This document shows, piece after piece, positions 1 through 64,000 of a stretch of 64,000 bases of DNA. The position numbers and the translations under genes were made by a program. The DNA is from Natronorubrum bangense. GTDB lineage: Archaea > Halobacteriota > Halobacteria > Halobacteriales > Natrialbaceae. Position 1 is the first letter of the stretch. Every line of letters begins with the position of its first letter. The stretch is from assembly GCF_004799645.1 (NCBI RefSeq), contig NZ_CP031305.1:1054001-1118000 (forward strand), in the 5' to 3' direction. The notes beneath the pieces are model-generated. The model was not told the DNA's origin. It made no database searches and saw only the letters and a list, made by a program, of their open reading frames with translations.

Positions 1-977
1 ATCGGGTCTGGATCGACGGGCTGCTCGAGGAGTACTTCGACGAAGAAGACGACGAGGAGATGCTCGATCTCGTCGAGGTCCGCGCGCCGGAAGAGGTCGA
101 CATGTCCTTGGACGAGCTCGTCCTCACGGACGATCAGGAAAACGAACTCGACAAGATCGCCAAAGCGATCGAACACCGCGACTACCTCGCGAATATTGGC
201 TTGCGCGAGATCGGGAAACTGCTGTTCGTCGGCCCACCGGGGACCGGCAAGACGTCGACGGCACAGGCACTCGCCCAAGACATGGATCTGCCGTTTGTCG
301 AAGTCAAGCTCTCGATGATCACGAGCCAGTATCTCGGTGAGACGGCGAAAAACGTCGACAAAACGTTCGAGGTCGCCAAACGGCTCTCGCCGTGTATTCT
401 CTTTATCGACGAGTTCGACTTCGTCGCCAAAACCCGTCGCAGCGACGAACACGCCGCGCTCAAACGCGCCGTCAACACCCTGCTCAAGAGCATCGACAAC
501 ATCTCGCTGATCGATGACGACGTCTTGCTCATCGGCGCGACGAACCACCCGGACCAGCTCGACGACGCCGCCTGGCGGCGCTTCGACGAGATTATCAACT
601 TCCCCAAGCCCGATCACGGTATGCGGGCAGATATTCTCGGCGTCATCACGCGGACGATGGACATCGAAGAGTTCGATCCGCAGCTTATCGCCGAGGTTAC
701 CCAGGGACTAACTGGTAGTGACCTCCGGATGGTCCTCCGAGAAGCCGTCCTCGAGGCCCTGACCGAGGACCGGATGACGCTGACCCAGCAGGATCTGTTG
801 AACGCCGTCGAAGAGTTCGAAGAGCGAGACACGCTGAAAAACATGGATATGATGGGTGGCGACCACGATGCCCTCGTCGCGGGCGGCGACCTCGGCAGCG
901 ATGGCAGTGGTCATTCACACGACCACGATCACGATCACGACCACGACCACGACCACGATCACGATCATAGCCACTGA
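1..977 (+). CDS. AAA-family ATPase with C-terminal His-Asp tail (5' end outside window)
   Basis: The reading frame is open from the first complete codon at position 3, so the gene starts upstream; an internal ATG lies at 60. Counting from that ATG, a Walker A motif GPPGTGKT sits near residues 58-65 and a Walker B ILFIDEFD follows, with a sensor-1-like ATNHPDQLDD stretch and a C-terminal AAA lid. The order matches the proteasome-like/Cdc48-like AAA ATPases that remodel proteins in the cytosol, but the missing N-terminal domain prevents assigning a substrate. The last ~20 residues are a near-perfect His-Asp alternation ending in a His-Ser-His type tail, which could bind divalent metal. It stands alone; the next gene starts 130 nt downstream. 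Confidence 0.9.
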   Translation, partial: RVWIDGLLEEYFDEEDDEEMLDLVEVRAPEEVDMSLDELVLTDDQENELDKIAKAIEHRDYLANIGLREIGKLLFVGPPGTGKTSTAQALAQDMDLPFVEVKLSMITSQYLGETAKNVDKTFEVAKRLSPCILFIDEFDFVAKTRRSDEHAALKRAVNTLLKSIDNISLIDDDVLLIGATNHPDQLDDAAWRRFDEIINFPKPDHGMRADILGVITRTMDIEEFDPQLIAEVTQGLTGSDLRMVLREAVLEALTEDRMTLTQQDLLNAVEEFEERDTLKNMDMMGGDHDALVAGGDLGSDGSGHSHDHDHDHDHDHDHDHDHSH

Positions 978-1106
978 ACTGTCTGCTGTCCCGGTGGCCT
1001 CGCACGCGTCGCGGGTACACCGGCACTGACGGACCGGTGTCCGTATACGGCGTCAACGTGGGTTCACGGGCGAAACGCCCAACTGTCAGCCCGGTGTCGT
1101 CGTCGT

Positions 1107-1889
1107 ATGCACGATTTCCATACGCATACGAACTACTCCGACGGGGGGTTTCTCGAGGGCATGGTGCAGGCCGCCGATGCAGCCGGACTCGAGGGGATTG
1201 GGCTGACTGACCACTGTACGATCTCGGCTCGCGGCGGGCCGGCGGCCGTCCGCAGCGTCTATGGCTTTAATCTGGATCTGACCTACGAGCGACGGCGACA
1301 GGCGATCGAAGCCCTCCGTGATCGGACGACCGTCTCACTCGAGATCTACGATGGGGTCGAGATGGATTACGACCCCCGGGACGAGCGCGCGATTCGTGAG
1401 TTTCTCGACGATGCAGAGTTCGAGTACACGATCGGGAGCGTCCACGTCATCAACGGACAGAACGTGCAGGTGTCGAGCAATTTCACGGCATCGAGCGAGA
1501 CGACGCGTGATGCGATCGTCGACGACTATTTCGAAGCGCTCGTCTCGTTGATCGAGTCGGAGTTGTTCGACGTCGCGGCCCATCTCGACCTGATCGAACG
1601 GACCCCACCGTTACGAGGCCGTGCCACAACAGCTCACTACGAGCGCGTCGCCCGAGCACTGGCCAACTCGCGGACGGTTCCCGAGATCAACGTCGGACGT
1701 GCGACCGCCGACGCAGCGATCGTCCACCCGAGCGATTCGTTTCTCGAACTGCTCCGGGAGTATGACGTCGCCGTCACCGTCGGCTCAGACTCTCATCGCC
1801 CAGCCGAGATCGGCGACCGAGCCGCGTTTCTCGAGACATATCTCGAGTCACGGGCACTCGAACCGGTCAAACCACCCGGGCTCGAGTGA
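1107..1889 (+). CDS. PHP-domain phosphoesterase (histidinol-phosphatase-like)
   Basis: This 260-residue protein begins with the PHP signature MHDFHTHTNYSDGG, where the HxH pair and later GLTDHC, GSVHV and GSDSHRP motifs supply the His/Asp/Glu metal ligands of the PHP fold. The family hydrolyses phosphoesters; archaeal members include histidinol-phosphatase-like and nucleotide phosphatases. Length is typical of stand-alone PHP enzymes. No histidine biosynthesis gene is nearby, so the substrate is open. It starts at the first ATG that preserves the HTH motif, 129 nt after the AAA gene, and is followed by a universal stress gene with its own TATA box, so it is probably monocistronic. Confidence 0.88.
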   Translation: MHDFHTHTNYSDGGFLEGMVQAADAAGLEGIGLTDHCTISARGGPAAVRSVYGFNLDLTYERRRQAIEALRDRTTVSLEIYDGVEMDYDPRDERAIREFLDDAEFEYTIGSVHVINGQNVQVSSNFTASSETTRDAIVDDYFEALVSLIESELFDVAAHLDLIERTPPLRGRATTAHYERVARALANSRTVPEINVGRATADAAIVHPSDSFLELLREYDVAVTVGSDSHRPAEIGDRAAFLETYLESRALEPVKPPGLE

Positions 1890-1999
1890 GGTCTGAGACA
1901 GCCTGCTGTACCGAGATCACGGCGTCGCCGACAGCGCCAGAAGCCAGGCGCGTCGAAGAGGCGCCGGTATTTAAGCCACCCCAGTCGTAACTACGACAT

Positions 2000-2467
2000 A
2001 TGTTCGATACGGTTGTCGTCGCCACTGATGGCTCCGAGAGCGTCAAACGAGCCGTCGACGTTGCACTCGATCTCGCGGATCGTTTCGATGCCGACATCCA
2101 TGCGCTCTCGGTCGTCGATGCCAGCGAGGTCGATGCCTCGCCCCAACAGCTCCGGGACGAACTCCGGACCGCCCTCGAGACGACCGCTGACGCCGCACTT
2201 GCGACCGTCGAGGATCGGGCGGACGAGGACGTCGAGATTACGGCTGCCGTCCGCGAGGGACGCCCCGCAGCCGAAATCTGTGAGTACGCCCGCGAGATCG
2301 ATGCCGATCTGGTTGCGACCGGGACCCGTGGCCGTCACGGCGAGAACCGCCTCCTGCTTGGCAGCGTCGCAGAACGCATCGTTCGCACCTCACCCGTTCC
2401 CGTTCTCTCCGTTCGACAGCTCGATCCGGTGGCTGAAGACGAGGCCGACGACGCGCCAGCCCAGTAG
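2000..2467 (+). CDS. universal stress protein (UspA family)
   Basis: A 155-residue single-domain Usp protein. The N-terminus reads TVVVATDGSESV, the beginning of the nucleotide-binding fold, and the C-terminal half carries GTRGRHGENRLLLGS, the G-2x-G-9x-GS loop that binds ATP in the ATP-type Usp proteins. Cytosolic; the family is induced by stress and nutrient change, with no defined enzymatic reaction. A TATA-like TATTTAA lies about 25-30 nt before the ATG, fitting a leaderless transcript. Haloarchaea carry dozens of paralogues, so no specific role can be assigned. Confidence 0.93.
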   Translation: MFDTVVVATDGSESVKRAVDVALDLADRFDADIHALSVVDASEVDASPQQLRDELRTALETTADAALATVEDRADEDVEITAAVREGRPAAEICEYAREIDADLVATGTRGRHGENRLLLGSVAERIVRTSPVPVLSVRQLDPVAEDEADDAPAQ

Positions 2468-2517
2468 CGCCACGCCAGAGGGGAAGTCACTTCCCCGCCC
2501 GTCCCGCAGGACGAACC

Positions 2518-3765
2518 ATGTACGACGAACTTATCGACAGTGGCGATCTGCCGCTCGCCCGAAAGTCGGTCCTGCCGGGCACTGGCTTTTTCCTGCCTGA
2601 TACCCTCGAAGACGATCTCGAAGACGAGCAGACGGCTGCCGCCCTCGAGGGGGCCGACGTCGCCGTCATCGCCGACCCCGACGCCGACGGCCTCGCCTGC
2701 GTCGCGCTGATTCGGGAGGCCTACGACGACGTCCAGAACGTCCCGGAGCCTGACGACGATGACGACCCCGTCGACGAGCGAACCGACGCGGCGGATGCCG
2801 TCGACGACGCCGCCGACCCCGTCATCGCTGGCGACGTCGACGAGCCACTCGAGGAACCCGAACCGACACCACATAGCGTCGCCCTGATCCCCGCAAGCCC
2901 CCACGACGTCGAGGACGCACTCGCCCGTGTCGCCGAGTTCGGCGACGAGGGCATCGACATCTTCGTCTGTGACCTCGCGCCGGATCGCTACGAGTACGTC
3001 GAAGACGAACTCGAGGCCGCCCTCGAGACCGGAGCCAGCGTCGAGTGGTACGACCACCACCAGTGGGACGACGACGTCGCCGCGTCGGTGCGCGACGCCG
3101 GGGCAACGTTGGTCGTTGGCGACTCCGACGAAGAGTGCAGTGCTGACGTCGTTTACCGCTCGCTCGAGTACGAGTTCGGGCCGATGTATGAGGAGTTGGC
3201 GACCGTCACGCGTGATCACGACCTCTGGCTGCGCGAGGACCCACGCAGCGACGACCTCGCGGATTACGCCTACTGGACCGACCCCGCCGAGTACGTCGAG
3301 GTCGTCCGTGAGTACGGCGTCGACCTGCCCGAGTGGGTTGGTGAGTTCCTCGAGGAGCGCCGCGTTGAGAAGGAAGCGCTCATCGAACAGGCGGTCGGTC
3401 GCTCGGAGTTCCGCGAAATCGGTGGCTACACGGTGGGGATCACCTACGGCCGCTGTTCACAGAACGAGGTCGCCGAAGCGATGCGCGAGCAGGGGGCCGA
3501 CGCCTCAGTCGTCGTCAAACCCGCCGGCTCGGCCTCGATTCGAGGCACCGACGAGTTTCAGCTGTGTCACGAGGTCGCGGGCAAAGTCAACGGCGGTGGC
3601 CACCCGAAGGCTGCGGGCTGTAAACCCGACATCTACGACGACATGCTCGATTACGCCAACCACTGGACGACCCGCGGCGCGGTGACGAAACAGGTCATCC
3701 TCGATGCGTTCCGCGACGTCGTCGCCGAGGCTGACGCGGCGGACGACGAACAGGCCGACGAGTAG
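2518..3765 (+). CDS. DHH/DHHA1 family phosphoesterase
   Basis: This 415-residue protein has the DHH superfamily motifs: DPDADGLAC near residue 55, YDHH near residue 180, and the DHHA1 signature GGGHPKAAG near residue 360. These coordinate a Mn2+ pair for hydrolysis of phosphodiester or oligonucleotide substrates (RecJ, NrnA and cyclic-dinucleotide phosphodiesterase relatives). An Asp-rich insertion near residues 78-105 separates the first two motifs and looks haloarchaeal-specific. The gene ends 36 nt before a palindromic repeat element and is convergent with the next gene. It could act in nucleotide turnover or RNA end processing; the sequence does not decide. Confidence 0.88.
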   Translation: MYDELIDSGDLPLARKSVLPGTGFFLPDTLEDDLEDEQTAAALEGADVAVIADPDADGLACVALIREAYDDVQNVPEPDDDDDPVDERTDAADAVDDAADPVIAGDVDEPLEEPEPTPHSVALIPASPHDVEDALARVAEFGDEGIDIFVCDLAPDRYEYVEDELEAALETGASVEWYDHHQWDDDVAASVRDAGATLVVGDSDEECSADVVYRSLEYEFGPMYEELATVTRDHDLWLREDPRSDDLADYAYWTDPAEYVEVVREYGVDLPEWVGEFLEERRVEKEALIEQAVGRSEFREIGGYTVGITYGRCSQNEVAEAMREQGADASVVVKPAGSASIRGTDEFQLCHEVAGKVNGGGHPKAAGCKPDIYDDMLDYANHWTTRGAVTKQVILDAFRDVVAEADAADDEQADE

Positions 3766-3800
3766 CTGACTCACCACCCCAAATCGAACTGCGAACTGTC

Positions 3801-3877
3801 GTAACAACTGAACCGATTTATACACTGATCGCACAGCTGTCGTGCAATCAGGTGCAGTGACTTGCAGTGGCTACTAT
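3801..3877. repeat. palindromic ~80-bp repeat element, copy 1 (degenerate)
   Basis: Between two convergent genes. The outer arms GTAACAACTGAA (3801-3812) and TGCAGTGGCTAC (3863-3874) are imperfect inverted repeats. The inner part includes CTGATCGCACAG, then a CTGTCGTGCAATCAG counter-arm, so the whole segment can fold into one long hairpin. The same layout, with many identical blocks such as CGCACAGC, recurs at 63321-63404. It could be a mobile miniature element, a bidirectional terminator, or both. Confidence 0.75.
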
Positions 3878-3913
3878 GCCCTCGAGCGCTCGAGGGGAGA
3901 CGTCGACACCGAC

Positions 3914-4612
3914 TTAGTCCTGAGAGAGGACGTATCGCATCACGAGCTGGAGGACGTGGACGAAGACACCAGCGACGGCGATGTAGACGCCGATCGTCTG
4001 CAGAGCAACGGAGGCGTTGCGCTGATCACGAACCTGCCAGATCTCATAGCCCAGTCGAAGCAGAAAGCCCAGGAAGATGAGGACGAAGCCGACCAGCAAC
4101 AGCACCTGCAGGACGAACGTGCCGACGAGGATCACGCCGACACCGCCGAGGAAAGCGTAGTTCGCGAATCGACCCCAGTGTTCGAACGTCGTCGAGCGTG
4201 CGTAGATGTAGCCCGAAATCAGCGCCGTCAGCAGTGCGGTGACCACCGCTGTAATGCCAAGCACCAGCAGCTGTGTCTCTTGGGGGACAAACGAGATAAT
4301 TCCGGCACCGAAGATTCCGAAGGCCAGTTGCAAGACGACCATGCCGATGAACGCCACCCCCATGTCGCCGTTCGTGACCCCGCGCTCGGCGATCAGCTCC
4401 CCGCCCATGATCGCCGCCCCGTAGACGAGCACGCCGACGATTGGGAACGCAAAGAGGTAGTCGTTGACGACCGCAAGCGGTGTCGCCGCAAAGACGTACA
4501 TCAGCGCGACGGTGATCGTCATCAGCCCGGTCGCGCCGCCGATCACCTGTACCTCTCGACTCGAGAGGCCGAAGCCACGGCCTGTCTCGTGTGGAGTTTC
4601 GAAAGAACTCAT
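3914..4612 (-). CDS. Bax inhibitor-1/YccA-like integral membrane protein
   Basis: A 232-residue polytopic membrane protein with about seven hydrophobic segments after a short polar N-terminus ending in GLSSREVQ. The even spacing of the helices and the small cytosolic loops resemble the Bax inhibitor-1/YccA family, which in other organisms mediates calcium leak or regulates membrane proteases. That family link is from overall pattern rather than a sharp motif, so the name is tentative. It is the last gene of a minus-strand run that also holds the DUF5807-like gene 81 nt upstream. Its stop codon lies 37 nt from the palindromic repeat. Confidence 0.72.
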   Translation of the reverse strand: MSSFETPHETGRGFGLSSREVQVIGGATGLMTITVALMYVFAATPLAVVNDYLFAFPIVGVLVYGAAIMGGELIAERGVTNGDMGVAFIGMVVLQLAFGIFGAGIISFVPQETQLLVLGITAVVTALLTALISGYIYARSTTFEHWGRFANYAFLGGVGVILVGTFVLQVLLLVGFVLIFLGFLLRLGYEIWQVRDQRNASVALQTIGVYIAVAGVFVHVLQLVMRYVLSQD

Positions 4613-4693
4613 GACTCGAGTGTACGCCGTCCGGTCGCAAAAGAATGGTCTTTGCGCCCGACCAGTGTCCGCGCCGCTGTTTCGACCCGCCGC

Positions 4694-5122
4694 TTACGCG
4701 TCGGCGGGGTTCCAGCGGTCCGAGTACGCCGTTCCACACGTACACTGCGCGTACGCGTGAATCACATCGCCCTCGGCGTAGATGCCGCCGACGTCTTCGT
4801 TCTGTTCTTCGGCGAAAGCGAAGATGAACTGGACCTCGTGGTCGCCGTCACCCGGCGTCTCCGGACAGGTGCCGCCAGTGAGATCCGCGTCGATGATCCC
4901 CTCGAGATCCATCGCGGATTTGGCGAACTGCATCGCCTCCATCCCGGTTGCAGCCTGAAACGCGTTCCGGCCGCGCTCGCCGTCGACGACGATCAACACG
5001 CCGTCATCGACGGGCTCGCCGAACTCCGCCAAGCGGTCGTCGGAGACGTACGAGTCGGCCAGAAACAACGCGACATCGTCCGGTCGCTCGCCGGCTAGAA
5101 ACTCCTCGCGTGGGTCAGTCAT
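4694..5122 (-). CDS. haloarchaeal conserved protein (DUF5807-like)
   Basis: A 142-residue acidic soluble protein without a signal peptide or membrane helix. It begins TDPREEFLAGERPDDVALFL and ends with a CTCGTAYSDRWNP segment; Cys residues in CPETPG and CTCG could form a small metal site. I recognise it as a haloarchaea-specific family that I recall as DUF5807; the name is from memory. No function is known. It lies on the same strand as, and downstream of, ribosomal protein S6e and the next small gene, with gaps of 26-121 nt, so co-transcription is possible. Confidence 0.75.
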   Translation of the reverse strand: MTDPREEFLAGERPDDVALFLADSYVSDDRLAEFGEPVDDGVLIVVDGERGRNAFQAATGMEAMQFAKSAMDLEGIIDADLTGGTCPETPGDGDHEVQFIFAFAEEQNEDVGGIYAEGDVIHAYAQCTCGTAYSDRWNPADA

Positions 5123-5243
5123 ACCCCTGTATTTCCGCTCGAGGTGGAAAAAAGGCGCTATACTGGTTCCCGACGGCCGGCCGCTGTCGGCGGTCGAACA
5201 CCCGTTGCTACCGGTGGCGTCGCCTCTCGAACCCGCGGGCGGA

Positions 5244-5681
5244 TCACTGCTCTTCGAGATCCGACGCGATATCCTGCAGACTGCTACTTGGGGGTTCTCG
5301 AGCGTCGTAGTAGACGGTCTCTCCAGGAGAGCGAAGTCCGTAGAGGAACTCGGGCTCGATGACGTCGATCAGGACCGAGCCACCCATCGAGACGCTGTGG
5401 CCGTCGATCCAGTCGACGAGTCGATCCGTCGCGCCAGTTGGGTCACGGGCCTCGTCCGGCGTTTCGTAGATGCCGGGGACCGAGAGGTCGTCACCGGTTA
5501 GCGCTCGTTCGACCCGTGCGAAACACTCGTCGCCGTCGAGGACGACTCGGACGACCTCGTCGGTCGTGAACGCATCGCGATCGTCGGCCGGTACCTCGAG
5601 ACGGACACCGGTTGCCGTCTCTGTACACGTCGACCGGACCGTCTGCACTGACGGGTGGTCGCTCGAAATTCGGTCTGCCAT
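5244..5681 (-). CDS. haloarchaeal conserved hypothetical protein (possibly DUF7112)
   Basis: A 145-residue soluble acidic protein starting MADRISSDHPSVQTVRSTC. Conserved-looking blocks are VVRVVLDG, VPGIYETPDEARDP, GGSVLIDVIEPEFLYGLRSPG and YYDAREPP. The central block resembles a small beta barrel of the AbrB or S1-like type, but this is only an impression. The gene follows rps6e by 26 nt on the same strand and is probably co-transcribed with it, which hints at a translation-linked job. I recall such proteins as DUF7112, unverified. Confidence 0.72.
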   Translation of the reverse strand: MADRISSDHPSVQTVRSTCTETATGVRLEVPADDRDAFTTDEVVRVVLDGDECFARVERALTGDDLSVPGIYETPDEARDPTGATDRLVDWIDGHSVSMGGSVLIDVIEPEFLYGLRSPGETVYYDAREPPSSSLQDIASDLEEQ

Positions 5682-5707
5682 TGACGAACTGAAAATTCGG
5701 CTATGAG

Positions 5708-6109
5708 TTATTCGTCGGCGTCTTCGCCGTCGCCAAGAAGCGTGTCGATGTCGGTGCTGCCGGACTCGACGACCGTGGCGTTGATCTGTGCGACGACGTC
5801 GGAGACTTCACGACCTCGAACTGTGATGCGGCGACGCTCGCCGTCACGCGATGGCTTGTAGCCCGTCTGTCGCTCTTTCATCAGCACTTCCTGCAGGTTC
5901 GAGCCAGCGACTTCCGGGTTGAGTGGTCGCCCGGCTTCGTCTGAGCCACCGGTGATCTCGAGTGTGTAGCCGTCGAGGCCGACTGCCCCGCCGTCGACTT
6001 CCTCGCCGATCGACTTGCCGATAAACCGGTTTGCGTCCTGTTCTTCCGCCTCAAGCTGGTAGGACGACCCGGAATCGGGATCGCCGACGACGACAGTGAA
6101 ACTTGCCAT
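5708..6109 (-). CDS. rps6e: 30S ribosomal protein S6e
   Basis: A 133-residue protein beginning [20 protein letters not shown], the typical start of archaeal S6e, with the middle motif [12 protein letters not shown] and the basic patch [12 protein letters not shown]. It is a structural protein of the small ribosomal subunit. A longer reading frame upstream would add 48 residues, but the family starts at this MASF-type methionine, so the start at 6109 is chosen. The C-terminus is acidic (GDGEDADE), as usual in halophiles. It appears to head a short minus-strand operon. Confidence 0.96.
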
Positions 6110-6245
6110 GTTCGACGGAAGACGGCCGTTGCTCAAAAGAACATCGATACGACCTACAACTGTCTGCTGTGATCGGCTTCGGTCCCGGCCGTTGACGGTG
6201 TTCGGGGCTCGAACAGTCAAGTGCGTTGCCCGCCTACGCCCACTC

Positions 6246-6530
6246 GTGTTCATCGATCCCGAACGACTCGAGAGTCGTCTGTGTGAGGAGTTTGGCGGGA
6301 CGACGGGAGAGTCTCGTGTCGTCGTTCGCCAGGCCGTCGACCTCGCAGACTCCGGCCAGTATCAGGCTGACGTCGGTGCGACACTGACGACCGACGCCGT
6401 CATCGAGGAGCTGTCGGATGCACCCGACGGTACCCCGCCGGAGCGGTGGAACTGGTGGATCGGCTCGCTCGAACTCGCCTATGGTGGCTACGGGCAGTTC
6501 GGGATTCGACAGTACCGGGACCACGACTGA
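6246..6530 (+). CDS. small conserved haloarchaeal hypothetical protein
   Basis: A 94-residue protein read from a GTG start: [18 protein letters not shown]. It is acidic, has no membrane segment, and ends in an aromatic block [19 protein letters not shown] followed by IRQYRDHD. The frame is open upstream to an ATG at 6096, but that extension is Arg-rich and overlaps the S6e promoter, so the GTG at 6246 is preferred. I do not recognise a named family. It is transcribed divergently from rps6e and precedes a TetR gene by about 125 nt. Confidence 0.7.
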
Positions 6531-6635
6531 GACAAACCGTTGCCCGTCAGGTCCGACGCGAGCGCGACTCGTCCCTGCGGCCACGCCGATGATCGGGACA
6601 GCAGTCCGTCTGAGACCGAAACAGCTTTTCCGGCG

Positions 6636-6655
6636 CTGACTGACTAATCAGTCAG
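6636..6655. promoter_or_regulatory. candidate TetR operator overlapping the start codon
   Basis: CTGACTGA-CTAA-TCAGTCAG is a perfect 8-bp inverted repeat with a 4-nt spacer. Its last base is the G of the GTG start codon of the TetR gene. A TATA-like CTTTTCC sits at about 6624-6630, so the palindrome fills the space from TATA box to start, an ideal place for autorepression. Confidence 0.8.
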
Positions 6656-7356
6656 TGACCGATCCCGACGTCCGCGATGCGATCATGACCGCCACCTATG
6701 AAGCGCTCTGCGAGAAAGGGTATAGCGACCTCACAGCCCAGTCGATCGCCGATCGGACCGACCGAAGCAAGTCCGCGCTGTTCTATCACTACGACTCCAG
6801 AGAAGCGCTCGTCGCCGAACTCATCGAGTACCTGATCGAGGGGTTCGAATCGCGCGTCGCCAAAACTCGCGACCAACCGGCACTCGAGCGACTCGTTGCG
6901 TTTATCGACTGGTTTCTCTCTGCACCGGACGACGACGAGCGGGCGTTTCACACCGCGTTGCTCGAACTTCGGGCACAGGCACCCTACAACGACGTATTCC
7001 GTGAGAGACTCCGAGAGAGTGACGCCCACCTTCGCCATGCCCTCGTGGAGATCCTCGAGGACGGAATCGAGGAGGGTGTCTTTTGCGACCACGACCCGGA
7101 CGCCATCGCGACACTCCTGCTTGCGGCGTTCGACGGCGCACGGATCCGCCAGGTTACGCTCGACAGAAACGAGTATCTCGAGACGATCAGCACGGGCGTG
7201 GTCGACCACATTCTCGCAGACGTGCTTGACCCGGACGCCGAGTTGCCAGCTGAAGCGAGTTTCGCGTTCCCACGTGATGAACGACTGCGAAACGATGAGA
7301 AGTCACCGGTCGAGACCGCAACTGACGATGCCGAACCCCGTGACACGGACGAATGA
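6655..7356 (+). CDS. TetR/AcrR-family transcriptional regulator
   Basis: A 233-residue regulator read from GTG. Residues ~5-50 form the TetR helix-turn-helix: IMTATYEALCEKGYSDLTAQ, then SIADRTDRSKSALFYHYDSREAL, the standard recognition-helix signature. The C-terminal two thirds is a helical ligand-binding domain, with a basic-to-acidic tail. The gene overlaps the next frame by 4 nt (ATGA), so the two are translationally coupled. The palindrome over its own start indicates autoregulation. No transporter is adjacent in the same direction, so its effector is unknown; the coupled downstream protein is the first candidate for a regulated target. Confidence 0.92.
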   Translation: MTDPDVRDAIMTATYEALCEKGYSDLTAQSIADRTDRSKSALFYHYDSREALVAELIEYLIEGFESRVAKTRDQPALERLVAFIDWFLSAPDDDERAFHTALLELRAQAPYNDVFRERLRESDAHLRHALVEILEDGIEEGVFCDHDPDAIATLLLAAFDGARIRQVTLDRNEYLETISTGVVDHILADVLDPDAELPAEASFAFPRDERLRNDEKSPVETATDDAEPRDTDE

Positions 7357-8267
7357 GTGAACTAAGACGACGCATCGCCCGCTCGAGCATTGCCGATCAG
7401 AACGCCGGACTGGCACCGCCAGTCGACGCGGTCGTCGACGACGCACTATCACCACCCGACCAGTCGCTCCCGGTCGCACTGTGTACCGTCGCCGGTGAGT
7501 TCGCCTCCGACGACGTCGACCATGGACAGGGACTGGACCCGGATACTCTCGAGTGTGTCCTCGAGCCGGTCTGTGGTGCAGTCAGGCTGCTCGAGGGATA
7601 TGTTCGGCTTCGGCTGGCGCTAGCTGGCAGTGACCGAACGACCGCCGAAACCGATCCCGTCGCCGACTGGCTCGAGGGGCAATCGATCGATCGGGACACA
7701 GCGCTGCTCGCGAGCGATCATCTGCACGCCAGCGCCTACGTAACGGTTGCCGAGACACCGGTTTCCGATGCCCAACTCCTCGAGTTGCTCGAGCTCGTGA
7801 TCCAGGGGTCGACGGCGCTGGCTCAGCAGACAGTCCCAGCTTCCAGCACGGACGAGACAGCCGACGACCGGGTCCCCGTAGAGGCGACGCTTGCCGGTCT
7901 GGCCGGCGCACTCGGCGTGACAGCTGTCGGTGGATCGACCGAAACACGCGAGACGCTGCGACGCTATGGACACGAATTGGTGACTGCACTCGCGTCCCAG
8001 TCGGCGGTTACGAGCGCCGACCCTGCGCCTCGAGCGACTGCCGTTGGCGTCCTGTTCGATGGCCAGTCCCGACGAGTCGTGGGCGAACAGAGCTCCATCG
8101 AACGCTGTTCTCCCTCCGTTCGAAACGCTCTCGAGCACGCACGGTCGGCCCTCGAGTCGCTTGCGGCGGGCGAGGTCTCTTCGGAGTCGGAGTGGCCGCC
8201 CGGCGACACACTGCCACCGCTTGTCCGCCTCGAACAAGCAACACGACTACCATTTCAAAACAGTTGA
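7353..8267 (+). CDS. haloarchaeal hypothetical protein, possibly degenerate polyprenyl-synthase fold
   Basis: A 304-residue, largely helical acidic protein overlapping the TetR stop codon by 4 nt. The block ALLASDHLHASAYVTVAE resembles the first conserved helix of trans-isoprenyl diphosphate synthases, where DDxxD would bind Mg2+, but here only a single Asp remains. No second Asp-rich motif is visible. The likeness is weak and may be chance, so I infer either a non-catalytic relative or an unrelated helical family (I recall a DUF7114 of this type). Its coupling to TetR suggests that the two are controlled together. Confidence 0.7.
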   Translation: MSELRRRIARSSIADQNAGLAPPVDAVVDDALSPPDQSLPVALCTVAGEFASDDVDHGQGLDPDTLECVLEPVCGAVRLLEGYVRLRLALAGSDRTTAETDPVADWLEGQSIDRDTALLASDHLHASAYVTVAETPVSDAQLLELLELVIQGSTALAQQTVPASSTDETADDRVPVEATLAGLAGALGVTAVGGSTETRETLRRYGHELVTALASQSAVTSADPAPRATAVGVLFDGQSRRVVGEQSSIERCSPSVRNALEHARSALESLAAGEVSSESEWPPGDTLPPLVRLEQATRLPFQNS

Positions 8268-8372
8268 ATTTCGGGGGACGGTGGCGTCCCACTCGAGCAG
8301 TTCATACGGTCTACTGTCCCGATCCCTAGCGACGGGGTCGGTGGATGACGGAAATTGAGACCGCAGTCCGTA

Positions 8373-9782
8373 TCAGTCGTCGTTGAACGTGTTGACTCTG
8401 TTCACCACTTCTTCGGATGTCTCGACCGGCTCATCGCCCGAAAAGGCATAGAGGACGACACCGAGGACACACCAGCCGAGAACGATCAGCCACTCGTAGG
8501 GCCAGAGCAGTGCGGATTGGCCGCCTGGCAGATAGAGCGAGATGAAGATCGCGGTCAGAACGAACGCGACGATGCCGACAACCGAGCCGCCCGGAACCTT
8601 GTATGGGCGGTCCATCTCGGGTTCGCGGTAGCGCAAAACCAGGAAGGAGACGACGACGAGGAACCAGGCGACGACGATGCCGAGTCCGCCGGCGTTGACG
8701 ATCCAGCCGAGCATCTGTTCGCCGAAGAACGGGGCGAGCACGGAGAGACCTCCGATCAGCAAGATCGCGTTGCTCGGCGTGTTGTACTCTGGGTGGACCT
8801 TCGCGAGTGATTTCGGCAGCATCCCCGACTGAGCGAGTGCGAAGAGTGCGCGACTGCCGCCGATGATAAACGCGTTCCAGCTGGTCATAATCCCCGCAAC
8901 ACCTGCGAGTGCCATCAGCTGACCCGCAGCCGTGCTGCTGAACAGGACCTCCATTGCCTCTGCTGCTGGCAGTGGGCTGTCGACGAGCGCTGCACCCGAA
9001 AGTGCGCGGCTCGAGCCCCAGATGACGGCCATGTAGAACATCGATGCCAGTCCAACCGACAGCAAGATCAAAAGCCCCAGTGTCCGGGCTGGAATGTCAG
9101 CTTCCTCTGCTGACTGTGGGATAACGTCGAACCCGACGAACATGAACGGAGTCATCAACACGACGGCAAAGATACCGGCCGTTCCGGCCCCGAAGGAGGG
9201 GTCTGGTGATGGCTGCCCGCTAGTGATCGCGCCGGAGATCAACACGACGCCGGCGAACGCGATGACGACAGTCATGATGATCTGGAACTGCGCGGCGATT
9301 CGAATGCCGATGTAGTTCAAATATGTGACGCCGATCGTTCCCAGAACGCCAACGAGGACCCAGGTGCCGTAAACCGGCTCTCCAGCGACTTCCCAGAGCG
9401 GGATCGCATTGAATCCTGGAATGATAAACGCCATTGCGGACGGAAGCGCAACCGCCTCGAAGGCAGCGACAGTGACGTATCCAAAAATGATCGCCCAGGT
9501 ACAGACGAACGAACCGATCGGGCCCAGCGCACGAAGACTGTACACGTGCTCGCCGCCGACTAACGGCATCGACGAAGCCAGTTCACTGTAGATAATTGCG
9601 ACGATACTGACGACAATCCCCCCTGCAATGAACGCGGCAATCGCACCCATTGGACCTCCTTCGTTGATCCAATCTCCGGCGAGGATAATCCACCCCCAGC
9701 CGATCATTGCCCCAAACGACAAAATCAACATCTCCTTGGTACCCAACGCCTTTTCTAAGCCACTTTGTGTTGTATCTGACAT
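8373..9782 (-). CDS. APC-superfamily amino-acid permease
   Basis: A 469-residue integral membrane protein with about 12 hydrophobic helices. The first helix carries SFGAMIGWGWIILAGDWI, matching the substrate-binding TM1 of the APC family, and the second bears SELASSMPLVGGEHVYS. The family imports amino acids or polyamines by proton or sodium symport or exchange. It is transcribed away from the aminotransferase across a 450-nt regulatory region, consistent with supplying that enzyme's substrate. Specificity cannot be read from sequence. A TATA-like TATTTAT lies about 35 nt before the start. Confidence 0.9.
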   Translation of the reverse strand: MSDTTQSGLEKALGTKEMLILSFGAMIGWGWIILAGDWINEGGPMGAIAAFIAGGIVVSIVAIIYSELASSMPLVGGEHVYSLRALGPIGSFVCTWAIIFGYVTVAAFEAVALPSAMAFIIPGFNAIPLWEVAGEPVYGTWVLVGVLGTIGVTYLNYIGIRIAAQFQIIMTVVIAFAGVVLISGAITSGQPSPDPSFGAGTAGIFAVVLMTPFMFVGFDVIPQSAEEADIPARTLGLLILLSVGLASMFYMAVIWGSSRALSGAALVDSPLPAAEAMEVLFSSTAAGQLMALAGVAGIMTSWNAFIIGGSRALFALAQSGMLPKSLAKVHPEYNTPSNAILLIGGLSVLAPFFGEQMLGWIVNAGGLGIVVAWFLVVVSFLVLRYREPEMDRPYKVPGGSVVGIVAFVLTAIFISLYLPGGQSALLWPYEWLIVLGWCVLGVVLYAFSGDEPVETSEEVVNRVNTFNDD

Positions 9783-10232
9783 GAGTATCGTGCCTGAGTT
9801 TCGTTACCGTATGGGCCATAAATACGACACCTAATGTATCTTTCGTAGATATTGTATTACGAGCAAATATTGTACTATATCATGGTTCAAATCCAATATC
9901 GGGCCATTCTGTTGTGGGAGAGCCAGTGATTTTGGAAACATCCTATAAAATTCATCCTTCATAGACAAACGTTAAACTAATCCATGTGTGAAGTTGTCAC
10001 TAATTGGACGCACGAACCGGCCGTATTATTGGTTACTTGACTGTTTCACTGACCAACTGTCCCCGACCACTGTCCAACAGAATGCGCCGATCTCACAGCG
10101 TCCACCTACTGTCCAGCGCGACAATGTTGGATGAAATCCAATACCGATAGTACTTCTTAGATTATTGCTGTCTAACGCAATCCATGTGAGATTTCGCATC
10201 AAATATATATGCGATGATGGAAATAGTATACT
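9783..10232. promoter_or_regulatory. AT-rich divergent regulatory region between permease and aminotransferase
   Basis: No gene is visible in these 450 nt, which are far AT-richer than their surroundings. They contain two ATATTGTA direct repeats (9849-9856 and 9867-9874), three ACTGTCC repeats (10056, 10069 and 10108), AAATCCAATA twice (9889 and 10134), and a palindrome TTGGAT-GAA-ATCCAA at 10127-10141. The layout suggests a multi-site operator, plausibly for the Lrp-type regulator encoded at the end of the locus. Confidence 0.6.
10194..10214 (+). promoter_or_regulatory. aminotransferase promoter with inverted repeat around the TATA box
   Basis: TCGCAT (10194-10199) and ATGCGA (10209-10214) form a perfect 6-bp inverted repeat whose 9-nt spacer holds the A/T-rich TATA element. 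The start ATG is at 10233, so transcription should begin at or just before it. A protein bound here would compete with TBP. Confidence 0.65.
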
Positions 10233-11645
10233 ATGGCAGTAGGCCCGTCAATCGAAGACCTTCATTTCGCGATGGAACCATCCGTTGATGAGATTCCAGG
10301 ACCGAACTCACAGAAACTCCTTGAGCGTCAACAGGAAGTCGACAGTAGCGCCGTTGCGTATCCGAAACGAATTCCAATCGCACTCGAGGAGGCACGCGGG
10401 GCAACGGTTCGTGACGTCGACGGCAACACGTTCCTCGACTTCTTCGCCGGGATCGGCGTGCTGAACGTCGGCCACTCGAATCCGTACGTCCTCGAGGGGA
10501 CACAAGAACAACTCGAGTCGGTTGCGCACACGATCGACTTCCCGACTGAAGCGCGAATCGACCTCATCGATAAGCTTCGAGAGATCGCCCCCGGCGGACT
10601 GGCTGGTTCGAGTAACGTCGTCTTCGGCGGCCCGAGCGGGAGCGACGCGATCGAAGGCTCGATCAAACTCGCCAAACACAACACAGGTCGACACGGCCTG
10701 CTTGCCTTCGAAGGCTCCTACCACGGCACGACTGCCGGTGCGCTTAGCCTCACTGCGGGCAAAAAGTACAAGAAAGGCTATGCGCCGCTGCTTGCGGACA
10801 CCGTCCACGTGCCCTACCCCTACCCCGCCCAGGATCCCGACACCGGCGACGCTGGCGCACTCTGTCCGGCCGACGACTGCTGCATGGACGCCGGCTGTGC
10901 CCGCGCACTCGACGCCGTCAAACGGAAGTTCGAGGCACCTTACGGCGGCCACGAGACGCCGGCTGGCATCTGGGTCGAACCGATTCAGGGCGAGGGCGGC
11001 GTCATCGTCCCGCCGAAGGGCTTCCTGCAGGGGCTTCGTGACATCGCAGACGACAACGACGCGATGTTGATCGTCGACGAGATCCAGACCGGACTGGGCC
11101 GAACCGGCGAGTGGTTCGCCACGGACCATTTCGACGTGACGCCGGACGCGATCACGATGGCGAAAGCGCTCGGCGGCACCGGCCTCCCGATCGGGGCGAT
11201 GCTCTACCACGAGAAGTTCGACACCTGGGGTCCAGGTGGCCACGTCGGCACGTTCCGCGGCAACGCGCCCGCGATGGTCGGCGGCCTCCGTGCGATCGAG
11301 TACATCGAATCCCACAACCTGCTCGCACACGCGACGGAACTCGGCAGCTACCTCCGAGATCGGATCAGCGAAGTCGCGGAGACGACCCCGGAGATCGTCG
11401 ACGTGCGCGGGAAAGGGCTGTTCGTCGGTGTCGAGTTCGAAGACGCCGACGGCAACCCAGACGCCGACATCGTCAAAGCGATCCAGACCCATTGCTACGA
11501 GAACGGCGTGCTCGTCTGGAGCGCCGGCCGACACGGGAACGTACTGCGGCTCATCCCGCCGCTCGTGCTCACCCACGAACAGGCCGCGTTCGGCATGGAC
11601 GTCCTCGGCGAGGCCGTTCGTGCAGTGACCACGGAGGCACACTGA
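10233..11645 (+). CDS. class III (omega) aminotransferase, PLP-dependent
   Basis: A 470-residue fold-type I PLP enzyme. The motifs are [18 protein letters not shown] near 131-148, FEGSYHGTT near 159, [12 protein letters not shown] near 281, and the PLP lysine K311 in MAKALGG. The family moves amino groups from omega-amines or ornithine/GABA/5-aminovalerate to 2-oxoglutarate; some archaeal relatives are racemases. Residues 211-222 hold four cysteines (C211, C216, C217, C222) in an insertion that could bind metal. The stop codon overlaps the next start in TGATG, so it is co-translated with a glutaryl-CoA dehydrogenase-like enzyme, which points to a C5 omega-amino acid substrate by inference. 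Confidence 0.92.
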
Positions 11646-12808
11646 TGCTCGACTATCTCGGCCTCGAGGAAGACATCACCGACGAGGAACGACTGATCCG
11701 CGATACGGCACGCGAGTTCGTCGACGAACAGGTTCGCCCGGATATCGGCGAGCACTTCGAAAACGGGACGTTCCCAAAAGAGCTGATTCCCGAGATGGGC
11801 GAGATGGGCTTTTACGCTCCCAACCTCGAGGGATACGGCTCGCCGAACGTCTCCGAGACGGCCTACGGGCTGTTGATGCAGGAACTCGAGGCCTGTGACT
11901 CTGGTCTGCGCTCGATGGCCTCAGTCCAGGGCGCACTCGTCATGTATCCGATCCACGCCTACGGCAGCGAGGAACAGAAAGAAGAGTGGCTCCCGAAACT
12001 CGGGGCCGGCGACGCAGTGGGCTGTTTCGGTCTGACAGAGCCCGAACACGGCTCGAACCCGACGGCGATGGAGACGTACGCCGAACGCGACGCCGACGGC
12101 TACGTGCTGAACGGCTCGAAGACGTGGATCACGAACTCCCCGATTGCCGACGTCGCGATCGTCTGGGCGCGTGATCGCTCGAGCGACGACACGCCCGTTC
12201 GTGGCTTCCTCGTCGAGACCGACCGCGACGGCGTCAGCACGAACAAAATCACCGAAAAGCTCTCGCTTCGCGCCTCGATCACGGGAGAGATCGGGCTCAA
12301 CGACGTTCACGTCCCCGAGGAGAACGTGCTGCCCGGCGTCTCCGGCATGAAGGGGCCGCTGTCCTGTCTCACGCAGGCACGCTTTGGCATCGCCTGGGGC
12401 GCCGTTGGCGCGGCTCGAGACTGTTTCGAGACGGCCCGTCAGTATGCGACGGACCGCGAGCAGTTCGGCGGCCCGATCGGTCGCTTCCAGCTCCAACAGG
12501 AGAAACTCGCTGAGATGGCAACCCAGATCTCGCTTGCACAGCTGCTCGTCTATCGCTTGACGGAGCTCAAAGAGCGCAGCGACCTGCGTCCACAGCACGT
12601 TTCGATGGCCAAACGAAACAACGTCCGCATGGCCCGCGAGCAGTCGAAAGTCGCCCGGGAGATGCTCGGCGGCAACGGCATCACGACTGATTACTCGCCA
12701 ATGCGTCACCTGTCGAACATGGAAACGGTCTACACCTACGAAGGCACCCACGACATCCACACGCTAATTCTCGGTGAGGATCTGACCGGGATCGCCGCCT
12801 ACGAGTAG
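11645..12808 (+). CDS. acyl-CoA dehydrogenase, glutaryl-CoA dehydrogenase-like
   Basis: A 387-residue flavoenzyme. The block SGLRSMASVQ (residues 86-95) aligns with the glutaryl-CoA dehydrogenase segment whose Arg binds the substrate carboxylate (R89 here). CFGLTEPEHGSNP is the FAD-binding loop, and YEGTHDIH at 365-372 carries the catalytic base E366. Known members oxidise and decarboxylate glutaryl-CoA to crotonyl-CoA. The chosen ATG overlaps the aminotransferase stop by one base, whereas a longer frame starts within that gene and is not real. Together with the aminotransferase it suggests lysine or 5-aminovalerate breakdown. A T-tract follows the stop. Confidence 0.9.
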   Translation: MLDYLGLEEDITDEERLIRDTAREFVDEQVRPDIGEHFENGTFPKELIPEMGEMGFYAPNLEGYGSPNVSETAYGLLMQELEACDSGLRSMASVQGALVMYPIHAYGSEEQKEEWLPKLGAGDAVGCFGLTEPEHGSNPTAMETYAERDADGYVLNGSKTWITNSPIADVAIVWARDRSSDDTPVRGFLVETDRDGVSTNKITEKLSLRASITGEIGLNDVHVPEENVLPGVSGMKGPLSCLTQARFGIAWGAVGAARDCFETARQYATDREQFGGPIGRFQLQQEKLAEMATQISLAQLLVYRLTELKERSDLRPQHVSMAKRNNVRMAREQSKVAREMLGGNGITTDYSPMRHLSNMETVYTYEGTHDIHTLILGEDLTGIAAYE

Positions 12809-12819
12809 GTCGCTCCCCG

Positions 12820-12824
12820 TTTTT
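12820..12824 (+). terminator. T-tract terminator after the acyl-CoA dehydrogenase gene
   Basis: A run of five T preceded by CCCCG, 11 nt after the stop, fits the T-rich intrinsic termination signal of archaea. It sits between two convergent genes. Confidence 0.5.
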
Positions 12825-12826
12825 CG

Positions 12827-13342
12827 TTATTCGCCGCTGGACAGCTCGTGAGAGGCGAGCAGCGACTCCTGACTGTAATCGCGCAGCGTGCCGATCCCCG
12901 TGTTCGTCTTGATCGTCGAGATGACGAACTTCGAGCTCGTCCGGCGGATCTCGTCGATCGACTCGTAGTCGTCGACGAGCTCTTCGACCATGTCCCGCGA
13001 GGTGAGCCGCCCGATGACGACGAAGTCCGTATCACCCATCGTGAAATAGACCTGATTGACACCCTCGATATCGGCGAGCTGTTCGCCGACCCGCTCGTGA
13101 TACCCCTCGCCGAACTCAGCCCAGATTTCGGAGATGATCGTGATCCCGAGGCCGACCTTTTCGAGGTCGAGTTCGTACAGTTCGTTGGTGATGACACCGT
13201 CTTCTTTGAGACTCTGCAGCCGGTAGTGCACTGTTGATTTCGGAATGCCGGTCTGTTCGTGGATGACTTCCGTGTTGTCGGTCTCCTGTTCTGCGATTGC
13301 GAAGATGATCTTGATGTCCCGCTCGTCCAGTGTGGCGCTCAT
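12827..13342 (-). CDS. Lrp/AsnC-family transcriptional regulator
   Basis: A 171-residue regulator. Residues ~6-50 form the winged helix-turn-helix, DERDIKIIFAIAEQ through GIPKSTVHYRLQSLKEDGVI, and residues ~80-150 form the ligand-binding RAM/ferredoxin-like domain (VYFTMGDTDFVVIGRL). Lrp-type proteins act as dimers or octamers that sense amino acids. It converges on the aminotransferase-dehydrogenase operon and is the obvious candidate to control it and the divergent permease. It shares its layout (MSATLDERDIK start, similar RAM core) with a second Lrp gene at 37155-37652. Confidence 0.92.
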   Translation of the reverse strand: MSATLDERDIKIIFAIAEQETDNTEVIHEQTGIPKSTVHYRLQSLKEDGVITNELYELDLEKVGLGITIISEIWAEFGEGYHERVGEQLADIEGVNQVYFTMGDTDFVVIGRLTSRDMVEELVDDYESIDEIRRTSSKFVISTIKTNTGIGTLRDYSQESLLASHELSSGE

Positions 13343-13475
13343 CTATGTGTCCGTTTGACGTAGCCCCCCCTATTCCTTTTCGGTGACTGGATGTCATCGG
13401 ACATCTGTGTCTGCGTTCGACGGGCAAACGAACGGAAGCGATGGATGAAAACGGCTCGAGAACCCAGCGACGGTA

Positions 13476-14750
13476 ATGGATATCCGATTTCTCGGTGGCG
13501 CTCGCGAGGTCGGGCGCAGCGCGATTCTCGTCAACGACGCGCTGTTGCTCGATTTCGGGATGCTGACCGCCAACCCGCCCCAGTTTCCCCTCGAGACGCC
13601 CGACCCCGAGGCGGTCGTCGTCTCACACGGCCATCTCGACCACGTCGGGACGATTCCGACCCTCCTCTCGGGTGATGAACGGCCGCCGATCCACTGGACC
13701 CCGCCAACGGCCGAACTCGCGCGCACGCTCGCTCGAGACACGCTGAAACTGCACGGCGGCTCGTACAACTGTCCGTTTACCGAGCCCGATCTCAAACGCG
13801 TCACGCAGGTCTCGGAGACCCACGGTTATCGAGCGCCGTTCGAGGCCGCCGGCCACGAGATCACGTTCTACAACGCTGGCCACATTCCGGGCAGCGCTCA
13901 CGTGCTCGTCGACGACGGGGAGACGCGGCTGCTCTATACGGGCGATTTCCACATCGACGCTGCCTCGAGCGAGGCAAACAGACACGCCGATCCTGTGGTC
14001 GGACAGCGACTGGTCGAAGGGACGACGGCGCGTCCGGACGCCGATATCGTCCTCTGTGAGAGTACGTACTCCGACGTCGACCACGAGCCTCGAGCCACCG
14101 TCGAAGAGCGCTTCGTCGAAAGCGTCGAGACGACACTGTGGGATGGTGGCACGGTCGTCGTCCCGGCGTTCGCGATCGGCCGAACACAGGAACTAATGCT
14201 CGTCTGTGCGGCCCACGACATCCCGTGTTACGTCGATGGGATGGGGACACAGGTCACCGAGATGTTGCGCCAGTATCCCAGCTACGTCCGCGATGGGGAG
14301 GCGTTTCGACGGGCGATCTCACACGCCCGATTCGTCACCGGCCGGGACGGCCAGCGCAAGCGGATCGTCGACCAGAAAGCCGTGATCATCACCACCAGCG
14401 GGATGCTCTCGGGCGGGCCGGCGATGACCTACATCCCCGAAATCCGGCGAAATCCGGCGAACAAGATCACCATGACGGGGTATCAGGTTGAGGGGACGCC
14501 CGGCCGTGATCTGCTCGAGACCGGCAGCGCCGAGATCGACGGCCGAGTGATGCCCGTCAGCGCGCAGGTCGAGCAGTACGATTTTTCTGCCCACGCGGAC
14601 CGAGACGGCCTCCTCGAGTTCCTTGCATCCTACCGCGACAGTTCGGTCTTGATCAACCACGGCGATCGCTGTGGGGCGTTCGCCGAGGAGTTGCGAGGCG
14701 ATGGATTCGACGCGAGTGCACCCGAACTCGGCGACGTCGTCTCCGTGTGA
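13476..14750 (+). CDS. MBL-fold beta-CASP ribonuclease (archaeal CPSF-like)
   Basis: A 424-residue metallo-beta-lactamase/beta-CASP nuclease. The Zn2+ motif SHGHLDHVG gives H51, H53, D55 and H56; later motifs are GHIPGSAHV, YTGDFHID, VPAFAIGRTQE, TSGMLSGGPAM and FSAHADRDGL. It lacks the N-terminal KH domains of aCPSF1, so it resembles aCPSF2-type or RNase J-like enzymes that process or degrade RNA 5' or 3' ends. Cytosolic. It is a single gene divergent from the Lrp regulator and convergent with a membrane protein gene. Confidence 0.92.
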   Translation: MDIRFLGGAREVGRSAILVNDALLLDFGMLTANPPQFPLETPDPEAVVVSHGHLDHVGTIPTLLSGDERPPIHWTPPTAELARTLARDTLKLHGGSYNCPFTEPDLKRVTQVSETHGYRAPFEAAGHEITFYNAGHIPGSAHVLVDDGETRLLYTGDFHIDAASSEANRHADPVVGQRLVEGTTARPDADIVLCESTYSDVDHEPRATVEERFVESVETTLWDGGTVVVPAFAIGRTQELMLVCAAHDIPCYVDGMGTQVTEMLRQYPSYVRDGEAFRRAISHARFVTGRDGQRKRIVDQKAVIITTSGMLSGGPAMTYIPEIRRNPANKITMTGYQVEGTPGRDLLETGSAEIDGRVMPVSAQVEQYDFSAHADRDGLLEFLASYRDSSVLINHGDRCGAFAEELRGDGFDASAPELGDVVSV

Positions 14751-14802
14751 TCGTCGGCGGAACGCATCGTGAATGTGTGACGGGAGGCGAACCGCGGGGG
14801 AG

Positions 14803-15543
14803 TCAGCTGGCCTCTCCTCGACGTTCTGCGAGCCGACCACCGACGTACCCGCCGAGAGCGCCGAGGCCGGCACCGACGGTTGCGATGAGCAGTCCCGAAA
14901 AGAGTAGTGTGGCTCCGATGACGACCGCGTTTCCGGCCTGCCCGATGGCGAGTAGTCCGGACAGTAGACCGCCAAACACGAACAGGAGAATCAGCAGGAG
15001 TGGGAGCATGGGCAAGAGCCCTGCGAGCGCTCCGACGCTGACCGTCCGATCAGACTCGCCCCGCTCGAGGTAGCCTGCAAGTGCGCCGCCAAACGCGGGC
15101 GAGACGGGAACGAACGAGAGAACGACAGTGGTCACGGCACCGAGAACGGCAACCGTGCCAAACGAGGTGACGGACTCGCCTGTCCGGGCTCGACGGTGAG
15201 CGCGGTGTCTCAGGATGACGTATCCGATCGCGAACAGAACCAGCCCGCCGCCGGTCAGGAGCAGTCCCGGTCCCAGCCACGAGACGACAGCGTCGGCGAC
15301 CGTCAGCGACTCGGCGTCGGTGAGTTCGGTTGTGCCGACAGTGACCGTGATACTTTCCTCTTCGATCCCCTCCGCGAGAAGCGCTCTGTCGACGAGGAAC
15401 ACGAGCACGCTTCCGCCGACGACCAGGAGCAATCCGCTCAGCGCGATGATGGCCCCGAACAGCCAGTCGACGAACTCCGGGAGCGGACGCCCGTCAACAA
15501 GGTGTCCCTCCGCGCTCGTTCCTTCGGTCGATGTACTCCCCAT
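14803..15543 (-). CDS. membrane protein with DUF5518-like C-terminal region
   Basis: A 246-residue membrane protein with about six hydrophobic segments. After an N-terminal hairpin of two helices separated by an acidic loop comes a region reading VVLSFVPVSPAFGGALAGYL and ERGESDRTVSVGALAGLLP, which resembles the haloarchaeal DUF5518 family; it ends in a Gly-rich helix GGYVGGRLAERR. The function of that family is unknown. The gene is 30 nt from a small zinc-protein gene on the same strand, so they may be co-transcribed. Confidence 0.75.
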   Translation of the reverse strand: MGSTSTEGTSAEGHLVDGRPLPEFVDWLFGAIIALSGLLLVVGGSVLVFLVDRALLAEGIEEESITVTVGTTELTDAESLTVADAVVSWLGPGLLLTGGGLVLFAIGYVILRHRAHRRARTGESVTSFGTVAVLGAVTTVVLSFVPVSPAFGGALAGYLERGESDRTVSVGALAGLLPMLPLLLILLFVFGGLLSGLLAIGQAGNAVVIGATLLFSGLLIATVGAGLGALGGYVGGRLAERRGEAS

Positions 15544-15573
15544 AGCACTGTGTGCTGGCGTGGTTCACCTATG

Positions 15574-15720
15574 TTAAACCACAGCCTCGACCCACTCTGC
15601 AGTGACGAACTTATGACGACATCCTTCACAGAGCGAAAACTCGACGACTTGGCCTGTGGACAGATGGACGTGATAGCGTTCGACTGGGTACGCCGTCGCG
15701 CCGCAGTTGGTGCATGTCAC
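15574..15720 (-). CDS. 48-residue double-CxxC zinc-ribbon protein
   Basis: This small gene reads from GTG (15720, minus strand) to TAA. An in-frame TGA lies just upstream (three codons), fixing the start. The protein starts VTCTNCGATAYPVERYHVHL and has a second pair in LCEGCRHKF, so two CxxC pairs about 25 residues apart can bind one Zn2+. Haloarchaea are known to encode many such small zinc-finger proteins, some controlling biofilm or motility. The gene lies 30 nt upstream of the DUF5518-like membrane gene on the same strand, and is divergent from the MFS transporter. Confidence 0.75.
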   Translation of the reverse strand: MTCTNCGATAYPVERYHVHLSTGQVVEFSLCEGCRHKFVTAEWVEAVV

Positions 15721-15907
15721 GGGTTGTCACTTCCGCCGGATACACCACCTACGGCTACGACCGACATAATTCCCACGTGGGTGCAGTGATGATCGCCACT
15801 GGCGGTCACTGCATGTCCGCTCACACGCCGACACGCGATCGGTGTGCTATCCGGTCGTATCGACCCATATAGCAACCTACTCGGTGTGCCAGCACACACT
15901 CCGCTGC

Positions 15908-17122
15908 ATGGGTCATGGTACCGGTGGTCACCGACAGGCGTACGCTCTCGTCGTCCTCGCCGCGGGGAGCTACACCTGCCTCATGTTCGTCTGGTTCTCG
16001 CTGCCGGCGTTTCTCTCGACGATTATTGCGGATCTCGACCTCTCGAGTACACAGGCTGGTGTGCTTGCCGGAGCCGTGCCGCTGACGTACATCCCGCTTG
16101 CGCTGTTTTCCGGGCTCGCCGTCGACCGAGTCGGACCCGGTCGAAGCCTCGCTGCCGGGGTGTTGATATACGGCGTCGCACAGATCGTTCGAAGCACGGC
16201 CGGCGACTTTCCGTCGCTGCTTGCCGCGACGCTCCTGCTTGGTGTCGGCGCGACCGCCATTACGTTCGGCCTCCCGAAGTTGGTCGGCGTGTTGTTCCCG
16301 CCCGAGGCGACCGGTCGCCCGTCGGCGATCTATCTCATCGGGGCTTCAGCGGGCTCTGCGCTCGTCTTCGCGGTCGGACGCCCGGTGCTGGGGCCGTGGC
16401 TCGGCGGCTGGCGACCGCTGTTCTTTTGGAGTGGCGTCGTCGCCGTCGGCTACGGCCTCTGCTGGCTGCTTGTTACGTGGCGCGTCGACATCGACGGCCG
16501 AATGGCTGCCACCGACTCGTTTTCCCTCGAGTCGGTCGTCGACGACCTGCGGCTGGTGCTTTCCCACCGTGAGCTCCGGCTGGTCGTCGTCATCGGGACG
16601 ATGTACCTGCTGTTGCACCACGGCCTGCAAGGGTGGTTGCCGACAGTGCTCGAGTCACGCGGGTTCTCGGCTGCCGTGGCCGGGCAGGCCACGAGCCTGC
16701 TGATCGGTGCCTACGTCGTCGGCGTGTTGGTCGTGCCCACACTGGCCGATCGGTTCACTGCTCGGCGACTCGCGCTGATGAGCTGTGGCAGCATCGCGTT
16801 TCTCGGCGTTGTCGGGATGATCATGGGTGGAGTAGGCGGGGCCGTTGCTGTCGGAATCGTCTTCGCCGGGTTCGGGATCGGCGGCGTCTCACCGCTCGTC
16901 CGGGCGATTCCGCCGGCACTCGAGGGGATCGGGGCGCGGTTGACCGGGACGGCGGTCGGCTTCATTTTCGCCGTCGGCGAGATCGGCGGCTTCTTTGGCC
17001 CGATGCTGATCGGCGTCTTTCACGACGTGACGGGGTCGTTCATCCCCGGGCTGGTCATGCTGTCGGCCGGTGCACTCGTCGTTGTGCTCGCCGGGGCTAT
17101 GCTTCGATACGAGCGCCGGTAA
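15908..17122 (+). CDS. MFS transporter (CynX/NimT-like)
   Basis: A 404-residue transporter with 12 predicted helices. The A-motif equivalent after TM2, GLAVDRVGPGRSLAAG, is clear, and a central cytosolic loop follows TM6 at about residue 195. Similar sequences are annotated as cyanate/nitrate/nitroimidazole-type MFS permeases, so organic or inorganic anions are possible substrates. The frame extends to 15842, but those residues are polar and out of family pattern; the ATG at 15908 gives the proper short N-terminus (MGHGTGGHRQAY). Not clearly part of an operon; 116 nt separate it from the aldolase gene. Confidence 0.88.
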   Translation: MGHGTGGHRQAYALVVLAAGSYTCLMFVWFSLPAFLSTIIADLDLSSTQAGVLAGAVPLTYIPLALFSGLAVDRVGPGRSLAAGVLIYGVAQIVRSTAGDFPSLLAATLLLGVGATAITFGLPKLVGVLFPPEATGRPSAIYLIGASAGSALVFAVGRPVLGPWLGGWRPLFFWSGVVAVGYGLCWLLVTWRVDIDGRMAATDSFSLESVVDDLRLVLSHRELRLVVVIGTMYLLLHHGLQGWLPTVLESRGFSAAVAGQATSLLIGAYVVGVLVVPTLADRFTARRLALMSCGSIAFLGVVGMIMGGVGGAVAVGIVFAGFGIGGVSPLVRAIPPALEGIGARLTGTAVGFIFAVGEIGGFFGPMLIGVFHDVTGSFIPGLVMLSAGALVVVLAGAMLRYERR

Positions 17123-17238
17123 GTGCCCGCAGTCGCCGAGATGTCCCACTCGAGGCTGGCGAACCGACGAGCGGACTAACTAGCCGACGGTGCTGACTCA
17201 CCGCGAAGCTTTATTGACGTTCTGCTGGTCCGTCGCCT

Positions 17239-18027
17239 ATGCCGACCACTCCCCGCAGCAACCGGCTTCGACAACCCCTCGAGGACGACGCCGTCGCTCT
17301 CGGCATCCTCGAGAACACGTACAATCCAACGCTCGTCGAGTTCTACGGCGAGCTCGGGCTGGATTTCGTCTGGATCGACCTCGAGCACGCCGGCCCGAGT
17401 CCGTGGGACGGCGACCGACTCGAGGCCCTGCTTCGGGCCGCGGACGTAACCGAGACGGAACTGCTCGTTCGCCTGCCCGAACCCGATCCGGGAATGATCC
17501 GAAAAGCGCTCGACGCCGGCGTCCGCTCGCTGTTCGTCTCGCGGATCGAGACGGCCGACGAAGTCCGGCAGGCGCTCGAGGCCTCCCGGTTCGAGTACGA
17601 CGGCGACCCCGGAAGACGCGGCTTTGCAAGCCCCCGTGCGAGCCGCTGGGGGACGGCCGACGACTACGCCGGCACCGAAGACGACGAAATCGTCCTCGGC
17701 GTGACGATCGAGAATCCGACGGCGGTCGACAACATCGACGACATCCTCGCAGTGCCCGAACTGGGCTTCGTCTTCGCCGGTCCGCTCGATCTCGCTGTGT
17801 CAACGGGCCATCCTGGGGAGCCGACCCACGAGGACGTCGAGCAACACGTTGACCGGATTCGAGAGGCAGCGCTCGAGGCCGACGTCCCGCTCGGCGGGCT
17901 CGGCTTCGGAATGGACGACGTCAACGAGAAGGCCGAAGCGGGCTACCAAATCCTGAATATAGGGAGTACTACCGGTGCCCTGCAGGGGACGGTACAGTCG
18001 TGGCTCGACGAGTACGGCAGTGGCTAA
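17239..18027 (+). CDS. HpcH/HpaI-family aldolase
   Basis: A 262-residue class II aldolase of the phosphoenolpyruvate/pyruvate superfamily. FVWIDLEHAG supplies the substrate-proximal acidic residue and the catalytic His; VRLPEPDP, VTIENPTAV and FAGPLDLAVSTG are the conserved metal and loop motifs. The family cleaves 4-hydroxy-2-oxoacids, such as 2-keto-3-deoxy sugars or hydroxyketopimelate, to pyruvate and an aldehyde, using a divalent cation. The usual length is ~250-270. Its own TATA-like TTTATT lies ~25 nt upstream. No sugar or aromatic pathway genes adjoin it. Confidence 0.88.
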   Translation: MPTTPRSNRLRQPLEDDAVALGILENTYNPTLVEFYGELGLDFVWIDLEHAGPSPWDGDRLEALLRAADVTETELLVRLPEPDPGMIRKALDAGVRSLFVSRIETADEVRQALEASRFEYDGDPGRRGFASPRASRWGTADDYAGTEDDEIVLGVTIENPTAVDNIDDILAVPELGFVFAGPLDLAVSTGHPGEPTHEDVEQHVDRIREAALEADVPLGGLGFGMDDVNEKAEAGYQILNIGSTTGALQGTVQSWLDEYGSG

Positions 18028-18074
18028 CAGGCCAGAGCAGGCGTGCGATAGGGCGGCTGGGTCGCATATAGGTC

Positions 18075-18476
18075 TCAGCGGCTCCCGCTGCCGTCCGACT
18101 CTCGCCTCGCCGGCGGCGTCTTCGAGACGAGTTGGCCCCACGTCTCGCGGTTGTCTGCCACCTCCCGGTAAGCCCACTCGCGGACGCGTTCGTACTCCTC
18201 GAAGTGACGGCCGAACTCGATGACATCGCGAACGGTGCTGTTGGTGGTCGTCCGACGGAGTGCCTCCTCGATCGACGCCCCACAGGAGTAGACCGCGTCG
18301 TCGGTTACGAGATGCGAACACTGCTCGTAGTGAGTCGGCAGCCGCTCGCGAAGCTCGGGTTCCGCCGACAGGTCGCTGAAGCCGACGATACGCAGTTCGC
18401 CGTGTCGATCGACGTAGTCCGCCCACCACGTACAGAACCCGCAGTCGTCGTCGTAGACAAGCGTCGGTTCGATCAT
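18075..18476 (-). CDS. DCC-family thiol-disulfide oxidoreductase-like protein (DUF393)
   Basis: A 133-residue protein starting MIEPTLVYDDDCGFCTWWAD. The DCGFC motif (C12, C15) after the first strand is the DxxCxxC signature of the DCC/DUF393 family, a thioredoxin-fold relative. Substrates are unknown; some members couple to membrane quinone or lipid enzymes. The longer frame to 18590 adds Arg-rich sequence and is rejected. It is convergent with the aldolase gene, with 47 nt between the stops. Confidence 0.85.
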   Translation of the reverse strand: MIEPTLVYDDDCGFCTWWADYVDRHGELRIVGFSDLSAEPELRERLPTHYEQCSHLVTDDAVYSCGASIEEALRRTTTNSTVRDVIEFGRHFEEYERVREWAYREVADNRETWGQLVSKTPPARRESDGSGSR

Positions 18477-18688
18477 ACGCGAGTGAACGGACTCGAGGCA
18501 CAAACGCCTGTCCTCAACCTCGAGGCAATGCTCGGAGTGGGGAGGCCGACGTGTCAGCAATCCGCTCGAGCGCTCGGCTCGTGTGGTCACCAGACCGCAA
18601 CCGTCGTCGGGCGTGACTCATCACGCTGTTTCTGATCCTGTAACTGGATGTGACCCTCTTTATTTGTGCGCGAGAATATTCAGTCGAA

Positions 18689-19378
18689 ATGCCATCTGCA
18701 GCTCGTTCAAGCCGCGAGCGTAGCTATTCAGTCGCCAGTCTCGTTGGCGTCGTCGCCAAGCGACAGACGTACAAAAACCTCTGCTATCTGGCTGTGGCGT
18801 TTCCACTCGGAATGGTGTACTCGGTGGTGTTTCTCGTCGGCTTCGGGTTCGGAACCATCCTCTCTGCGCTCGGCATCGGCATCCTGCTGTTGCTCGGTAC
18901 CGTCATCGGCTCGCGACTGCTTGCGCGGTTCGAACGATGGCTCGCAAACGCGTTGCTGTCGGTCACTCTCGAGACGACTGACGACGTTCGGTCCTCGTCG
19001 GCCGGACTGCTGGCGACGGTGAGACGATATTTCGACGCTCCCTCGACCTGGCGCGGACTGGGCTTTCTCATGGTGAAGTTCTGGTTCGGGTTCGTCGCGA
19101 TCGTATTGCTCGTCGTGTTCGTCACCGCGCTCTCGTTTCTCACCGTCCCGTTCCGATATCCACACACGGAAGAGCTGTTCAGGATCAACGACGAGCCGAT
19201 CACCTGGACGATCGACACGCTCCCGGAAGCAGCCCTCGCAGTGGTGCTCGGTGCTGTTCTCGGACTCGCGTTCTTCCATCTTTCGAACGCCTTTGCGTAC
19301 GTCGCTGGCCGAATCGCGGTTGCCCTGCTCGATGACTCGAGCGGGGCGGAGGCGGCACCGACCGAGCCGACGGACTGA
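18689..19378 (+). CDS. polytopic membrane protein with sensor-like domain
   Basis: A 229-residue protein with a basic N-terminus and four main hydrophobic stretches arranged as two pairs, separated by an amphipathic loop RRYFDAPSTWRGLGFLMVKF. This 'two-plus-two helix' layout with TYKNLCYLAVAFPLG near residue 31 is that of the putative sensor domain found before histidine kinases in actinobacteria and alone in haloarchaea. No kinase or output domain follows. The start at 18689 is preferred over an upstream GTG because a TATA-like TTTATT lies at 18659-18664, about 25 nt before this ATG. Confidence 0.75.
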   Translation: MPSAARSSRERSYSVASLVGVVAKRQTYKNLCYLAVAFPLGMVYSVVFLVGFGFGTILSALGIGILLLLGTVIGSRLLARFERWLANALLSVTLETTDDVRSSSAGLLATVRRYFDAPSTWRGLGFLMVKFWFGFVAIVLLVVFVTALSFLTVPFRYPHTEELFRINDEPITWTIDTLPEAALAVVLGAVLGLAFFHLSNAFAYVAGRIAVALLDDSSGAEAAPTEPTD

Positions 19379-19473
19379 GCCGGTCCTCGAGCCGAGTCCA
19401 CTCAAACGGTGGCGTCCGGCCCGATCCAGCAGGCTGCCAGAACATTCTTGATCGTTGTCCCGAATCGAGAGAC

Positions 19474-20721
19474 ATGAGCAGCGCGGCACGGCCGCTGTCG
19501 GAACCACAGGTGCTGGCCCACACCAAGCGACGGCTCTTTCCGAGTCAGACCGACGACGACTCGCCCGCGTACGTGGTCGCCGACACGCAGTTCTCTCAAG
19601 CCGAGTGGCTCCCCGGCCACCCCGTCGATCCGGACGTTCGAGACTGTCTCGCCCCGTTCAATCACGTCCGGATCGGCGGCGGCTACCCGGATCTCGTCGG
19701 CGTACGCACGCTCGAGTCCGACCTGCTGGCCGTCGACCGACTCGGTGACGAGCCGCCGCTGATCGCCATCGAGGCGAAAGGGGAGACGAGCGGCGGCGTC
19801 GACACCCAACGCGGAATCGTCCAAGCCTACGACCGACTCCACGAGGCGAACGCGGCGTATCTCGCCGCGCCGGCGACCGCGATCTCGGAAACCGACCGCA
19901 CGCTCGCGCGGGAGTTGAACGTCGGCGTCCTCGGCGTCGCCGAGTCGGGGACGGTCGACATCCTCGAGGTCCCCCGAGTCGTCGGCAATCGGACCTCGAG
20001 CGAGGCGACGGCGCTGCGATTTCAGGCTGGTGCACAGGGTGTCACCGACGCCTCGTTCGGCCTGAACCATCCGAAGAACTATCTGGGCTATCCGCTCGCA
20101 CAGTACGCAGATGGGGACACCGAAACGCTGCTTTCGGCGTACAAGGTCGTTGGTGCGGCCGACGATGCCAGACGCGGCGCTGCGTTCCTTGGATTGATCG
20201 AGCCCGGCCCCGCCTCGGAGTTAACGTCACTTGGGCAGGAGGTCGTTCGATTTGCGACGGCACAGTACGGCTCCGTCGAAGCAGCACTCGCCGAGTTCGA
20301 AAACTGGTACCGGTCGTCGAAACGGTTCGTCGACGTCGCGCCAGCGTGGGGGCGACTGGCTCGCCGCGTCCTGTTCGAGTATCCGGCGACGGAACTGCTC
20401 GTGACGGAACTCCAGACCATGCACGATGACTGGAGCCCGGAACCGTCGCTCGTCGATCTGGTCGTCCACATGCACGAACTCCATCCGACTTTTACCGTCG
20501 AACTGTTCGTCCGCGGCGACGAGGCGGTTCGACGACGAGTCCTGACCGAAGACGGCGACCTTCAGCGCTCAGCGCTCGAGGACGGCACCGTCTATCACTC
20601 GCCGACGGTCTTCCAGCTGAAGGCGATGCTGTACCACGCTGGGATTCTGACTGCTCGAGGGGCAGAGCCACATCGCCTCGAGCCGACCGAGGACGTCTGG
20701 GCGCTTCGGGAAGTCGTGTAA
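19474..20721 (+). CDS. uncharacterised protein with PD-(D/E)XK nuclease-like core
   Basis: A 415-residue soluble protein I cannot place in a named family. Residues 65-125 read like a restriction-endonuclease fold: GGYPDLVGV (D73), then LIAIEAKGE with E100 and K102, then a Gln-bearing helix TQRGIVQAYDRL. This D-x(26)-E-x-K arrangement is the PD-(D/E)XK catalytic core. The second half is helical with winged-helix-like segments near VFQLKAMLYHAGIL. No methyltransferase or helicase adjoins it, so a classic restriction system is unlikely. It might be a solitary DNA repair or defence nuclease. Codon use matches its neighbours. Confidence 0.78.
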   Translation: MSSAARPLSEPQVLAHTKRRLFPSQTDDDSPAYVVADTQFSQAEWLPGHPVDPDVRDCLAPFNHVRIGGGYPDLVGVRTLESDLLAVDRLGDEPPLIAIEAKGETSGGVDTQRGIVQAYDRLHEANAAYLAAPATAISETDRTLARELNVGVLGVAESGTVDILEVPRVVGNRTSSEATALRFQAGAQGVTDASFGLNHPKNYLGYPLAQYADGDTETLLSAYKVVGAADDARRGAAFLGLIEPGPASELTSLGQEVVRFATAQYGSVEAALAEFENWYRSSKRFVDVAPAWGRLARRVLFEYPATELLVTELQTMHDDWSPEPSLVDLVVHMHELHPTFTVELFVRGDEAVRRRVLTEDGDLQRSALEDGTVYHSPTVFQLKAMLYHAGILTARGAEPHRLEPTEDVWALREVV

Positions 20722-20724
20722 GCC

Positions 20725-21894
20725 TCAGCGCCCGCGCACGACCGCAAGCGCGACGATTCCGAGCATGGCCGCCGTCGCCGCTGCGCCGAATACCCCGCGA
20801 ACGCCGAACAGCGGGACCAGCGGGCCGAACAACACCGGGGAGAGAAACTGGCCCGTATAGCCCGCCGACGCGAGATACGAGCTGAACTGCCCCTGCCGAC
20901 CGGCGGGCGCGAGCGCTTCGATCCAGGCAAAGGCCGATGGGAAGACCAGCCCGAGCCCAAGCCCGAACGCAACCACTGACGGGACGGCCGTCAGCGCCGA
21001 CCCCGCGACGGTTGCACCCGCGAACGAGACGAGCCAAAGGCCAAGCGCCGCCGCGACGAGCGCGTGGCGACTCGTTCGTTCGATAAGGCGGTCGTAGACT
21101 GCCGCCGAGACGCCGCCGGCGAGTCCGTTGGCGGCAAGATAGAGGCTGATCGACAGCGAGGAAGTGATCCCCAGCCCCGCAAGCAGTTGGGGGTAGAAGA
21201 TGACGATGCTGTAGAGCAAGACGTTCGCCCCGAAGTACAGCAGGTACACCGACAGGAGCCCGGGTCGGCGTCGAAAGACGGCAAGAACCCCGGCAAGGCC
21301 GCTTTTCGCGTCCGTTCGGCTGCTGGCTCCGCGGATTCCCGTCTCGGGGATGGTCGCAACCGCGAGGAGCCCGAGCGGGAGCGCGACCAGATAGACGCCG
21401 AAGGGTGCCTGCCACGAGAGGGTGCCGAGCGCACCACCGACCAGCGGCCAGATCACCGCGCCGACGCTGTTGGCGCTGCTTCGCAACCCCAGTGCCCGCT
21501 CCATCCGCTGGCCCTCGTAGAGTTGGTAGATGAGCACCGTGATCCCGGTGTAGACGAATGCGACGCCAACGCCCAATACCGCTCTCGAGGCAAGCAACGG
21601 CCCGAACGAGTCGACGACGAGTCCAGCCCCGCCGCCGGCCGCGTACAACAGCAGACCGAAAATAAACGGACGGCGAGGACCGACGCGATCGATGAGCGCT
21701 CCCGCGATCGGACTGACGAGAACGATTAGCGCGCCGTGGGTCGTGATGATGAGGCCGGCGTTTGACTCCGACACCCCGAGGCCCGACTGGATCGCCGGTA
21801 CGATCGGCCCGAGGATCGCCCCGGCCATCACCGTCAGCGTTGCCGACGCCAGAATCACCCACAGCGTCGTCCGTCTTTCCGGCGCATCCGTCAT
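20725..21894 (-). CDS. MFS transporter (drug/sugar efflux-like)
   Basis: A 389-residue, 12-helix MFS protein. The motif A equivalent is GALIDRVGPRRPFIFG after TM2, and RAVLGVGVAFVYTG in TM4 resembles the Arg-bearing motif B of drug/H+ antiporters. An internal basic loop after TM6 (SSRTDAKSGL) separates the halves. The C-terminal end is close to that of the nuclease-like gene: the two are convergent with 3 nt between stop codons. Substrate unknown. Confidence 0.88.
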   Translation of the reverse strand: MTDAPERRTTLWVILASATLTVMAGAILGPIVPAIQSGLGVSESNAGLIITTHGALIVLVSPIAGALIDRVGPRRPFIFGLLLYAAGGGAGLVVDSFGPLLASRAVLGVGVAFVYTGITVLIYQLYEGQRMERALGLRSSANSVGAVIWPLVGGALGTLSWQAPFGVYLVALPLGLLAVATIPETGIRGASSRTDAKSGLAGVLAVFRRRPGLLSVYLLYFGANVLLYSIVIFYPQLLAGLGITSSLSISLYLAANGLAGGVSAAVYDRLIERTSRHALVAAALGLWLVSFAGATVAGSALTAVPSVVAFGLGLGLVFPSAFAWIEALAPAGRQGQFSSYLASAGYTGQFLSPVLFGPLVPLFGVRGVFGAAATAAMLGIVALAVVRGR

Positions 21895-22200
21895 CGAGTC
21901 CTACTCACGAGAGCAGCGCCAACACGGTTGTGGTTTTCACGGTACACGTCACTCGCTGCACCGTCGCTGCGGCGCGACAAGCTCGTCGAACCCGTGGCGG
22001 TCACGATGTGTCGGTTCCGTCGTCGCTCGTGGCCCCTCGTGGCCCGCGCGGTCGATTCCATCCAAGAAGCGATCTGTGAGTCGGTCAGCGACACCCGTCG
22101 GATCGGTTCCGTTTCGTGCGAGAGAACAAGTCGTGTCGTAGACCAGCAAGCGTCCCAACTGCAGTACGGGAAGCCTTGGCCGGTTATCGCGAGGAGGATG
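21895..22200. other. 306-nt gap without a convincing gene
   Basis: Short frames exist on both strands, but none has a good start, the halophile amino-acid profile or a recognisable domain. On the minus strand one reads GFPYCSWDACW and another LLVYDTTCSLARNG, which could be remains of a small protein broken by frame changes. It lies downstream of the HalOD1 gene and upstream of the MFS gene, and should hold the MFS promoter. Confidence 0.4.
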
Positions 22201-22512
22201 TCACGCCGATGGCTCGGAGTCAGCGATTCCGTGAGTGTTCTCGGCACTGATCGTGACCGGCTCGAGTGAGAGTTCGACGCCACTGTCGACCGGTTCGACG
22301 ACGACAGTGTGTCCCACATACTCGAACTCGATGGAAGAAAAACTGGCGTCGGGTGTACAGAGCGAGTCGAGGGCTTCGGGATCAATCGCGTTGTAGAGTG
22401 GCTCGAGATCGACTGGATCGGTATTGGTTACCGCTGCAACGAGAGAAACGAGCGCCATGCTCGGCCGCTGCTCGTCTACAGCCGTCACTGTCGTCGAGTG
22501 ATGAGAGTGCAT
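22201..22512 (-). CDS. HalOD1 output-domain protein
   Basis: A 103-residue protein made only of a HalOD1 domain: a helical part with LVSLVAAVTNTDPVDLEPLY and AIDPEALDSLC, and a beta part IEFEYVGHTVVVEPVDSGVEL. HalOD1 is a haloarchaeal domain usually fused to or encoded near signal-receiver proteins; its output is unknown. The start at 22512 is preferred over 22575 because a TATA-like TTATTTTC lies about 25-30 nt before it. A second stand-alone copy occurs at 56250-56519. Confidence 0.85.
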   Translation of the reverse strand: MHSHHSTTVTAVDEQRPSMALVSLVAAVTNTDPVDLEPLYNAIDPEALDSLCTPDASFSSIEFEYVGHTVVVEPVDSGVELSLEPVTISAENTHGIADSEPSA

Positions 22513-22722
22513 CAATGGTGTTGTCGAGGCCGGGAATAAAGAAAATAACCCAATATTCCGAGGGGGCATCTGCAAACAGAATTACAGTCCAACTGAGTGA
22601 CAACCGCACCGAACGTGGGCCCAGAACCCAGATTCGGGTTAGAACCACGTCCAACTGTTGGGTTGGTCTTGTATGATCTGTTCACACACTCGTCGTTCTC
22701 TGCCGTGTGTGACTGGGGCTTG

Positions 22723-23622
22723 TTACTCCCGACGCGGGACCTCGTGGCGGCCAAAGCCGTACCGGAGTCGGTTTGCCAGCCGCCGCGAGAAGCGACCGTC
22801 GTCGGCTCGAGAGCTGAACCGTTCGCCAAGCGCGGTGTAGATCAACGGCAGCGGCACTTCCTGCTCGAGGCCTTCCTGGACGGTCCAGGTGCCCGTCGAG
22901 CCGCCTTCGATGCGGTCCGCGACGTCGCCCAGATCGGTTCCTTCCTCGCGGAACGCCTCCTCACAGAGTTCGAGCAGCCACGAGCGGATCACCGCGCCGT
23001 TGTTCCAGACCGAGGCGACGTTCTCGAGGTCTAAGTCGTAGCGCCCCTCGTGGAGCAGTTCGAACCCTTCGCCGTAGGTCTGCATCAGCGCGTACTCGAC
23101 GCCGTTGTGGACCATCTTCACGTAGTGGCCCGACCCTGCCGGCCCCATCCGCTCGTGGCCGTCGGGGCCGGTCGCGACGGCGTCGAAGACGGGGACGAGT
23201 TCGTCGTAGGCCCACTCGGGGCCGCCGACCATCAGCGAGAAGCCCAGATGCGCGCCCGCGGGGCCACCCGAGGTCCCACAGTCGAGATACGCCGCAGGGC
23301 AGGACTCGGCTCGCCGAACGGAGTCCTCGAAATAGGAGTTGCCGCCGTCGACGACCACGTCGTCTTCGTCGAGTTGGCCCTCGAGTTCCTCGAGCGTCGC
23401 GTCGACGGCCCCGCCTGCCGGGACCATCAGCCAAATGCGTTTGTCGTCGCTGAGTCGGTCAACGAGGTCGGCAACCGAGTCAGCCGGCTCCGCACCCGCG
23501 TCGGCAGCCGTCGCGACGGCCTCCGGCTCGAGGTCGAAGGCGACGACGTCGTGGCCCGCCTCGAGGGTGCGGTCGACGACGATCTGTCCCATGCGTCCGA
23601 GTCCGATTACGCCTAGTTCCAT
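22723..23622 (-). CDS. gnd: 6-phosphogluconate dehydrogenase (decarboxylating)
   Basis: A 299-residue enzyme, the short form typical of haloarchaea and Gram-positive GndA types. The N-terminal Rossmann fold reads MELGVIGLGRMGQIVVDRTL, followed by VVDGGNSYFEDSVRRA and the family block DCGTSGGPAGAHLGFSLMVG. The catalytic Lys lies in GHYVKMVHNGVEYALMQ. It oxidises 6-phosphogluconate to ribulose 5-phosphate and CO2 with NAD(P)+, supplying pentoses. A methionine three codons earlier exists, but MELGVIG is the canonical start. Monocistronic by gaps on both sides. Confidence 0.95.
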   Translation of the reverse strand: MELGVIGLGRMGQIVVDRTLEAGHDVVAFDLEPEAVATAADAGAEPADSVADLVDRLSDDKRIWLMVPAGGAVDATLEELEGQLDEDDVVVDGGNSYFEDSVRRAESCPAAYLDCGTSGGPAGAHLGFSLMVGGPEWAYDELVPVFDAVATGPDGHERMGPAGSGHYVKMVHNGVEYALMQTYGEGFELLHEGRYDLDLENVASVWNNGAVIRSWLLELCEEAFREEGTDLGDVADRIEGGSTGTWTVQEGLEQEVPLPLIYTALGERFSSRADDGRFSRRLANRLRYGFGRHEVPRRE

Positions 23623-23760
23623 GGGCGTCACTCTGCGGGGGTGAAAAGTAGTGGTTGTGATTTGTGGCTCACGCTGACTGTGGGAGCGTCAACTCCGTTA
23701 TAACAGACGAGTCACAGTGGTAGTGGCCAAATCAGGCAGTTCGAGGGCCATGTGTCGAGG

Positions 23761-24198
23761 CTACTGAAGCGGCTCCTCGAGTCGCGCCCAGCCGATCGCA
23801 TCGAGAACGACGATTCGGTCGCCAGAGTGGACGTAGACGCCGTTGTACTCGGTTTGGTCGCCGTCGTGGTACGGCAGCGAGCCACGGATGGAGTCGACGA
23901 CGGACCAGGCACCATCGTGCTCGATGGTGACGTGTTCCCACTCGTCGTGGGCTTTGTTGCGGACGGCGCGGTCGATCGCACGCCGTGCACCGGGGATATC
24001 GTGCAGTCGGCGAGAGGCGCCGTCGACGATGGTGGCCTCCGCTGGGACCTCGTCGTGGTCGACGATCCGTGCGCCGAGGTCGGCCTTCGACCGTGAGGTG
24101 TGGTCGACCTGCTGGCTCGAGCGAAGCGCGTAGCCGACAACTGCGGCCGCACCGACTGCAAGTGCCGACAGCGCGAGTTCTTTTCCCCTGATCATCAT
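23761..24198 (-). CDS. membrane-anchored hypothetical protein
   Basis: A 145-residue protein with one N-terminal hydrophobic helix (LALSALAVGAAAVVGYAL) and a soluble acidic remainder containing EWEHVTIEHDGAWSVVD, TEYNGVYVHSGDRIVVLD and a Trp near the C-terminus. The helix lacks a clear cleavage site, so it is probably an anchor. No known domain is recognised. Two adjacent ATGs (24198 and 24195) could serve as start. A separate TATA-like TACTTAG occurs about 25 nt upstream. Confidence 0.7.
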   Translation of the reverse strand: MMIRGKELALSALAVGAAAVVGYALRSSQQVDHTSRSKADLGARIVDHDEVPAEATIVDGASRRLHDIPGARRAIDRAVRNKAHDEWEHVTIEHDGAWSVVDSIRGSLPYHDGDQTEYNGVYVHSGDRIVVLDAIGWARLEEPLQ

Positions 24199-24292
24199 GG
24201 GAGTACGTTACAGTAACTGACTAAGTATCTTTCGTAAGAATGTGCGCTTCCAAAATGTCAGTCGGGAGACTGAATCAGGGGTGGTGGCTGGC

Positions 24293-24757
24293 CTACAGGA
24301 GCCGCGCGACGTTCGACGTGATCAGGCCAGCAACGACGAGCAACGCGATGGAGACGACCGCTGCTGCTCGGTACAGTGGTAAGGCATCGCTTGCCGGCTC
24401 ACGCAGTTTCTTCCCGTTGAGTCCTGCTTCGAATCGCTTCGCACCGACCTCGATGAGCCCAGCCAGCATGGCCCAGAGGACGACCATCACGAGCACGAGT
24501 TGTCCGTTGAGCGTATTGAACAGGCCCTCAGGGGAGTATCCCGTGCCCGCGAGATGCCCCCCAGTCACCAGCAAGAGGAACGCGCTCACACGCGAGAGCA
24601 TCGTGAGCTTCCCCGAGATGACCTCGAGTGGCTTTGTCGTGTTGAACGCGCCATCGCGGGCGAGTGGCAATACGACCGCTGCGACGTAACAGACGCTGCC
24701 AGCCCAGAGGGCAGCGAATATCAGATGGATCGTCTGAGCGACGAACGTATCAACCAT
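24293..24757 (-). CDS. CopD-like four-helix membrane protein
   Basis: A 154-residue integral membrane protein with four hydrophobic helices. The N-terminal HLIFAALWAGSVCYVAAVVLP segment and a following basic loop resemble the CopD/copper-resistance D and related haloarchaeal transporter proteins, in which a His and polar residues in the helices may bind copper or haem. No CopC partner is present. Function is inferred weakly. Confidence 0.72.
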   Translation of the reverse strand: MVDTFVAQTIHLIFAALWAGSVCYVAAVVLPLARDGAFNTTKPLEVISGKLTMLSRVSAFLLLVTGGHLAGTGYSPEGLFNTLNGQLVLVMVVLWAMLAGLIEVGAKRFEAGLNGKKLREPASDALPLYRAAAVVSIALLVVAGLITSNVARLL

Positions 24758-24812
24758 ACCGAGTCCCTTGGAGAGGTGGAGTATCAGCGTTCCGACTCAC
24801 CGCCGCGGCCGA

Positions 24813-25367
24813 TCACTCGAGCCAGTCGGGAACCCACGCGACCAGCTCCCGGCGGACGAGTGCGTACACGAGCGACACGGCGACGCCGCCGAGGACGACG
24901 GCGCTGATCCAGTCATCGAAAACGAGAACCGCGGGGATGGCGAGGACGACCGCGAGCGCGGCGTCTTCGGGCGCGCCGTCGTAGCGAATCCAGCGCCGCG
25001 GCCGAATCCACCGCCCGCGAACGTGGTCGTAAACGGCTCGCTCGCTCCGGTCGTTCCACGGGTCCATCTCGGGGCCGCCGCCGATGGCGTCGCTTGCGGC
25101 GTGGAGCCAGGCGGCGACAGCGAACGCCGCAAACCCAACGGTGGCACTCGAGGGAACACTGACCGCGATGCCGACCGCTGGGACGACCACCGCGAGCCCA
25201 CTGAGCGGGAAATGAAGCGTCCGCCGATGGACAGCGACGAGATCGAAATCCGGGGCGAGCCCGCCGAGGATCGCGCCGACTGCAAGCGCTATTGCAAACT
25301 CGGGGGCGGCGTAGGCGATCGGGGCAACGACAGCGAGCCCGGCGAAGACGTGTGTGGTCGCCATCAT
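24813..25367 (-). CDS. YdjM-like membrane-bound metal-dependent hydrolase (DUF457 type)
   Basis: A 184-residue protein with four to five hydrophobic segments. The opening MMATTHVFAGLAVV and the stretch GAILGGLAPDFDL plus HRRTLHFPLSG contain the His and Asp residues conserved in the LexA-regulated YdjM family. These are membrane-bound predicted hydrolases with no proven reaction. A second ATG one codon in could be the start. It follows the dUTPase-like gene by about 57 nt on the same strand and may be co-transcribed with it. Confidence 0.82.
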   Translation of the reverse strand: MMATTHVFAGLAVVAPIAYAAPEFAIALAVGAILGGLAPDFDLVAVHRRTLHFPLSGLAVVVPAVGIAVSVPSSATVGFAAFAVAAWLHAASDAIGGGPEMDPWNDRSERAVYDHVRGRWIRPRRWIRYDGAPEDAALAVVLAIPAVLVFDDWISAVVLGGVAVSLVYALVRRELVAWVPDWLE

Positions 25368-25424
25368 CGTTCGAACGTCCGACGGGAACGACCAAAACAG
25401 TACGCGACCCGGTGGTTCGTAGGA

Positions 25425-25907
25425 CTACTCGAGGTTTTCGCCCTGATAACTACCGTCATAGACGTCCTCGTGGTTGGCCTCAGCGAAGACCAGTTGAGCG
25501 ATTCTGGCGCCGCGTTCGATCTCGATGTCGTGGTGGACCTGTAACAGCCCCTCGCCACGACCCTCGTAGCCCGCGTCCCAGACGGCCGTATTCAGCATAC
25601 ACGAGTTCCGCATCAGCGACGAGCGCGGGTAGACGAAGCCAATGTGACCCTCAGGAATCCGAATCCGCTCATCGTAGCGGGCGACGTAGGCCCCTTCGGG
25701 CAGATAGAAGGTATCGGGGTCTTTCTGCTCGAGTTCCTCGAGTGGGCGCGCGATACGGTCGCCGATCTCTTTGCCGTCGCGACCGATACGACCCGGCTCG
25801 AGTTGCTCGAAGACGACGTCTAACGTGAGGTCGACGCCGTTTGGCTGTACCTGTTCGACAGCCGTCGGCGAAACGTGGTCGGCAACGAACGCACCGGAAC
25901 GGAACAT
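25425..25907 (-). CDS. dut: dUTP diphosphatase / dCTP deaminase-family protein
   Basis: A 160-residue trimeric-fold protein of the dUTPase/DCD superfamily. GFVYPRSSLMRNSCMLN is the signature with the catalytic Ser-Arg region, followed by AVWDAGYEGRGEGLL, the substrate-binding beta hairpin, and RIAQLVFAE. It should hydrolyse dUTP to dUMP and PPi, or deaminate dCTP first; the short length fits haloarchaeal enzymes annotated as dUTP nucleotidohydrolase. Cytosolic; it keeps uracil out of DNA. Confidence 0.88.
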   Translation of the reverse strand: MFRSGAFVADHVSPTAVEQVQPNGVDLTLDVVFEQLEPGRIGRDGKEIGDRIARPLEELEQKDPDTFYLPEGAYVARYDERIRIPEGHIGFVYPRSSLMRNSCMLNTAVWDAGYEGRGEGLLQVHHDIEIERGARIAQLVFAEANHEDVYDGSYQGENLE

Positions 25908-26091
25908 ACAGTGACAACGCTCCGGGGCAGAGAAAAGGGTATCCGTTCATCACGGCCCGTTCGGGACGTGTACACGGCACAATCCATCACGGTCGAGTCG
26001 ACGAACGATCAGTTTTCCCGACTCGTCGAGCGGAGTCGCTGCTTCTCGGACAGCCGTCCATGCCGATGGCAATAATTTCTCGAAACACGAA

Positions 26092-26120
26092 GCCGTTTCC
26101 GTTGGGACGCTCGAAACGGC
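26092..26120. promoter_or_regulatory. 8-bp inverted repeat upstream of the aconitase promoter
   Basis: GCCGTTTC (26092-26099) and GAAACGGC (26113-26120) are perfect inverted repeats with a 13-nt spacer. The likely TATA box (GATTTATC) is at 26143-26150 and the ATG at 26179, so the repeat lies ~25 bp upstream of the promoter core, a position used by archaeal activators. Confidence 0.5.
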
Positions 26121-26178
26121 CGCTTCCTCACAGAAACACGCTGGATTTATCAGGACGGACAGCGCATTTCGTAGTGCT

Positions 26179-28149
26179 ATGGGACAGACTCTCACCGAGA
26201 AGATTCTCGACGATCACCTCGTCGAGGGCGAACTCGAGACCGGCGAGGAGATCGGGATCGAGATCGACCAGGTACTTACCCAGGACACGACCGGGACGAT
26301 GGTCTGGCTCCAGTTCGAAGCGATGGGACTGGACGAAGTCCAGACTGAGATCGCCGCCCAGTACTGTGACCACCAGACCTACCAGTTCGACTTCAAGAAC
26401 ACGGACGACCACCGTTTCCTCCGCTCCGCTGCCGGCACATATGGCGCTCATTTCTCTCGCCCCGGCAACGGTATCTGTCACAACGTCCACCGCGAGAACT
26501 TCGCAGCCCCCGGGAAGACGCTGCTTGGCTCTGACAGCCACACCCCAACGCCCGGTGGAATCGGCGAACTCGCCATCGGTTCCGGCGGGATCGACGTCAC
26601 CGTTGCGATGGGTGGCGCACCCTACTACATCGAGATGCCCGAAATCGTCAGCGTCCGTCTCGAGGGCGAACTCCCCGAGTGGGCCACCGCGAAAGACGTC
26701 ATCTTGGAACTGCTCCGTCGCCTCTCCGTCAAAGGCGGCGTCGGCAAGATCCTCGAGTACACCGGCCCCGGCGTCGAGTCGCTCACCGCCCCCGAGCGGA
26801 TGACGATCACCAACATGGGAACGGAACTCGGCGCGACGACGTCGATCTTCCCAACCGACGAGCAGACCAAAGACTACCTCGAGCGCGTCAACCGCGGCGA
26901 GGAGTACGTCGAGCTCCAGCCCGACGACGACGCCGAGTACGACGACGAGATCGTCGTCGACCTTTCGGATCTCGAGCCGCTGATCGCACAGCCCTCGATG
27001 CCGGACAAGGTCGTTCCCGTCAGCGAAGTCGAAGGCGAATCCGTCGAGCAGGTCATCGTTGGCTCCTGTACGAACGGTGGCTACGAGGACATCCTCCCCG
27101 TCGCCAAGATGCTCGAGGGCCGCGAGACCTCGATGGAGACCGAGACGATCGTCGCCCCCGGCTCCAAGCAGGCCTCTGAGATGCTCGCCCGTGAGGGCTG
27201 GGTCGCGGAGATGATGGCTGCTGGCGTCAACTTCTCGGAAGCCACGTGTGGTGCCTGTATCGGTATTGGCCACGTGCCTGCCTCCGATTCGGTCTCGCTG
27301 CGAACCTTCAACCGTAACTTCGAGGGTCGCTCGGGTATCGAAGACGACAACGTCTACCTCTGTTCGCCGGAGGTCGCGGCCGCAGCCGCGCTCAAGGGAG
27401 AAATCATCGATCCGCGCAACCTCGCCGACGAGCTTGGAGACCTCGAGGCACCCGGCGTCGAGCTTCCTGACGAGTACGACGGCTCCAAGACGGACCTCAT
27501 CGCCCCTGACGAGGCCGTCGACGACGAGCTCATCAAAGGTCCGAACATCGGCGACGTCCCGCTGAAAGACCAGCTCGGAACCGACATCTCCGGCGAGGCC
27601 CTGCTCAAGATGGAAGACAACATCACGACCGACCACATCATTCCTGCAACGCAGGACATCCTGATGTACCGGTCGAACGTCCCCAAACTGAGCGAGTTCA
27701 CGCTCTCGCGTGTCGACGACACCTTCGCACAGCGCGCACTCGACGCCGACGGTGGCTTCCTCGTCGCTGGCGAGAACTACGGCCAGGGCTCCTCGCGAGA
27801 ACACGCCGCGCTTTGTCCGATGTATCTCGGCATCGAGGGCGTCCTCGCACAGAGCTTCGCCCGCATCCACCGTGCGAACCTCTTTAACTTCGGGATCATC
27901 CCGCTGACGATCGACGAGGAGACCTACGAGTCGATCGACCAGGGCGACGAGATCGAGATCGTCGACGACGTCTACGAGGCCGTCACGAGCGGGCAAGAAG
28001 AGTTCACGGTCCGCGTCGGTGACGAGGAGTACACCGCCACGCTGGACGCCTCCGAGCGCGAGCGCGACATCCTCGCCGCCGGTGGCAAACTCGCCTGGAC
28101 GAAAGAGCAGGCCGAAGGCGGCAGCGGTGCCGCACCCGCCGACGACTGA
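26179..28149 (+). CDS. acn: aconitate hydratase
   Basis: A 656-residue enzyme of the TCA cycle that isomerises citrate to isocitrate. The three [4Fe-4S] ligand cysteines are in GSCTNGG near residue 296 and TCGACIG near residue 356; substrate motifs GSDSHTPTPGGIGELA and GENYGQGSSREHAAL (swivelling domain, near 530) are intact. The domain order is N-terminal aconitase core, then the small C-terminal swivel domain, the arrangement of the mitochondrial-like archaeal group. A long antisense frame is a codon-use artefact. It stands alone and is followed by a T6 terminator. Confidence 0.96.
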   Translation: MGQTLTEKILDDHLVEGELETGEEIGIEIDQVLTQDTTGTMVWLQFEAMGLDEVQTEIAAQYCDHQTYQFDFKNTDDHRFLRSAAGTYGAHFSRPGNGICHNVHRENFAAPGKTLLGSDSHTPTPGGIGELAIGSGGIDVTVAMGGAPYYIEMPEIVSVRLEGELPEWATAKDVILELLRRLSVKGGVGKILEYTGPGVESLTAPERMTITNMGTELGATTSIFPTDEQTKDYLERVNRGEEYVELQPDDDAEYDDEIVVDLSDLEPLIAQPSMPDKVVPVSEVEGESVEQVIVGSCTNGGYEDILPVAKMLEGRETSMETETIVAPGSKQASEMLAREGWVAEMMAAGVNFSEATCGACIGIGHVPASDSVSLRTFNRNFEGRSGIEDDNVYLCSPEVAAAAALKGEIIDPRNLADELGDLEAPGVELPDEYDGSKTDLIAPDEAVDDELIKGPNIGDVPLKDQLGTDISGEALLKMEDNITTDHIIPATQDILMYRSNVPKLSEFTLSRVDDTFAQRALDADGGFLVAGENYGQGSSREHAALCPMYLGIEGVLAQSFARIHRANLFNFGIIPLTIDEETYESIDQGDEIEIVDDVYEAVTSGQEEFTVRVGDEEYTATLDASERERDILAAGGKLAWTKEQAEGGSGAAPADD

Positions 28150-28169
28150 TCGCGATCCGTTGACCTCCG

Positions 28170-28175
28170 TTTTTT
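28170..28175 (+). terminator. T6 terminator after aconitase
   Basis: A run of six T after CCTCCG, about 20 nt past the stop codon, matches the oligo-T intrinsic terminators of archaea. The remainder up to 28431 shows no gene. Confidence 0.55.
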
Positions 28176-28431
28176 GCCGTTGATCCTCGAGGAGTGACGA
28201 CGCGCGCTCCATACTCTCAGCAGTTCACTCGACAGCCACCATCAGGCTCACCGTGGGCGCACGGTTGCGGTCGGCTTCACGGGATGTCTGGAGGGGAGCG
28301 ACACGCTCTCAGCCGGGACAGCCGGCAACGCTGACTCGAGGATATGGCGCGAGCGCTGAACGAGCACGACCACACGTGGGTAGGCCGTCGAAAGCACCCA
28401 GAGCGTGTAAAACTGCGGCCAGAAACGGTGA

Positions 28432-29229
28432 TCAGCTCTCGAAGTAGCGGCTGAGCAGTGCCGCCACCACCATGATGACGACGAGAACCGTCGAGAGCGC
28501 GTTGATCGTCGGCGTCAATCCGGTTCGAAGCATGGTGTAGATCTCGACCGGGACGGTACTCGAGGCCGGTGAGATGAGAAACTGCGTCGCGGTGAACTCG
28601 CCGAAGGAGACGACGAAGGCGACGAAAAAGCCCGCCAGCAGCGCCGGCGAGATGATCGGCGCGGTGACGTTCAGGAACGTCACCGTCGAGTCAGCACCGA
28701 GCACGCGAGAGGCCTGCTCTAGGTCCTCATCGAAGGTTACCAGCTGTGACCGGACGAGCAAGAAGACGTACGGCACCGTCAGGATCGAGTGGCCGACGAT
28801 CAGCGCCGGGTAGCCACTCGAGACGTCGACCATCCCGAAGTAGCGGATCAGCGCGATCCCGGTGATAACGGGCGAGATGATCATCGGCAGCAGCATGATC
28901 GTCGAGAGCTGCTGTTTGTACGGGAACTCGGCGCGAACGAAGCCGACCGCGGCGGCAGTGCCAAAGGCGACGGCCAGCAGCGACGCCGCTGTCGCAACGA
29001 TGAAACTCGTCACCAGCGCGCCCAAGAGTTGACTGTCGGTCAGTAACTCCGTGTACCACTGGAGGCTGATACCGTCGTAGGGGATCGCCGGGAACGTCTG
29101 GCCGGTAAAGGACGTGAGGACGACGATCGCCACCGGCACGAGCAAGAACGCATAGATGAGCAACAGGACGAATAGCAACGTGCCCTGTCGTACCAGGCTG
29201 GCCCGACGAATCGAGGAGGTCACGCTCAT
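28432..29229 (-). CDS. ABC transporter permease (PotC-like)
   Basis: A 265-residue inner-membrane permease with six helices and the EAA loop (LEQASRVLGADSTVTFLNVTAP) that docks on the ATPase. It is the last gene of a four-gene importer operon and overlaps the PotB-like gene by 4 nt. The set resembles spermidine/putrescine and iron/2-aminoethylphosphonate importers; the binding protein decides specificity. Confidence 0.88.
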   Translation of the reverse strand: MSVTSSIRRASLVRQGTLLFVLLLIYAFLLVPVAIVVLTSFTGQTFPAIPYDGISLQWYTELLTDSQLLGALVTSFIVATAASLLAVAFGTAAAVGFVRAEFPYKQQLSTIMLLPMIISPVITGIALIRYFGMVDVSSGYPALIVGHSILTVPYVFLLVRSQLVTFDEDLEQASRVLGADSTVTFLNVTAPIISPALLAGFFVAFVVSFGEFTATQFLISPASSTVPVEIYTMLRTGLTPTINALSTVLVVIMVVAALLSRYFES

Positions 29230-30074
29230 AGGTTACCGAGCGCCTCCTGAAGGTTGAAGACGGCGTTGAACGCCGCGATGAACGCGACGAGCAAGACGGT
29301 GTAGATCACCGCCAGCGCCGATGCCAGCTGAATGTTGTACGCCTCGAGGAACGTGCGCGCGATCTCGTTTGCGATCATCGATTGGTTCGGTCCACCGAGA
29401 ACTGCAGGCCCGAGGAACGACCCGGTCGCAAGGATGAACACGATAACACCTGCGGCGACGATCCCTGGCATGGATAACGGCAACACGACTTCGCGGATCG
29501 TTCGGAACTGCCCGGCGCCGAGCACTCGAGATGCATTGATCGTCTCGTGGTGGATCGCGTTCAGTGAGTTGTAGATCGGCAGTACGGCGAACGGAAGGTA
29601 CGCGTTAGTCAACCCGAGAACGACGGCTGTCGAGGTAAACAACAGGTCAATCTCGAGGCCGGTGACCTGTGCAAGCGGTCCCGTCGGTGAGAAAAACAAC
29701 ATCAAGCCGAAGTAGCGGATGATGTAGGCGATCCACAGCGGGACGACGACCAGCGTCAACAGGAGTCGAACGCGCTTGCTCGCGAAGACGAGGTAGTACG
29801 CGAGCACGTACGCGAACACGAGTGTGAGTACGGTCGTTACGAACCCGTAGATGAACGACCGAACGAACGCACTGACGTAGACGCCGCCGGTCGCCCGGTG
29901 GTAGGCCTGGAAGAGGCTGCCGTCGCCGAAATTAAGACTCTCGACGACCAGAAACAGGATCGGGAACACGAAAAAGAGCGTGACCCAGCCGATGCCGATT
30001 GCCACGAGGTGGCGATTACTGATGCGCTCGGTGAGCCAACTGGGGACCGGACTCCGGTCAACGACGACGCTCAT
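29226..30074 (-). CDS. ABC transporter permease (PotB-like)
   Basis: A 282-residue permease with six helices and an EAA loop (NASRVLGAGQFRTIREVVLP) near residue 185. Its N-terminus is cytosolic and polar (MSVVVDRSPVPSW). It pairs with the PotC-like protein to form the channel. It overlaps the ATPase gene by 4 nt upstream and the PotC gene by 4 nt downstream, a sign of tight translational coupling. Confidence 0.88.
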   Translation of the reverse strand: MSVVVDRSPVPSWLTERISNRHLVAIGIGWVTLFFVFPILFLVVESLNFGDGSLFQAYHRATGGVYVSAFVRSFIYGFVTTVLTLVFAYVLAYYLVFASKRVRLLLTLVVVPLWIAYIIRYFGLMLFFSPTGPLAQVTGLEIDLLFTSTAVVLGLTNAYLPFAVLPIYNSLNAIHHETINASRVLGAGQFRTIREVVLPLSMPGIVAAGVIVFILATGSFLGPAVLGGPNQSMIANEIARTFLEAYNIQLASALAVIYTVLLVAFIAAFNAVFNLQEALGNL

Positions 30075-31171
30075 ACCACGACCACCGACTCGGGGTCGAA
30101 CGTAACCGTCACCGCATCACCGACTGCGATGTCCGGGAACCGAGGCGTGTTCGCCATCGCCGTTTCGCCGCTCTCGAGTGTGACGGTGACCTCGGTCCGA
30201 TTGCCGAGGTTGGAGACCTTTTCGACGGTGCCGGGGAACGCGTTGTCGGCGGTCGCTGCTGCGGTCGGTGCCGCCGACCCCGTTTGTGAGACGGTTGTGC
30301 CACCGTCCGCGGTCGCCGAAACGGGTTCGACGTCGACGTCTTCGGGGCGAACGAACAGACTGACGTCCTCGCCGTCGTCGTGGTCGCCGGTGACGGTGAC
30401 GCGAGTTGCGTCGGTCTCGACGGTCGGCTGCTCGTCGACGGTCGTGACAGTCCCACCAAACGTAGTGGATTTCCCGACGAATGTGGCGACGAACTCGTTG
30501 GCCGGCTCCTCGTAGATCGTTTCGGGATGGGCTGCCTGCTGTTTCTGCCCGTCGTCGAGGACGACCACCTTGTCAGACATCGAGAGCGCGTCCTCCTGAT
30601 CGTGTGTGACGTACAGCGATGTGACGCCGAGTTCGCGCTGCAGTGTCATCAGCCACTCGCGCATCTCCTCGCGAAGGACGCGGTCCAGTCCCGTCAACGG
30701 CTCGTCCAGCAACAGGATGTCGGGTTCGTATGCGAGCGCTCGAGCGAGCGAGACGCGTTGTTGCTGTCCACCCGAGAGTTCGTCCGGGCGATGATCGCCG
30801 TGGTCGGGAAGATCGACGAGTTCCAAGAACTCTTGGACCTGCGCATCGCGTTCCTCGGCATCGTAGCCGTGCATTCGGAGGCCGTAGGCGATGTTCTCTC
30901 GGACCGTCATGTGGGGGAACAGTGCCGTACTCTGGAACGCCATTCCGATATTGCGGTCCTCAGGTGCCAGGTCGGTGACGTCCTCGCCGCGGAGTTTGAC
31001 CTGGCCGTCGGTTGGCTCACGGAGTCCGGCGATCATATGCAACAGCGTCGTCTTCCCACAGCCAGACGGTCCGAGCAGTGTGACGAAGTCGCCTTCGTCG
31101 ATTCGGAAACTGACGTCGTCGACGGCGAGCAGCTCTCCGTAGTACTTCGTGAGTCCGGTGACTTCGAGCAT
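30071..31171 (-). CDS. ABC transporter ATPase (PotA-like)
   Basis: A 366-residue ATPase. Walker A GPSGCGKTT is near residue 34, the signature LSGGQQQRVSLARAL near 133, Walker B ILLLDEPLTGLD near 153, and the switch His in YVTHDQEDAL near 190. A C-terminal TOBE domain follows. The insertion between TOBE strands near residues 290-320 is Thr/Ala-rich, an acidic halophile feature. The gene lies 6 nt after the substrate-binding protein gene. Confidence 0.92.
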   Translation of the reverse strand: MLEVTGLTKYYGELLAVDDVSFRIDEGDFVTLLGPSGCGKTTLLHMIAGLREPTDGQVKLRGEDVTDLAPEDRNIGMAFQSTALFPHMTVRENIAYGLRMHGYDAEERDAQVQEFLELVDLPDHGDHRPDELSGGQQQRVSLARALAYEPDILLLDEPLTGLDRVLREEMREWLMTLQRELGVTSLYVTHDQEDALSMSDKVVVLDDGQKQQAAHPETIYEEPANEFVATFVGKSTTFGGTVTTVDEQPTVETDATRVTVTGDHDDGEDVSLFVRPEDVDVEPVSATADGGTTVSQTGSAAPTAAATADNAFPGTVEKVSNLGNRTEVTVTLESGETAMANTPRFPDIAVGDAVTVTFDPESVVVV

Positions 31172-31177
31172 CGTTAG

Positions 31178-32254
31178 TTATGTCTGTTTGACTTCCTGGA
31201 ACTGTTCGGACCACTCGTCTTGCAGCGGCAGGATCTTCGACCAGTCGCGGAAGGCGAGATCCTCGACGGGCGCGTAGTCCGGGAGGTCAGTCATCTCCTC
31301 GGGTGGATCCTCGATCTGTACCGTGTAGTTCATTGCATCCGACATGTCGATCAGATTCTCTCGCTCGTAGGTGAAGTCCAGCAGCTCGTGAACGGTCTCT
31401 CGGTTCTCAGTGCCGTCGACAACCGCGAGCGTGTCGGTCCAGGCCATCGCTCCCTCCTCGGGCATGACGTACTCGATGTGGTCATAGCCGTCCTCCTGGA
31501 GTGCGAGGACGCGGCCACCCCACGCCTCACAGACTGTCGCGTTCTCCTGGCGCAAGTACTGGATCGACGTCGCGCCGTCGGACCAGTAGCTAAAGCAGTT
31601 CTCGTTCTGTTCTTCGGCCTCGTCGATCACGTCCTCGAATAGGTCCTCGTCGTCAGCGGCGTCGTTGATGTCGGCGTCGATCGCAACCGCGCAGTTCGAA
31701 AACCGGTCGACTGCCCGGTCGAGCAAGGCGAGTTCGCCGTCGAACTCGTCGTCTTTGATGTCGTCCCACGAGGTGAGCTCGCGGTCGACGAGCTCGGTGT
31801 TGTACGCGTAGCCCGTCGCACCGTTCTCTCGGATCAGCCCGATCGTGTCGCCGTCCTCGACGAGGAACGTCAGGTCCTGGGCCCCATCGCGGATGTTGTC
31901 GGTGTAGTTCGGGACGTCGTCGACGTCGATCGGCTCGAGGATGGGCTCGTCCTCGGCCGCTGCCTGCGCCATCCCCGTGTCGTTGAGCGCGACGATGTCG
32001 AACTCGCCGGGGTTTTGCTGGATCATCGAAATCATCTCCGTGGTCCCACCGGCCGACGTCCCCTCGATTTCGTACTCCGAGTCGTCGGCCCAGCGTTCGA
32101 AGATCTCCATCTGAGACTCCTGCGTGTTGCCACCGAACCCGAGGAATCGGAGTGTACTCGAGCTGCCTCCGAGACAGCCCGCAACACCCGCGAGTGATCC
32201 TGCACCGATCGTCGCCAGCGCCTTCCGCCTTGTTACCATGTTACGGTCAGTCAT
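31178..32254 (-). CDS. Tat-lipoprotein substrate-binding protein (PotD-like)
   Basis: A 358-residue extracellular binding protein. The N-terminus has the twin-arginine motif TRRKALAT, a hydrophobic core and the lipobox AGVAGC, giving a lipid-anchored protein exported by the Tat route as usual in haloarchaea. The mature part has periplasmic-binding-protein features (NGATGYAYNTELVDRELTSW, WGGRVLALQEDGYDHIEYVM) of the PotD/PotF type. Aspartate-rich motifs such as EEGAMAWTDTLAV may bind a cation. The start lies 30 nt downstream of a strong TATA box. Specificity may be for polyamines or a related cation. Confidence 0.88.
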   Translation of the reverse strand: MTDRNMVTRRKALATIGAGSLAGVAGCLGGSSSTLRFLGFGGNTQESQMEIFERWADDSEYEIEGTSAGGTTEMISMIQQNPGEFDIVALNDTGMAQAAAEDEPILEPIDVDDVPNYTDNIRDGAQDLTFLVEDGDTIGLIRENGATGYAYNTELVDRELTSWDDIKDDEFDGELALLDRAVDRFSNCAVAIDADINDAADDEDLFEDVIDEAEEQNENCFSYWSDGATSIQYLRQENATVCEAWGGRVLALQEDGYDHIEYVMPEEGAMAWTDTLAVVDGTENRETVHELLDFTYERENLIDMSDAMNYTVQIEDPPEEMTDLPDYAPVEDLAFRDWSKILPLQDEWSEQFQEVKQT

Positions 32255-32282
32255 GGGTCTGACAACTGGTATGATAAGGAGC

Positions 32283-32290
32283 TATATAAT
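32283..32290 (-). promoter_or_regulatory. TATA box of the importer operon
   Basis: TATATAAT on the plus strand reads as ATTATATA on the minus strand, 29-36 nt upstream of the start of the binding-protein gene at 32254. The surrounding 150 nt separating this operon from the divergent crotonase operon are AT-rich and should hold both promoters. Confidence 0.65.
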
Positions 32291-32408
32291 TCTAACGCCG
32301 ACTCCGAATTAGAAACGGGATTTTAAGAAAACCTCCGAAATAGCTAAGTGAGTTAGGAGAAATTATGACTAGTAACTCTCTCGCTACGGACGAGGGAAAA
32401 CGAGAACA

Positions 32409-33230
32409 ATGGACTGCACTGATGATCGAGGAGTGGACACTGTCGAACCGACAGCGACTGATGCCGTGGAGTACGACCTCGACGGCGACGTCGCCACAGT
32501 CACGTTGACACGCCCGGATCGGCTCAACGCCGTGACGAAGGAACTGTACGCAGGCGTCCTTGGTGCACTCGAGCGAGCGAGTGACGAGGATGCACGCGTC
32601 ATCGTTATCCAGGGAGCTGGCCGGGCATTCTGCGTCGGCGCGGACATGAAAGCCCACGGCGAGCGTGAGCGAACCGCCGGCGAGAAGCGCGAGTACGCCT
32701 GGGCCGCCCAGCGCGCCTGTCGGGCGCTTCAGACCCACGAGCGACCCGTCGTCGCAAAGGTACAGGGGTACGCGATTGGTGCCGGCGCCGAACTGGCACT
32801 CAGCGCGGATCTGATCGTGATGGCCGACGACGCAGAGATGCGATTTCCCGAGACCGGGATCGGAACCTACGTCGGCGGCGGTGTCACCTATCGGCTTCCC
32901 GATCGTGTCGGCACTGCGACGGCAAAGCGACTGTTGCTCACTGCAGCCAGCGTCGACGGCGACGAGGCCGCGGCGATCGGGCTCGTCGACGAGACTGTCC
33001 CTCCCGACGAGTTGAACGCTGCCGTCGACGATCTCGCGGGCGAGATTGCCGGCAACGCGCCGATCCCAGTCGCGTTCGCGAAAGAACAACTGGACCGGCG
33101 GCCGGACGATCCCCAGCTCGCGTTGACCGCGGAAGTCGACGCGCTGCTTACCTGCATGGAAACTGACGACTGGCAGGAGGGTGTCGATGCGTTCGCCGAG
33201 GACCGCGAACCGATCTTCGAGGGGCAGTAA
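32409..33230 (+). CDS. enoyl-CoA hydratase (crotonase family)
   Basis: A 273-residue crotonase. GAGRAFCVGADMKA near 69-82 is the oxyanion-hole loop, GYAIGAGAELALSAD carries E128 and FPETGIG carries E148, exactly 20 residues apart as in the catalytic E144/E164 pair of rat enoyl-CoA hydratase. It should hydrate 2-enoyl-CoA. The first ~20 residues are acidic and not conserved; a later start is possible. It is the first gene of a four-gene operon (2-nt gap to the next) divergent from the importer. Confidence 0.9.
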   Translation: MDCTDDRGVDTVEPTATDAVEYDLDGDVATVTLTRPDRLNAVTKELYAGVLGALERASDEDARVIVIQGAGRAFCVGADMKAHGERERTAGEKREYAWAAQRACRALQTHERPVVAKVQGYAIGAGAELALSADLIVMADDAEMRFPETGIGTYVGGGVTYRLPDRVGTATAKRLLLTAASVDGDEAAAIGLVDETVPPDELNAAVDDLAGEIAGNAPIPVAFAKEQLDRRPDDPQLALTAEVDALLTCMETDDWQEGVDAFAEDREPIFEGQ

Positions 33231-33232
33231 TC

Positions 33233-35437
33233 ATGCGTGATCCGATCGATCGCATCTTAGAGCCGTCGTCGATCGCCGTCGTCGGTGCCTCGTCCGATCC
33301 GTCCAAACGCGGCTACCAGGCCATCAAGACCCTCCAGGCGGGTGGCTTCGAGGGCACGATCTACCCGGTCAACCCGTCGGCCGACGAGATCCGCGGCCTC
33401 GAGGTCTTCGCCTCGATCGCCGACGTCCCCGAGCCGGTCGACCTCGCGTTGATCGTCGTTCCGGGACCGATCGTCCCGTCCGTGCTCGAAGACTGCGGCG
33501 AGATCGACGTCGGTGGCGCAGTCGTCATCGCCGTCGGCTTCGGCGAGACCGACGAGAAAGGCGAAGCCCTCGAGGAGGAAATCGTCTCGATTGCGGCCGA
33601 GAACGATGTCAGACTCGTCGGGCCGAACACGTCCGGGCTGATCAACGTCAGCGACGGGGCGAACCTCGTCGGTGCTGACGGCGTTCCCGAGGGTGACCTC
33701 GGACTGCTGTGTCAGAGCGGGAACCTCGCTATCGCGCTCTTTACCGAAGCCGCCGGCCGGGAAGGCGTCGGCTTCAGCCACTACGTTGGCGTCGGCAACG
33801 AGGCTGACCTCCAGTTCGACGAGTATCTCCCCTACTTCGAGCGAACCGACGAAACCGACGCCGTCGTCTGTTACGTCGAAGGCTTCTCCGACGGTCGCGC
33901 GTTCCTCGAGCAAGCTCGCGAAACTGGAGCGAAGACGCCGATCGTCGTCTGCAAGAGCGGCCGCTCGGACGTCGGCAAGCAGTCGGCGAGTTCCCATACG
34001 GGGTCGCTTGCGGGCGATGCAGCAGTCGCGGACGCCGTCTTCCAGCAGGCGGGCGTCGTCAGCGCCGATCGATCCGACGAACTGCTGGCGGCAGCCGACG
34101 CGCTGGCCTCCCAGCCACCCGTCGATGGCGGGAACGTCGCGGTCCTCGCCGACGGCGGCGGCCACGCGACGCTGGCAGCCGACGCCCTCGCCGAGCGTGG
34201 CCTCTCGGTGCCGCAGCTGGCAGCCGACACCCAGCGCCGACTCGAGAGCGTCCTTCCCGACGCGGCGAGCGTCCGAAACCCAGTGGACGTCGCCGGCGGG
34301 ACCGACGATGATCCCTCGGTGTTCGCCGACTGTGCGCTGGCGCTGTTCGACGATCCGAACGTCGACGCCGTGTTGCTCTCGGGACTGTTCGGCGGCTACG
34401 GCCAGCGCTTTACCGACGACCTCGCGCCGATCGAGCAGGCCGCCGCAGCGGAGATCGCCGACGCCGCCGCGGCGACTGAGACGCCGCTGGTCATCCAGAG
34501 CGCCTACGAGAGCACCGAGCCCGAAACCCACACCATCCTCCGAGAGCACGACGTTCCGGTGTACGAGTCGCTGGACATTTCTGTCGCCTGCCTCGATGCG
34601 CTGTCGACGTACGGCACGCACCTGCAGGTCGCCGACCAAAAGAGTTCGTTCGAGCTCGATTCCGAGTCCGCCGACGGCCCCGACGGCGTTCGAGCGCTCG
34701 AGGACCGTGCCACCGACGGCACCCTCTCGGAGTACGACGCCAAAGCGCTCCTCGAGGAGTACGGCGCGCCGGTGACGCCGTACGCGCTCGCCGAAACGGC
34801 GGCTGACGCCGAACGCATTGCCGCCGAGTTCGACGGCCCCGTTGCGATGAAGGTCGTCTCGCCGGATATCATTCACAAAACCGAAGCCGACGCCATCGCA
34901 CTAGACGTCGCGGACGAGTCAGTTCGATCGACACACGAGAGCGTGCTCGAGAACGCTCGAGCCTACGATCCAGACGCCGCGATCGACGGCGTGCTCGTTT
35001 CGCCGATGCGGACCGACGGCGTCGAGGTGATCGTCGGTGCGACCCACGACGAGCAGTTCGGCCCCGTCGTCATGTTCGGCCTCGGTGGGGTCTTCGTCGA
35101 GGTGCTCGAGGACGTTGCCTTCCGTGCCGCGCCACTGACCGAACACGACGCGCGGGCGATGCTCGGCGACATCGACGCACAGGACGTTCTCGAGGGCGCT
35201 CGCGGCGATCCGCCGGTTGACCGTGACGCGCTCGTCGACGTCCTCCTGTCGGTCTCCCAGCTCGTCGCCGACCACCCCGAAATCGCGGAGATCGACCTGA
35301 ATCCGGTGCTCGCGGGCGAGGACGGTGCCGAGATCCTCGACGCGAGTATCGTCCTCGAGTCAGGCGATGGCGACGACGACCCCGACAGGCAGACACAGGA
35401 GCCAGATGCGGTCCCCGATGGAGGTGTCGATGAATGA
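33233..35437 (+). CDS. acyl-CoA synthetase, ADP-forming (fused alpha-beta)
   Basis: A 734-residue fused enzyme. The N-terminal CoA-binding Rossmann domain reads SIAVVGASSDPSKRGYQA; SSHTGSLAGD near 250 holds the histidine that is phosphorylated; the C-terminal part from ~500 is an ATP-grasp domain with MKVVSPDIIHKTEADA. The enzyme interconverts acyl-CoA + ADP + Pi and acid + CoA + ATP. Bacterial and archaeal members activate acetate, propionate, phenylacetate or longer acids. Start 2 nt after the crotonase stop; the end overlaps the next gene by 4 nt. It could activate the acid produced by the nitrilase family protein in this operon. Confidence 0.92.
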   Translation: MRDPIDRILEPSSIAVVGASSDPSKRGYQAIKTLQAGGFEGTIYPVNPSADEIRGLEVFASIADVPEPVDLALIVVPGPIVPSVLEDCGEIDVGGAVVIAVGFGETDEKGEALEEEIVSIAAENDVRLVGPNTSGLINVSDGANLVGADGVPEGDLGLLCQSGNLAIALFTEAAGREGVGFSHYVGVGNEADLQFDEYLPYFERTDETDAVVCYVEGFSDGRAFLEQARETGAKTPIVVCKSGRSDVGKQSASSHTGSLAGDAAVADAVFQQAGVVSADRSDELLAAADALASQPPVDGGNVAVLADGGGHATLAADALAERGLSVPQLAADTQRRLESVLPDAASVRNPVDVAGGTDDDPSVFADCALALFDDPNVDAVLLSGLFGGYGQRFTDDLAPIEQAAAAEIADAAAATETPLVIQSAYESTEPETHTILREHDVPVYESLDISVACLDALSTYGTHLQVADQKSSFELDSESADGPDGVRALEDRATDGTLSEYDAKALLEEYGAPVTPYALAETAADAERIAAEFDGPVAMKVVSPDIIHKTEADAIALDVADESVRSTHESVLENARAYDPDAAIDGVLVSPMRTDGVEVIVGATHDEQFGPVVMFGLGGVFVEVLEDVAFRAAPLTEHDARAMLGDIDAQDVLEGARGDPPVDRDALVDVLLSVSQLVADHPEIAEIDLNPVLAGEDGAEILDASIVLESGDGDDDPDRQTQEPDAVPDGGVDE

Positions 35438-36252
35438 CAGATCCCACTGAAACCGAGACCGACGAACCGCCCGTCCGCGTCGACCGTCCCCGCGAGCACG
35501 TCGCTCGCCTCACACTCGACCGCCCGGATGCGATGAACGCCTACGACGAGTCACTCTTGCGGACGCTCGTTGCCCGCCTCGAGGAACTCGACTCGGACGA
35601 CGACGTTCGCGCCATCATCCTGACCGGCGCAGGTGATCGGGCCTTCTGCAGCGGCGTCGACCTCGAGAACATGCCGCTGACCCCCGAGATGGAGTTTGCC
35701 GACTACGAGGCGGGACTCGGCCTGTTCCAGAACGTCGTTCGCACCCTGCGGACGATTCAGACGCCGGTCGTCGGCGCACTCAACGGCTACGCGCTCGGGG
35801 CCGGCTGTGATACGGCACTCGCCTGTGACATCCGCATCGTCAGCGAGAACGCGGCCATCGGCGAGACGTTCATCGACGTCGGCTTCGTCCCCGGCGACGG
35901 CGGCGCATACCTCCTGCCGCGACTGATCGGCGAAGCCCGCGCGAAAGAGCTGATCTTCACCGGCCGCCACCTCGAGGGCGAAGAGATCGTCGACTGGGGC
36001 CTCGCCCGTGAGTGTGTCCCCGCCGACGAGTTGCTCGAGACAGCCGAGTCGTTCGCCGCCGAACTCGCCACCCAGCCGCCGATCGCACTCGGCTTCAGCA
36101 AGTCGCTAGTCAACGAGAGCGCCGACGTCGACCTCGAGACGGCGTTCGAACACGCCACGCGCGCTCAGCGGATCTGTGCCCAGACCGACGATCACGCGGA
36201 AGCGGTCGATGCGTTCGCCGAAAACCGCGAACCGGAGTTTACGGGCGAATGA
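35434..36252 (+). CDS. crotonase-family enzyme with altered acid-base residues
   Basis: A 272-residue crotonase paralogue of the gene at 32409. The oxyanion-hole motif TGAGDRAFCSGVDLENM is intact, but the first catalytic Glu position holds D126 (GAGCD) and the second holds F146 (GETFIDVG). An Asp in PGDGG (D155), typical of enoyl-CoA isomerase/PaaG-like members, is present. I infer isomerase or a hydrolase activity rather than plain hydration. It overlaps its neighbours by 4 nt on both sides. The close coupling suggests consecutive action on one CoA ester. Confidence 0.88.
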   Translation: MTDPTETETDEPPVRVDRPREHVARLTLDRPDAMNAYDESLLRTLVARLEELDSDDDVRAIILTGAGDRAFCSGVDLENMPLTPEMEFADYEAGLGLFQNVVRTLRTIQTPVVGALNGYALGAGCDTALACDIRIVSENAAIGETFIDVGFVPGDGGAYLLPRLIGEARAKELIFTGRHLEGEEIVDWGLARECVPADELLETAESFAAELATQPPIALGFSKSLVNESADVDLETAFEHATRAQRICAQTDDHAEAVDAFAENREPEFTGE

Positions 36253-37076
36253 GCCTCGACACCGTTGCACTCGTCCAGTTCGATCCCACGCTCGGCCCGG
36301 CCGACGACGGCACCACAGCGCGACTCTGCGATCGGATTCGAGAGACCGCAGCCGAGGCGGACCCGGATCTGATCGTCTTTCCCGAACTCGCGACGACCGG
36401 CTACTCGATCTTTGATCAGATCGATGCCTGTGCAGAGCCGATTCCAGGGCCGACGACACGGGCCATCGGCGAGGCGGCCGCTGCCGTCGAGTCACACGTC
36501 CTCGTTGGAATGGCGGTCCGCGACGAGCGTGGTGTTCGAAACAGCGCCGTCTGGATCGATCGGAGAGGGGCGGTCCGGGCCCGCTACAACAAGCGAAACC
36601 CGTGGGGTGACGAACGCGACGTCTTCGTTCCCGGCGACGACATCCTCGTCCTCGAGTGTGAGGGCCGAACGCTCGGCATCCAGATCTGTTACGATCTGAA
36701 CTTTCCTGCACAGAGCGCGGCGTTTGCACGGGACGCCGTCGACGCGATCATCAACATCTCCGCGTGGTCGGTTCCGATGGCAGGCGACTGGGATCGGCTG
36801 CTCCCCGCTCGAGCACTCGAGAACGGGGCGTACGTCTTTGGCTGCAACCGGGCCGGATCCGAGGGAGCGCTGTCGTTTTACGGCCACACCACGGCCTACG
36901 AGCCCGATGGCTCGATCGCAAAACGACTCGACGACCAGTCCGGCACGCTCGTCTCTCAGATCACCCACGAGACACTCCACGACGAACGGGAGCGAAACCC
37001 GATGCGACGCGACCGACGCGCCGATCAACCAACGACGAATCGAGTTTCAATCGGTTCTGGGGGTGGGAAGCACTGA
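36249..37076 (+). CDS. carbon-nitrogen hydrolase (nitrilase superfamily amidase)
   Basis: A 275-residue enzyme with the Glu-Lys-Cys triad: E46 in VFPELATTGY, K115 in YNKRNPW and C147 in QICYDLNFP. Members hydrolyse linear amides, nitriles, N-carbamoyl amines or 5-aminovaleramide. Motif spacing rules out glutamine-dependent NAD synthetase, as no second domain is present. The start at 36249 overlaps the crotonase stop by 4 nt; a longer frame inside that gene is not real. Being encoded with CoA ligase and crotonases, it likely releases a carboxylic acid or amine for CoA activation. Confidence 0.9.
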   Translation: MSLDTVALVQFDPTLGPADDGTTARLCDRIRETAAEADPDLIVFPELATTGYSIFDQIDACAEPIPGPTTRAIGEAAAAVESHVLVGMAVRDERGVRNSAVWIDRRGAVRARYNKRNPWGDERDVFVPGDDILVLECEGRTLGIQICYDLNFPAQSAAFARDAVDAIINISAWSVPMAGDWDRLLPARALENGAYVFGCNRAGSEGALSFYGHTTAYEPDGSIAKRLDDQSGTLVSQITHETLHDERERNPMRRDRRADQPTTNRVSIGSGGGKH

Positions 37077-37154
37077 CATGTCCCCCAGCGGGATGTTTGG
37101 TGCATGATTCAGGGGTTTCGACGACATTTCAAGGAGTAGCAACAACCTAGTACT

Positions 37155-37652
37155 ATGGCCGAAATCACACTCGACGAAACCGACTTCCGCTTGCTCAGAG
37201 AGCTAGATGAGAACGGAGAGATCGATGCCGACGAGATCGCTGAAGAACTCGACGTCAGCCAGTCGACAGTCTACTATCGACTCGAAAAATACCGCGAACA
37301 GGGGATCCTGACGGGAACGATCTCCCATCTCGATCGACACAAACTCGGCCTCGGTATGACGGCAATTTCTGAGATCAAGACCGTCTACGGCCCTGAAGCG
37401 AAGGAGGTCGGTGAACGACTCGCACAGCTTTCGGGCGTTCAACAGGTGTATTCGATGATCGGGGAGATGTCGTTCTACGTCATCTCTCACGTTCGCGATC
37501 ACGACCACCTGCAGTCACTCATCGAGGAAATTATTGAAACCGACGGTGTCGAAAACTCCGCGACGCACATCGTTCTTCGGACGTTCAAAGAGGAGTCGCG
37601 ACTGCTGGTCAACTACGATGACGAGGATTTAGAACAGCTGTTCAACAGCTGA
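37155..37652 (+). CDS. Lrp/AsnC-family transcriptional regulator
   Basis: A 165-residue Lrp-type regulator with N-terminal winged helix (DETDFRLLRELDENG, then SQSTVYYRLEKYREQG) and C-terminal RAM domain (VYSMIGEMSFYVISHV). It follows the four-gene catabolic operon by 78 nt on the same strand and probably controls it and the importer. Helix-turn-helix residues differ from those of the Lrp gene at 12827-13342, so the two likely bind different sites. Confidence 0.92.
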   Translation: MAEITLDETDFRLLRELDENGEIDADEIAEELDVSQSTVYYRLEKYREQGILTGTISHLDRHKLGLGMTAISEIKTVYGPEAKEVGERLAQLSGVQQVYSMIGEMSFYVISHVRDHDHLQSLIEEIIETDGVENSATHIVLRTFKEESRLLVNYDDEDLEQLFNS

Positions 37653-37762
37653 GACCGACCACGTGTCGACAGCGGGATACCGGCGGCTGCGCTCAAGACC
37701 GACTCGACAACGAGAGACGGGACACCGTCAGCCCAACACGGAAACGGCAACGACTGGGTCGC

Positions 37763-38344
37763 CTACTCGAAGCAGGCGACTGGGTCGCCGGCGTCTCGAG
37801 GATCCGGGTCGAACGATGGCTCATCCGCGAGTCCGCCGCGGTATCGTGCCCGGAGCACGACGTTCTCATCGACGTAGTAGGTAACGCGAGTGTCTCGTTC
37901 GGTTGATGCGTCGGTCTGGCGTGTCGACGTCGTCAGATCGTACACGATCGAAGCCAGTACAGCCTCCATCTCAGTGTCCGATTCGATACCATCGATCTGT
38001 CGTTCCTGAAACCTGAACTCGAACTGGTCCGCCTCCGAGCCGTACGTCTCGAGAAACGTGTTTCGTCGATAGGCCTGCTCGAACTCGAGGACGTACTGAT
38101 CAGCGCCGTCGGACACCGACGACGGCGGTGAGGGATACGGCGCTGGTTCGACGTCGTCTGCGTGAGACAGCGTCTCTGGATCGGGGCGGTCACTGTCGGC
38201 GCAGTCGTATCTGTCCGGGGGAACGATTCCAGGGTCGGTCGGCTCGTCGTGGCTCGTGAATTCCCTCTCGAAACAGCCCGCAAGCGCCACCGCAGACGGT
38301 ATCGCAGCGGCGAGGAGGGAACGACGGGAGCGGGGAGGGCGCAT
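37763..38344 (-). CDS. predicted lipoprotein of unknown function
   Basis: A 193-residue protein. The N-terminus MRPPRSRRSLLAAAIPSAVALAGC has a twin-Arg-like basic stretch, a hydrophobic core and the lipobox ALAGC, so it should be exported and lipid-anchored. The mature domain is acidic and begins with a Pro/Asp-rich linker, followed by QYVLEFEQAYRRNTFLETYG and VTYYVDENVVLRARYR, repeat-like beta strands. No family recognised. A TATA box and a 6-bp inverted repeat sit just before the start. Confidence 0.78.
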   Translation of the reverse strand: MRPPRSRRSLLAAAIPSAVALAGCFEREFTSHDEPTDPGIVPPDRYDCADSDRPDPETLSHADDVEPAPYPSPPSSVSDGADQYVLEFEQAYRRNTFLETYGSEADQFEFRFQERQIDGIESDTEMEAVLASIVYDLTTSTRQTDASTERDTRVTYYVDENVVLRARYRGGLADEPSFDPDPRDAGDPVACFE

Positions 38345-38348
38345 AGTG

Positions 38349-38367
38349 TAATGTCAGCAATACATTA
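38349..38367. promoter_or_regulatory. inverted repeat between TATA box and start of the lipoprotein gene
   Basis: TAATGT (38349-38354) and ACATTA (38362-38367) are perfect inverted repeats with a 7-nt spacer. The TATA element (CATATATAATG on the minus strand) overlaps their outer edge at about 38364-38374. A regulator bound here would block initiation. Confidence 0.6.
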
Positions 38368-38475
38368 TATATGGTTTTCGAACTCGTTACAGCTGACTGG
38401 CGTTTTGACACCGGCATCAAAAATAGCGTCGCGTCCTCAAGTGTGCGCTGTGAGCAACCGAACAGGGCAGTGACG

Positions 38476-39828
38476 TTACTCGTCTGCGAGCAGTCGGTCG
38501 ACCATCTCGTCGGGGTCGAACCGCTCTAGGTCGTCGTAACCCTGTCCGACGCCAAGGAAGAGAATCGGCTTTCCGGTGACGTGGGCGACGGAGATTGCCG
38601 CACCGCCGTTGGAATCCGCGTCGGCTTTCGTCAAGATCGCTCCGTCGATCGCGGCCGCATTGTTGAACTCGCGGGCGCGATTGACTGCGTCCTGTCCCGC
38701 AACGGCTTCGTCGACGAACAACGTCATATCGGGGCCGACAACCCGATCGATCTTCTCGAGTTGATCCATCAGCCCCTCGTCAGTGTGGAGTCGGCCCGCG
38801 GTATCACCGAGCACGACGTCGATGTCGTTTGCCTCGGCGTACTCGACGGCGTCGTACAACACGGCTGCGGGGTCGCCGCCCTGCTCGTGGGCGATGAGCT
38901 TCGTATCCAGTGCGTCGGCGTGTTCCTGGATCTGCTCGTTGGCACCCGCACGGTAGGTGTCGCCGTTTGCCATCACCGTCGAGTAGCCACGCTCCTCGAA
39001 GTAGCGGCTCAGTTTCGCGATCGATGTCGTCTTGCCGACACCGTTGACGCCGGTGAAAACAATGGTGACGGGTTTGTCTTCGATCGCGATCCGCTCGTCG
39101 AAGTCGAACTGTCCGACGCTGATCACGTCGTAGATCGCATCGCGCAGTGCGTCTTCGACGACCTCGCCCGTCGAGGTCGTAAACGTCCGCGTCTCGCCAA
39201 CCAGTTCCTCGCGAATGTTGTCGAGGATTTCCTCGGCAACGCCCATCTCGACGTCGCTCGAGAGCAACGCCATCTCGAGTTCGTGTAATGGGCCCTCGAG
39301 GTCTTCTTCCTCGATGACGAACTTCCCCTTGACGAGGGATCTGGCTTTGGCACCGAAACCGGTCGAGTTGTTGTCCTCGTCGGCCGTATCGTCTTCGGCC
39401 GTATCGTCTTCAGCTTCGGCGTCGGCGTCGGCCGCATCGTCGCCGTCATCTGCCTCGACAGCCGTCTCTGCGTCCAGCTCGTCGGGTTCAGTCTCGGGGA
39501 CAGATTCGGGCTCGGTGTCGACCGATGGCTCCTGAGCGGCGGTGCCATCAGCGGCCGAGGTATCCTCTGTCGCCGGGGTCGCCGTTGCAGTCTCGACCTC
39601 GCGGTCGCTCTCGGATAGCGACTCAGCCTCGGCTTCACCATCGCCGTCGGCCTCGTCAGGGATCGTCTCTGGGGCTTCCGATGCCGCGTCCACGTCGGCT
39701 TCGGCCGTCGCCTCGGAGTCAGCTGACTCTTCGAGTTCGTCTTCGTCGACTTCTTCGACGTTCTCTTCGGCGGCTTCTTCCGCGTCTTTCCGGAAGCTCC
39801 CGAGTTTCTTCTTCAGGTTATCGAACAT
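38476..39828 (-). CDS. ftsY: signal recognition particle receptor FtsY
   Basis: A 450-residue SRP receptor GTPase. The long N-terminal domain (residues ~10-160) is almost pure Glu/Asp/Ala/Thr, as expected for a halophile membrane-targeting extension; then come the NG domains with P-loop GVNGVGKTT near residue 260, DTAGRLHTDEGLM near 345 and TKADADSNGGA near 410. It docks the SRP-ribosome complex at the membrane. It ends the minus-strand ribosomal cluster, 21 nt after the prefoldin gene. Confidence 0.96.
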   Translation of the reverse strand: MFDNLKKKLGSFRKDAEEAAEENVEEVDEDELEESADSEATAEADVDAASEAPETIPDEADGDGEAEAESLSESDREVETATATPATEDTSAADGTAAQEPSVDTEPESVPETEPDELDAETAVEADDGDDAADADAEAEDDTAEDDTADEDNNSTGFGAKARSLVKGKFVIEEEDLEGPLHELEMALLSSDVEMGVAEEILDNIREELVGETRTFTTSTGEVVEDALRDAIYDVISVGQFDFDERIAIEDKPVTIVFTGVNGVGKTTSIAKLSRYFEERGYSTVMANGDTYRAGANEQIQEHADALDTKLIAHEQGGDPAAVLYDAVEYAEANDIDVVLGDTAGRLHTDEGLMDQLEKIDRVVGPDMTLFVDEAVAGQDAVNRAREFNNAAAIDGAILTKADADSNGGAAISVAHVTGKPILFLGVGQGYDDLERFDPDEMVDRLLADE

Positions 39829-39849
39829 GCTAACGGTAGAAAACCGACG

Positions 39850-40290
39850 TTACTCGTCGCCCTGGCCCATCTGCTGCATCTGCTGTTGCATGGCCTGCTG
39901 CTGGAGCTGCTGGGCCTGCTGCTCGAGTTCCGTGCTCTCGGCCTCGAGTTCGGCGATTTCGGCGTTGACCTCGTCGATGCGGTCGTCGAGGTTGTCCTTT
40001 TTGTTCTTGAGCGTCTCGACAGCGTCGGTCTGCTCAAACTCGCCGGCGTAGTCTGCACCGAGCTCGACGATCACTTCGTCGATATCCTCGACGTTCGCGC
40101 GGAGGTAGGCCCCGCCACCGAGTGGGACCTGAACGGTCGAGTCCGTCTCGAGGGTCTCGAGCGCTTCGATGGCCTCGTCGGTTTCAGTCTTCTGCTGCTG
40201 GATTGCCTCGACGTCTGCTTCGAGCTCTTCGATCTCGGCTTCGATCTGCTGGATTTCCTGAGAGAGCTGCTGGAGTTGCTGCTGACCCAT
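39850..40290 (-). CDS. pfdA: prefoldin subunit alpha
   Basis: A 146-residue coiled-coil chaperone subunit. Heptad-rich helices (QLSQEIQQIEAEIEELEAD at the N-terminus and DEVNAEIAELEAESTELEQQ toward the C-terminus) flank the beta-hairpin region LGGGAYLRANVEDIDEVIVE. Two alpha and four beta subunits form the hexameric prefoldin that hands unfolded proteins to the thermosome. The ATG shares a base with the L18Ae stop (TAATG). The Gln/Met-rich tail QQQAMQQQMQQMGQGDE is unusual in charge but common in haloarchaeal homologues. Confidence 0.95.
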   Translation of the reverse strand: MGQQQLQQLSQEIQQIEAEIEELEADVEAIQQQKTETDEAIEALETLETDSTVQVPLGGGAYLRANVEDIDEVIVELGADYAGEFEQTDAVETLKNKKDNLDDRIDEVNAEIAELEAESTELEQQAQQLQQQAMQQQMQQMGQGDE

Positions 40291-40463
40291 TATGCGCTCA
40301 CCTCGTCGAGTTCGATTTCGCTGCGCTTCAGTCCGTGCTGGCTCCCAAGCTGAGAGTAGACGTGTTCGCGGGCGACGTTTTCGTTTTCGGCATCGATCGT
40401 CGTTTCGAACGGCGAGTAGCCGTCGCGGCTCTTGAACTGGCCAGTGACCGTAAATTGACTCAT
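40290..40463 (-). CDS. rpl18a: 50S ribosomal protein L18Ae (LX)
   Basis: A 57-residue protein, MSQFTVTGQFKSRDGYSPFE onward, matching the archaeal L18Ae/LX family of the large subunit. The family is short (about 57-60 residues), so the ATG at 40463 is the right start and the 66-codon upstream extension is dismissed. It begins a tight group with pfdA (1-nt overlap) and ftsY (21-nt gap). A 13-bp palindrome GGAAGA-A-TCTTCC lies at 40487-40499, about 25 nt upstream. Confidence 0.95.
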   Translation of the reverse strand: MSQFTVTGQFKSRDGYSPFETTIDAENENVAREHVYSQLGSQHGLKRSEIELDEVSA

Positions 40464-40614
40464 GACTACCCCTCCGGCAGGCAGTCGGAAGAATCTTCCC
40501 TTCTGTCGGAGCCAGCCCGGACCGGAACGACGGCCAGATCGGGGGGCGATACTGGTGTTCCCGGCAGACAAGCGACCATGCGAGAGAGAAGCCGTGGAAC
40601 TCGAGCGAACGCCG

Positions 40615-41568
40615 TCAGATCTGTCCAGGCTGTTGGCCCGGCGGGCCACTCGAGAGCGCACTCGAGCCGCGTTTTGGTTTCACGATCTGGTCGGGATCGA
40701 TACCGTCGAACTCGGGTGGCAACTCGCCGTCGGTTGCATACTGGTACAGTGCCGTCTTCGCGATCGCCGTCGCGGCGATGTGGACGACGACGAGTCCGCC
40801 CAGCGCCACCACAGTTGGGATGACTGTGAACACGAGCACTGACTGAGGGTTTGCGACCAGCAACAGTGGTGCGCCGATCCCACCAGCAACGACGAGCGCG
40901 CCCAACAGCACAGTCACTAGCCCCACCCCGAGGCTGACTCCACCGGCCTCACCCCAGGTGTCGCGAAAGAGGCTCACGCTGTCGCGCAACGACTCCCGAA
41001 CGCCACCGTCTTGGAAGACGATTACGGGGACGATGAAGAACGTCATCATGAACCATGCCGCACCGGCGATCGCTCTGACGATCTGGGCACCCCACCCCTC
41101 CTGACTCTCGAGAGCCTGAAAAATCAGGCCAACGACGGCGCCGACGACACCCCACATGAGGATCGTCCGTTTGGACTCCCAGGCACCAGCGAGGCCATCG
41201 CGAAGACTCGTTGGCTCACCGTGGAACAGGTTGCCGACCGAGTGGACGAGGGCGGCGCTGAAAAAGGTTGCAATCGCCGTCGCGGCGAACATAACGAGAA
41301 ACGAGGCGATGACGCCAAGGACGGTCATCGCCGTCTCGCCGCCACCATCGGGGAGAGCACCGGCCTGCTCGATGGCCGCCAGTCCGAACGTGGTTCCAAA
41401 GAGGGCCACAGCGAGACCAACGACGAGAACGACCAGCCCTGTAATCCACGTCAGTCCGTACAGCAACGGAAACGTCAGTAGCCACGTCTCGCGCCGAAGC
41501 ACGCCGAACGACGCTTTCGCGATCGCAAGCCCGTTTCGAAACCGGGCGAACACTGATTGGAGGGACAT
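40615..41568 (-). CDS. polytopic membrane protein (DUF6159-like)
   Basis: A 317-residue integral membrane protein with about six to seven hydrophobic segments. The motif FGVLRRETWLLTFPLLYGL near residue 20 and MMTFFIVPVIVFQDGGVRES near 165 resemble the DUF6159/DUF975-like group. The C-terminus is Pro/Gly-rich. Function unknown. It interrupts the ribosomal gene cluster between rpl18a and eif6 and is divergent from an ASCH-domain gene. A TATA box (TTATATT) is 25-30 nt before the ATG at 41568, supporting this start over the longer frame. Confidence 0.82.
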   Translation of the reverse strand: MSLQSVFARFRNGLAIAKASFGVLRRETWLLTFPLLYGLTWITGLVVLVVGLAVALFGTTFGLAAIEQAGALPDGGGETAMTVLGVIASFLVMFAATAIATFFSAALVHSVGNLFHGEPTSLRDGLAGAWESKRTILMWGVVGAVVGLIFQALESQEGWGAQIVRAIAGAAWFMMTFFIVPVIVFQDGGVRESLRDSVSLFRDTWGEAGGVSLGVGLVTVLLGALVVAGGIGAPLLLVANPQSVLVFTVIPTVVALGGLVVVHIAATAIAKTALYQYATDGELPPEFDGIDPDQIVKPKRGSSALSSGPPGQQPGQI

Positions 41569-41676
41569 GAGTGAGGTATCAGCAGCTGCGAATATAAGTT
41601 TTGACGACTGATTGCAGCGCTGACAGCCAGCCAAGTTTGGCCAAACGGTTTTGTCCAGCGAGTCGTACGCTCCGGT

Positions 41677-41988
41677 ATGAGCGAACTCGAGCCAAGTGAA
41701 CTGTTGCCAAGTGAACGGATGCAAACCCAGGTCCTCGAGGGCGAGGTCACCCAGATCCATCGTGGTCATAAGTATGCCGACGTGGGCGATACGTTCACGA
41801 TCGACGAGACGACGTTCGAAGTTACCGATGTCACCGAGCGCACGCTCGGGGATTTGACCGACGAGGACGCCCAGGCTGAAGGAATGGCAGACCTCGAGGC
41901 CTACCGCAAGCTGCTCGAGCGAGCGCACGATAATTTCGAGTGGGATGACGACAGCGAGGTCGTCTTACACCGGTTTAAAACGCAGTAG
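41677..41988 (+). CDS. ASCH-domain protein
   Basis: A 103-residue protein. Its central part (EVTQIHRGHKYADVGDTFTI through FEVTDVTERTLGDLTDEDAQ) has the ASCH fold features of an RNA-binding beta-barrel related to PUA: a basic residue pair on the first strand and an invariant Asp/Glu after the first helix. ASCH proteins bind RNA or act as small hydrolases. It is on the plus strand inside the minus-strand ribosomal cluster, the only plus gene from 38.5 to 43.1 kb. Confidence 0.85.
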   Translation: MSELEPSELLPSERMQTQVLEGEVTQIHRGHKYADVGDTFTIDETTFEVTDVTERTLGDLTDEDAQAEGMADLEAYRKLLERAHDNFEWDDDSEVVLHRFKTQ

Positions 41989-41996
41989 ACGGGATG

Positions 41997-42001
41997 AAAA
42001 A
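41997..42001 (-). terminator. T-tract terminator after eif6
   Basis: On the minus strand CCGTTTTTC occurs about 38 nt after the eIF6 stop codon; the T5 run fits archaeal intrinsic termination. It would separate the eif6 operon from the ASCH/DUF6159 pair. Confidence 0.5.
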
Positions 42002-42039
42002 CGGCTGGGCAACCAGAAACGAGACGCGACCGACCGCGA

Positions 42040-42705
42040 TCAGTCTAGATAGCCCAGGGCGTCTTCGATCCGGCCCAGTTCTGGCCCGGTGGTATCCGAT
42101 CCGACAACGTAGCCGGCGTCGTTGGCGATCAGTCCGGAGCCGACGAGTGGGGCCCCGTAGTTGACAGTGCCGACGTCGGCACGGACGTCGAGGGCGTCCT
42201 CGAGGACGTCCAGTTCCTCGTCGGTCGCTTTGGGGTGACAGAGCACACCAGCGTTCGTCGCGACCGCGGCCGTGCCGACGGTTCGGACACCCGCGAGGTC
42301 GCCGCGTTCGACGGGGACCTCGAGCGTGTCTTTGACGATCTGAATCGCCTCTCGTGGGAGGTCGGGGTGGACGTACGCGCCGTAATCGTTGGCGAGCACG
42401 ACGTTCCCCGCGGCGTTGATGTTCCCCGGGAGTTCCGCAACGGGGAGGTCAACGTCCTCCTCGAGTCGTTCGCGTTCGTACTCGAGCACACGAGCGCTGA
42501 CGAGCAGTCCGTTCTCGTTGCCCGTCGCTAACGCGCCGACCGTCGAGGAACCGCCGACGGTCGTCCCGATTACGGGCACCTCGAGTTCGTCGGTCAGGTC
42601 AGCGATGACGTCGTCGTCGACGTCTGGGCGGACGAGCACGCACGAGTCGGTCGCGCGGGCGAAGACGCCGACGTAAGCCGACCCGGCGAAAGCGAGACGC
42701 TTCAA
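42040..42705 (-). CDS. eif6: translation initiation factor aIF6
   Basis: A 221-residue anti-association factor. The five-fold pentein repeat is visible as recurring AxxGxxG and Asn/Asp motifs; N-terminus [20 protein letters not shown]. aIF6 binds the large subunit to stop premature joining. It follows the L31e gene by 2 nt and is the last gene of the L39e-L31e-eIF6 set, which is conserved across archaea. Confidence 0.96.
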
Positions 42706-42707
42706 AT

Positions 42708-42986
42708 TTACTCGGCGACCTCGGCCTCGACGACGGCTTCTCCGTCTTCGTCGAAGCGAGCAGCGCGAACACGGAGTTTCCGTGGCGGGTTGGATCGGCC
42801 CTGCGACCAGACCGTCTCGTTGATCGAGGGGTCCAGACGGATGGCGTCCTCGTCGACCGCGAAGTGTTTCGCAAGGTGCTCGCGGATGAGTCGCATCGCG
42901 TAGTCGGCGGCCTCGTGGTTGGCTCCTTTCTTGACGTCGCGCAGTGGAACGGTTACAACGCGTTCCTCGAAATCACTTGCACTCAT
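42708..42986 (-). CDS. rpl31e: 50S ribosomal protein L31e
   Basis: A 92-residue protein starting [20 protein letters not shown], with the archaeal L31e signature [13 protein letters not shown] and [19 protein letters not shown]. It is a large-subunit protein near the exit tunnel. It follows rpl39e by 2 nt and precedes eif6 by 2 nt. Confidence 0.96.
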
Positions 42987-42988
42987 TG

Positions 42989-43141
42989 TTATTCGTCAGT
43001 GTCGTTGCGCCGCCAGTTGCGTCGCTTCGGGTTTCGCTGCACTTCCATGTTGGTCTTCATCATGACCCAGGCCGGAACGCGGCTGTTCTGGTTCTCGAGT
43101 TTGGCAAGACGCTTTTTCTTGCCCTTCGATTTCTTACCCAT
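42989..43141 (-). CDS. rpl39e: 50S ribosomal protein L39e
   Basis: A 50-residue, strongly basic protein ([20 protein letters not shown]), the smallest archaeal ribosomal protein, lining the exit tunnel. The family is 50-51 residues, so the ATG at 43141 is chosen and the 19-codon upstream stretch rejected. It leads the L39e-L31e-eIF6 operon. A TATA-like GATTTTAAG occurs ~27 nt upstream. Confidence 0.96.
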
Positions 43142-43290
43142 AGTAGCCGGACGTAGCCCGCGGTGGCTTAAAATCTTGTCCATCTCGAAGACACGCACAC
43201 CGTACTGTCAGCGACACAGTCAGTGGTATCATAGCCATTCCCACTCACCGCCCACCTGCTCGTGCTTGTGCGATCACTGCATCAATCAGC

Positions 43291-44259
43291 TCAGTGGGTT
43301 CGATCGACGAGTTGCTCGAGCGTGCGCGTGACGGCCTCGAGAGTGGCTTCGCTGAGAGACGTCGTGTACGACCAGTTGTCGACACCCTCGTAGCCGTCGT
43401 GGTGGTGGAAATCGTCGTGATTGCCACAGCCACGTCCGTGCCAGCGAGTCCCACCACCGATCTCGTCCGGCCCGGCGTAGGCGGTCGCCATCGGTGACAC
43501 ACGCATCGTGTCGTCGTCGGTTCGTACCGCAGTCCCGAGGGAGTGATCGCAGCCAGAGCCGCCGACTGTCTCGGCAACGCTGGACGAGATGAACGTGTGT
43601 AGCGTCTCGTGAATCGCCATATTCCGTGTCACCGCCCGCGAGTCCCAGAACTCGGTTGCGCCGAGGTTTGCGACGGTTCCGGCGTCTCCGGTAGTTCCTT
43701 CGGTGTCGTTTCCGACCAGTGCGTTCGGTGACAGCGTCCCGCCGTAGCCGAGCCGGTAATTAAACGGTGCCCAGCACAACAGCAGATGGCAGGTCGATCC
43801 AGTGAGAGCGTTTCGCTCCCGGAGGCGATCGTCGAAGACCTCGAGGACCGTCTCGAGTGACGGGAAGAGTGCCTCCGACGACCGTGGCGTCGCCGAGAAC
43901 GGAAAGCGAACCAGCGTGCCGCGGTCGATGCGTGCCTCGAGTCCCTCGAGTCGCGAGCGCTCGTGGGCGTACGCGAGGATCTGGTCGAACGCATCCTCGA
44001 TCGCCGAACGAGCATCTCGAAACGGTGGCGGCCAGTCGTCTCGGATGCCGTCGAACCCGTATCGGACCCAGGCTCGAAGCGCCACTGGGCCGGGATAGAC
44101 GCGGACGTGAATCGGTGTGCCGTCGACGGCTTGCTCGTCGAAACGGTGGGTCAGCGTCGAGAACGCAGCTGCACCGCCGACCGATGTAAGCAGCTCTCGA
44201 CGAGAGACGATTCGTCTCGCCCTATCCGCGGAGCGGTGGGTTCGAAGCGAGGGAGTCAC
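43291..44259 (-). CDS. Tat-exported protein with HExxH zincin motif
   Basis: A 322-residue protein I cannot place in a named family. The N-terminus has a twin-Arg motif (RIVSRRELLTSVGGAAAF), so it is probably exported folded by Tat; no lipobox is visible. In NMAIHETLHTF the residues H217, E218 and H221 form an HExxH zinc site. Further conserved-looking blocks are WDSRAVTRN and the His-rich NHDDFHHHDGYEG near residue 285. Such a domain arrangement suggests a secreted metallopeptidase or metal-binding protein, without evidence for activity. It lies alone between rpl39e and thpR. Confidence 0.75.
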   Translation of the reverse strand: MTPSLRTHRSADRARRIVSRRELLTSVGGAAAFSTLTHRFDEQAVDGTPIHVRVYPGPVALRAWVRYGFDGIRDDWPPPFRDARSAIEDAFDQILAYAHERSRLEGLEARIDRGTLVRFPFSATPRSSEALFPSLETVLEVFDDRLRERNALTGSTCHLLLCWAPFNYRLGYGGTLSPNALVGNDTEGTTGDAGTVANLGATEFWDSRAVTRNMAIHETLHTFISSSVAETVGGSGCDHSLGTAVRTDDDTMRVSPMATAYAGPDEIGGGTRWHGRGCGNHDDFHHHDGYEGVDNWSYTTSLSEATLEAVTRTLEQLVDRTH

Positions 44260-44416
44260 GGCTGATCGCTGCGCGGTCCAGTCGCCATCGTTCCGTAGAC
44301 ACTACACCAGTGACCAGAATGGGAGTTTGACTTGCAGGTGCCGCCCGAGTCAAGTCGGGACGGCCGTGGTAGACTCGAGCGAGTCGGCAGTCAGTGCTCG
44401 CCCGCGACCGAGACAG

Positions 44417-44974
44417 CTACTCGAGCGGGAACGAGTCGACCGTCGAGTACACCGGCCCTTCATCCGTGAGGGTGCTCTCGGTCAGCTGAATCGCGTCGAC
44501 ACGCGCTTTACCGATCGTTGGATCACGTTCTCGAACGAGGTCCTGTACCAGCTCCTTCCCGCCTGCATGCTGCATGCGTGCGAGCGTGACGTGGGGCGTA
44601 AACTCGTGTGACTCCGGATCGAACCCCAGAGCCGTCATTCGGCTCTCGATCGCGTCGTGGAGTCGTGTGAGTTCCTCGCCACCCGTTTCGGTACCGACCC
44701 AGACGACGCTGATGTACTCGAGGTCGGGAAAGACCCCCAGGCCACCGTACCGGACGGTGAACGGATCGACGTCGGCGTCGGCGACAGCGGCCTCGAGTTC
44801 GCGCTCGAGGGCCGGGAGCTGATCCGCATCTACGTCGCCGAGAAACTTCAGCGTCACATGGGTCTGTTCGGGATCGGTGAAGTTGAGCCCACTTGCGTCT
44901 TCGAACTCGGCTTGCAGGTCGGCGACCGCTTCTGTGAGGTCGTCTGGGAGGTCGACACTGACGAACAGTCGCAT
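44417..44974 (-). CDS. thpR: RNA 2',3'-cyclic phosphodiesterase
   Basis: A 185-residue 2H phosphoesterase. The two HxTx motifs are HVTLKFLG near residue 39 and HVTLARM near residue 125, which together open 2',3'-cyclic phosphates. The start at 44974 (MRLFVSVDLPDDL) is the canonical ThpR/LigT N-terminus; upstream residues to 45031 are Ala/Val/Thr-rich and rejected. It is 66 nt downstream of the wtp ABC ATPase gene and may be co-transcribed with it by chance. Confidence 0.93.
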   Translation of the reverse strand: MRLFVSVDLPDDLTEAVADLQAEFEDASGLNFTDPEQTHVTLKFLGDVDADQLPALERELEAAVADADVDPFTVRYGGLGVFPDLEYISVVWVGTETGGEELTRLHDAIESRMTALGFDPESHEFTPHVTLARMQHAGGKELVQDLVRERDPTIGKARVDAIQLTESTLTDEGPVYSTVDSFPLE

Positions 44975-45040
44975 ACTCGAGCCATCGCTGGCGGTGTACT
45001 CAATGGTGACGGTGGGGGCGACCACGGCCATCGGGGTCGG

Positions 45041-46105
45041 TTAACAGGTGTCGGGACCGAATAGCTGTATGCTGTCCGGAGGGAACTCGACCCAGAGCGT
45101 CTCGCCAGTTTCGTTCGGGGGTTCGGACTGCTCGACGACGAGTTCGTCACCCGTTATGGACTGCACGGTCACGTCGTACCGACGGCCGATATCCGCGATA
45201 TGGACGACTTCACACGGCAGCGACGGCGTCGTCCCGGGGGTCGCAGAGTGCCGAAGCGAGAGGTCTTTCGGGCGAATATGACACGTGACCGGCGTTCCCG
45301 CTGACAGCTCACGCGCTGTGTTGTCGAGTCTGATCTCGTGTGTCCCCAGTGCGATCGTAAGTGGGTGTTGGTCGACGACGGTCGCCGCGAGCGTGTTCGA
45401 GCGGCCGAGAAACGACGCCACGAAGGGGGTTGGTGGCGACTCGTAGAGCGTTCGTGGCTGCCCAACGCCAGCAACCTGCCCGTCGTTCATCACCACGAGC
45501 CGATCCGCAAGCGCCATCGCCTCCTCCTGATCGTGAGTAACGAAGAGTGTCGTAACTCCGGTTTCGCGCTGGATACGTGCGATCTCATCTCGAAGCTGTT
45601 CACGTAACGTTCGGTCGAGCGCCGACAGCGGCTCGTCGAGGACGAGGACGTCCGGCTGTGGCGCCAGCGCTCGAGCCAACTCCACGCGGCGCTGTTGGCC
45701 ACCGCTCAGTTCCGAGGGAGCGGCGGTCCGCTGGTCGTGGAGATCGACCAGCTCGAGGTAGTCGGCCACGAGTTCGTCACGCCGAGCAGGTTCGATATCG
45801 CGTGCGTTGAGTCCGTATGCGACGTTCTCACTGACAGTCATATGTGGGTACAGCGTCGGTTGCTGGAAGACGATGCCGACGCGGCGTGTCTCGGGTGGGG
45901 TGTCGGTGACGTCTTCGCCGCGAAGCACCACTCGGCCCGTTGTCGGTCGAACGTGGCCGGCGATCGCCTGAACGATCGTCGTCTTTCCACAGCCACTCGG
46001 GCCGAGCAGTGCGACCAGTTCTCCCGACTCGAGGCCGAACGAGACGTCGTCGACGGCCAGTTCGGTGCCGTATCGGTGCGAGAGCTGCTCAAGTTCGAGG
46101 ATCAT
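45041..46105 (-). CDS. wtpC: ABC transporter ATPase, molybdate/tungstate type
   Basis: A 354-residue ATPase of the oxyanion-importer type: Walker A GPSGCGKTT near 33, LSGGQQRRVELARAL near 131, Walker B VLVLDEPLSALD near 152, followed by a TOBE-like domain. It is the third gene of a wtpA-B-C operon and overlaps the permease gene by 4 nt. It powers import of molybdate or tungstate needed for molybdopterin or tungstopterin enzymes. Confidence 0.9.
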   Translation of the reverse strand: MILELEQLSHRYGTELAVDDVSFGLESGELVALLGPSGCGKTTIVQAIAGHVRPTTGRVVLRGEDVTDTPPETRRVGIVFQQPTLYPHMTVSENVAYGLNARDIEPARRDELVADYLELVDLHDQRTAAPSELSGGQQRRVELARALAPQPDVLVLDEPLSALDRTLREQLRDEIARIQRETGVTTLFVTHDQEEAMALADRLVVMNDGQVAGVGQPRTLYESPPTPFVASFLGRSNTLAATVVDQHPLTIALGTHEIRLDNTARELSAGTPVTCHIRPKDLSLRHSATPGTTPSLPCEVVHIADIGRRYDVTVQSITGDELVVEQSEPPNETGETLWVEFPPDSIQLFGPDTC

Positions 46106-46920
46106 TCGTCGACCACCGTCGGGACCCGTCCAAGTCGCTGGACTGCTGCGAGGACGACGAGCGTAATGGCGAGGAGTGCAAGCCCCAGCGGGACGATAGC
46201 GTCGATCCCGCCGGCGATGAAGTCAACCCAAATACGGGTTGGCATCGTTCGTGGGTTGTAGGCGACCATCATCGTCGCACCGAACTCCCCGATCGCCCGT
46301 GCGAACGTCAGGACGATCCCCGCGACGATCGCACCACGAGCCATCGGAATCGAGACGTTCCAAAACGTCGAGAGCGGCCCGTATCCCAGCGACCGTGAGG
46401 CCTGTTCCAACCGCTCGTCGATGGCACCGAAGCCAGCTCTGGCGGTGATGATGACGAACGGCGCGGCGACGAACGTCTGTGCGAGGATGACACCGAGGAG
46501 ACTGTCTGTAAGCGAGATCCCGACGGCAGCAGCAGCCGCGCCGATCGGTGTAAACCGGCCAACGGCCGTCAGCAACATCGCACCGCCGACGACCGGTGGG
46601 ATGATCAGCGGCAACACGACCAGTGCCTCCACGAGACGCTTACCCACGAACGACGTGCGAGCGAGTACGTACGCGAGCGGGACGCCGAACACGGTCGCGA
46701 TTGCCGTCGAGATGGGGGCCGTAAGCAGCGAGTTCCGGATCGCCACCTGCGCTTCCGGCGTCGACAGTCCAGCGACGACGTTTGATATCCCGGTCCGGGA
46801 CAGGAACGCGACGAACGGAATCGCAAAGTAGAGCAGAATCACCCCACCGAGGACGGCTGGGAGCAGGAGCTCCGGCATTCGCCGAGAGTAGCCGGACAGG
46901 GGCGGCCGAGAGAGGCTCAT
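46102..46920 (-). CDS. wtpB: ABC transporter permease, molybdate/tungstate type
   Basis: A 272-residue permease with six helices. The first hydrophobic segment (LLLPAVLGGVILLYFAIPFV) follows a basic N-terminus, and the EAA loop (LEQASRSLGYGPLSTFWNVS) contacts the ATPase. Its sequence resembles ModB/WtpB permeases. It overlaps wtpA by 4 nt and wtpC by 4 nt. Confidence 0.88.
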   Translation of the reverse strand: MSLSRPPLSGYSRRMPELLLPAVLGGVILLYFAIPFVAFLSRTGISNVVAGLSTPEAQVAIRNSLLTAPISTAIATVFGVPLAYVLARTSFVGKRLVEALVVLPLIIPPVVGGAMLLTAVGRFTPIGAAAAAVGISLTDSLLGVILAQTFVAAPFVIITARAGFGAIDERLEQASRSLGYGPLSTFWNVSIPMARGAIVAGIVLTFARAIGEFGATMMVAYNPRTMPTRIWVDFIAGGIDAIVPLGLALLAITLVVLAAVQRLGRVPTVVDE

Positions 46921-47894
46921 ACGTCGATTACCTCCGGAAGCGCCCCCTCCGGACGCGGGAGGCTCTCGCTAACAGTGAGTCCTGCATCGACGAGCAGGTT
47001 CGGGTTGTCGATGAGAAACTGGACGAGCTGGTGGCCCGCATCGGGGTCGTCTGCCTCGTCGTTGACCGTGGCGTTGTACAGTATTGGCCGCCCTTCAGCA
47101 GTGTATCCCTCCTCATCCGTCGTGAACTCGACTGTCGCGTAGTGGGCTTCCAGTTCGGGGTTTGCGAAATTGTACGCGTCGGGAAACTCGAGAAACGGCA
47201 TCTCGTGATCGACCGCCATATTGTGATAGACGACCGACGCCGCTCGAGACCCGCTTTCGACGCCCGCCATCATCTGTGGCTCTTCGGGCTCCTCGTAGAC
47301 GCGCTCCAGTAGTTCGTCTTGGAGCCCCTCGAGGCCGTGTTCGGCCTCCGCAAGCTCGAACGCCTGGACGGCGCGATAGCCGAGCGGGTCGAGATCCGGA
47401 TCACCGATCGAGAGATCGCCGTCGTCACTCTCGAGGGCTAGCTCGTACCACGGGATACCGTCCTCGAGGTCCTGTCCAAACGCCGTCTCCGGGTTGTATC
47501 CGATCCCGAGACTGTTGGTCGCAAACTCGACGTCCCAGTCGGTGAACTCGCCGTACAAACGATCACGGAGCAGCGTCGAATCGGCGCTCACGATGACGTC
47601 GGGCTGTTTGGTTCGGTCTTCGACCATCCGCATCACCGCGTTGGCCCCATAGTACTCTCCGTGAACCGAGATTCCAGTTTCGTCCTCGAACGCCGGGCCG
47701 ATGTGGGATTCGAACGTCTGTGCGAGACTGCCAGCCGAAAGCACACGTACCGAGTTCGTCCCAGTTCCCAAACAGCCAGCGACACCGATGCCGACGAGGC
47801 TACCCGCTGTGGCGAGAGCTGTACGGCGGCTGACGCCGTCCCCATCATAATCGCCACCAAGATCCATATGACACAGTTTGGTTTCCTCGTTCAT
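46917..47894 (-). CDS. wtpA: molybdate/tungstate-binding lipoprotein
   Basis: A 325-residue binding protein. After a short start region, VSRRTALATAGSLVGIGVAGC gives a twin-Arg signal and the lipobox VAGC. The mature domain has SIGDPDLDPLGYRAVQAFEL, the oxyanion-binding motif of WtpA proteins. It binds tungstate or molybdate outside the cell. An in-frame ATG at 47867 is an alternative start. The promoter region upstream is AT-rich, but I see no clear TATA box. Heads the wtpABC operon. Confidence 0.85.
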   Translation of the reverse strand: MNEETKLCHMDLGGDYDGDGVSRRTALATAGSLVGIGVAGCLGTGTNSVRVLSAGSLAQTFESHIGPAFEDETGISVHGEYYGANAVMRMVEDRTKQPDVIVSADSTLLRDRLYGEFTDWDVEFATNSLGIGYNPETAFGQDLEDGIPWYELALESDDGDLSIGDPDLDPLGYRAVQAFELAEAEHGLEGLQDELLERVYEEPEEPQMMAGVESGSRAASVVYHNMAVDHEMPFLEFPDAYNFANPELEAHYATVEFTTDEEGYTAEGRPILYNATVNDEADDPDAGHQLVQFLIDNPNLLVDAGLTVSESLPRPEGALPEVIDV

Positions 47895-48114
47895 ATAACC
47901 ATATCCAATTTCTAATTCCTACTAATGTAACCACAAACAATTACTTATTCAGCGAGAGTGAGCATATGTCACAACCGGGTGAGCCCGCTGGACGGACGGT
48001 TCGTGTCGCCAACGCTGCCGTGCCGAGCGCCGACCGTCTGGCATTCGGTTACCGGTGACGGTTACGTGAAGGCTGTTAGGGCCGACGATTATATTGATAC
48101 GACACTTGCATACG

Positions 48115-49746
48115 ATGATGACCGACGTTGTCGTACTTGGCGGTGGGATCGGCGGCCTCACCACGGCGCACGAACTCGCCGAGCGCGGGTTCGACGTCAC
48201 CGTCGTCGAGGCCAACGACCGCTTCGGTGGAAAGGCCCGATCGGTACCGATCACGGACGATCCGAAGGCGCTACACGGTGAGCACGGCTTTCGGTTCTTC
48301 CCAGCGTTCTACCAGCACGTCATCGAGACGATGGATCGAATCCCCGACGGAACCGGGACCGTCGCCGAAAACCTCGTCGAGACCGAAGCGACACTCATCG
48401 CGAACGCCGACAGCCCGGGCCGGATCGCCGAGACGCGGACCCCCAACTCGCTGCGTGGGTGGCTCGAGGCACTGCGTCCGGCCTTTGCCGAGGACTTGCC
48501 CGACGACGACGTTCGCTTTCTGCTCGAACGACTCCTGTATCTGCTGACAGCCTGTGACGAGCGACGTGAGGGCGAGCTCGACGACATCTCCTGGTGGGAG
48601 TTCATCGATGCCGACAACCGCTCACAGGAGTTTCGTGATCGCCTCGCCTACGCGACCCAGTCACTCGTTGCGCTCCGACCCCAGGTCGGGAGCACCCGGA
48701 CGATCGGCACTATCTATCTGCAGCTCCTGTTCGGCCAGCTCGATCCCACCCAGCCGACCGAACGCGTCCTGAACGGACCGACCAGCGAGGCCTGGATCAA
48801 GCCATGGGTCCGCCATCTCGAGGCGCTCGACGTCGACCTCCGACCGGCCACGCCAGCGACGCAACTCGAGTTCGATGGCCGCCGGATCACCGGCGTCACG
48901 TTGGCCAACGGGGAGACGATCACAGCCGACGAGTACGTCCTCGCTGTTCCAGTCGAGATCGCCACCGAGTTCCTCACACGAAAGATGAGGCGTCTCGCAC
49001 CCGAACTCGAGCGGATCAGTCAACTCGAGACGGCGTGGATGAACGGGATCCAGTTCTACCTGACCGAAGACGTCGAGTTGACGCGGGGCCACCAGGTCTA
49101 CGCCGACGCGCCGTGGGCGCTGACATCGATCTCACAGCGACAGTTCTGGACAGGGTACAACGTCGCGGATCACGGTCCCGACGCGGTCGAAGGTGTCCTC
49201 TCGGTGATCGCCTCCGACTGGGATACACCCGGCATGCTCCACGAGAAGCCAGCCAGATCGTGTACGCGCGACGAGATTGCAACGGAGATCTGGGCACAGC
49301 TGAAAGCCCACCTGAACGTGACCGAGACGACGCTGGACGACGACATGCTCGTCGACTGGTTCCTCGATCCGGCGATCGTCGAACGCGACGACGGCGGCGT
49401 CGAGAACCGCTCACCACTGCTAATCAACACCGTCGGCGCGTTAGCGAACCGACCATCGGCCGACCCGGCGATCGACAATCTCACACTCGCAAGCGACTAC
49501 GTGCGGACGAACTCGGATCTGGCCTCGATGGAGTCGGCCAACGAAGCCGGCCGCCGCGCAGCGAACGCGATCCTCGAGCGACACGGACGGAAGGCAACGG
49601 TCGCGACCTGGGAGCTTACGGAGCCAGCCGTATTCGAGCCGTTCAAGCGACAGGACCGGTTTCGGTATCGGCTCGGCCTCCCGCATCCCGGTGACGTGAC
49701 CCACTCGATTCGAGGCGCAACCAGACGGCTCAGCAGCCGGCTCTGA
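48115..49746 (+). CDS. FAD-dependent oxidoreductase (phytoene/squalene desaturase-like)
   Basis: A 543-residue flavoprotein beginning MMTDVVVLGGGIGGLTTAHE with the GxGxxG dinucleotide-binding motif, then EANDRFGGKARS, typical of the amine-oxidase/phytoene desaturase superfamily. The C-terminal LTLASDYVRTNSDLASMESA plus GRRAANAIL closes the FAD domain. Members oxidise carotenoids, hydroxysqualene or amines. No carotenoid cluster is nearby, so the substrate is unknown. A TATA box (TTATATT, 48089-48095) precedes the ATG at 48115 by about 25 nt, supporting this start over 48094. Confidence 0.85.
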   Translation: MMTDVVVLGGGIGGLTTAHELAERGFDVTVVEANDRFGGKARSVPITDDPKALHGEHGFRFFPAFYQHVIETMDRIPDGTGTVAENLVETEATLIANADSPGRIAETRTPNSLRGWLEALRPAFAEDLPDDDVRFLLERLLYLLTACDERREGELDDISWWEFIDADNRSQEFRDRLAYATQSLVALRPQVGSTRTIGTIYLQLLFGQLDPTQPTERVLNGPTSEAWIKPWVRHLEALDVDLRPATPATQLEFDGRRITGVTLANGETITADEYVLAVPVEIATEFLTRKMRRLAPELERISQLETAWMNGIQFYLTEDVELTRGHQVYADAPWALTSISQRQFWTGYNVADHGPDAVEGVLSVIASDWDTPGMLHEKPARSCTRDEIATEIWAQLKAHLNVTETTLDDDMLVDWFLDPAIVERDDGGVENRSPLLINTVGALANRPSADPAIDNLTLASDYVRTNSDLASMESANEAGRRAANAILERHGRKATVATWELTEPAVFEPFKRQDRFRYRLGLPHPGDVTHSIRGATRRLSSRL

Positions 49747-49815
49747 AGCGTCTCTCAGGCACAGAGCCGATACCGGGTCGCAGCCCTTAACAGTCGTCGT
49801 CGCCAACGTCTGGCA

Positions 49816-50676
49816 ATGACTGATCGAGAGGGCAATCGCGACCACCAGTTCTCCGAAGGAGAGGGCTTCGAGGACACCTACGACGAGTTCGATCTGGATC
49901 CACCGGAACTGAACGTCGATCCGTCGAAGGTCGACCCGGTCGACTCCCGCGTCCTCGCCGACACGCTCGATGCGCGGACCATCAATCAGGACGAAGTCGA
50001 TGCGAGCGAGTTGCTCGACGTCGGGCTGAACTACATGCAGATCAACCGCTACGAACAGGCCACCGAGGCCTTCGAGCGGACCGCCCGCTTCGCCGAGGAT
50101 GACGGTCTCGCACAGGAGGCCTGGGTCAACAAAGGTGTCGCCCACGCCGAACTCGAGGAGTACGACGAGGCGATCGGTGCCCACCGCGAGGCGATTCGAA
50201 TCGACGGCGAGAGCGAACACGCCGCGACGGCCGAGACGAATCTCGCTTACGCACTCTGGGAGTTCGGCGAGACGACACAGGCTCTCGAGCACGCCGAACG
50301 CGCCGTCGAGATCGACGAGCGCTTCGCCGAAGGCTGGTTCAATCGCGCCTTTTTCCTCTCAGAGCGTGGCCTGGCCGAGGAGGCACTCCACTGTATCGAC
50401 AACGCCATTCGGCTGGGACTGCGCAACGCCAAAGTCCTCGAGGAGAAAGCCGAGATTCTCGAGGAACTGGGCGAGTACGACGAAGCCGAGGAGATCGCCG
50501 AGGAAGCAAACGAGATGCGTGAAGAAGCCGAACAGCGCATGATCGAACAGCGAAAGGAGATGCAAGGTCACACCCCTCCCGACGTCGATGAGCAGTCCGA
50601 GCGACAACAGGGCGGGGTCGATATCACGGATCCGGGGCGCGCATCCGATCGCGATGGCGAGTGGGAACTCGAGTAA
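49816..50676 (+). CDS. TPR-repeat protein
   Basis: A 286-residue protein with an acidic N-terminal extension (~residues 1-70), four to five tetratricopeptide repeats from ~70 to ~235 (for example VNKGVAHAELEEYDEAIGAH, AYALWEFGETTQALEHAERA, NRAFFLSERGLAEEALHCID) and a charged C-terminal tail with many Glu. TPR units mediate protein-protein binding. It precedes a DUF424 gene by 6 nt on the same strand, suggesting joint expression. Confidence 0.9.
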   Translation: MTDREGNRDHQFSEGEGFEDTYDEFDLDPPELNVDPSKVDPVDSRVLADTLDARTINQDEVDASELLDVGLNYMQINRYEQATEAFERTARFAEDDGLAQEAWVNKGVAHAELEEYDEAIGAHREAIRIDGESEHAATAETNLAYALWEFGETTQALEHAERAVEIDERFAEGWFNRAFFLSERGLAEEALHCIDNAIRLGLRNAKVLEEKAEILEELGEYDEAEEIAEEANEMREEAEQRMIEQRKEMQGHTPPDVDEQSERQQGGVDITDPGRASDRDGEWELE

Positions 50677-50682
50677 CGACGG

Positions 50683-50973
50683 ATGATCGTCAACGAACGA
50701 CAGACACCAGAAGGGCTGTTGGTCGCCGTCTGTGACGAGGCCGTCCTCGGCGAGACCTTCGAGGGCGAGGGAATCTCGCTGGCCGTCACCGAGGAGTTCT
50801 ACGGCGGCGAGACAGTCGACGAAGACGTCGTCGTCGACAGCCTCGCTCGAGCGACTGTCGCCAACATCGTCGGCACGGAAGCTGTCGAACTCGCCGTCGA
50901 GAACGGGTTCGTCGACGAGGCGAACGTCCTCGAGGTTGGGCCGACGCTGCACGCGCAGTTGCTGTGGCTGTAG
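50683..50973 (+). CDS. DUF424 family protein
   Basis: A 96-residue archaeal protein (MIVNERQTPEGLLVAVCDEA onward) with the pattern of DUF424: small alpha/beta fold, FYGGETVD, SLARATVANIVGTEAVELA. The family is archaea-specific, found near translation or RNA-modification genes. It lies 6 nt after the TPR gene, so co-transcription is likely. Function unknown. Confidence 0.85.
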   Translation: MIVNERQTPEGLLVAVCDEAVLGETFEGEGISLAVTEEFYGGETVDEDVVVDSLARATVANIVGTEAVELAVENGFVDEANVLEVGPTLHAQLLWL

Positions 50974-50999
50974 CCGGCGACACCGAAGGCAGCGCGGAG

Positions 51000-51875
51000 C
51001 TATAGATCAGTGTTTCTGAACCGATAGTAGCCGACGGCGACGGGGACGACGAGCCAGAACAGCAAGACGACGACGCCAAACCAGTCTTGCAGATAGAACG
51101 GCGCGTCACCTGCGTACCGTTCGGCCGGCGTCAGCTGGCTCGCCTCGAAATCCTCGAGTCCGTACTGAAACGTAAAGGGGAATACCTCGCCTTCGATAGC
51201 GTTGCTCGAAAGCGTCGTGTAGGCGGACATCGGGTTGAACTGCTCGAGGACGAGATACCACGTTTCGGCTTCGACCGGCGGCCCTTCGTCGTAGAGCAGG
51301 TAGTACGGCCCGGCAGTGACGAGTTCCCAGAGTGCGACAAAGAGCATGTAGAGGCCGACGACGAGCGCCATCGATTTGCCTCGTGTCGAAACACCAGCGG
51401 AGACGCCGACTGCGAGGCCCGCGAAGGCGACGCCGAACAGGAGCGTGATTGCGCCAAAGGCGACCCAATCGGCAAGCGGCACCGAGCCGAAAAAGGCCGC
51501 GCCCAACACGAGCGCGACGAGGAAGGCGAGGACGACGGCCGTGCCGACGACAGCCATCCGTCCGAGCAGTTTGCCGAAGACGACGTCGGTGCGGTTCGGC
51601 GGCAAGCCAAGCAGGAGTTTGATACTGCCCGAGCGACGCTCGCCGACGACGGCCATGTAGCCGGCGATCAGCGCGGCGATCGGCACGATCGTCTGCAGTG
51701 GGAAGCCAAGGAAGCCAAGCACCTCGGCCGCCGTCGCGTCGTCGGCCGTATACCAGATCGCCGTATAGCCGATGACAACGATCCCGACGAGCAGGCCGAT
51801 CAGCGACCAGAGCAGTTTCGATCGGCCGGCGTCCTCGAACTCCTTGCGGGCAACAGTCGTGATCTGTGCGGTCAT
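51000..51875 (-). CDS. ABC-2 type transporter permease
   Basis: A 291-residue membrane protein with about six hydrophobic segments. The N-terminal cytosolic stretch ITTVARKEFEDAGRSKL leads into TM1, and VVGERRSGSIKLLLGLPPNR is the conserved ABC-2 exporter loop. It overlaps its ATPase gene by 4 nt. The pair resembles NatAB-like or antibiotic exporter systems; the cargo is unknown. Confidence 0.88.
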   Translation of the reverse strand: MTAQITTVARKEFEDAGRSKLLWSLIGLLVGIVVIGYTAIWYTADDATAAEVLGFLGFPLQTIVPIAALIAGYMAVVGERRSGSIKLLLGLPPNRTDVVFGKLLGRMAVVGTAVVLAFLVALVLGAAFFGSVPLADWVAFGAITLLFGVAFAGLAVGVSAGVSTRGKSMALVVGLYMLFVALWELVTAGPYYLLYDEGPPVEAETWYLVLEQFNPMSAYTTLSSNAIEGEVFPFTFQYGLEDFEASQLTPAERYAGDAPFYLQDWFGVVVLLFWLVVPVAVGYYRFRNTDL

Positions 51876-52852
51876 TGGTCCACCTCCGTGGCCACAGCCT
51901 CGGGAGCCGCTGTGTCGTCAGTTGCCTGCACCCCAGCGTCCCCCTCACCGTTGGTGAGTGTGGTAAACAGCGACTCGAGCGAGACGTCGTCGATTCGAAG
52001 GTCCTGAATCGTTGCGCCTGCGGCGTCGAGCGCAGTCACGATGGTCGCTTTCGCCGCCGGATCGGCGATCGAACACTCGAGCGTCTGTCCAGCGGCGGCG
52101 ACGGCAGTGATTCCAGCAACGCCACGAGCGGTCTCGAGATGGCCATCGGCAGCGTCGGCAAGTGTGAGTTCCATCGTCGCCCCGTCACCAAGCGACTCTC
52201 GGAGCCCCTCAATGGTGTCGACGGCGACGAGCGTACCCTCATTCAATACGCCGATACGATCACAGACTGCTTCGACGTGCTCTAAGATGTGACTCGAGAA
52301 GAAGACGGTCGTCCCGCGGTCGGCCTCCGCGCGGACGAGGTCTTGCATCTCACGGATCCCGTGGGGATCGAGCCCGGAGGAGGGCTCGTCCATAATCAGC
52401 AGGTCGGGGTCGCCGACCAGCGCCATCCCAGTCGCGAGGCGCTGGCGCATCCCCTTGGAGTAGTCGCCAGCCGGCCGCGCGGCGTCCTCGACCGAGAGGC
52501 CGACGCGCTCGAGGATCGCCTCGGGGTCGTTCGTGGCGTCTTTGGTGTCGATTGCGAACTCGATATGTCGACGGCCAGAGAGTCGCGGGTAGATGTCGAA
52601 CCCCTCCGGCAGGACACCGACACGGGGGCTGATCTCGTCTGCCTCGTCCTGAGCGTCGTAGCCGAGCACTGTCGCCGATCCCGATGTCGGGCGAGCGAAG
52701 TCGAGTAACATGTTGATGGTGGTCGACTTCCCCGCCCCGTTTGGGCCCAGAAAGCCGAACACTTCGCCGTCTTCGATCGTCAGATCGAGGTCGTCGACGG
52801 CGGTCAACTCACCGTAGGTTTTCGTCAACCCAGTCGTTTCGATCGCGGTCAT
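51872..52852 (-). CDS. ABC transporter ATPase (NatA-like exporter)
   Basis: A 326-residue ATPase. Walker A GPNGAGKST is near residue 37, signature YSKGMRQRLATGMAL near 137, Walker B LLIMDEPSSGLDP near 155. A C-terminal regulatory extension of ~90 residues follows. It drives the ABC-2 permease encoded downstream. A TATA-like TTATATG lies 25-30 nt upstream of the start, on the minus strand. Confidence 0.92.
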   Translation of the reverse strand: MTAIETTGLTKTYGELTAVDDLDLTIEDGEVFGFLGPNGAGKSTTINMLLDFARPTSGSATVLGYDAQDEADEISPRVGVLPEGFDIYPRLSGRRHIEFAIDTKDATNDPEAILERVGLSVEDAARPAGDYSKGMRQRLATGMALVGDPDLLIMDEPSSGLDPHGIREMQDLVRAEADRGTTVFFSSHILEHVEAVCDRIGVLNEGTLVAVDTIEGLRESLGDGATMELTLADAADGHLETARGVAGITAVAAAGQTLECSIADPAAKATIVTALDAAGATIQDLRIDDVSLESLFTTLTNGEGDAGVQATDDTAAPEAVATEVDQ

Positions 52853-53085
52853 CTTGTTGGTACATACACAGGAATTGCATATAATCGACGGGCCGCAGTT
52901 TCAGGTACGGAAACTCCTTCAACACCCCCAAAGTGTGCGTTTTCGCCATAGCCAGCATCGTCGCCACTGGTACCCTCGAATCGACGGCGAGATCCCACAG
53001 CTTGCAGGTCGAGAGTGGACGATTCCATCCGTCTAGATGCCCGAGACCGAAGGAGTGTTTTGTCTGCGATACCTCTGGCTACATA

Positions 53086-54330
53086 ATGAGTCAGCAGAAC
53101 CTCGAGCCGCTGGATGTCGAGGCGATTCGTGAGGAGTTCCCCATTCTCGAGCGGGAGTTCGACGGCCAGCAGGTCGTCTACCTCGACAACGCGGCGACGA
53201 CCCAGACCCCCGATGCGGTCGTCGACGCGATGAGCGACTACTACCGTGAGTCCAATGCGAACGTCCACCGGGGCATCCACCACCTGAGCCAGGAGGCCTC
53301 GATCGCGTATGAGGAGGCCCACGACCGCGTCGCCGAGTTCATCGGCGCTGCGGGGCGCGAGGAAGTCATCTTCACGAAAAACACGACCGAAAGCGAGAAT
53401 CTAGTCGCCTACTCGTGGGGTCTGCACGAACTCGAGCCCGGTGACGACGTCATCCTCACGGAGATGGAACACCACGCTTCGCTGGTCACGTGGCAACAGC
53501 TCGCCAAGCGAACGGGTGCAAACGTCGAGTACATCCGCGTCGACGACACCGGTCGGCTAGATATGGACCATGCCCGCGAACTGATCAGCGACGATACCGC
53601 GATGGTCTCGGCCGTGCACGTCTCGAACACGCTGGGGACGGTCAACCCCGTCTCTGAACTCACCGATCTCGCCCACGAACACGGTGCGCTCTCGTTTATC
53701 GACGGCGCACAGGCAGTCCCGAACCGTCCCGTCGACGTCGCAGAGATCGACGCCGACTTTTATGCCTTCTCGGGGCACAAGATGGCTGGCCCCACCGGCA
53801 TCGGTGTTCTCTACGGCAAGCAAGCCCTGCTCGAGGACCTCGAGCCCTACCTCTACGGCGGCGGCATGATCCGTAAGGTCACGTTCGAGGACTCGAGTTG
53901 GGGCGAGCTCCCCTGGAAGTTCGAACCCGGGACGCCGCCAATCGCCGAAGCCGTTGGGCTCCACGCCGCGATCGACTGGCTCGAGGACCTTGGTATGGAG
54001 CGCGTACAGGCCCACGAGGAAGAGCTCGCAGCTTACGCCTACGACCAGCTCGAGGCTGAAGGCGACGTCGAGATCTACGGTCCCGAAGGCGGTCCCGACC
54101 GCGGCGGACTGGTCAGTTTCAATCTCGAGGGCGTCCATGCCCACGACCTGACCTCAATCCTGAACGATCACACGGTCGCCGTGCGAGCGGGCGATCACTG
54201 TACGCAGCCGCTACACGACAAACTGGGCGTGCCGGCATCGACTCGAGCGTCGTTTTATGTCTACAATACACGCGACGAAGTCGACACACTGATCGCCGCG
54301 TTGGACGACGCACGACAGCTGTTCGCATAG
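53086..54330 (+). CDS. sufS: cysteine desulfurase SufS
   Basis: A 414-residue PLP enzyme that releases sulfur from cysteine for Fe-S cluster assembly. PLP lysine lies in FSGHKMAGPTGIGVLYG and the catalytic Cys in AVRAGDHCTQPLHD; the usual RAGHHC reads RAGDHC here, a conservative-looking change next to the active Cys. Start chosen at the ATG 53086, preceded by an in-frame extension with no family similarity. The scaffold gene sufU is 1.2 kb downstream on the same strand, with two genes between. Confidence 0.95.
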   Translation: MSQQNLEPLDVEAIREEFPILEREFDGQQVVYLDNAATTQTPDAVVDAMSDYYRESNANVHRGIHHLSQEASIAYEEAHDRVAEFIGAAGREEVIFTKNTTESENLVAYSWGLHELEPGDDVILTEMEHHASLVTWQQLAKRTGANVEYIRVDDTGRLDMDHARELISDDTAMVSAVHVSNTLGTVNPVSELTDLAHEHGALSFIDGAQAVPNRPVDVAEIDADFYAFSGHKMAGPTGIGVLYGKQALLEDLEPYLYGGGMIRKVTFEDSSWGELPWKFEPGTPPIAEAVGLHAAIDWLEDLGMERVQAHEEELAAYAYDQLEAEGDVEIYGPEGGPDRGGLVSFNLEGVHAHDLTSILNDHTVAVRAGDHCTQPLHDKLGVPASTRASFYVYNTRDEVDTLIAALDDARQLFA

Positions 54331-54395
54331 CAACGCCGTCTACACTGCGTTTTCGCGATCCGTTCGTTTAGTATCCGTCGCCAGAACACGACGTC

Positions 54396-55034
54396 ATGCT
54401 CGAGGCAGTCCGCACTCAGGCCCGCCCGTATTTCGACGACGCTCCACCGGCACACGACTGGCACCACGTCAGGCGTGTCGAGACGCTCGCGGAGACACTG
54501 CTCGAGCGCCACCCACAGTCGGCGTCGATAGACGACCGCGTCGTTCGCCTTGCGGTCGTACTCCACGATATCGGCCGCGAGCGGGAAGACCGTGGCGAGA
54601 TCGACGACCATGCGATCTGGGGCAGTAAGGAGGCGGGCCGGATTCTCGAGGGCGTTGGCGCGGACGCAGAAACGATCGAGCACGTAAAACACTGTGTGCG
54701 TTCACATCGGTACTCGAACGAGATCGATCCGGAGACGCTCGAGGCAAAACTCCTCAGTGACGCGGACAACCTCGATGCCCTTGGTGCGGTCGGTATCGCT
54801 CGCGTCTTCGCCCACGGGGGTGCGCTCGGAACCTCGCTGTACGATCCCGACGTGCCGGTTGCCGATGACGATACGTCGGCCGGCCAGACGCAGTACAACC
54901 ACCTCCACAAGAAGATCCTCGACCTTCCGGATCGGATGTACACCGACGTCGGCCGGGCCGTTGCGGAGCGTCGAGGCCGGTTCGTCCGCGAGTATACAGA
55001 ACAGTTCGAGGGAGAACTGTCCGGGGAGCGATAG
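54396..55034 (+). CDS. HD-domain phosphohydrolase
   Basis: A 212-residue protein of the HD superfamily. Metal ligands are HDWHHVRRV near residue 20, then LAVVLHDIG near 53, and the third His/Asp cluster near VKHCVRSHRYSNEIDP. Such proteins hydrolyse phosphate or nucleotide esters. The distal LLSDADNLDALGAVGIARVF block resembles YfbR/YedJ-like nucleotidases. It sits between sufS and a short membrane gene; 65 nt separate it from sufS. Confidence 0.88.
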   Translation: MLEAVRTQARPYFDDAPPAHDWHHVRRVETLAETLLERHPQSASIDDRVVRLAVVLHDIGREREDRGEIDDHAIWGSKEAGRILEGVGADAETIEHVKHCVRSHRYSNEIDPETLEAKLLSDADNLDALGAVGIARVFAHGGALGTSLYDPDVPVADDDTSAGQTQYNHLHKKILDLPDRMYTDVGRAVAERRGRFVREYTEQFEGELSGER

Positions 55035-55143
55035 CAGCCCTCGGCCTCTTGAAGAGAGACCGCCGCGCAATTGTAATGAACAACAAACTCACACAGGATT
55101 TTTGGGCTCGCCAGTTGTACATGGGAGTGCCGAGGTGAGAATA

Positions 55144-55392
55144 ATGTACGAGAAACCGATTAGTCGTCCCAAGCGGGACCCGTTCGACGCACTGGTTGAC
55201 GTTCTCGCCGCGGCAACCCGGTACGATCTTCATCTCGTGATCGTCCCGGTTGCGTTTGCGGTTGCACTGGTCGCGGCGAGTGTACTGGGCGTATCGATAG
55301 TGCAGGCGATGCTCATCGCAGCACCGATCGGTGTGTTCGTCATCATCGATGCCTGCTATCTCAACCCCCCAGTCGATCAGGGGTCGCCGTAG
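55144..55392 (+). CDS. 82-residue two-helix membrane protein
   Basis: A small protein with a polar N-terminus (MYEKPISRPKRDPFDALVDV) and two hydrophobic helices (LVIVPVAFAVALVAASVLGV and AMLIAAPIGVFVIIDACYL). No family is recognised. The codon use fits a real gene. It begins 109 nt after the HD gene and ends before the hairpin and the sufU gene. Confidence 0.7.
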   Translation: MYEKPISRPKRDPFDALVDVLAAATRYDLHLVIVPVAFAVALVAASVLGVSIVQAMLIAAPIGVFVIIDACYLNPPVDQGSP

Positions 55393-55430
55393 CAGCATCG
55401 GCCAGCAACCGTTCGACGTGTCGACAGCGT

Positions 55431-55474
55431 GTTCTCACAGTGGAGATCCATACCTGATTGTCTCCACAGAGAAC
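55431..55474. promoter_or_regulatory. hairpin between the small membrane gene and sufU
   Basis: Arm 55431-55446 (GTTCTCACAGTGGAGA) pairs with 55461-55474 (TCTCCACAGAGAAC): 6 + 7 base pairs with a small internal loop, across a 14-nt loop. It begins 39 nt after a stop codon and ends 104 nt before the sufU ATG. It may be a terminator, an attenuator or a protein-binding site. Confidence 0.55.
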
Positions 55475-55577
55475 CGCTTATCATTTCGTACGGCGAAGTT
55501 GCGTAACCATTCGTGGTAACGAGATACTGTGTGCCCCGGAACCCTTTTACAACTCTCAGTGCTACTCGAGGATACCA

Positions 55578-55997
55578 ATGGGACTGGGCTCGGATATGTA
55601 CAGACAGCAGATCCTCGACCACTACAAGAACCCGCGGAACTACGGGGAACTCGAGGATCCGACGTTTACCCACATCGGCGAAAACCCGATGTGCGGCGAC
55701 GAGATTCGTATGGACGTCAAACTCGCTGACGACGAAGAGACGATTGAGCAGGTTGCGTTTTCGGGCGACGGCTGTGCGATCAGCCAGGCCTCTGCGAGTA
55801 TGCTCTCGACGAAGCTTCGTGGCAAAACGGTCGAGGAGTTACTCGAGATGGACCGTGACGACGTGGTCGATATGCTCGGTGTCGATATCTCGCCAATGCG
55901 AGTCAAGTGTGCCGTTCTGGCCGAAAAGGTTGCCCAGGACGGCGCGGAGATCTATCAGGGCGAACTCGATGTCGAGAAGACGACGACCGAAGACTGA
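55578..55997 (+). CDS. sufU: Fe-S cluster assembly scaffold SufU
   Basis: A 139-residue scaffold/sulfur acceptor of the SufU/IscU family. Three Cys sites are visible: NPMCGDEI, GDGCAISQAS and RVKCAVLAEK, the arrangement that binds Zn2+ or an Fe-S cluster. SufU takes sulfur from SufS. The start at 55578 (MGLGSDMYRQQILDHYKNPR) is the family start; upstream codons are not conserved. Separated from sufS by two genes, so not in a strict operon. Confidence 0.94.
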   Translation: MGLGSDMYRQQILDHYKNPRNYGELEDPTFTHIGENPMCGDEIRMDVKLADDEETIEQVAFSGDGCAISQASASMLSTKLRGKTVEELLEMDRDDVVDMLGVDISPMRVKCAVLAEKVAQDGAEIYQGELDVEKTTTED

Positions 55998-56249
55998 TCC
56001 TGTCGAAAAAACGGAGTGACGGATACGCACTCCGGAATCGGTCGCGGATTCGCGGCCGTCATACTGACCGACAGCCCACGAGAGCGGCCGATCAAACGTT
56101 TTCAGCTAGCTCCCTGAGACCGACAGCAACGGTGTCCGAACCCAACTGTGTCGTGGTGACCGACTCGTCCACAGACGGCTTTGCCAGCCAGTGTGACCAC
56201 TGCCCCGTTCAGAGATAGGTTTTTGCTAACTCGAGACATACGATGTTCG

Positions 56250-56519
56250 ATGAGTAGCACCGGTTCGTCGAAACGGGACGGCAACCGTGACTCGGTCACC
56301 GACGCAATCGTCACAGCAGTCGCCGACGCGGAAGGTGTCGACGTCCTCGAGTTACCGCCGCTGTGGGACGTGGTCAATCCTGACGCACTCGAGACGGCGT
56401 TTTCGCCGTCGAAACGTGATCGGTCAGTAAACCGAGCCGGTCAGATCGCCTTCATCTACTGTGGCTACAGGGTGCTCGTCGAGTACGGCGATTCAGTCAC
56501 GGTCTCACTCGAGTCGTAA
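56250..56519 (+). CDS. HalOD1 output-domain protein
   Basis: An 89-residue stand-alone HalOD1 domain: SVTDAIVTAVADAEGVDVLE, LPPLWDVVNPDALETAF and FIYCGYRVLVEYGDSVTV. It is a paralogue of the protein at 22201-22512. The ATG at 56250 gives a typical N-terminus; 56181 is an unlikely alternative. Convergent with radA, 13 nt apart. Confidence 0.85.
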   Translation: MSSTGSSKRDGNRDSVTDAIVTAVADAEGVDVLELPPLWDVVNPDALETAFSPSKRDRSVNRAGQIAFIYCGYRVLVEYGDSVTVSLES

Positions 56520-56532
56520 AAACGGGCAGTCG

Positions 56533-57564
56533 TTACTCCGGCTTCAGTCCGCCGTCTTCGACGCGCATGACGGCCTCGCCGTCGGCGAGGTTCGGGGCGT
56601 CGACCAGTCGAACGATCCGTTTGTTACCTTTGGATTTACGCAGATAGATCCGAAACGTCGATTTGTGTCCGAGGATGTTCCCACCGATCGGCTGGGTTGG
56701 GTCGCCGAAGTAGGAGTCGGGGTTCGAGGCAACCTGATTGGTGACGATAACGGCGCAGTTGTAGAGGTTACCGACCTTGTCGATATCGTGGAGGTGTTTG
56801 TTGAGCTTCTGCTGTCGGTCCGCAAGTTCGCCACGACCAACGTACTCCGCACGGAAGTGTGCCGTAAGCGAGTCGACCGCCAGCAGTCGAACGGGGTAGT
56901 CGGAGTCTTCGTGCTCACCGGCCAGTTCCTTCGCCTTCTCGGCTAGCAGCATCTGGTGGTTGGAGTTGAACGCCTTCGCGACGTGGATCTTATCGAGGAT
57001 GTCGTCGACGAGTTCATCGACTGCCTCCTCATCAGCCGCAGTGCCCTCGATCTCGCGATCCTCGAGCGTTGCGTTGATGACCTCATCCTCGAGGCCGCGG
57101 ACCATGTCGTCGATCCGTTCCGGACGGAACGTGTCCTCACTGTCGACGAAAATCGCACAGCCGTGAAGGCCGCCGACTTCCTTGGGAAGCTGGACGTTGA
57201 CGGCCATCTGGTGGGTGACCTGCGATTTCCCGGAGCCGAACTCACCGTAGACTTCGGTGATCGACTGGGTTTCCATACCGCCACCGAGCAGGTCGTCGAC
57301 TTCGTCGATGTGCCAGCTCAGCTTGCCGATCTCGTTTCGTCGTTCGAGAACAGTCGAACCGGTCTCGAAGCCACCGATATCAGCTGCGTCACGAGCGGCG
57401 CGAACGATGTCCGCTGCGGTCGACTCGCCGACGTCGGCTGTGTTCGACAGTTCAGAGGGAGAGGCGACGGCGAGACTCTGGAACGAGTCGAAACCAGCGT
57501 CATGAAGCTTGTCTGCGGTTGCGGGTCCAACACCGGGGAGGGTCTCGAGGTCTGCGTCTGGCAT
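56533..57564 (-). CDS. radA: DNA repair and recombination protein RadA
   Basis: A 343-residue archaeal recombinase. The N-terminal helix-hairpin-helix domain reads [17 protein letters not shown]; the RecA-fold core has Walker A GEFGSGKS at 107-114, ATP-site motifs [11 protein letters not shown] and [12 protein letters not shown], and [13 protein letters not shown] in the L2 loop. It forms filaments on single-stranded DNA and promotes strand exchange. A TATA-like TTTATAC lies ~25 nt upstream of the ATG. Monocistronic. Confidence 0.97.
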
Positions 57565-57697
57565 ACTCAGTCGTTGTGCCGGACCCTGTATAAACCCTCG
57601 TTAACAGGAGAGTGAAAGTGAAAGTGCACGACTGCGACGCGGTACTCGAGCTGGTCGTCCACGAATTTATCTAGAATGGCGCAGTTGTCAACTCCAG

Positions 57698-58894
57698 TCA
57701 GGGCGTGCGGTCACCGGACTGCCACTCAAGGCAGGTGAGTTGCTCGTCGCTGCCGACGTACAGTTGGCCGTCGCCAACTGCAGGCGTACTCGTTACCGCT
57801 CCCTCGAGCCCGTGGTGCCAGCACAGGTCACAGTCATCGGAGACGTCGATCCCGTACAGTGAGCCGGTCGAATCGCCGATACAGAGGATATCACCGACGA
57901 TCACGGGACTGGAGGTGACCGGGCCATCGAGGGCGACGCCCTTCTTCGAAAACAGCCAGCCCCGCAGTTTCCGGCGGCCGAACGTCGTGTCGGTGACGTG
58001 GAGATAGCCGTCTGCGGCACCGACGTACGTCGAGTCGATTGCGTCGAGGACGGTCGGCGAGGATGTAAACGAGCCCTGTATCTCGTAGGTGAACCACGAC
58101 TGCCCGCTGCTGGTGTGAAACGCGATCAGCGTCCCGTCGTCGTCGGCGACGTACACCCGGTCGTTGACGACTGTCGGCCCGTCGACGACTGTGCCGCTGG
58201 TCGGGGCATCCCAGCATGGTTCACCAGTCGTCGCCTCGAGGGCCAGAACCGTCCCATCAGCGGTGCCGACGTGAACCTGGTTCCTGTCGTGTGTCTGGTC
58301 GCCATCCGCGTCCATCTGGGCATCATCGAGCGACAGCAGGTCGATCTCTTGGTCGGGGTCCGAGCGCTGTCCCCAGCCCCCCTGTCGGTCGCGGTCCTCG
58401 TCGCTATCGACGGCCGGCGCGCCGACGACAGGTGTGTCGGTCTCGTGTGTCCAGACGAGTTCGCCGCTGTCAGCCTCGAGTGCCGAGAGTCCGGCCGTAT
58501 GGCTGGCATAGAGCACCGTTCCCGACAGCGCAAGTGCAGAGTCGAGTGTGCCTGGAAGTTCGGCCGTCCATCGCTGCTCGCCAGTCGCGGGCTCGAGGGC
58601 GTAGACGACGCCCTCGCCTGTCGCGAGATACAGGTGGTCGTGTGTGACGATTGGTGCCGTGTCGGTCGCCGCAGTCGTCTCGAACACCCAGCGCCGGCGC
58701 CCGGTTTCGCGTTCGAAAGCGTAACAATTCCCGTGGCTCGTCCCGACGAAGACGGTATCGCGGTCGAGTACCGGTGATCCAGCCGCGCCGACGAGGTCGG
58801 CCGTCCAGCACTCTGCGATCCGCTGGGGACCCTCGAGATCACGCCGTAGCCCCGAGTGCTGGGGATCGCCTTTGAATTGGTTCCAGTCTGTCAC
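57698..58894 (-). CDS. PQQ-binding-like beta-propeller protein
   Basis: A 398-residue protein of repeated PQQ-type blades: recurring motifs such as TGRRRWVFET, TGEQRWTAELPG, SGELVWTHETD, TGEPCWDAP and SGQSWFTYEI fit an eight-bladed propeller. No catalytic residues or signal peptide are visible, so it may be a scaffold or sensor in the cytosol. The start is taken as GTG 58894 (VTDWNQFKGDPQHSG), because the longer frame is not family-like and TATA and a 7-bp inverted repeat sit just upstream. Confidence 0.85.
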   Translation of the reverse strand: MTDWNQFKGDPQHSGLRRDLEGPQRIAECWTADLVGAAGSPVLDRDTVFVGTSHGNCYAFERETGRRRWVFETTAATDTAPIVTHDHLYLATGEGVVYALEPATGEQRWTAELPGTLDSALALSGTVLYASHTAGLSALEADSGELVWTHETDTPVVGAPAVDSDEDRDRQGGWGQRSDPDQEIDLLSLDDAQMDADGDQTHDRNQVHVGTADGTVLALEATTGEPCWDAPTSGTVVDGPTVVNDRVYVADDDGTLIAFHTSSGQSWFTYEIQGSFTSSPTVLDAIDSTYVGAADGYLHVTDTTFGRRKLRGWLFSKKGVALDGPVTSSPVIVGDILCIGDSTGSLYGIDVSDDCDLCWHHGLEGAVTSTPAVGDGQLYVGSDEQLTCLEWQSGDRTP

Positions 58895-58903
58895 TGGATG
58901 GAG

Positions 58904-58922
58904 ATACCGAACGGATCGGTAT
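58904..58922. promoter_or_regulatory. 7-bp inverted repeat between TATA box and start of the propeller gene
   Basis: ATACCGA (58904-58910) and TCGGTAT (58916-58922) are perfect inverted repeats with spacer ACGGA. The TATA-like CATTATAC (minus strand) overlaps the far arm, and the GTG start at 58894 follows 9 nt after the near arm, so a bound repressor would cover the initiation region. Confidence 0.65.
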
Positions 58923-59185
58923 AATGGATGCGACACCGGATGACGGGCGAGAACGCTCGTTCGTCGGCTGGTATTGCCACTCTGATCACACACTTGACGA
59001 CTCAGTGACTGGACGGAACGAAACGGCCCGGCAGGAAAGGGGGGGGCAACAACTGGTGTATGGCGCAGTTGATGATGATAGGGGGTTCCTGCCGTACAAT
59101 CTTGTATGGAGTCAGAACTAATACCGGTGATGCCAACAGAATTTGGTATCGGCACTCATTGCGGTGCAGTTGGCCCGCTGGCGGT

Positions 59186-59791
59186 TCACTCCCAGGGATG
59201 GGTCCCGCCCGAACTCGGCCACAACGGGTACCAGTACTCTTTCTCGCGTTCGATCTCGAGTTCGCCATCCAGCGTCGACTCGAGTGTGAACTCCGCGCTC
59301 GAGTCGCGCTCGCGGCCGGGTCGGGGCGCGAAGGGGTAGTATGCCCCGCGACGGAACGAGTAGATCCAGTAGGCCGGCCCGTCGCGGTCTTCATACGCGA
59401 AGACGGCCGCAAGCAGCCGCGAGCCATAGCCGTGCTCGATGAACGTGTCCGCAGCGAAATGCATGCTCGTAATGAGATCCTCGGGGTTGTCGTCCTCGAG
59501 GACGACCCAGTGGTAGCCGTGGTCGTCGCTGCTCACGGAGAACTCGGTGCCGGTTTCCTCGCGGCCCGCCTCGAGGATGGCTTCGACCTCGTCGACGGCG
59601 TCTCGAAAGCTCCTCGAGTCGACACCGGAGAAACAGAGCGCGCCGACGTCCGCCGAGTCGTAGCCGAGGTCGGCCTCCATCGTCAGATAGGCGGTACTCA
59701 TCCCGAAGAGATCGTCCGGATCGGCGTCGCGTCTGGCGTCCGTCTCGGCGCGCAAGCCGAGGACGGCGCGGAGTCCATCGAGCAGTCCCAT
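59186..59791 (-). CDS. pspAB: PspA-associated protein PspAB
   Basis: A 201-residue soluble protein starting MGLLDGLRAVLGLRAETDAR, the family start of PspAB proteins, which are encoded with HtpX in haloarchaea and some bacteria. Blocks such as LCFSGVDSRSFRDAVDEVEA and SSDDHGYHWVVLEDDN are family-like. The role is in membrane stress response, unproven in detail. It follows htpX by 24 nt on the same strand. Confidence 0.85.
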   Translation of the reverse strand: MGLLDGLRAVLGLRAETDARRDADPDDLFGMSTAYLTMEADLGYDSADVGALCFSGVDSRSFRDAVDEVEAILEAGREETGTEFSVSSDDHGYHWVVLEDDNPEDLITSMHFAADTFIEHGYGSRLLAAVFAYEDRDGPAYWIYSFRRGAYYPFAPRPGRERDSSAEFTLESTLDGELEIEREKEYWYPLWPSSGGTHPWE

Positions 59792-59815
59792 ACGATGACA
59801 GAGGATAGCGACCCC

Positions 59816-60700
59816 TTAGAACGATTGCATCTCGCGCTCGAGGTCGCGCAGTTGTTCGACCCGTCGCTCTGTCGGCGGATGGGTGCTAAAGAGGCGACCG
59901 ACGACGCCGGACTTGATCGGGATGATGAAGAAGGCGTTCATCTCGGCCTCCTCGCGCATGTCCTCCTTGGGGACCTTGTCCATCTGGCCGGAGATCTTCA
60001 TGAGTGCCGACGCCAGCGCCGAGGGGTTACCCGTGATCGCCGCCGCCCCGCGGTCGGCGGAGTACTCGCGGTACCGCGAGAGCGCCCGAATGAGCAGGTA
60101 GCTGATGATCCAGACGATCAGGGAGACGAGGATGGCGACCATGATGCCGCCGCCCCCTTTGCCCCCGCGACTCTGACCGCCGCCGAAGAACGCGCCCCAG
60201 CGGACGATCATGAACGCGATGGTCGCGAGCAGCGAGGCGAACGTCATCACCATCATGTCCCGGTTTTTGACGTGGGCGAGTTCGTGAGCGAGAACCCCAT
60301 CGAGTTCGTCCTGATTGAGCGTGCGCATGAGTCCCGTCGTCACCGCGACGGCGGCGTTTTTTTGGTTCCGGCCGGTCGCAAAGGCGTTGGGAACGTCCGA
60401 GTCGATGACCGCAATCTTCGGCTTGGGGAGGTCAGCCTGCTGGGAGAGCCGCTCGACCGAGCCATGCAGTTGTGGGTACTCGTTGGCCGAAACCGTCTTC
60501 GCACCCATGCTCTTGAGCGTGAGTGTGTCGCTGAAGTAGTACTGGACCAGCGACATGCCGCCGAACAGGAACGCGAAGACCATCAGTCCGCCACCCATGT
60601 AGGTGGTGATCACCCCAGCAAAGACGATGTACAGCGCAAACAACAGAAACATCGTCAGGAACATTCGAAACCGAAGCCCCCAGTCTGCCTGCCAGTTCAT
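59816..60700 (-). CDS. htpX: membrane zinc metalloprotease HtpX
   Basis: A 294-residue M48-family protease. Two N-terminal helices (residues ~15-60) anchor it; the zinc site is H139-E140-x-x-H143 in VLAHELAHVKNRD and the third ligand Glu lies in YREYSADRGA. It degrades misfolded membrane proteins. A Gly-rich stretch (GGGQSRGGKGGGG, near 190) is unusual. The start at 60700 is chosen over 60751 because a TATA-like TTATTC lies ~28 nt upstream. Operon with pspAB. Confidence 0.94.
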   Translation of the reverse strand: MNWQADWGLRFRMFLTMFLLFALYIVFAGVITTYMGGGLMVFAFLFGGMSLVQYYFSDTLTLKSMGAKTVSANEYPQLHGSVERLSQQADLPKPKIAVIDSDVPNAFATGRNQKNAAVAVTTGLMRTLNQDELDGVLAHELAHVKNRDMMVMTFASLLATIAFMIVRWGAFFGGGQSRGGKGGGGIMVAILVSLIVWIISYLLIRALSRYREYSADRGAAAITGNPSALASALMKISGQMDKVPKEDMREEAEMNAFFIIPIKSGVVGRLFSTHPPTERRVEQLRDLEREMQSF

Positions 60701-61024
60701 ATCTCGAATGAAGTGGGCTGGACGAATAAGTGTCACCGACACGACCGCCACGGAACATGACGGGCTGAAATCACATTTGCAAACCGTGTGCGCAACCCCT
60801 TCGTTTCACATGGAGACCACTGGACATGGCGTCGTCTGACACGATTAGAAAGCAAAATTATCAGTAAACAATGAGTGGAGTCGTGCGCTTTCGCCCTCCA
60901 TCTCTGTGACACGACTGTGTGAGCACTGGCGACTCGAGTATGAGACTAACTGGGTGAGAGCCCAGCCGGATTTGGCGGCGAGTGGAACACGCCGTTTAAC
61001 TCCGTGAGCCACTAACTGGGAACA
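60701..61024. promoter_or_regulatory. 324-nt divergent promoter region of htpX and nmd3
   Basis: No gene. It holds the htpX TATA box at about 60726-60733 and a TTTAAC-like element near 60991-60998, some 28 nt before the NMD3 ATG. The centre is moderately AT-rich (AAAGCAAAATTATCAG near 60848), without a repeat I can define. Confidence 0.55.
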
Positions 61025-62164
61025 ATGAAAGAATCGCGTGCGTTCTGTCCCCGATGTGGGGACACGGTACCTGAGCGGTCGGAGAGCGACGCGAACGACG
61101 AGTCTGCGGCGGATCCCCTTCGACCCGGTGCGGAGGTCGAACTCTGCGATGCGTGTTATTTCGAGGATTTCGACTTCGTGGATGCGCCGGATCGGATCGA
61201 CGTTCGCGTCTGTGCCCAGTGTGGGGCCGTCTATCGCGGCAATCGATGGGTCGACGTCGGTGCGGAAGATTACACCGATATCGCCATCGAAGAGGTCAGC
61301 GAAGCGCTAGCCGTTCACGTCGACGTCGAAGACGTCGCCTGGCAGGTCGAACCCGAACAGATCGACCCGAACACGATTCGGATGCACTGTTATTTCACGG
61401 GTGTCGTCCGTGGAACGCCGGTCGAAGAGCAGGTGATGGTCCCAGTCAGGATGGCTCGCCAGACCTGCACCCGCTGTGGCCGGATCTCCGGCGACTACTA
61501 CGCGAGTATCGTCCAGATTCGCGCTGAGGACCGGACCCCGACGAGCGAGGAAACCGAGCGAGCCAAGGAGATCGCCAATCAGATCGTCGCGGAGATGGAG
61601 GCGACAGGTGATCGAAACGCCTTCGTCACCGAGGTCAGCGAGGTCGACGACGGTCTGAACATCAAGATCTCGACCAACAAGATCGGCAAGAAGATCTCGA
61701 ACAAGATGGTTGAGGAGTTCGGCGGCACCGTCAACGACGCCGAAACGCTCGTCACCGAAGACTCCGACGGTAACGAGGTCTATCGGGTGACGTTCGCCGT
61801 CCGCCTGCCGCCGTACCCGCCGGGCGACGTCATCGACCTCGCGGACGACGACAAGGGACCGGTGCTCGTCCGCAGCGCTCGAGGCAACCTCAAAGGCGTC
61901 CGGCTGACGACCGGCGAGCGCTACGAAGCGAGCTACGAAGAAGGGGACTCGCCCGACGCGCGCAAACTCGGCGAGGCCGACGATGCCGTCGACGCCACGG
62001 TCGTCACCGTCGAGGACGACAACGCCGTCCAGGTGCTCGACCCCGAAAGCTATCGGGCAAAAACCATCGCGCGTCCGGATTACTTCGATCCCAACGCCGA
62101 AACGGTGCCTGTGCTGAAGAGCCGCGCTGGATTGCACATCCTTCCCGACGAAACCGATGCGTGA
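61025..62164 (+). CDS. nmd3: NMD3-family ribosome export/assembly protein
   Basis: A 379-residue archaeal NMD3. Four CxxC pairs occur in the first 160 residues: CPRCG, CDACY, CAQCG and CTRCG, forming the zinc-binding region; then the mixed domain with NIKISTNKIGKKISNKMVEE follows, and an eIF5A-like/OB tail. Eukaryotic NMD3 exports 60S subunits; archaeal NMD3 likely works in large-subunit maturation. The next gene overlaps its end by 8 nt. Confidence 0.94.
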   Translation: MKESRAFCPRCGDTVPERSESDANDESAADPLRPGAEVELCDACYFEDFDFVDAPDRIDVRVCAQCGAVYRGNRWVDVGAEDYTDIAIEEVSEALAVHVDVEDVAWQVEPEQIDPNTIRMHCYFTGVVRGTPVEEQVMVPVRMARQTCTRCGRISGDYYASIVQIRAEDRTPTSEETERAKEIANQIVAEMEATGDRNAFVTEVSEVDDGLNIKISTNKIGKKISNKMVEEFGGTVNDAETLVTEDSDGNEVYRVTFAVRLPPYPPGDVIDLADDDKGPVLVRSARGNLKGVRLTTGERYEASYEEGDSPDARKLGEADDAVDATVVTVEDDNAVQVLDPESYRAKTIARPDYFDPNAETVPVLKSRAGLHILPDETDA

Positions 62165-63308
62165 GAACGACGGCGACCCAGCGTTGCCGACCGACGGCCC
62201 GGTCGACGACGTCCTCGAGCACGTCGGCGCGGAGACCGACGCACCGCTTGCTGCGATCGTCGCAAAGCCACGCACCGAAACAGCCATGCAGTCGCTTCGC
62301 GCCGAGGGCGTCTACGACGACTCGAGGCGGGTTCGCGAGGACGGCCCGGAGCGGGTCGCCCTCCCCGTGACGGCGCCGCCGACCGACACGCGCGTCCTCG
62401 AGGTGGTGCGCCAACTCGAGCCCGAAATCCGGAATCCAGATCTCGAGGGCATGCTGGCCGACCGAGGGTGGAACGATGACGCGCTCGAGTCGGTTCCGGG
62501 TTCGTGGGCCGTCATCGGCTCGGTGATCCTCCTAACGGTGCCCGACGACTGTCACGACGAGACGGCGCTGGCCGAAGCCTTGCTCGAGATCCACGGCGAA
62601 GCCGACAGCGTGCTGGCAGACGAAGGGATCGCAAACAACGGCGACGCTGGCACCTATCGCGAGCCACGCACGCGTCTGCTTGCTGGCGCGCGAGATACCG
62701 AGACGATCCACACGGAACACGGAACGCGCTATGGGCTCGACCCCGCGAAAGTCATGTTCTCACCGGGGAATCAGGCCGAACGCGCTCGAATGGGCGAGCA
62801 CGTCGAGCCAGACGAGCACGTCTTCGACATGTTCGCTGGCATCGGCTACTTCACCCTCCCGATGGCACGGGCCGGCGCGCGAGTGACGGCAACCGAACTC
62901 AATTCCACGGCCTTTCGCTACCTGCTCGAGAACGCCATGTTGAACGACGTTACCGAGCGGGTCGACGCCTATATGACCGACTGCCGCGAGATCGCCGGCG
63001 AGGTCGACGCCGATCGGGTCGTGATGGGGTACTATGGTCGTGCGGACGAGTCGGACGACGACGCCCACGGGACCAGGACCGACGAGGCCCACGAGTTCCT
63101 GCCGAGTGCGCTCGAGGCGCTCGTCCCCGGCGGCGTCGTCCACTACCACGAGGCGACGCCGGAGCCGCAGCTCTGGGATCGCCCGATAGCGCGCCTCGAG
63201 GCGGCGGGCGAGGCGGCTGGCAGGGACCTCGAAATCCTCGAGAAACGCCGTGTCAAGAGTCACAGCGCTGGCGTGGAACACGTCGTCGTCGACGCCCGAT
63301 TCGAGTAG
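62157..63308 (+). CDS. tRNA wyosine methyltransferase-fold enzyme (Taw2/Trm5-like)
   Basis: A 383-residue Rossmann-fold tRNA enzyme. An N-terminal domain of ~180 residues precedes GTRYGLDPAKVMFSPGNQAE and SAM motif I VFDMFAGIGYFTLP, then ATELNS and DRVVMGYYG. The MGY-type motif IV, instead of Trm5's NLP, favours Taw2, which transfers the aminocarboxypropyl group of SAM to wyosine at G37 of tRNAPhe; Trm5 remains possible. The start overlaps nmd3 by 8 nt, suggesting coupled translation. Ends 12 nt before a palindromic repeat. Confidence 0.85.
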   Translation: MRENDGDPALPTDGPVDDVLEHVGAETDAPLAAIVAKPRTETAMQSLRAEGVYDDSRRVREDGPERVALPVTAPPTDTRVLEVVRQLEPEIRNPDLEGMLADRGWNDDALESVPGSWAVIGSVILLTVPDDCHDETALAEALLEIHGEADSVLADEGIANNGDAGTYREPRTRLLAGARDTETIHTEHGTRYGLDPAKVMFSPGNQAERARMGEHVEPDEHVFDMFAGIGYFTLPMARAGARVTATELNSTAFRYLLENAMLNDVTERVDAYMTDCREIAGEVDADRVVMGYYGRADESDDDAHGTRTDEAHEFLPSALEALVPGGVVHYHEATPEPQLWDRPIARLEAAGEAAGRDLEILEKRRVKSHSAGVEHVVVDARFE

Positions 63309-63320
63309 CGCCGACGCTGT

Positions 63321-63404
63321 TATAGTAGCCACTGAAACGATTTACACACGCCTCGCACAGCCATCGTGCGATGCGGTGTGCATTGATTTTCAGTTGTTAC
63401 TATA
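63321..63404. repeat. palindromic ~80-bp repeat element, copy 2
   Basis: The outer arms TATAGTAGCCACTGAAA (63321-63337) and TTTCAGTTGTTACTATA (63388-63404) are inverted repeats matching at 14-15 of 17 positions. Inner arms CACACGCCTCGCAC and GTGCGATGCGGTGTG extend the stem, so the whole segment can form one long hairpin. It matches the copy at 3801-3877. It starts 12 nt after the Taw2-like stop codon. Confidence 0.8.
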
Positions 63405-63464
63405 GGTGCCGACTGGCGGCCGAACGTCGTGACATTCATGCTGGCGGAGTGAGTGATACCACGT

Positions 63465-63551
63465 ATGGACAGAAACCAGTTCATCGCCCTGACGTTCGCG
63501 TTCCTGATGGTCTCTTCGATGGTCGCCTGGGGCGCGCTCGCGGCGTTCTGA
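63465..63551 (+). CDS. 28-residue single-helix membrane peptide
   Basis: This short gene reads ATG to TGA: a polar start MDRNQF followed by one uninterrupted hydrophobic helix (IALTFAFLMVSSMVAWGALA) and a Phe end. I recall near-identical tiny peptides (MDRNQFIALTFA...) annotated in many haloarchaea, so I think it is a real, conserved protein; function unknown. It lies between the repeat element and the helicase, on the opposite strand to the latter. Confidence 0.7.
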   Translation: MDRNQFIALTFAFLMVSSMVAWGALAAF

Positions 63552-63637
63552 ATCGGTTTTCGACCATCGACCGCTCTTGGGGAGCGACAGCTCACCGCCA
63601 CGAGACTCGTGTTTCTTTCGAAATTCAGACCGCTCGA

Positions 63638-64000
63638 TCAGCCGTCCGTATCCCAGACGTCGGCCAGCGGACTCGAGGACGACGACCGTCCCGACCGCCG
63701 AGAGCGCGAGCGCGTCCGTCGCGAGCGCCCCGTTTGCTCGCCACCGCTGTCTCCTCGAGTCCCACCACTGTCGCCAGCGATCGCTGCGGACGGGTCGAAC
63801 GCTGGCAGATCCGGCTGCCCCATTCGGTCGACCTGCACCGCGAACCAGTCGGGCATGTCCGTTCGTGCACGTTCGAACAGATCGAGGAGGCTCGAGTCGG
63901 CGAGATACGTCGCCCCATAATCGTCGGGCGCACGGACAACGCGGCCGCAGGCCTGAATGACGGTCCGCAGCGCGGTTCGGTAGTACCACGCCCACTGGCC
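63638..64000 (-). CDS. XPD/Rad3-like ATP-dependent DNA helicase (C-terminal end only)
   Basis: The frame enters from the right edge and stops at 63638; 120 residues are visible. It starts GQWAWYYRTALRTVIQACGR, then VVRAPDDYGATYLADSSLLD: the Q-x-x-GR-x-x-R helicase motif VI of Rad3/DinG-type superfamily 2 helicases. The C-terminal tail is Arg/Ser-rich and probably disordered. It likely acts in DNA repair. The N-terminal domains lie outside the window. Confidence 0.88.
   Translation of the reverse strand, partial: GQWAWYYRTALRTVIQACGRVVRAPDDYGATYLADSSLLDLFERARTDMPDWFAVQVDRMGQPDLPAFDPSAAIAGDSGGTRGDSGGEQTGRSRRTRSRSRRSGRSSSSSPLADVWDTDG

Follow-up and report, generated by a model that had tools for sequence, protein, structure and literature searches.

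Gene Organization

The window analyzed here, a stretch of 64,000 nucleotides of a haloarchaeal chromosome, holds at positions 28432-37652 a unit of nine genes, five on the + strand and four on the - strand, with the following features:

28432..29229, - strand: potC-like ABC permease (PF00528; top NCBIfam match PotC, 159 bits, under the cut-off), kept in the unit
29226..30074, - strand: potB-like ABC permease (PF00528; top NCBIfam match PotB, 137 bits, under the cut-off), with a 4-nt overlap with potC, kept in the unit
30071..31171, - strand: potA-like ABC ATPase with a TOBE domain (PF00005, ABC_tran; PF08402, TOBE_2), kept in the unit
31178..32254, - strand: potD-like solute-binding protein (SBP_bac_8), with an N-terminal RR and a lipobox-like AGC; model with pLDDT 89.5 and PotD-family structures as top Foldseek matches
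32333..32359, no strand: candidate 27-bp Lrp operator with the inner dyad CTAAGTGAGTTAG at 32344-32356, from pattern match and conservation
32409..33230, + strand: cro1, enoyl-CoA hydratase-type crotonase (PF00378, ECH_1), with both catalytic Glu
33233..35437, + strand: lig, single-chain ADP-forming acyl-CoA ligase (CoA_binding_2, Succ_CoA_lig and ATP-grasp_5; PF13380, PF13607, PF13549)
35434..36252, + strand: cro2, atypical crotonase (ECH_1), with D126 and F146 at the hydratase Glu positions and a PGDGG motif
36249..37076, + strand: nit, nitrilase-superfamily amidase (PF00795, CN_hydrolase), with the triad E46-K115-C147
37155..37652, + strand: lrp, Lrp/AsnC-type regulator (PF01037, AsnC_trans_reg; PF13412)

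The importer genes, potDABC, are divergent from cro1-lig-cro2-nit, and the two groups share an intergenic region of 154 bp. A gap of 2 nt separates cro1 from lig, lig/cro2 and cro2/nit overlap by 4 nt (ATGA), and lrp follows nit after 78 nt; the 2- to 4-nt junctions of the four enzyme genes and the regulator placed after them are thus as the initial annotation had described them. Its enzyme classes, including an "atypical" second crotonase, are likewise borne out by the Pfam families and by the lack of the hydratase glutamates in cro2. None of the proteins of the unit reaches the equivalog cut-off of any known function in Pfam or NCBIfam, and no RNA elements were found within 28000-38400.

As for the regulator, the lrp product has an HTH and an AsnC ligand domain, which place it in the Lrp/AsnC family. 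The pattern CTAAN5TTAG has a single match in the window (0.03 expected); the dyad is kept in Natronorubrum and Natronolimnohabitans relatives (L065, L176, L063), with one change in Natronococcus (L064). The 27-bp site may thus be the operator to which the Lrp protein binds.

Conservation and Spread of the Unit

When 84,980 species genomes were scanned for the cro2 family, 13 close loci emerged at 70-96% identity, after which the matches fall to about 43%. Twelve of these loci, on public haloarchaeal contigs, have the whole nine-gene arrangement; the lig gene of one of the twelve, that of Natronomonas sp. CBA1123, is interrupted by a frame break. The unit is also found on a Haladaptatus plasmid and in two further genomes (L167 and L176), which brings the total to 16 genomes, that of the window included, from at least four families (Natrialbaceae, Haloarculaceae, Haloferacaceae and Haladaptataceae). 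Conservation of gene order in relatives had been set beforehand as a check that could overturn the proposed grouping; the order is kept in 15 other haloarchaeal genomes and is not accidental, and the tie of the enzymes to the importer and the Lrp protein holds as well, the whole unit being conserved across families.

The nearest public relative is that of Natronorubrum thiooxidans (cro2 96% identical), and cro2 orthologs occur in 13 of the 125 genomes of the window's family and in 15 of the 392 genomes of the order. The pairwise identities of the proteins of the unit rise and fall with the cro2 values, at r = 0.71-0.95, and potA has the lowest coefficient. The cro2 of Natrinema is 87% identical to that of Haloarcula and 74% identical to that of the window's genome, a member of its own family; this suggests that the unit moved between haloarchaea as one block, or that two old lineages were sorted. 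At high identity, the cro2-type atypical crotonase is found in haloarchaea only; the bacterial homologs (Streptomyces, Lutimaribacter and others) have 35-43% identity, and the full unit was not found around them.

Two genomes from another genus of the family (L048 and L164) carry a variant, in which cro1-lig-cro2 and an Lrp gene (58-60% identical) are accompanied by a different Pot-type importer, and from which the nitrilase is absent. The core of the unit is therefore cro1-lig-cro2, which constitutes the common path, while the importer and the amidase are exchangeable: nit and the importer of the window are accessory and would deliver the substrate. An itaconate route (ligase, crotonase and HpcH/HpaI lyase), prompted by an aldolase adjoining the variant units, was discounted because this aldolase is HpaI-like and conserved between two genomes of one genus only, and because HpaI-like aldolases occur elsewhere too.

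Six more genomes (L067, L163, L168, L169, L171 and L172) have cro2 alone, so that this protein may have a role outside the pathway of the unit. Next to these orphan genes, tblastn turned up no remnants of the rest of the unit.

The Importer and its Binding Protein

The potD product has a predicted PotD-type fold, with Streptococcus PotD as the best Foldseek match (E 8.5e-23), and its family (SBP_bac_8) is that of solute-binding proteins; its score against the curated PotD model is 42, versus a cut-off of 582. The pocket was derived from an alignment in which the potD product and PotD share about 20% identity. It retains W229, W255 and D257 of PotD as W245, W272 and D274, and has D183 for E171, R180 for D168 and R248 for S232. 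The acidic set D168/E171/D257, which in PotD holds the amino groups of the ligand, is thus changed to Arg, Asp and the retained Asp, respectively.

The predicted pocket consists of R142, R180, D183, R184, W245, R248, W272 and D274. These residues, together with N91 and D92, were compared among 28 family members, namely the window's protein, ten unit homologs and 17 paralogs: the complete set is invariant in the window and the ten homologs, and as a set it is absent from the paralogs. R184, W245 and R248 do not vary among the 28 proteins, R142 is also present in some sister proteins, and the W272/D274 pair in one distant sister; it is N91, D92, R180 and D183 with the W272/D274 pair that jointly mark the clade of the unit. 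The joint presence of acidic, aromatic and basic residues points to a zwitterion rather than a polyamine, and a zwitterionic carboxylate would suit the predicted pocket. The four-gene, divergent PotABCD-like importer of the initial annotation is hence sustained in layout, family and fold; the predicted pocket, however, makes a polyamine ligand unlikely.

Known relatives share these traits in part. The polyamine importers PotABCD and PotFGHI and the GABA-binding relatives Atu4243 and PA0222 (for PA0222, a PotD-type protein specific for a zwitterion, PMC6829864) are alike in fold, gene set and the W229/W255/D257 residues of PotD; the unit, however, differs by the Arg in place of D168, by the additional invariant Args and by scores under every curated cut-off. 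In Natribaculum and Halomarina, sister binding proteins adjoin MMSDH and a hydantoinase/carbamoylase-family amidase, both over their curated cut-offs, and class III aminotransferases. Such clusters recall the catabolism of β-alanine and 3-aminoisobutyrate (omega-transaminase and MMSDH), but the unit itself lacks both the transaminase and MMSDH, and has a CoA ligase and crotonases instead. Other sister proteins lie in islands where acyl-CoA dehydrogenases and AMP-forming ligases abound and no amine chemistry is obvious, which counts against our main reading (see below).

In Natronococcus, the unit adjoins genes for a caprolactamase-like protein (ATP-dependent lactamase family, under the cut-off) and an isochorismatase-like protein; these neighbors, a single case, would fit omega-amino acids.

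The CoA Ligase

The CoA-binding, ligase and ATP-grasp domains of lig and its phosphohistidine (H255, in the invariant motif SSHTGS) define it as an ADP-forming acyl-CoA ligase of the ACD superfamily. Its best PDB match is the ADP-forming 4-hydroxybutyrate-CoA ligase 8wzu (467 bits), with which it shares the full-length domain order; it differs, however, in scoring 453 bits versus the cut-off of 1300 bits of that family (NF045493), and in having its own motif, GLFGGYGxRF. This motif marks the clade of lig, and the sister ligases differ there: its Arg is invariant in the clade, aligns near the substrate segment of DddX and is missing in the sister ligases.

The superfamily of lig also includes the ATP-dependent DMSP lyase DddX (PMC8163506), whose structure 7cm9 is matched by lig at 2.4e-79. 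The DddX cluster resembles the unit in joining an ADP-forming ligase of this superfamily to a zwitterion importer, and the product of DddX is an enoyl-CoA; the unit differs by its ABC rather than BCCT importer, by the additional crotonases and nitrilase, and by the lack of DddB and DddC. A DddX-type DMSP lyase activity of lig was rejected: in the alignment, W391, E432 and F435 of DddX are replaced by A354, Leu and Ile, so that both the cation-pi pair (W391/F435) and the base (E432) are absent.

Regarding the genomic context, six sister ligases at 47-50% identity and a seventh, more diverged one (L053) were examined. BCCT betaine transporters adjoin two of the six, enoyl/crotonyl-CoA-reductase-like proteins four of them, and a crotonase most of them; one cluster includes a glycine-betaine-monooxygenase-like Rieske protein, and two include class III aminotransferases. 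The ligase of L053 adjoins a TctC-type binding protein and not a BCCT transporter, which counts against our main reading.

The Crotonases and the Nitrilase

In cro1, the hydratase glutamates E128 and E148 are invariant in five orthologs, as expected for an enoyl-CoA hydratase, and the best match among solved structures is the 3-hydroxypropionyl-CoA dehydratase 5zai. The corresponding positions of cro2 are occupied by D126 and F146, so that cro2 is not a two-glutamate enoyl-CoA hydratase; its PGDGG motif is invariant in the haloarchaeal orthologs. The model of cro2 has a pLDDT of 92.9, and the target with the best TM-score (0.96, at 40% identity) is the isomerase PaaG; plasmid-record sequences were left out of the alignment for a structure model. 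The column of the catalytic Asp of PaaG (D136, in the motif GLxPD) has G154 in cro2, with D155 next to it. The two crotonases resemble the PaaF-PaaG pair of the phenylacetate pathway, one Glu-Glu hydratase and one crotonase with the PaaG fold, but the D136 column of cro2 differs and the unit has no other paa genes.

The Glu-Lys-Cys triad of nit (E46, K115 and C147) is kept, in line with the nitrilase superfamily. The nearest curated model is the amidohydrolase PRK10438 (E. coli YafV, an omega-amidase); the score is 97.5 bits versus a cut-off of 249, and nit falls short of this omega-amidase (Nit2-like) model, which it resembles weakly at the sequence level.

Proposed Pathway and Alternatives

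The evidence from the importer, the ligase and the genomic context converges on a small nitrogenous zwitterion, although not on which one; the sister importers and sister ligases hint at beta/omega-amino acids or betaines. Our main reading, with a probability of about 0.5, is that of a substrate-inducible catabolic unit acting via CoA intermediates; its substrate would be a small carboxylate with an amino or onium group, of the type of beta/omega-amino acids or betaines, or the corresponding amide. We infer the following order of steps: the Pot-type ABC importer would take in the small zwitterionic carboxylate or its amide; nit would hydrolyze the amide, releasing ammonia and leaving the acid; and lig would attach CoA to this acid as a thioester, by the ADP-forming mechanism that proceeds through a phosphohistidine. 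Then, cro1 would catalyze a (de)hydration-type syn elimination or addition at C2-C3 of the acyl-CoA, and cro2, which has no hydratase glutamates, may shift a double bond or carry out some other enolate chemistry; beta-oxidation would then take up the 3-hydroxy- or enoyl-CoA so formed. The Lrp protein would sense the compound and, acting in the intergenic region that the two transcripts share, control both of them. Of the earlier idea that an imported amide or amine is taken to an acyl-CoA, the general part, a nitrogen-containing compound converted to an acyl-CoA, is supported.

A different substrate, a dicarboxylate monoamide, is rather unlikely. Here the omega-amidase-like nit would release the dicarboxylate, lig would form the mono-CoA ester, and an unsaturated dicarboxyl-CoA would be handled by cro2 as isomerase and cro1 as hydratase, in the manner of PaaG and PaaF; the PRK10438 match of nit, even if under the cut-off, the PaaG-like fold of cro2, the clade-specific Arg of lig near the DddX substrate segment and the several invariant Args of the binding protein all agree with this scheme, but W272 and D274, invariant at the amine-binding positions of PotD, suggest a cationic group, and the two variant genomes lack the amidase. 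Doubt is stronger for a quaternary-onium route, by which carnitine, gamma-butyrobetaine, beta-alanine betaine or DMSP would be imported and activated by lig, and the onium group lost to give an enoyl-CoA for hydration by cro1: the replaced DddX residues argue against it and the nitrilase would have no obvious role, even though DddX is a superfamily member whose structure 7cm9 is matched by lig, and the BCCT transporters, the Rieske protein and the reductase-like proteins beside the sister ligases are in its favor.

Least probable is a true spermidine/putrescine importer that happens to adjoin an unrelated acyl-CoA operon, since the Pot-type fold and families and the PotD matches of Foldseek, which would accommodate it, are opposed by the Arg at D168 and the further Args at aligned positions, by the low PotD score and by the co-conservation of importer and enzymes across families. 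A more speculative reading, to which we give little credence, is an archaeal CoA-dependent deamination of beta-amino acids (or of their amides or betaines), in which a crotonase-family enzyme would expel ammonia or an amine from the beta-aminoacyl-CoA and the paired crotonase would process the enoyl-CoA, in place of the customary transaminase and semialdehyde dehydrogenase.

Significance

The initial annotation knew of no described pathway with exactly this set of genes, and the literature searched gave none; nor did it hold a description of the exchangeable front end or of the atypical crotonase clade, or a function for the unit. All the parts belong to known families, and what appears new is their combination in a probable importer-linked, CoA-dependent catabolic operon. 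In conclusion, many haloarchaea have a compact catabolic unit that comes with an importer and a regulator of its own and is probably transferable. Knowledge of its substrate would allow a function to be assigned jointly to nine orthologous families, the atypical crotonase included, and would reveal which nitrogenous solutes are scavenged by haloarchaea in brines.

Other genes in the window and around the Natronococcus copy

Several further genes lie in the window or adjoin the Natronococcus copy of the nine-gene unit (L045):
Window 8373-13342: adjacent APC-type permease, class III aminotransferase, acyl-CoA dehydrogenase and Lrp-like genes
Window 17239-18027: HpaI-type aldolase
Window 45041-47894: second ABC importer (ATPase, permease, lipoprotein)
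L045 35-5624: caprolactamase-like alpha subunit, HyuB-like, isochorismatase-like and isocitrate-lyase/PEP-mutase-like genes

The first group is a further amino-acid catabolic cluster, ~20 kb away from the unit, and its dehydrogenase is weakly FadE/glutaryl-CoA dehydrogenase-like. The aldolase is related at family level to the one adjoining the nitrilase-free variant units. The second importer resembles those for anions or metal oxyanions. At L045, the caprolactamase-like subunit scored 523 bits, below the cut-off.

Related loci in other haloarchaea

The CoA ligase gene lig of Natronomonas sp. CBA1123 consists of two overlapping reading frames (L072 6129-8319; L072 is the same as L047), a split due to a frameshift or sequencing error. 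A stand-alone cro2, the atypical crotonase gene, lies immediately downstream of a 23S and 5S rRNA-like region (L163 5000-9600) in a genome of the same family as that of the window.

At loci L203-L206 (genomes G120 and G144), a single Pot-type importer gene set adjoins a group of four to five PotD-type binding-protein paralogs, with acyl-CoA dehydrogenase and AMP-forming ligase genes interspersed among them; possibly, many binding proteins feed a single importer.

Finally, clusters of the sister clade of lig (L049-L052, L054, L055) contain BCCT transporters, crotonyl-CoA-reductase-like proteins, crotonases and aminotransferases, and, in one instance, a glycine-betaine-monooxygenase-like Rieske protein; these clusters likely represent undescribed haloarchaeal routes for betaine or amino acids.
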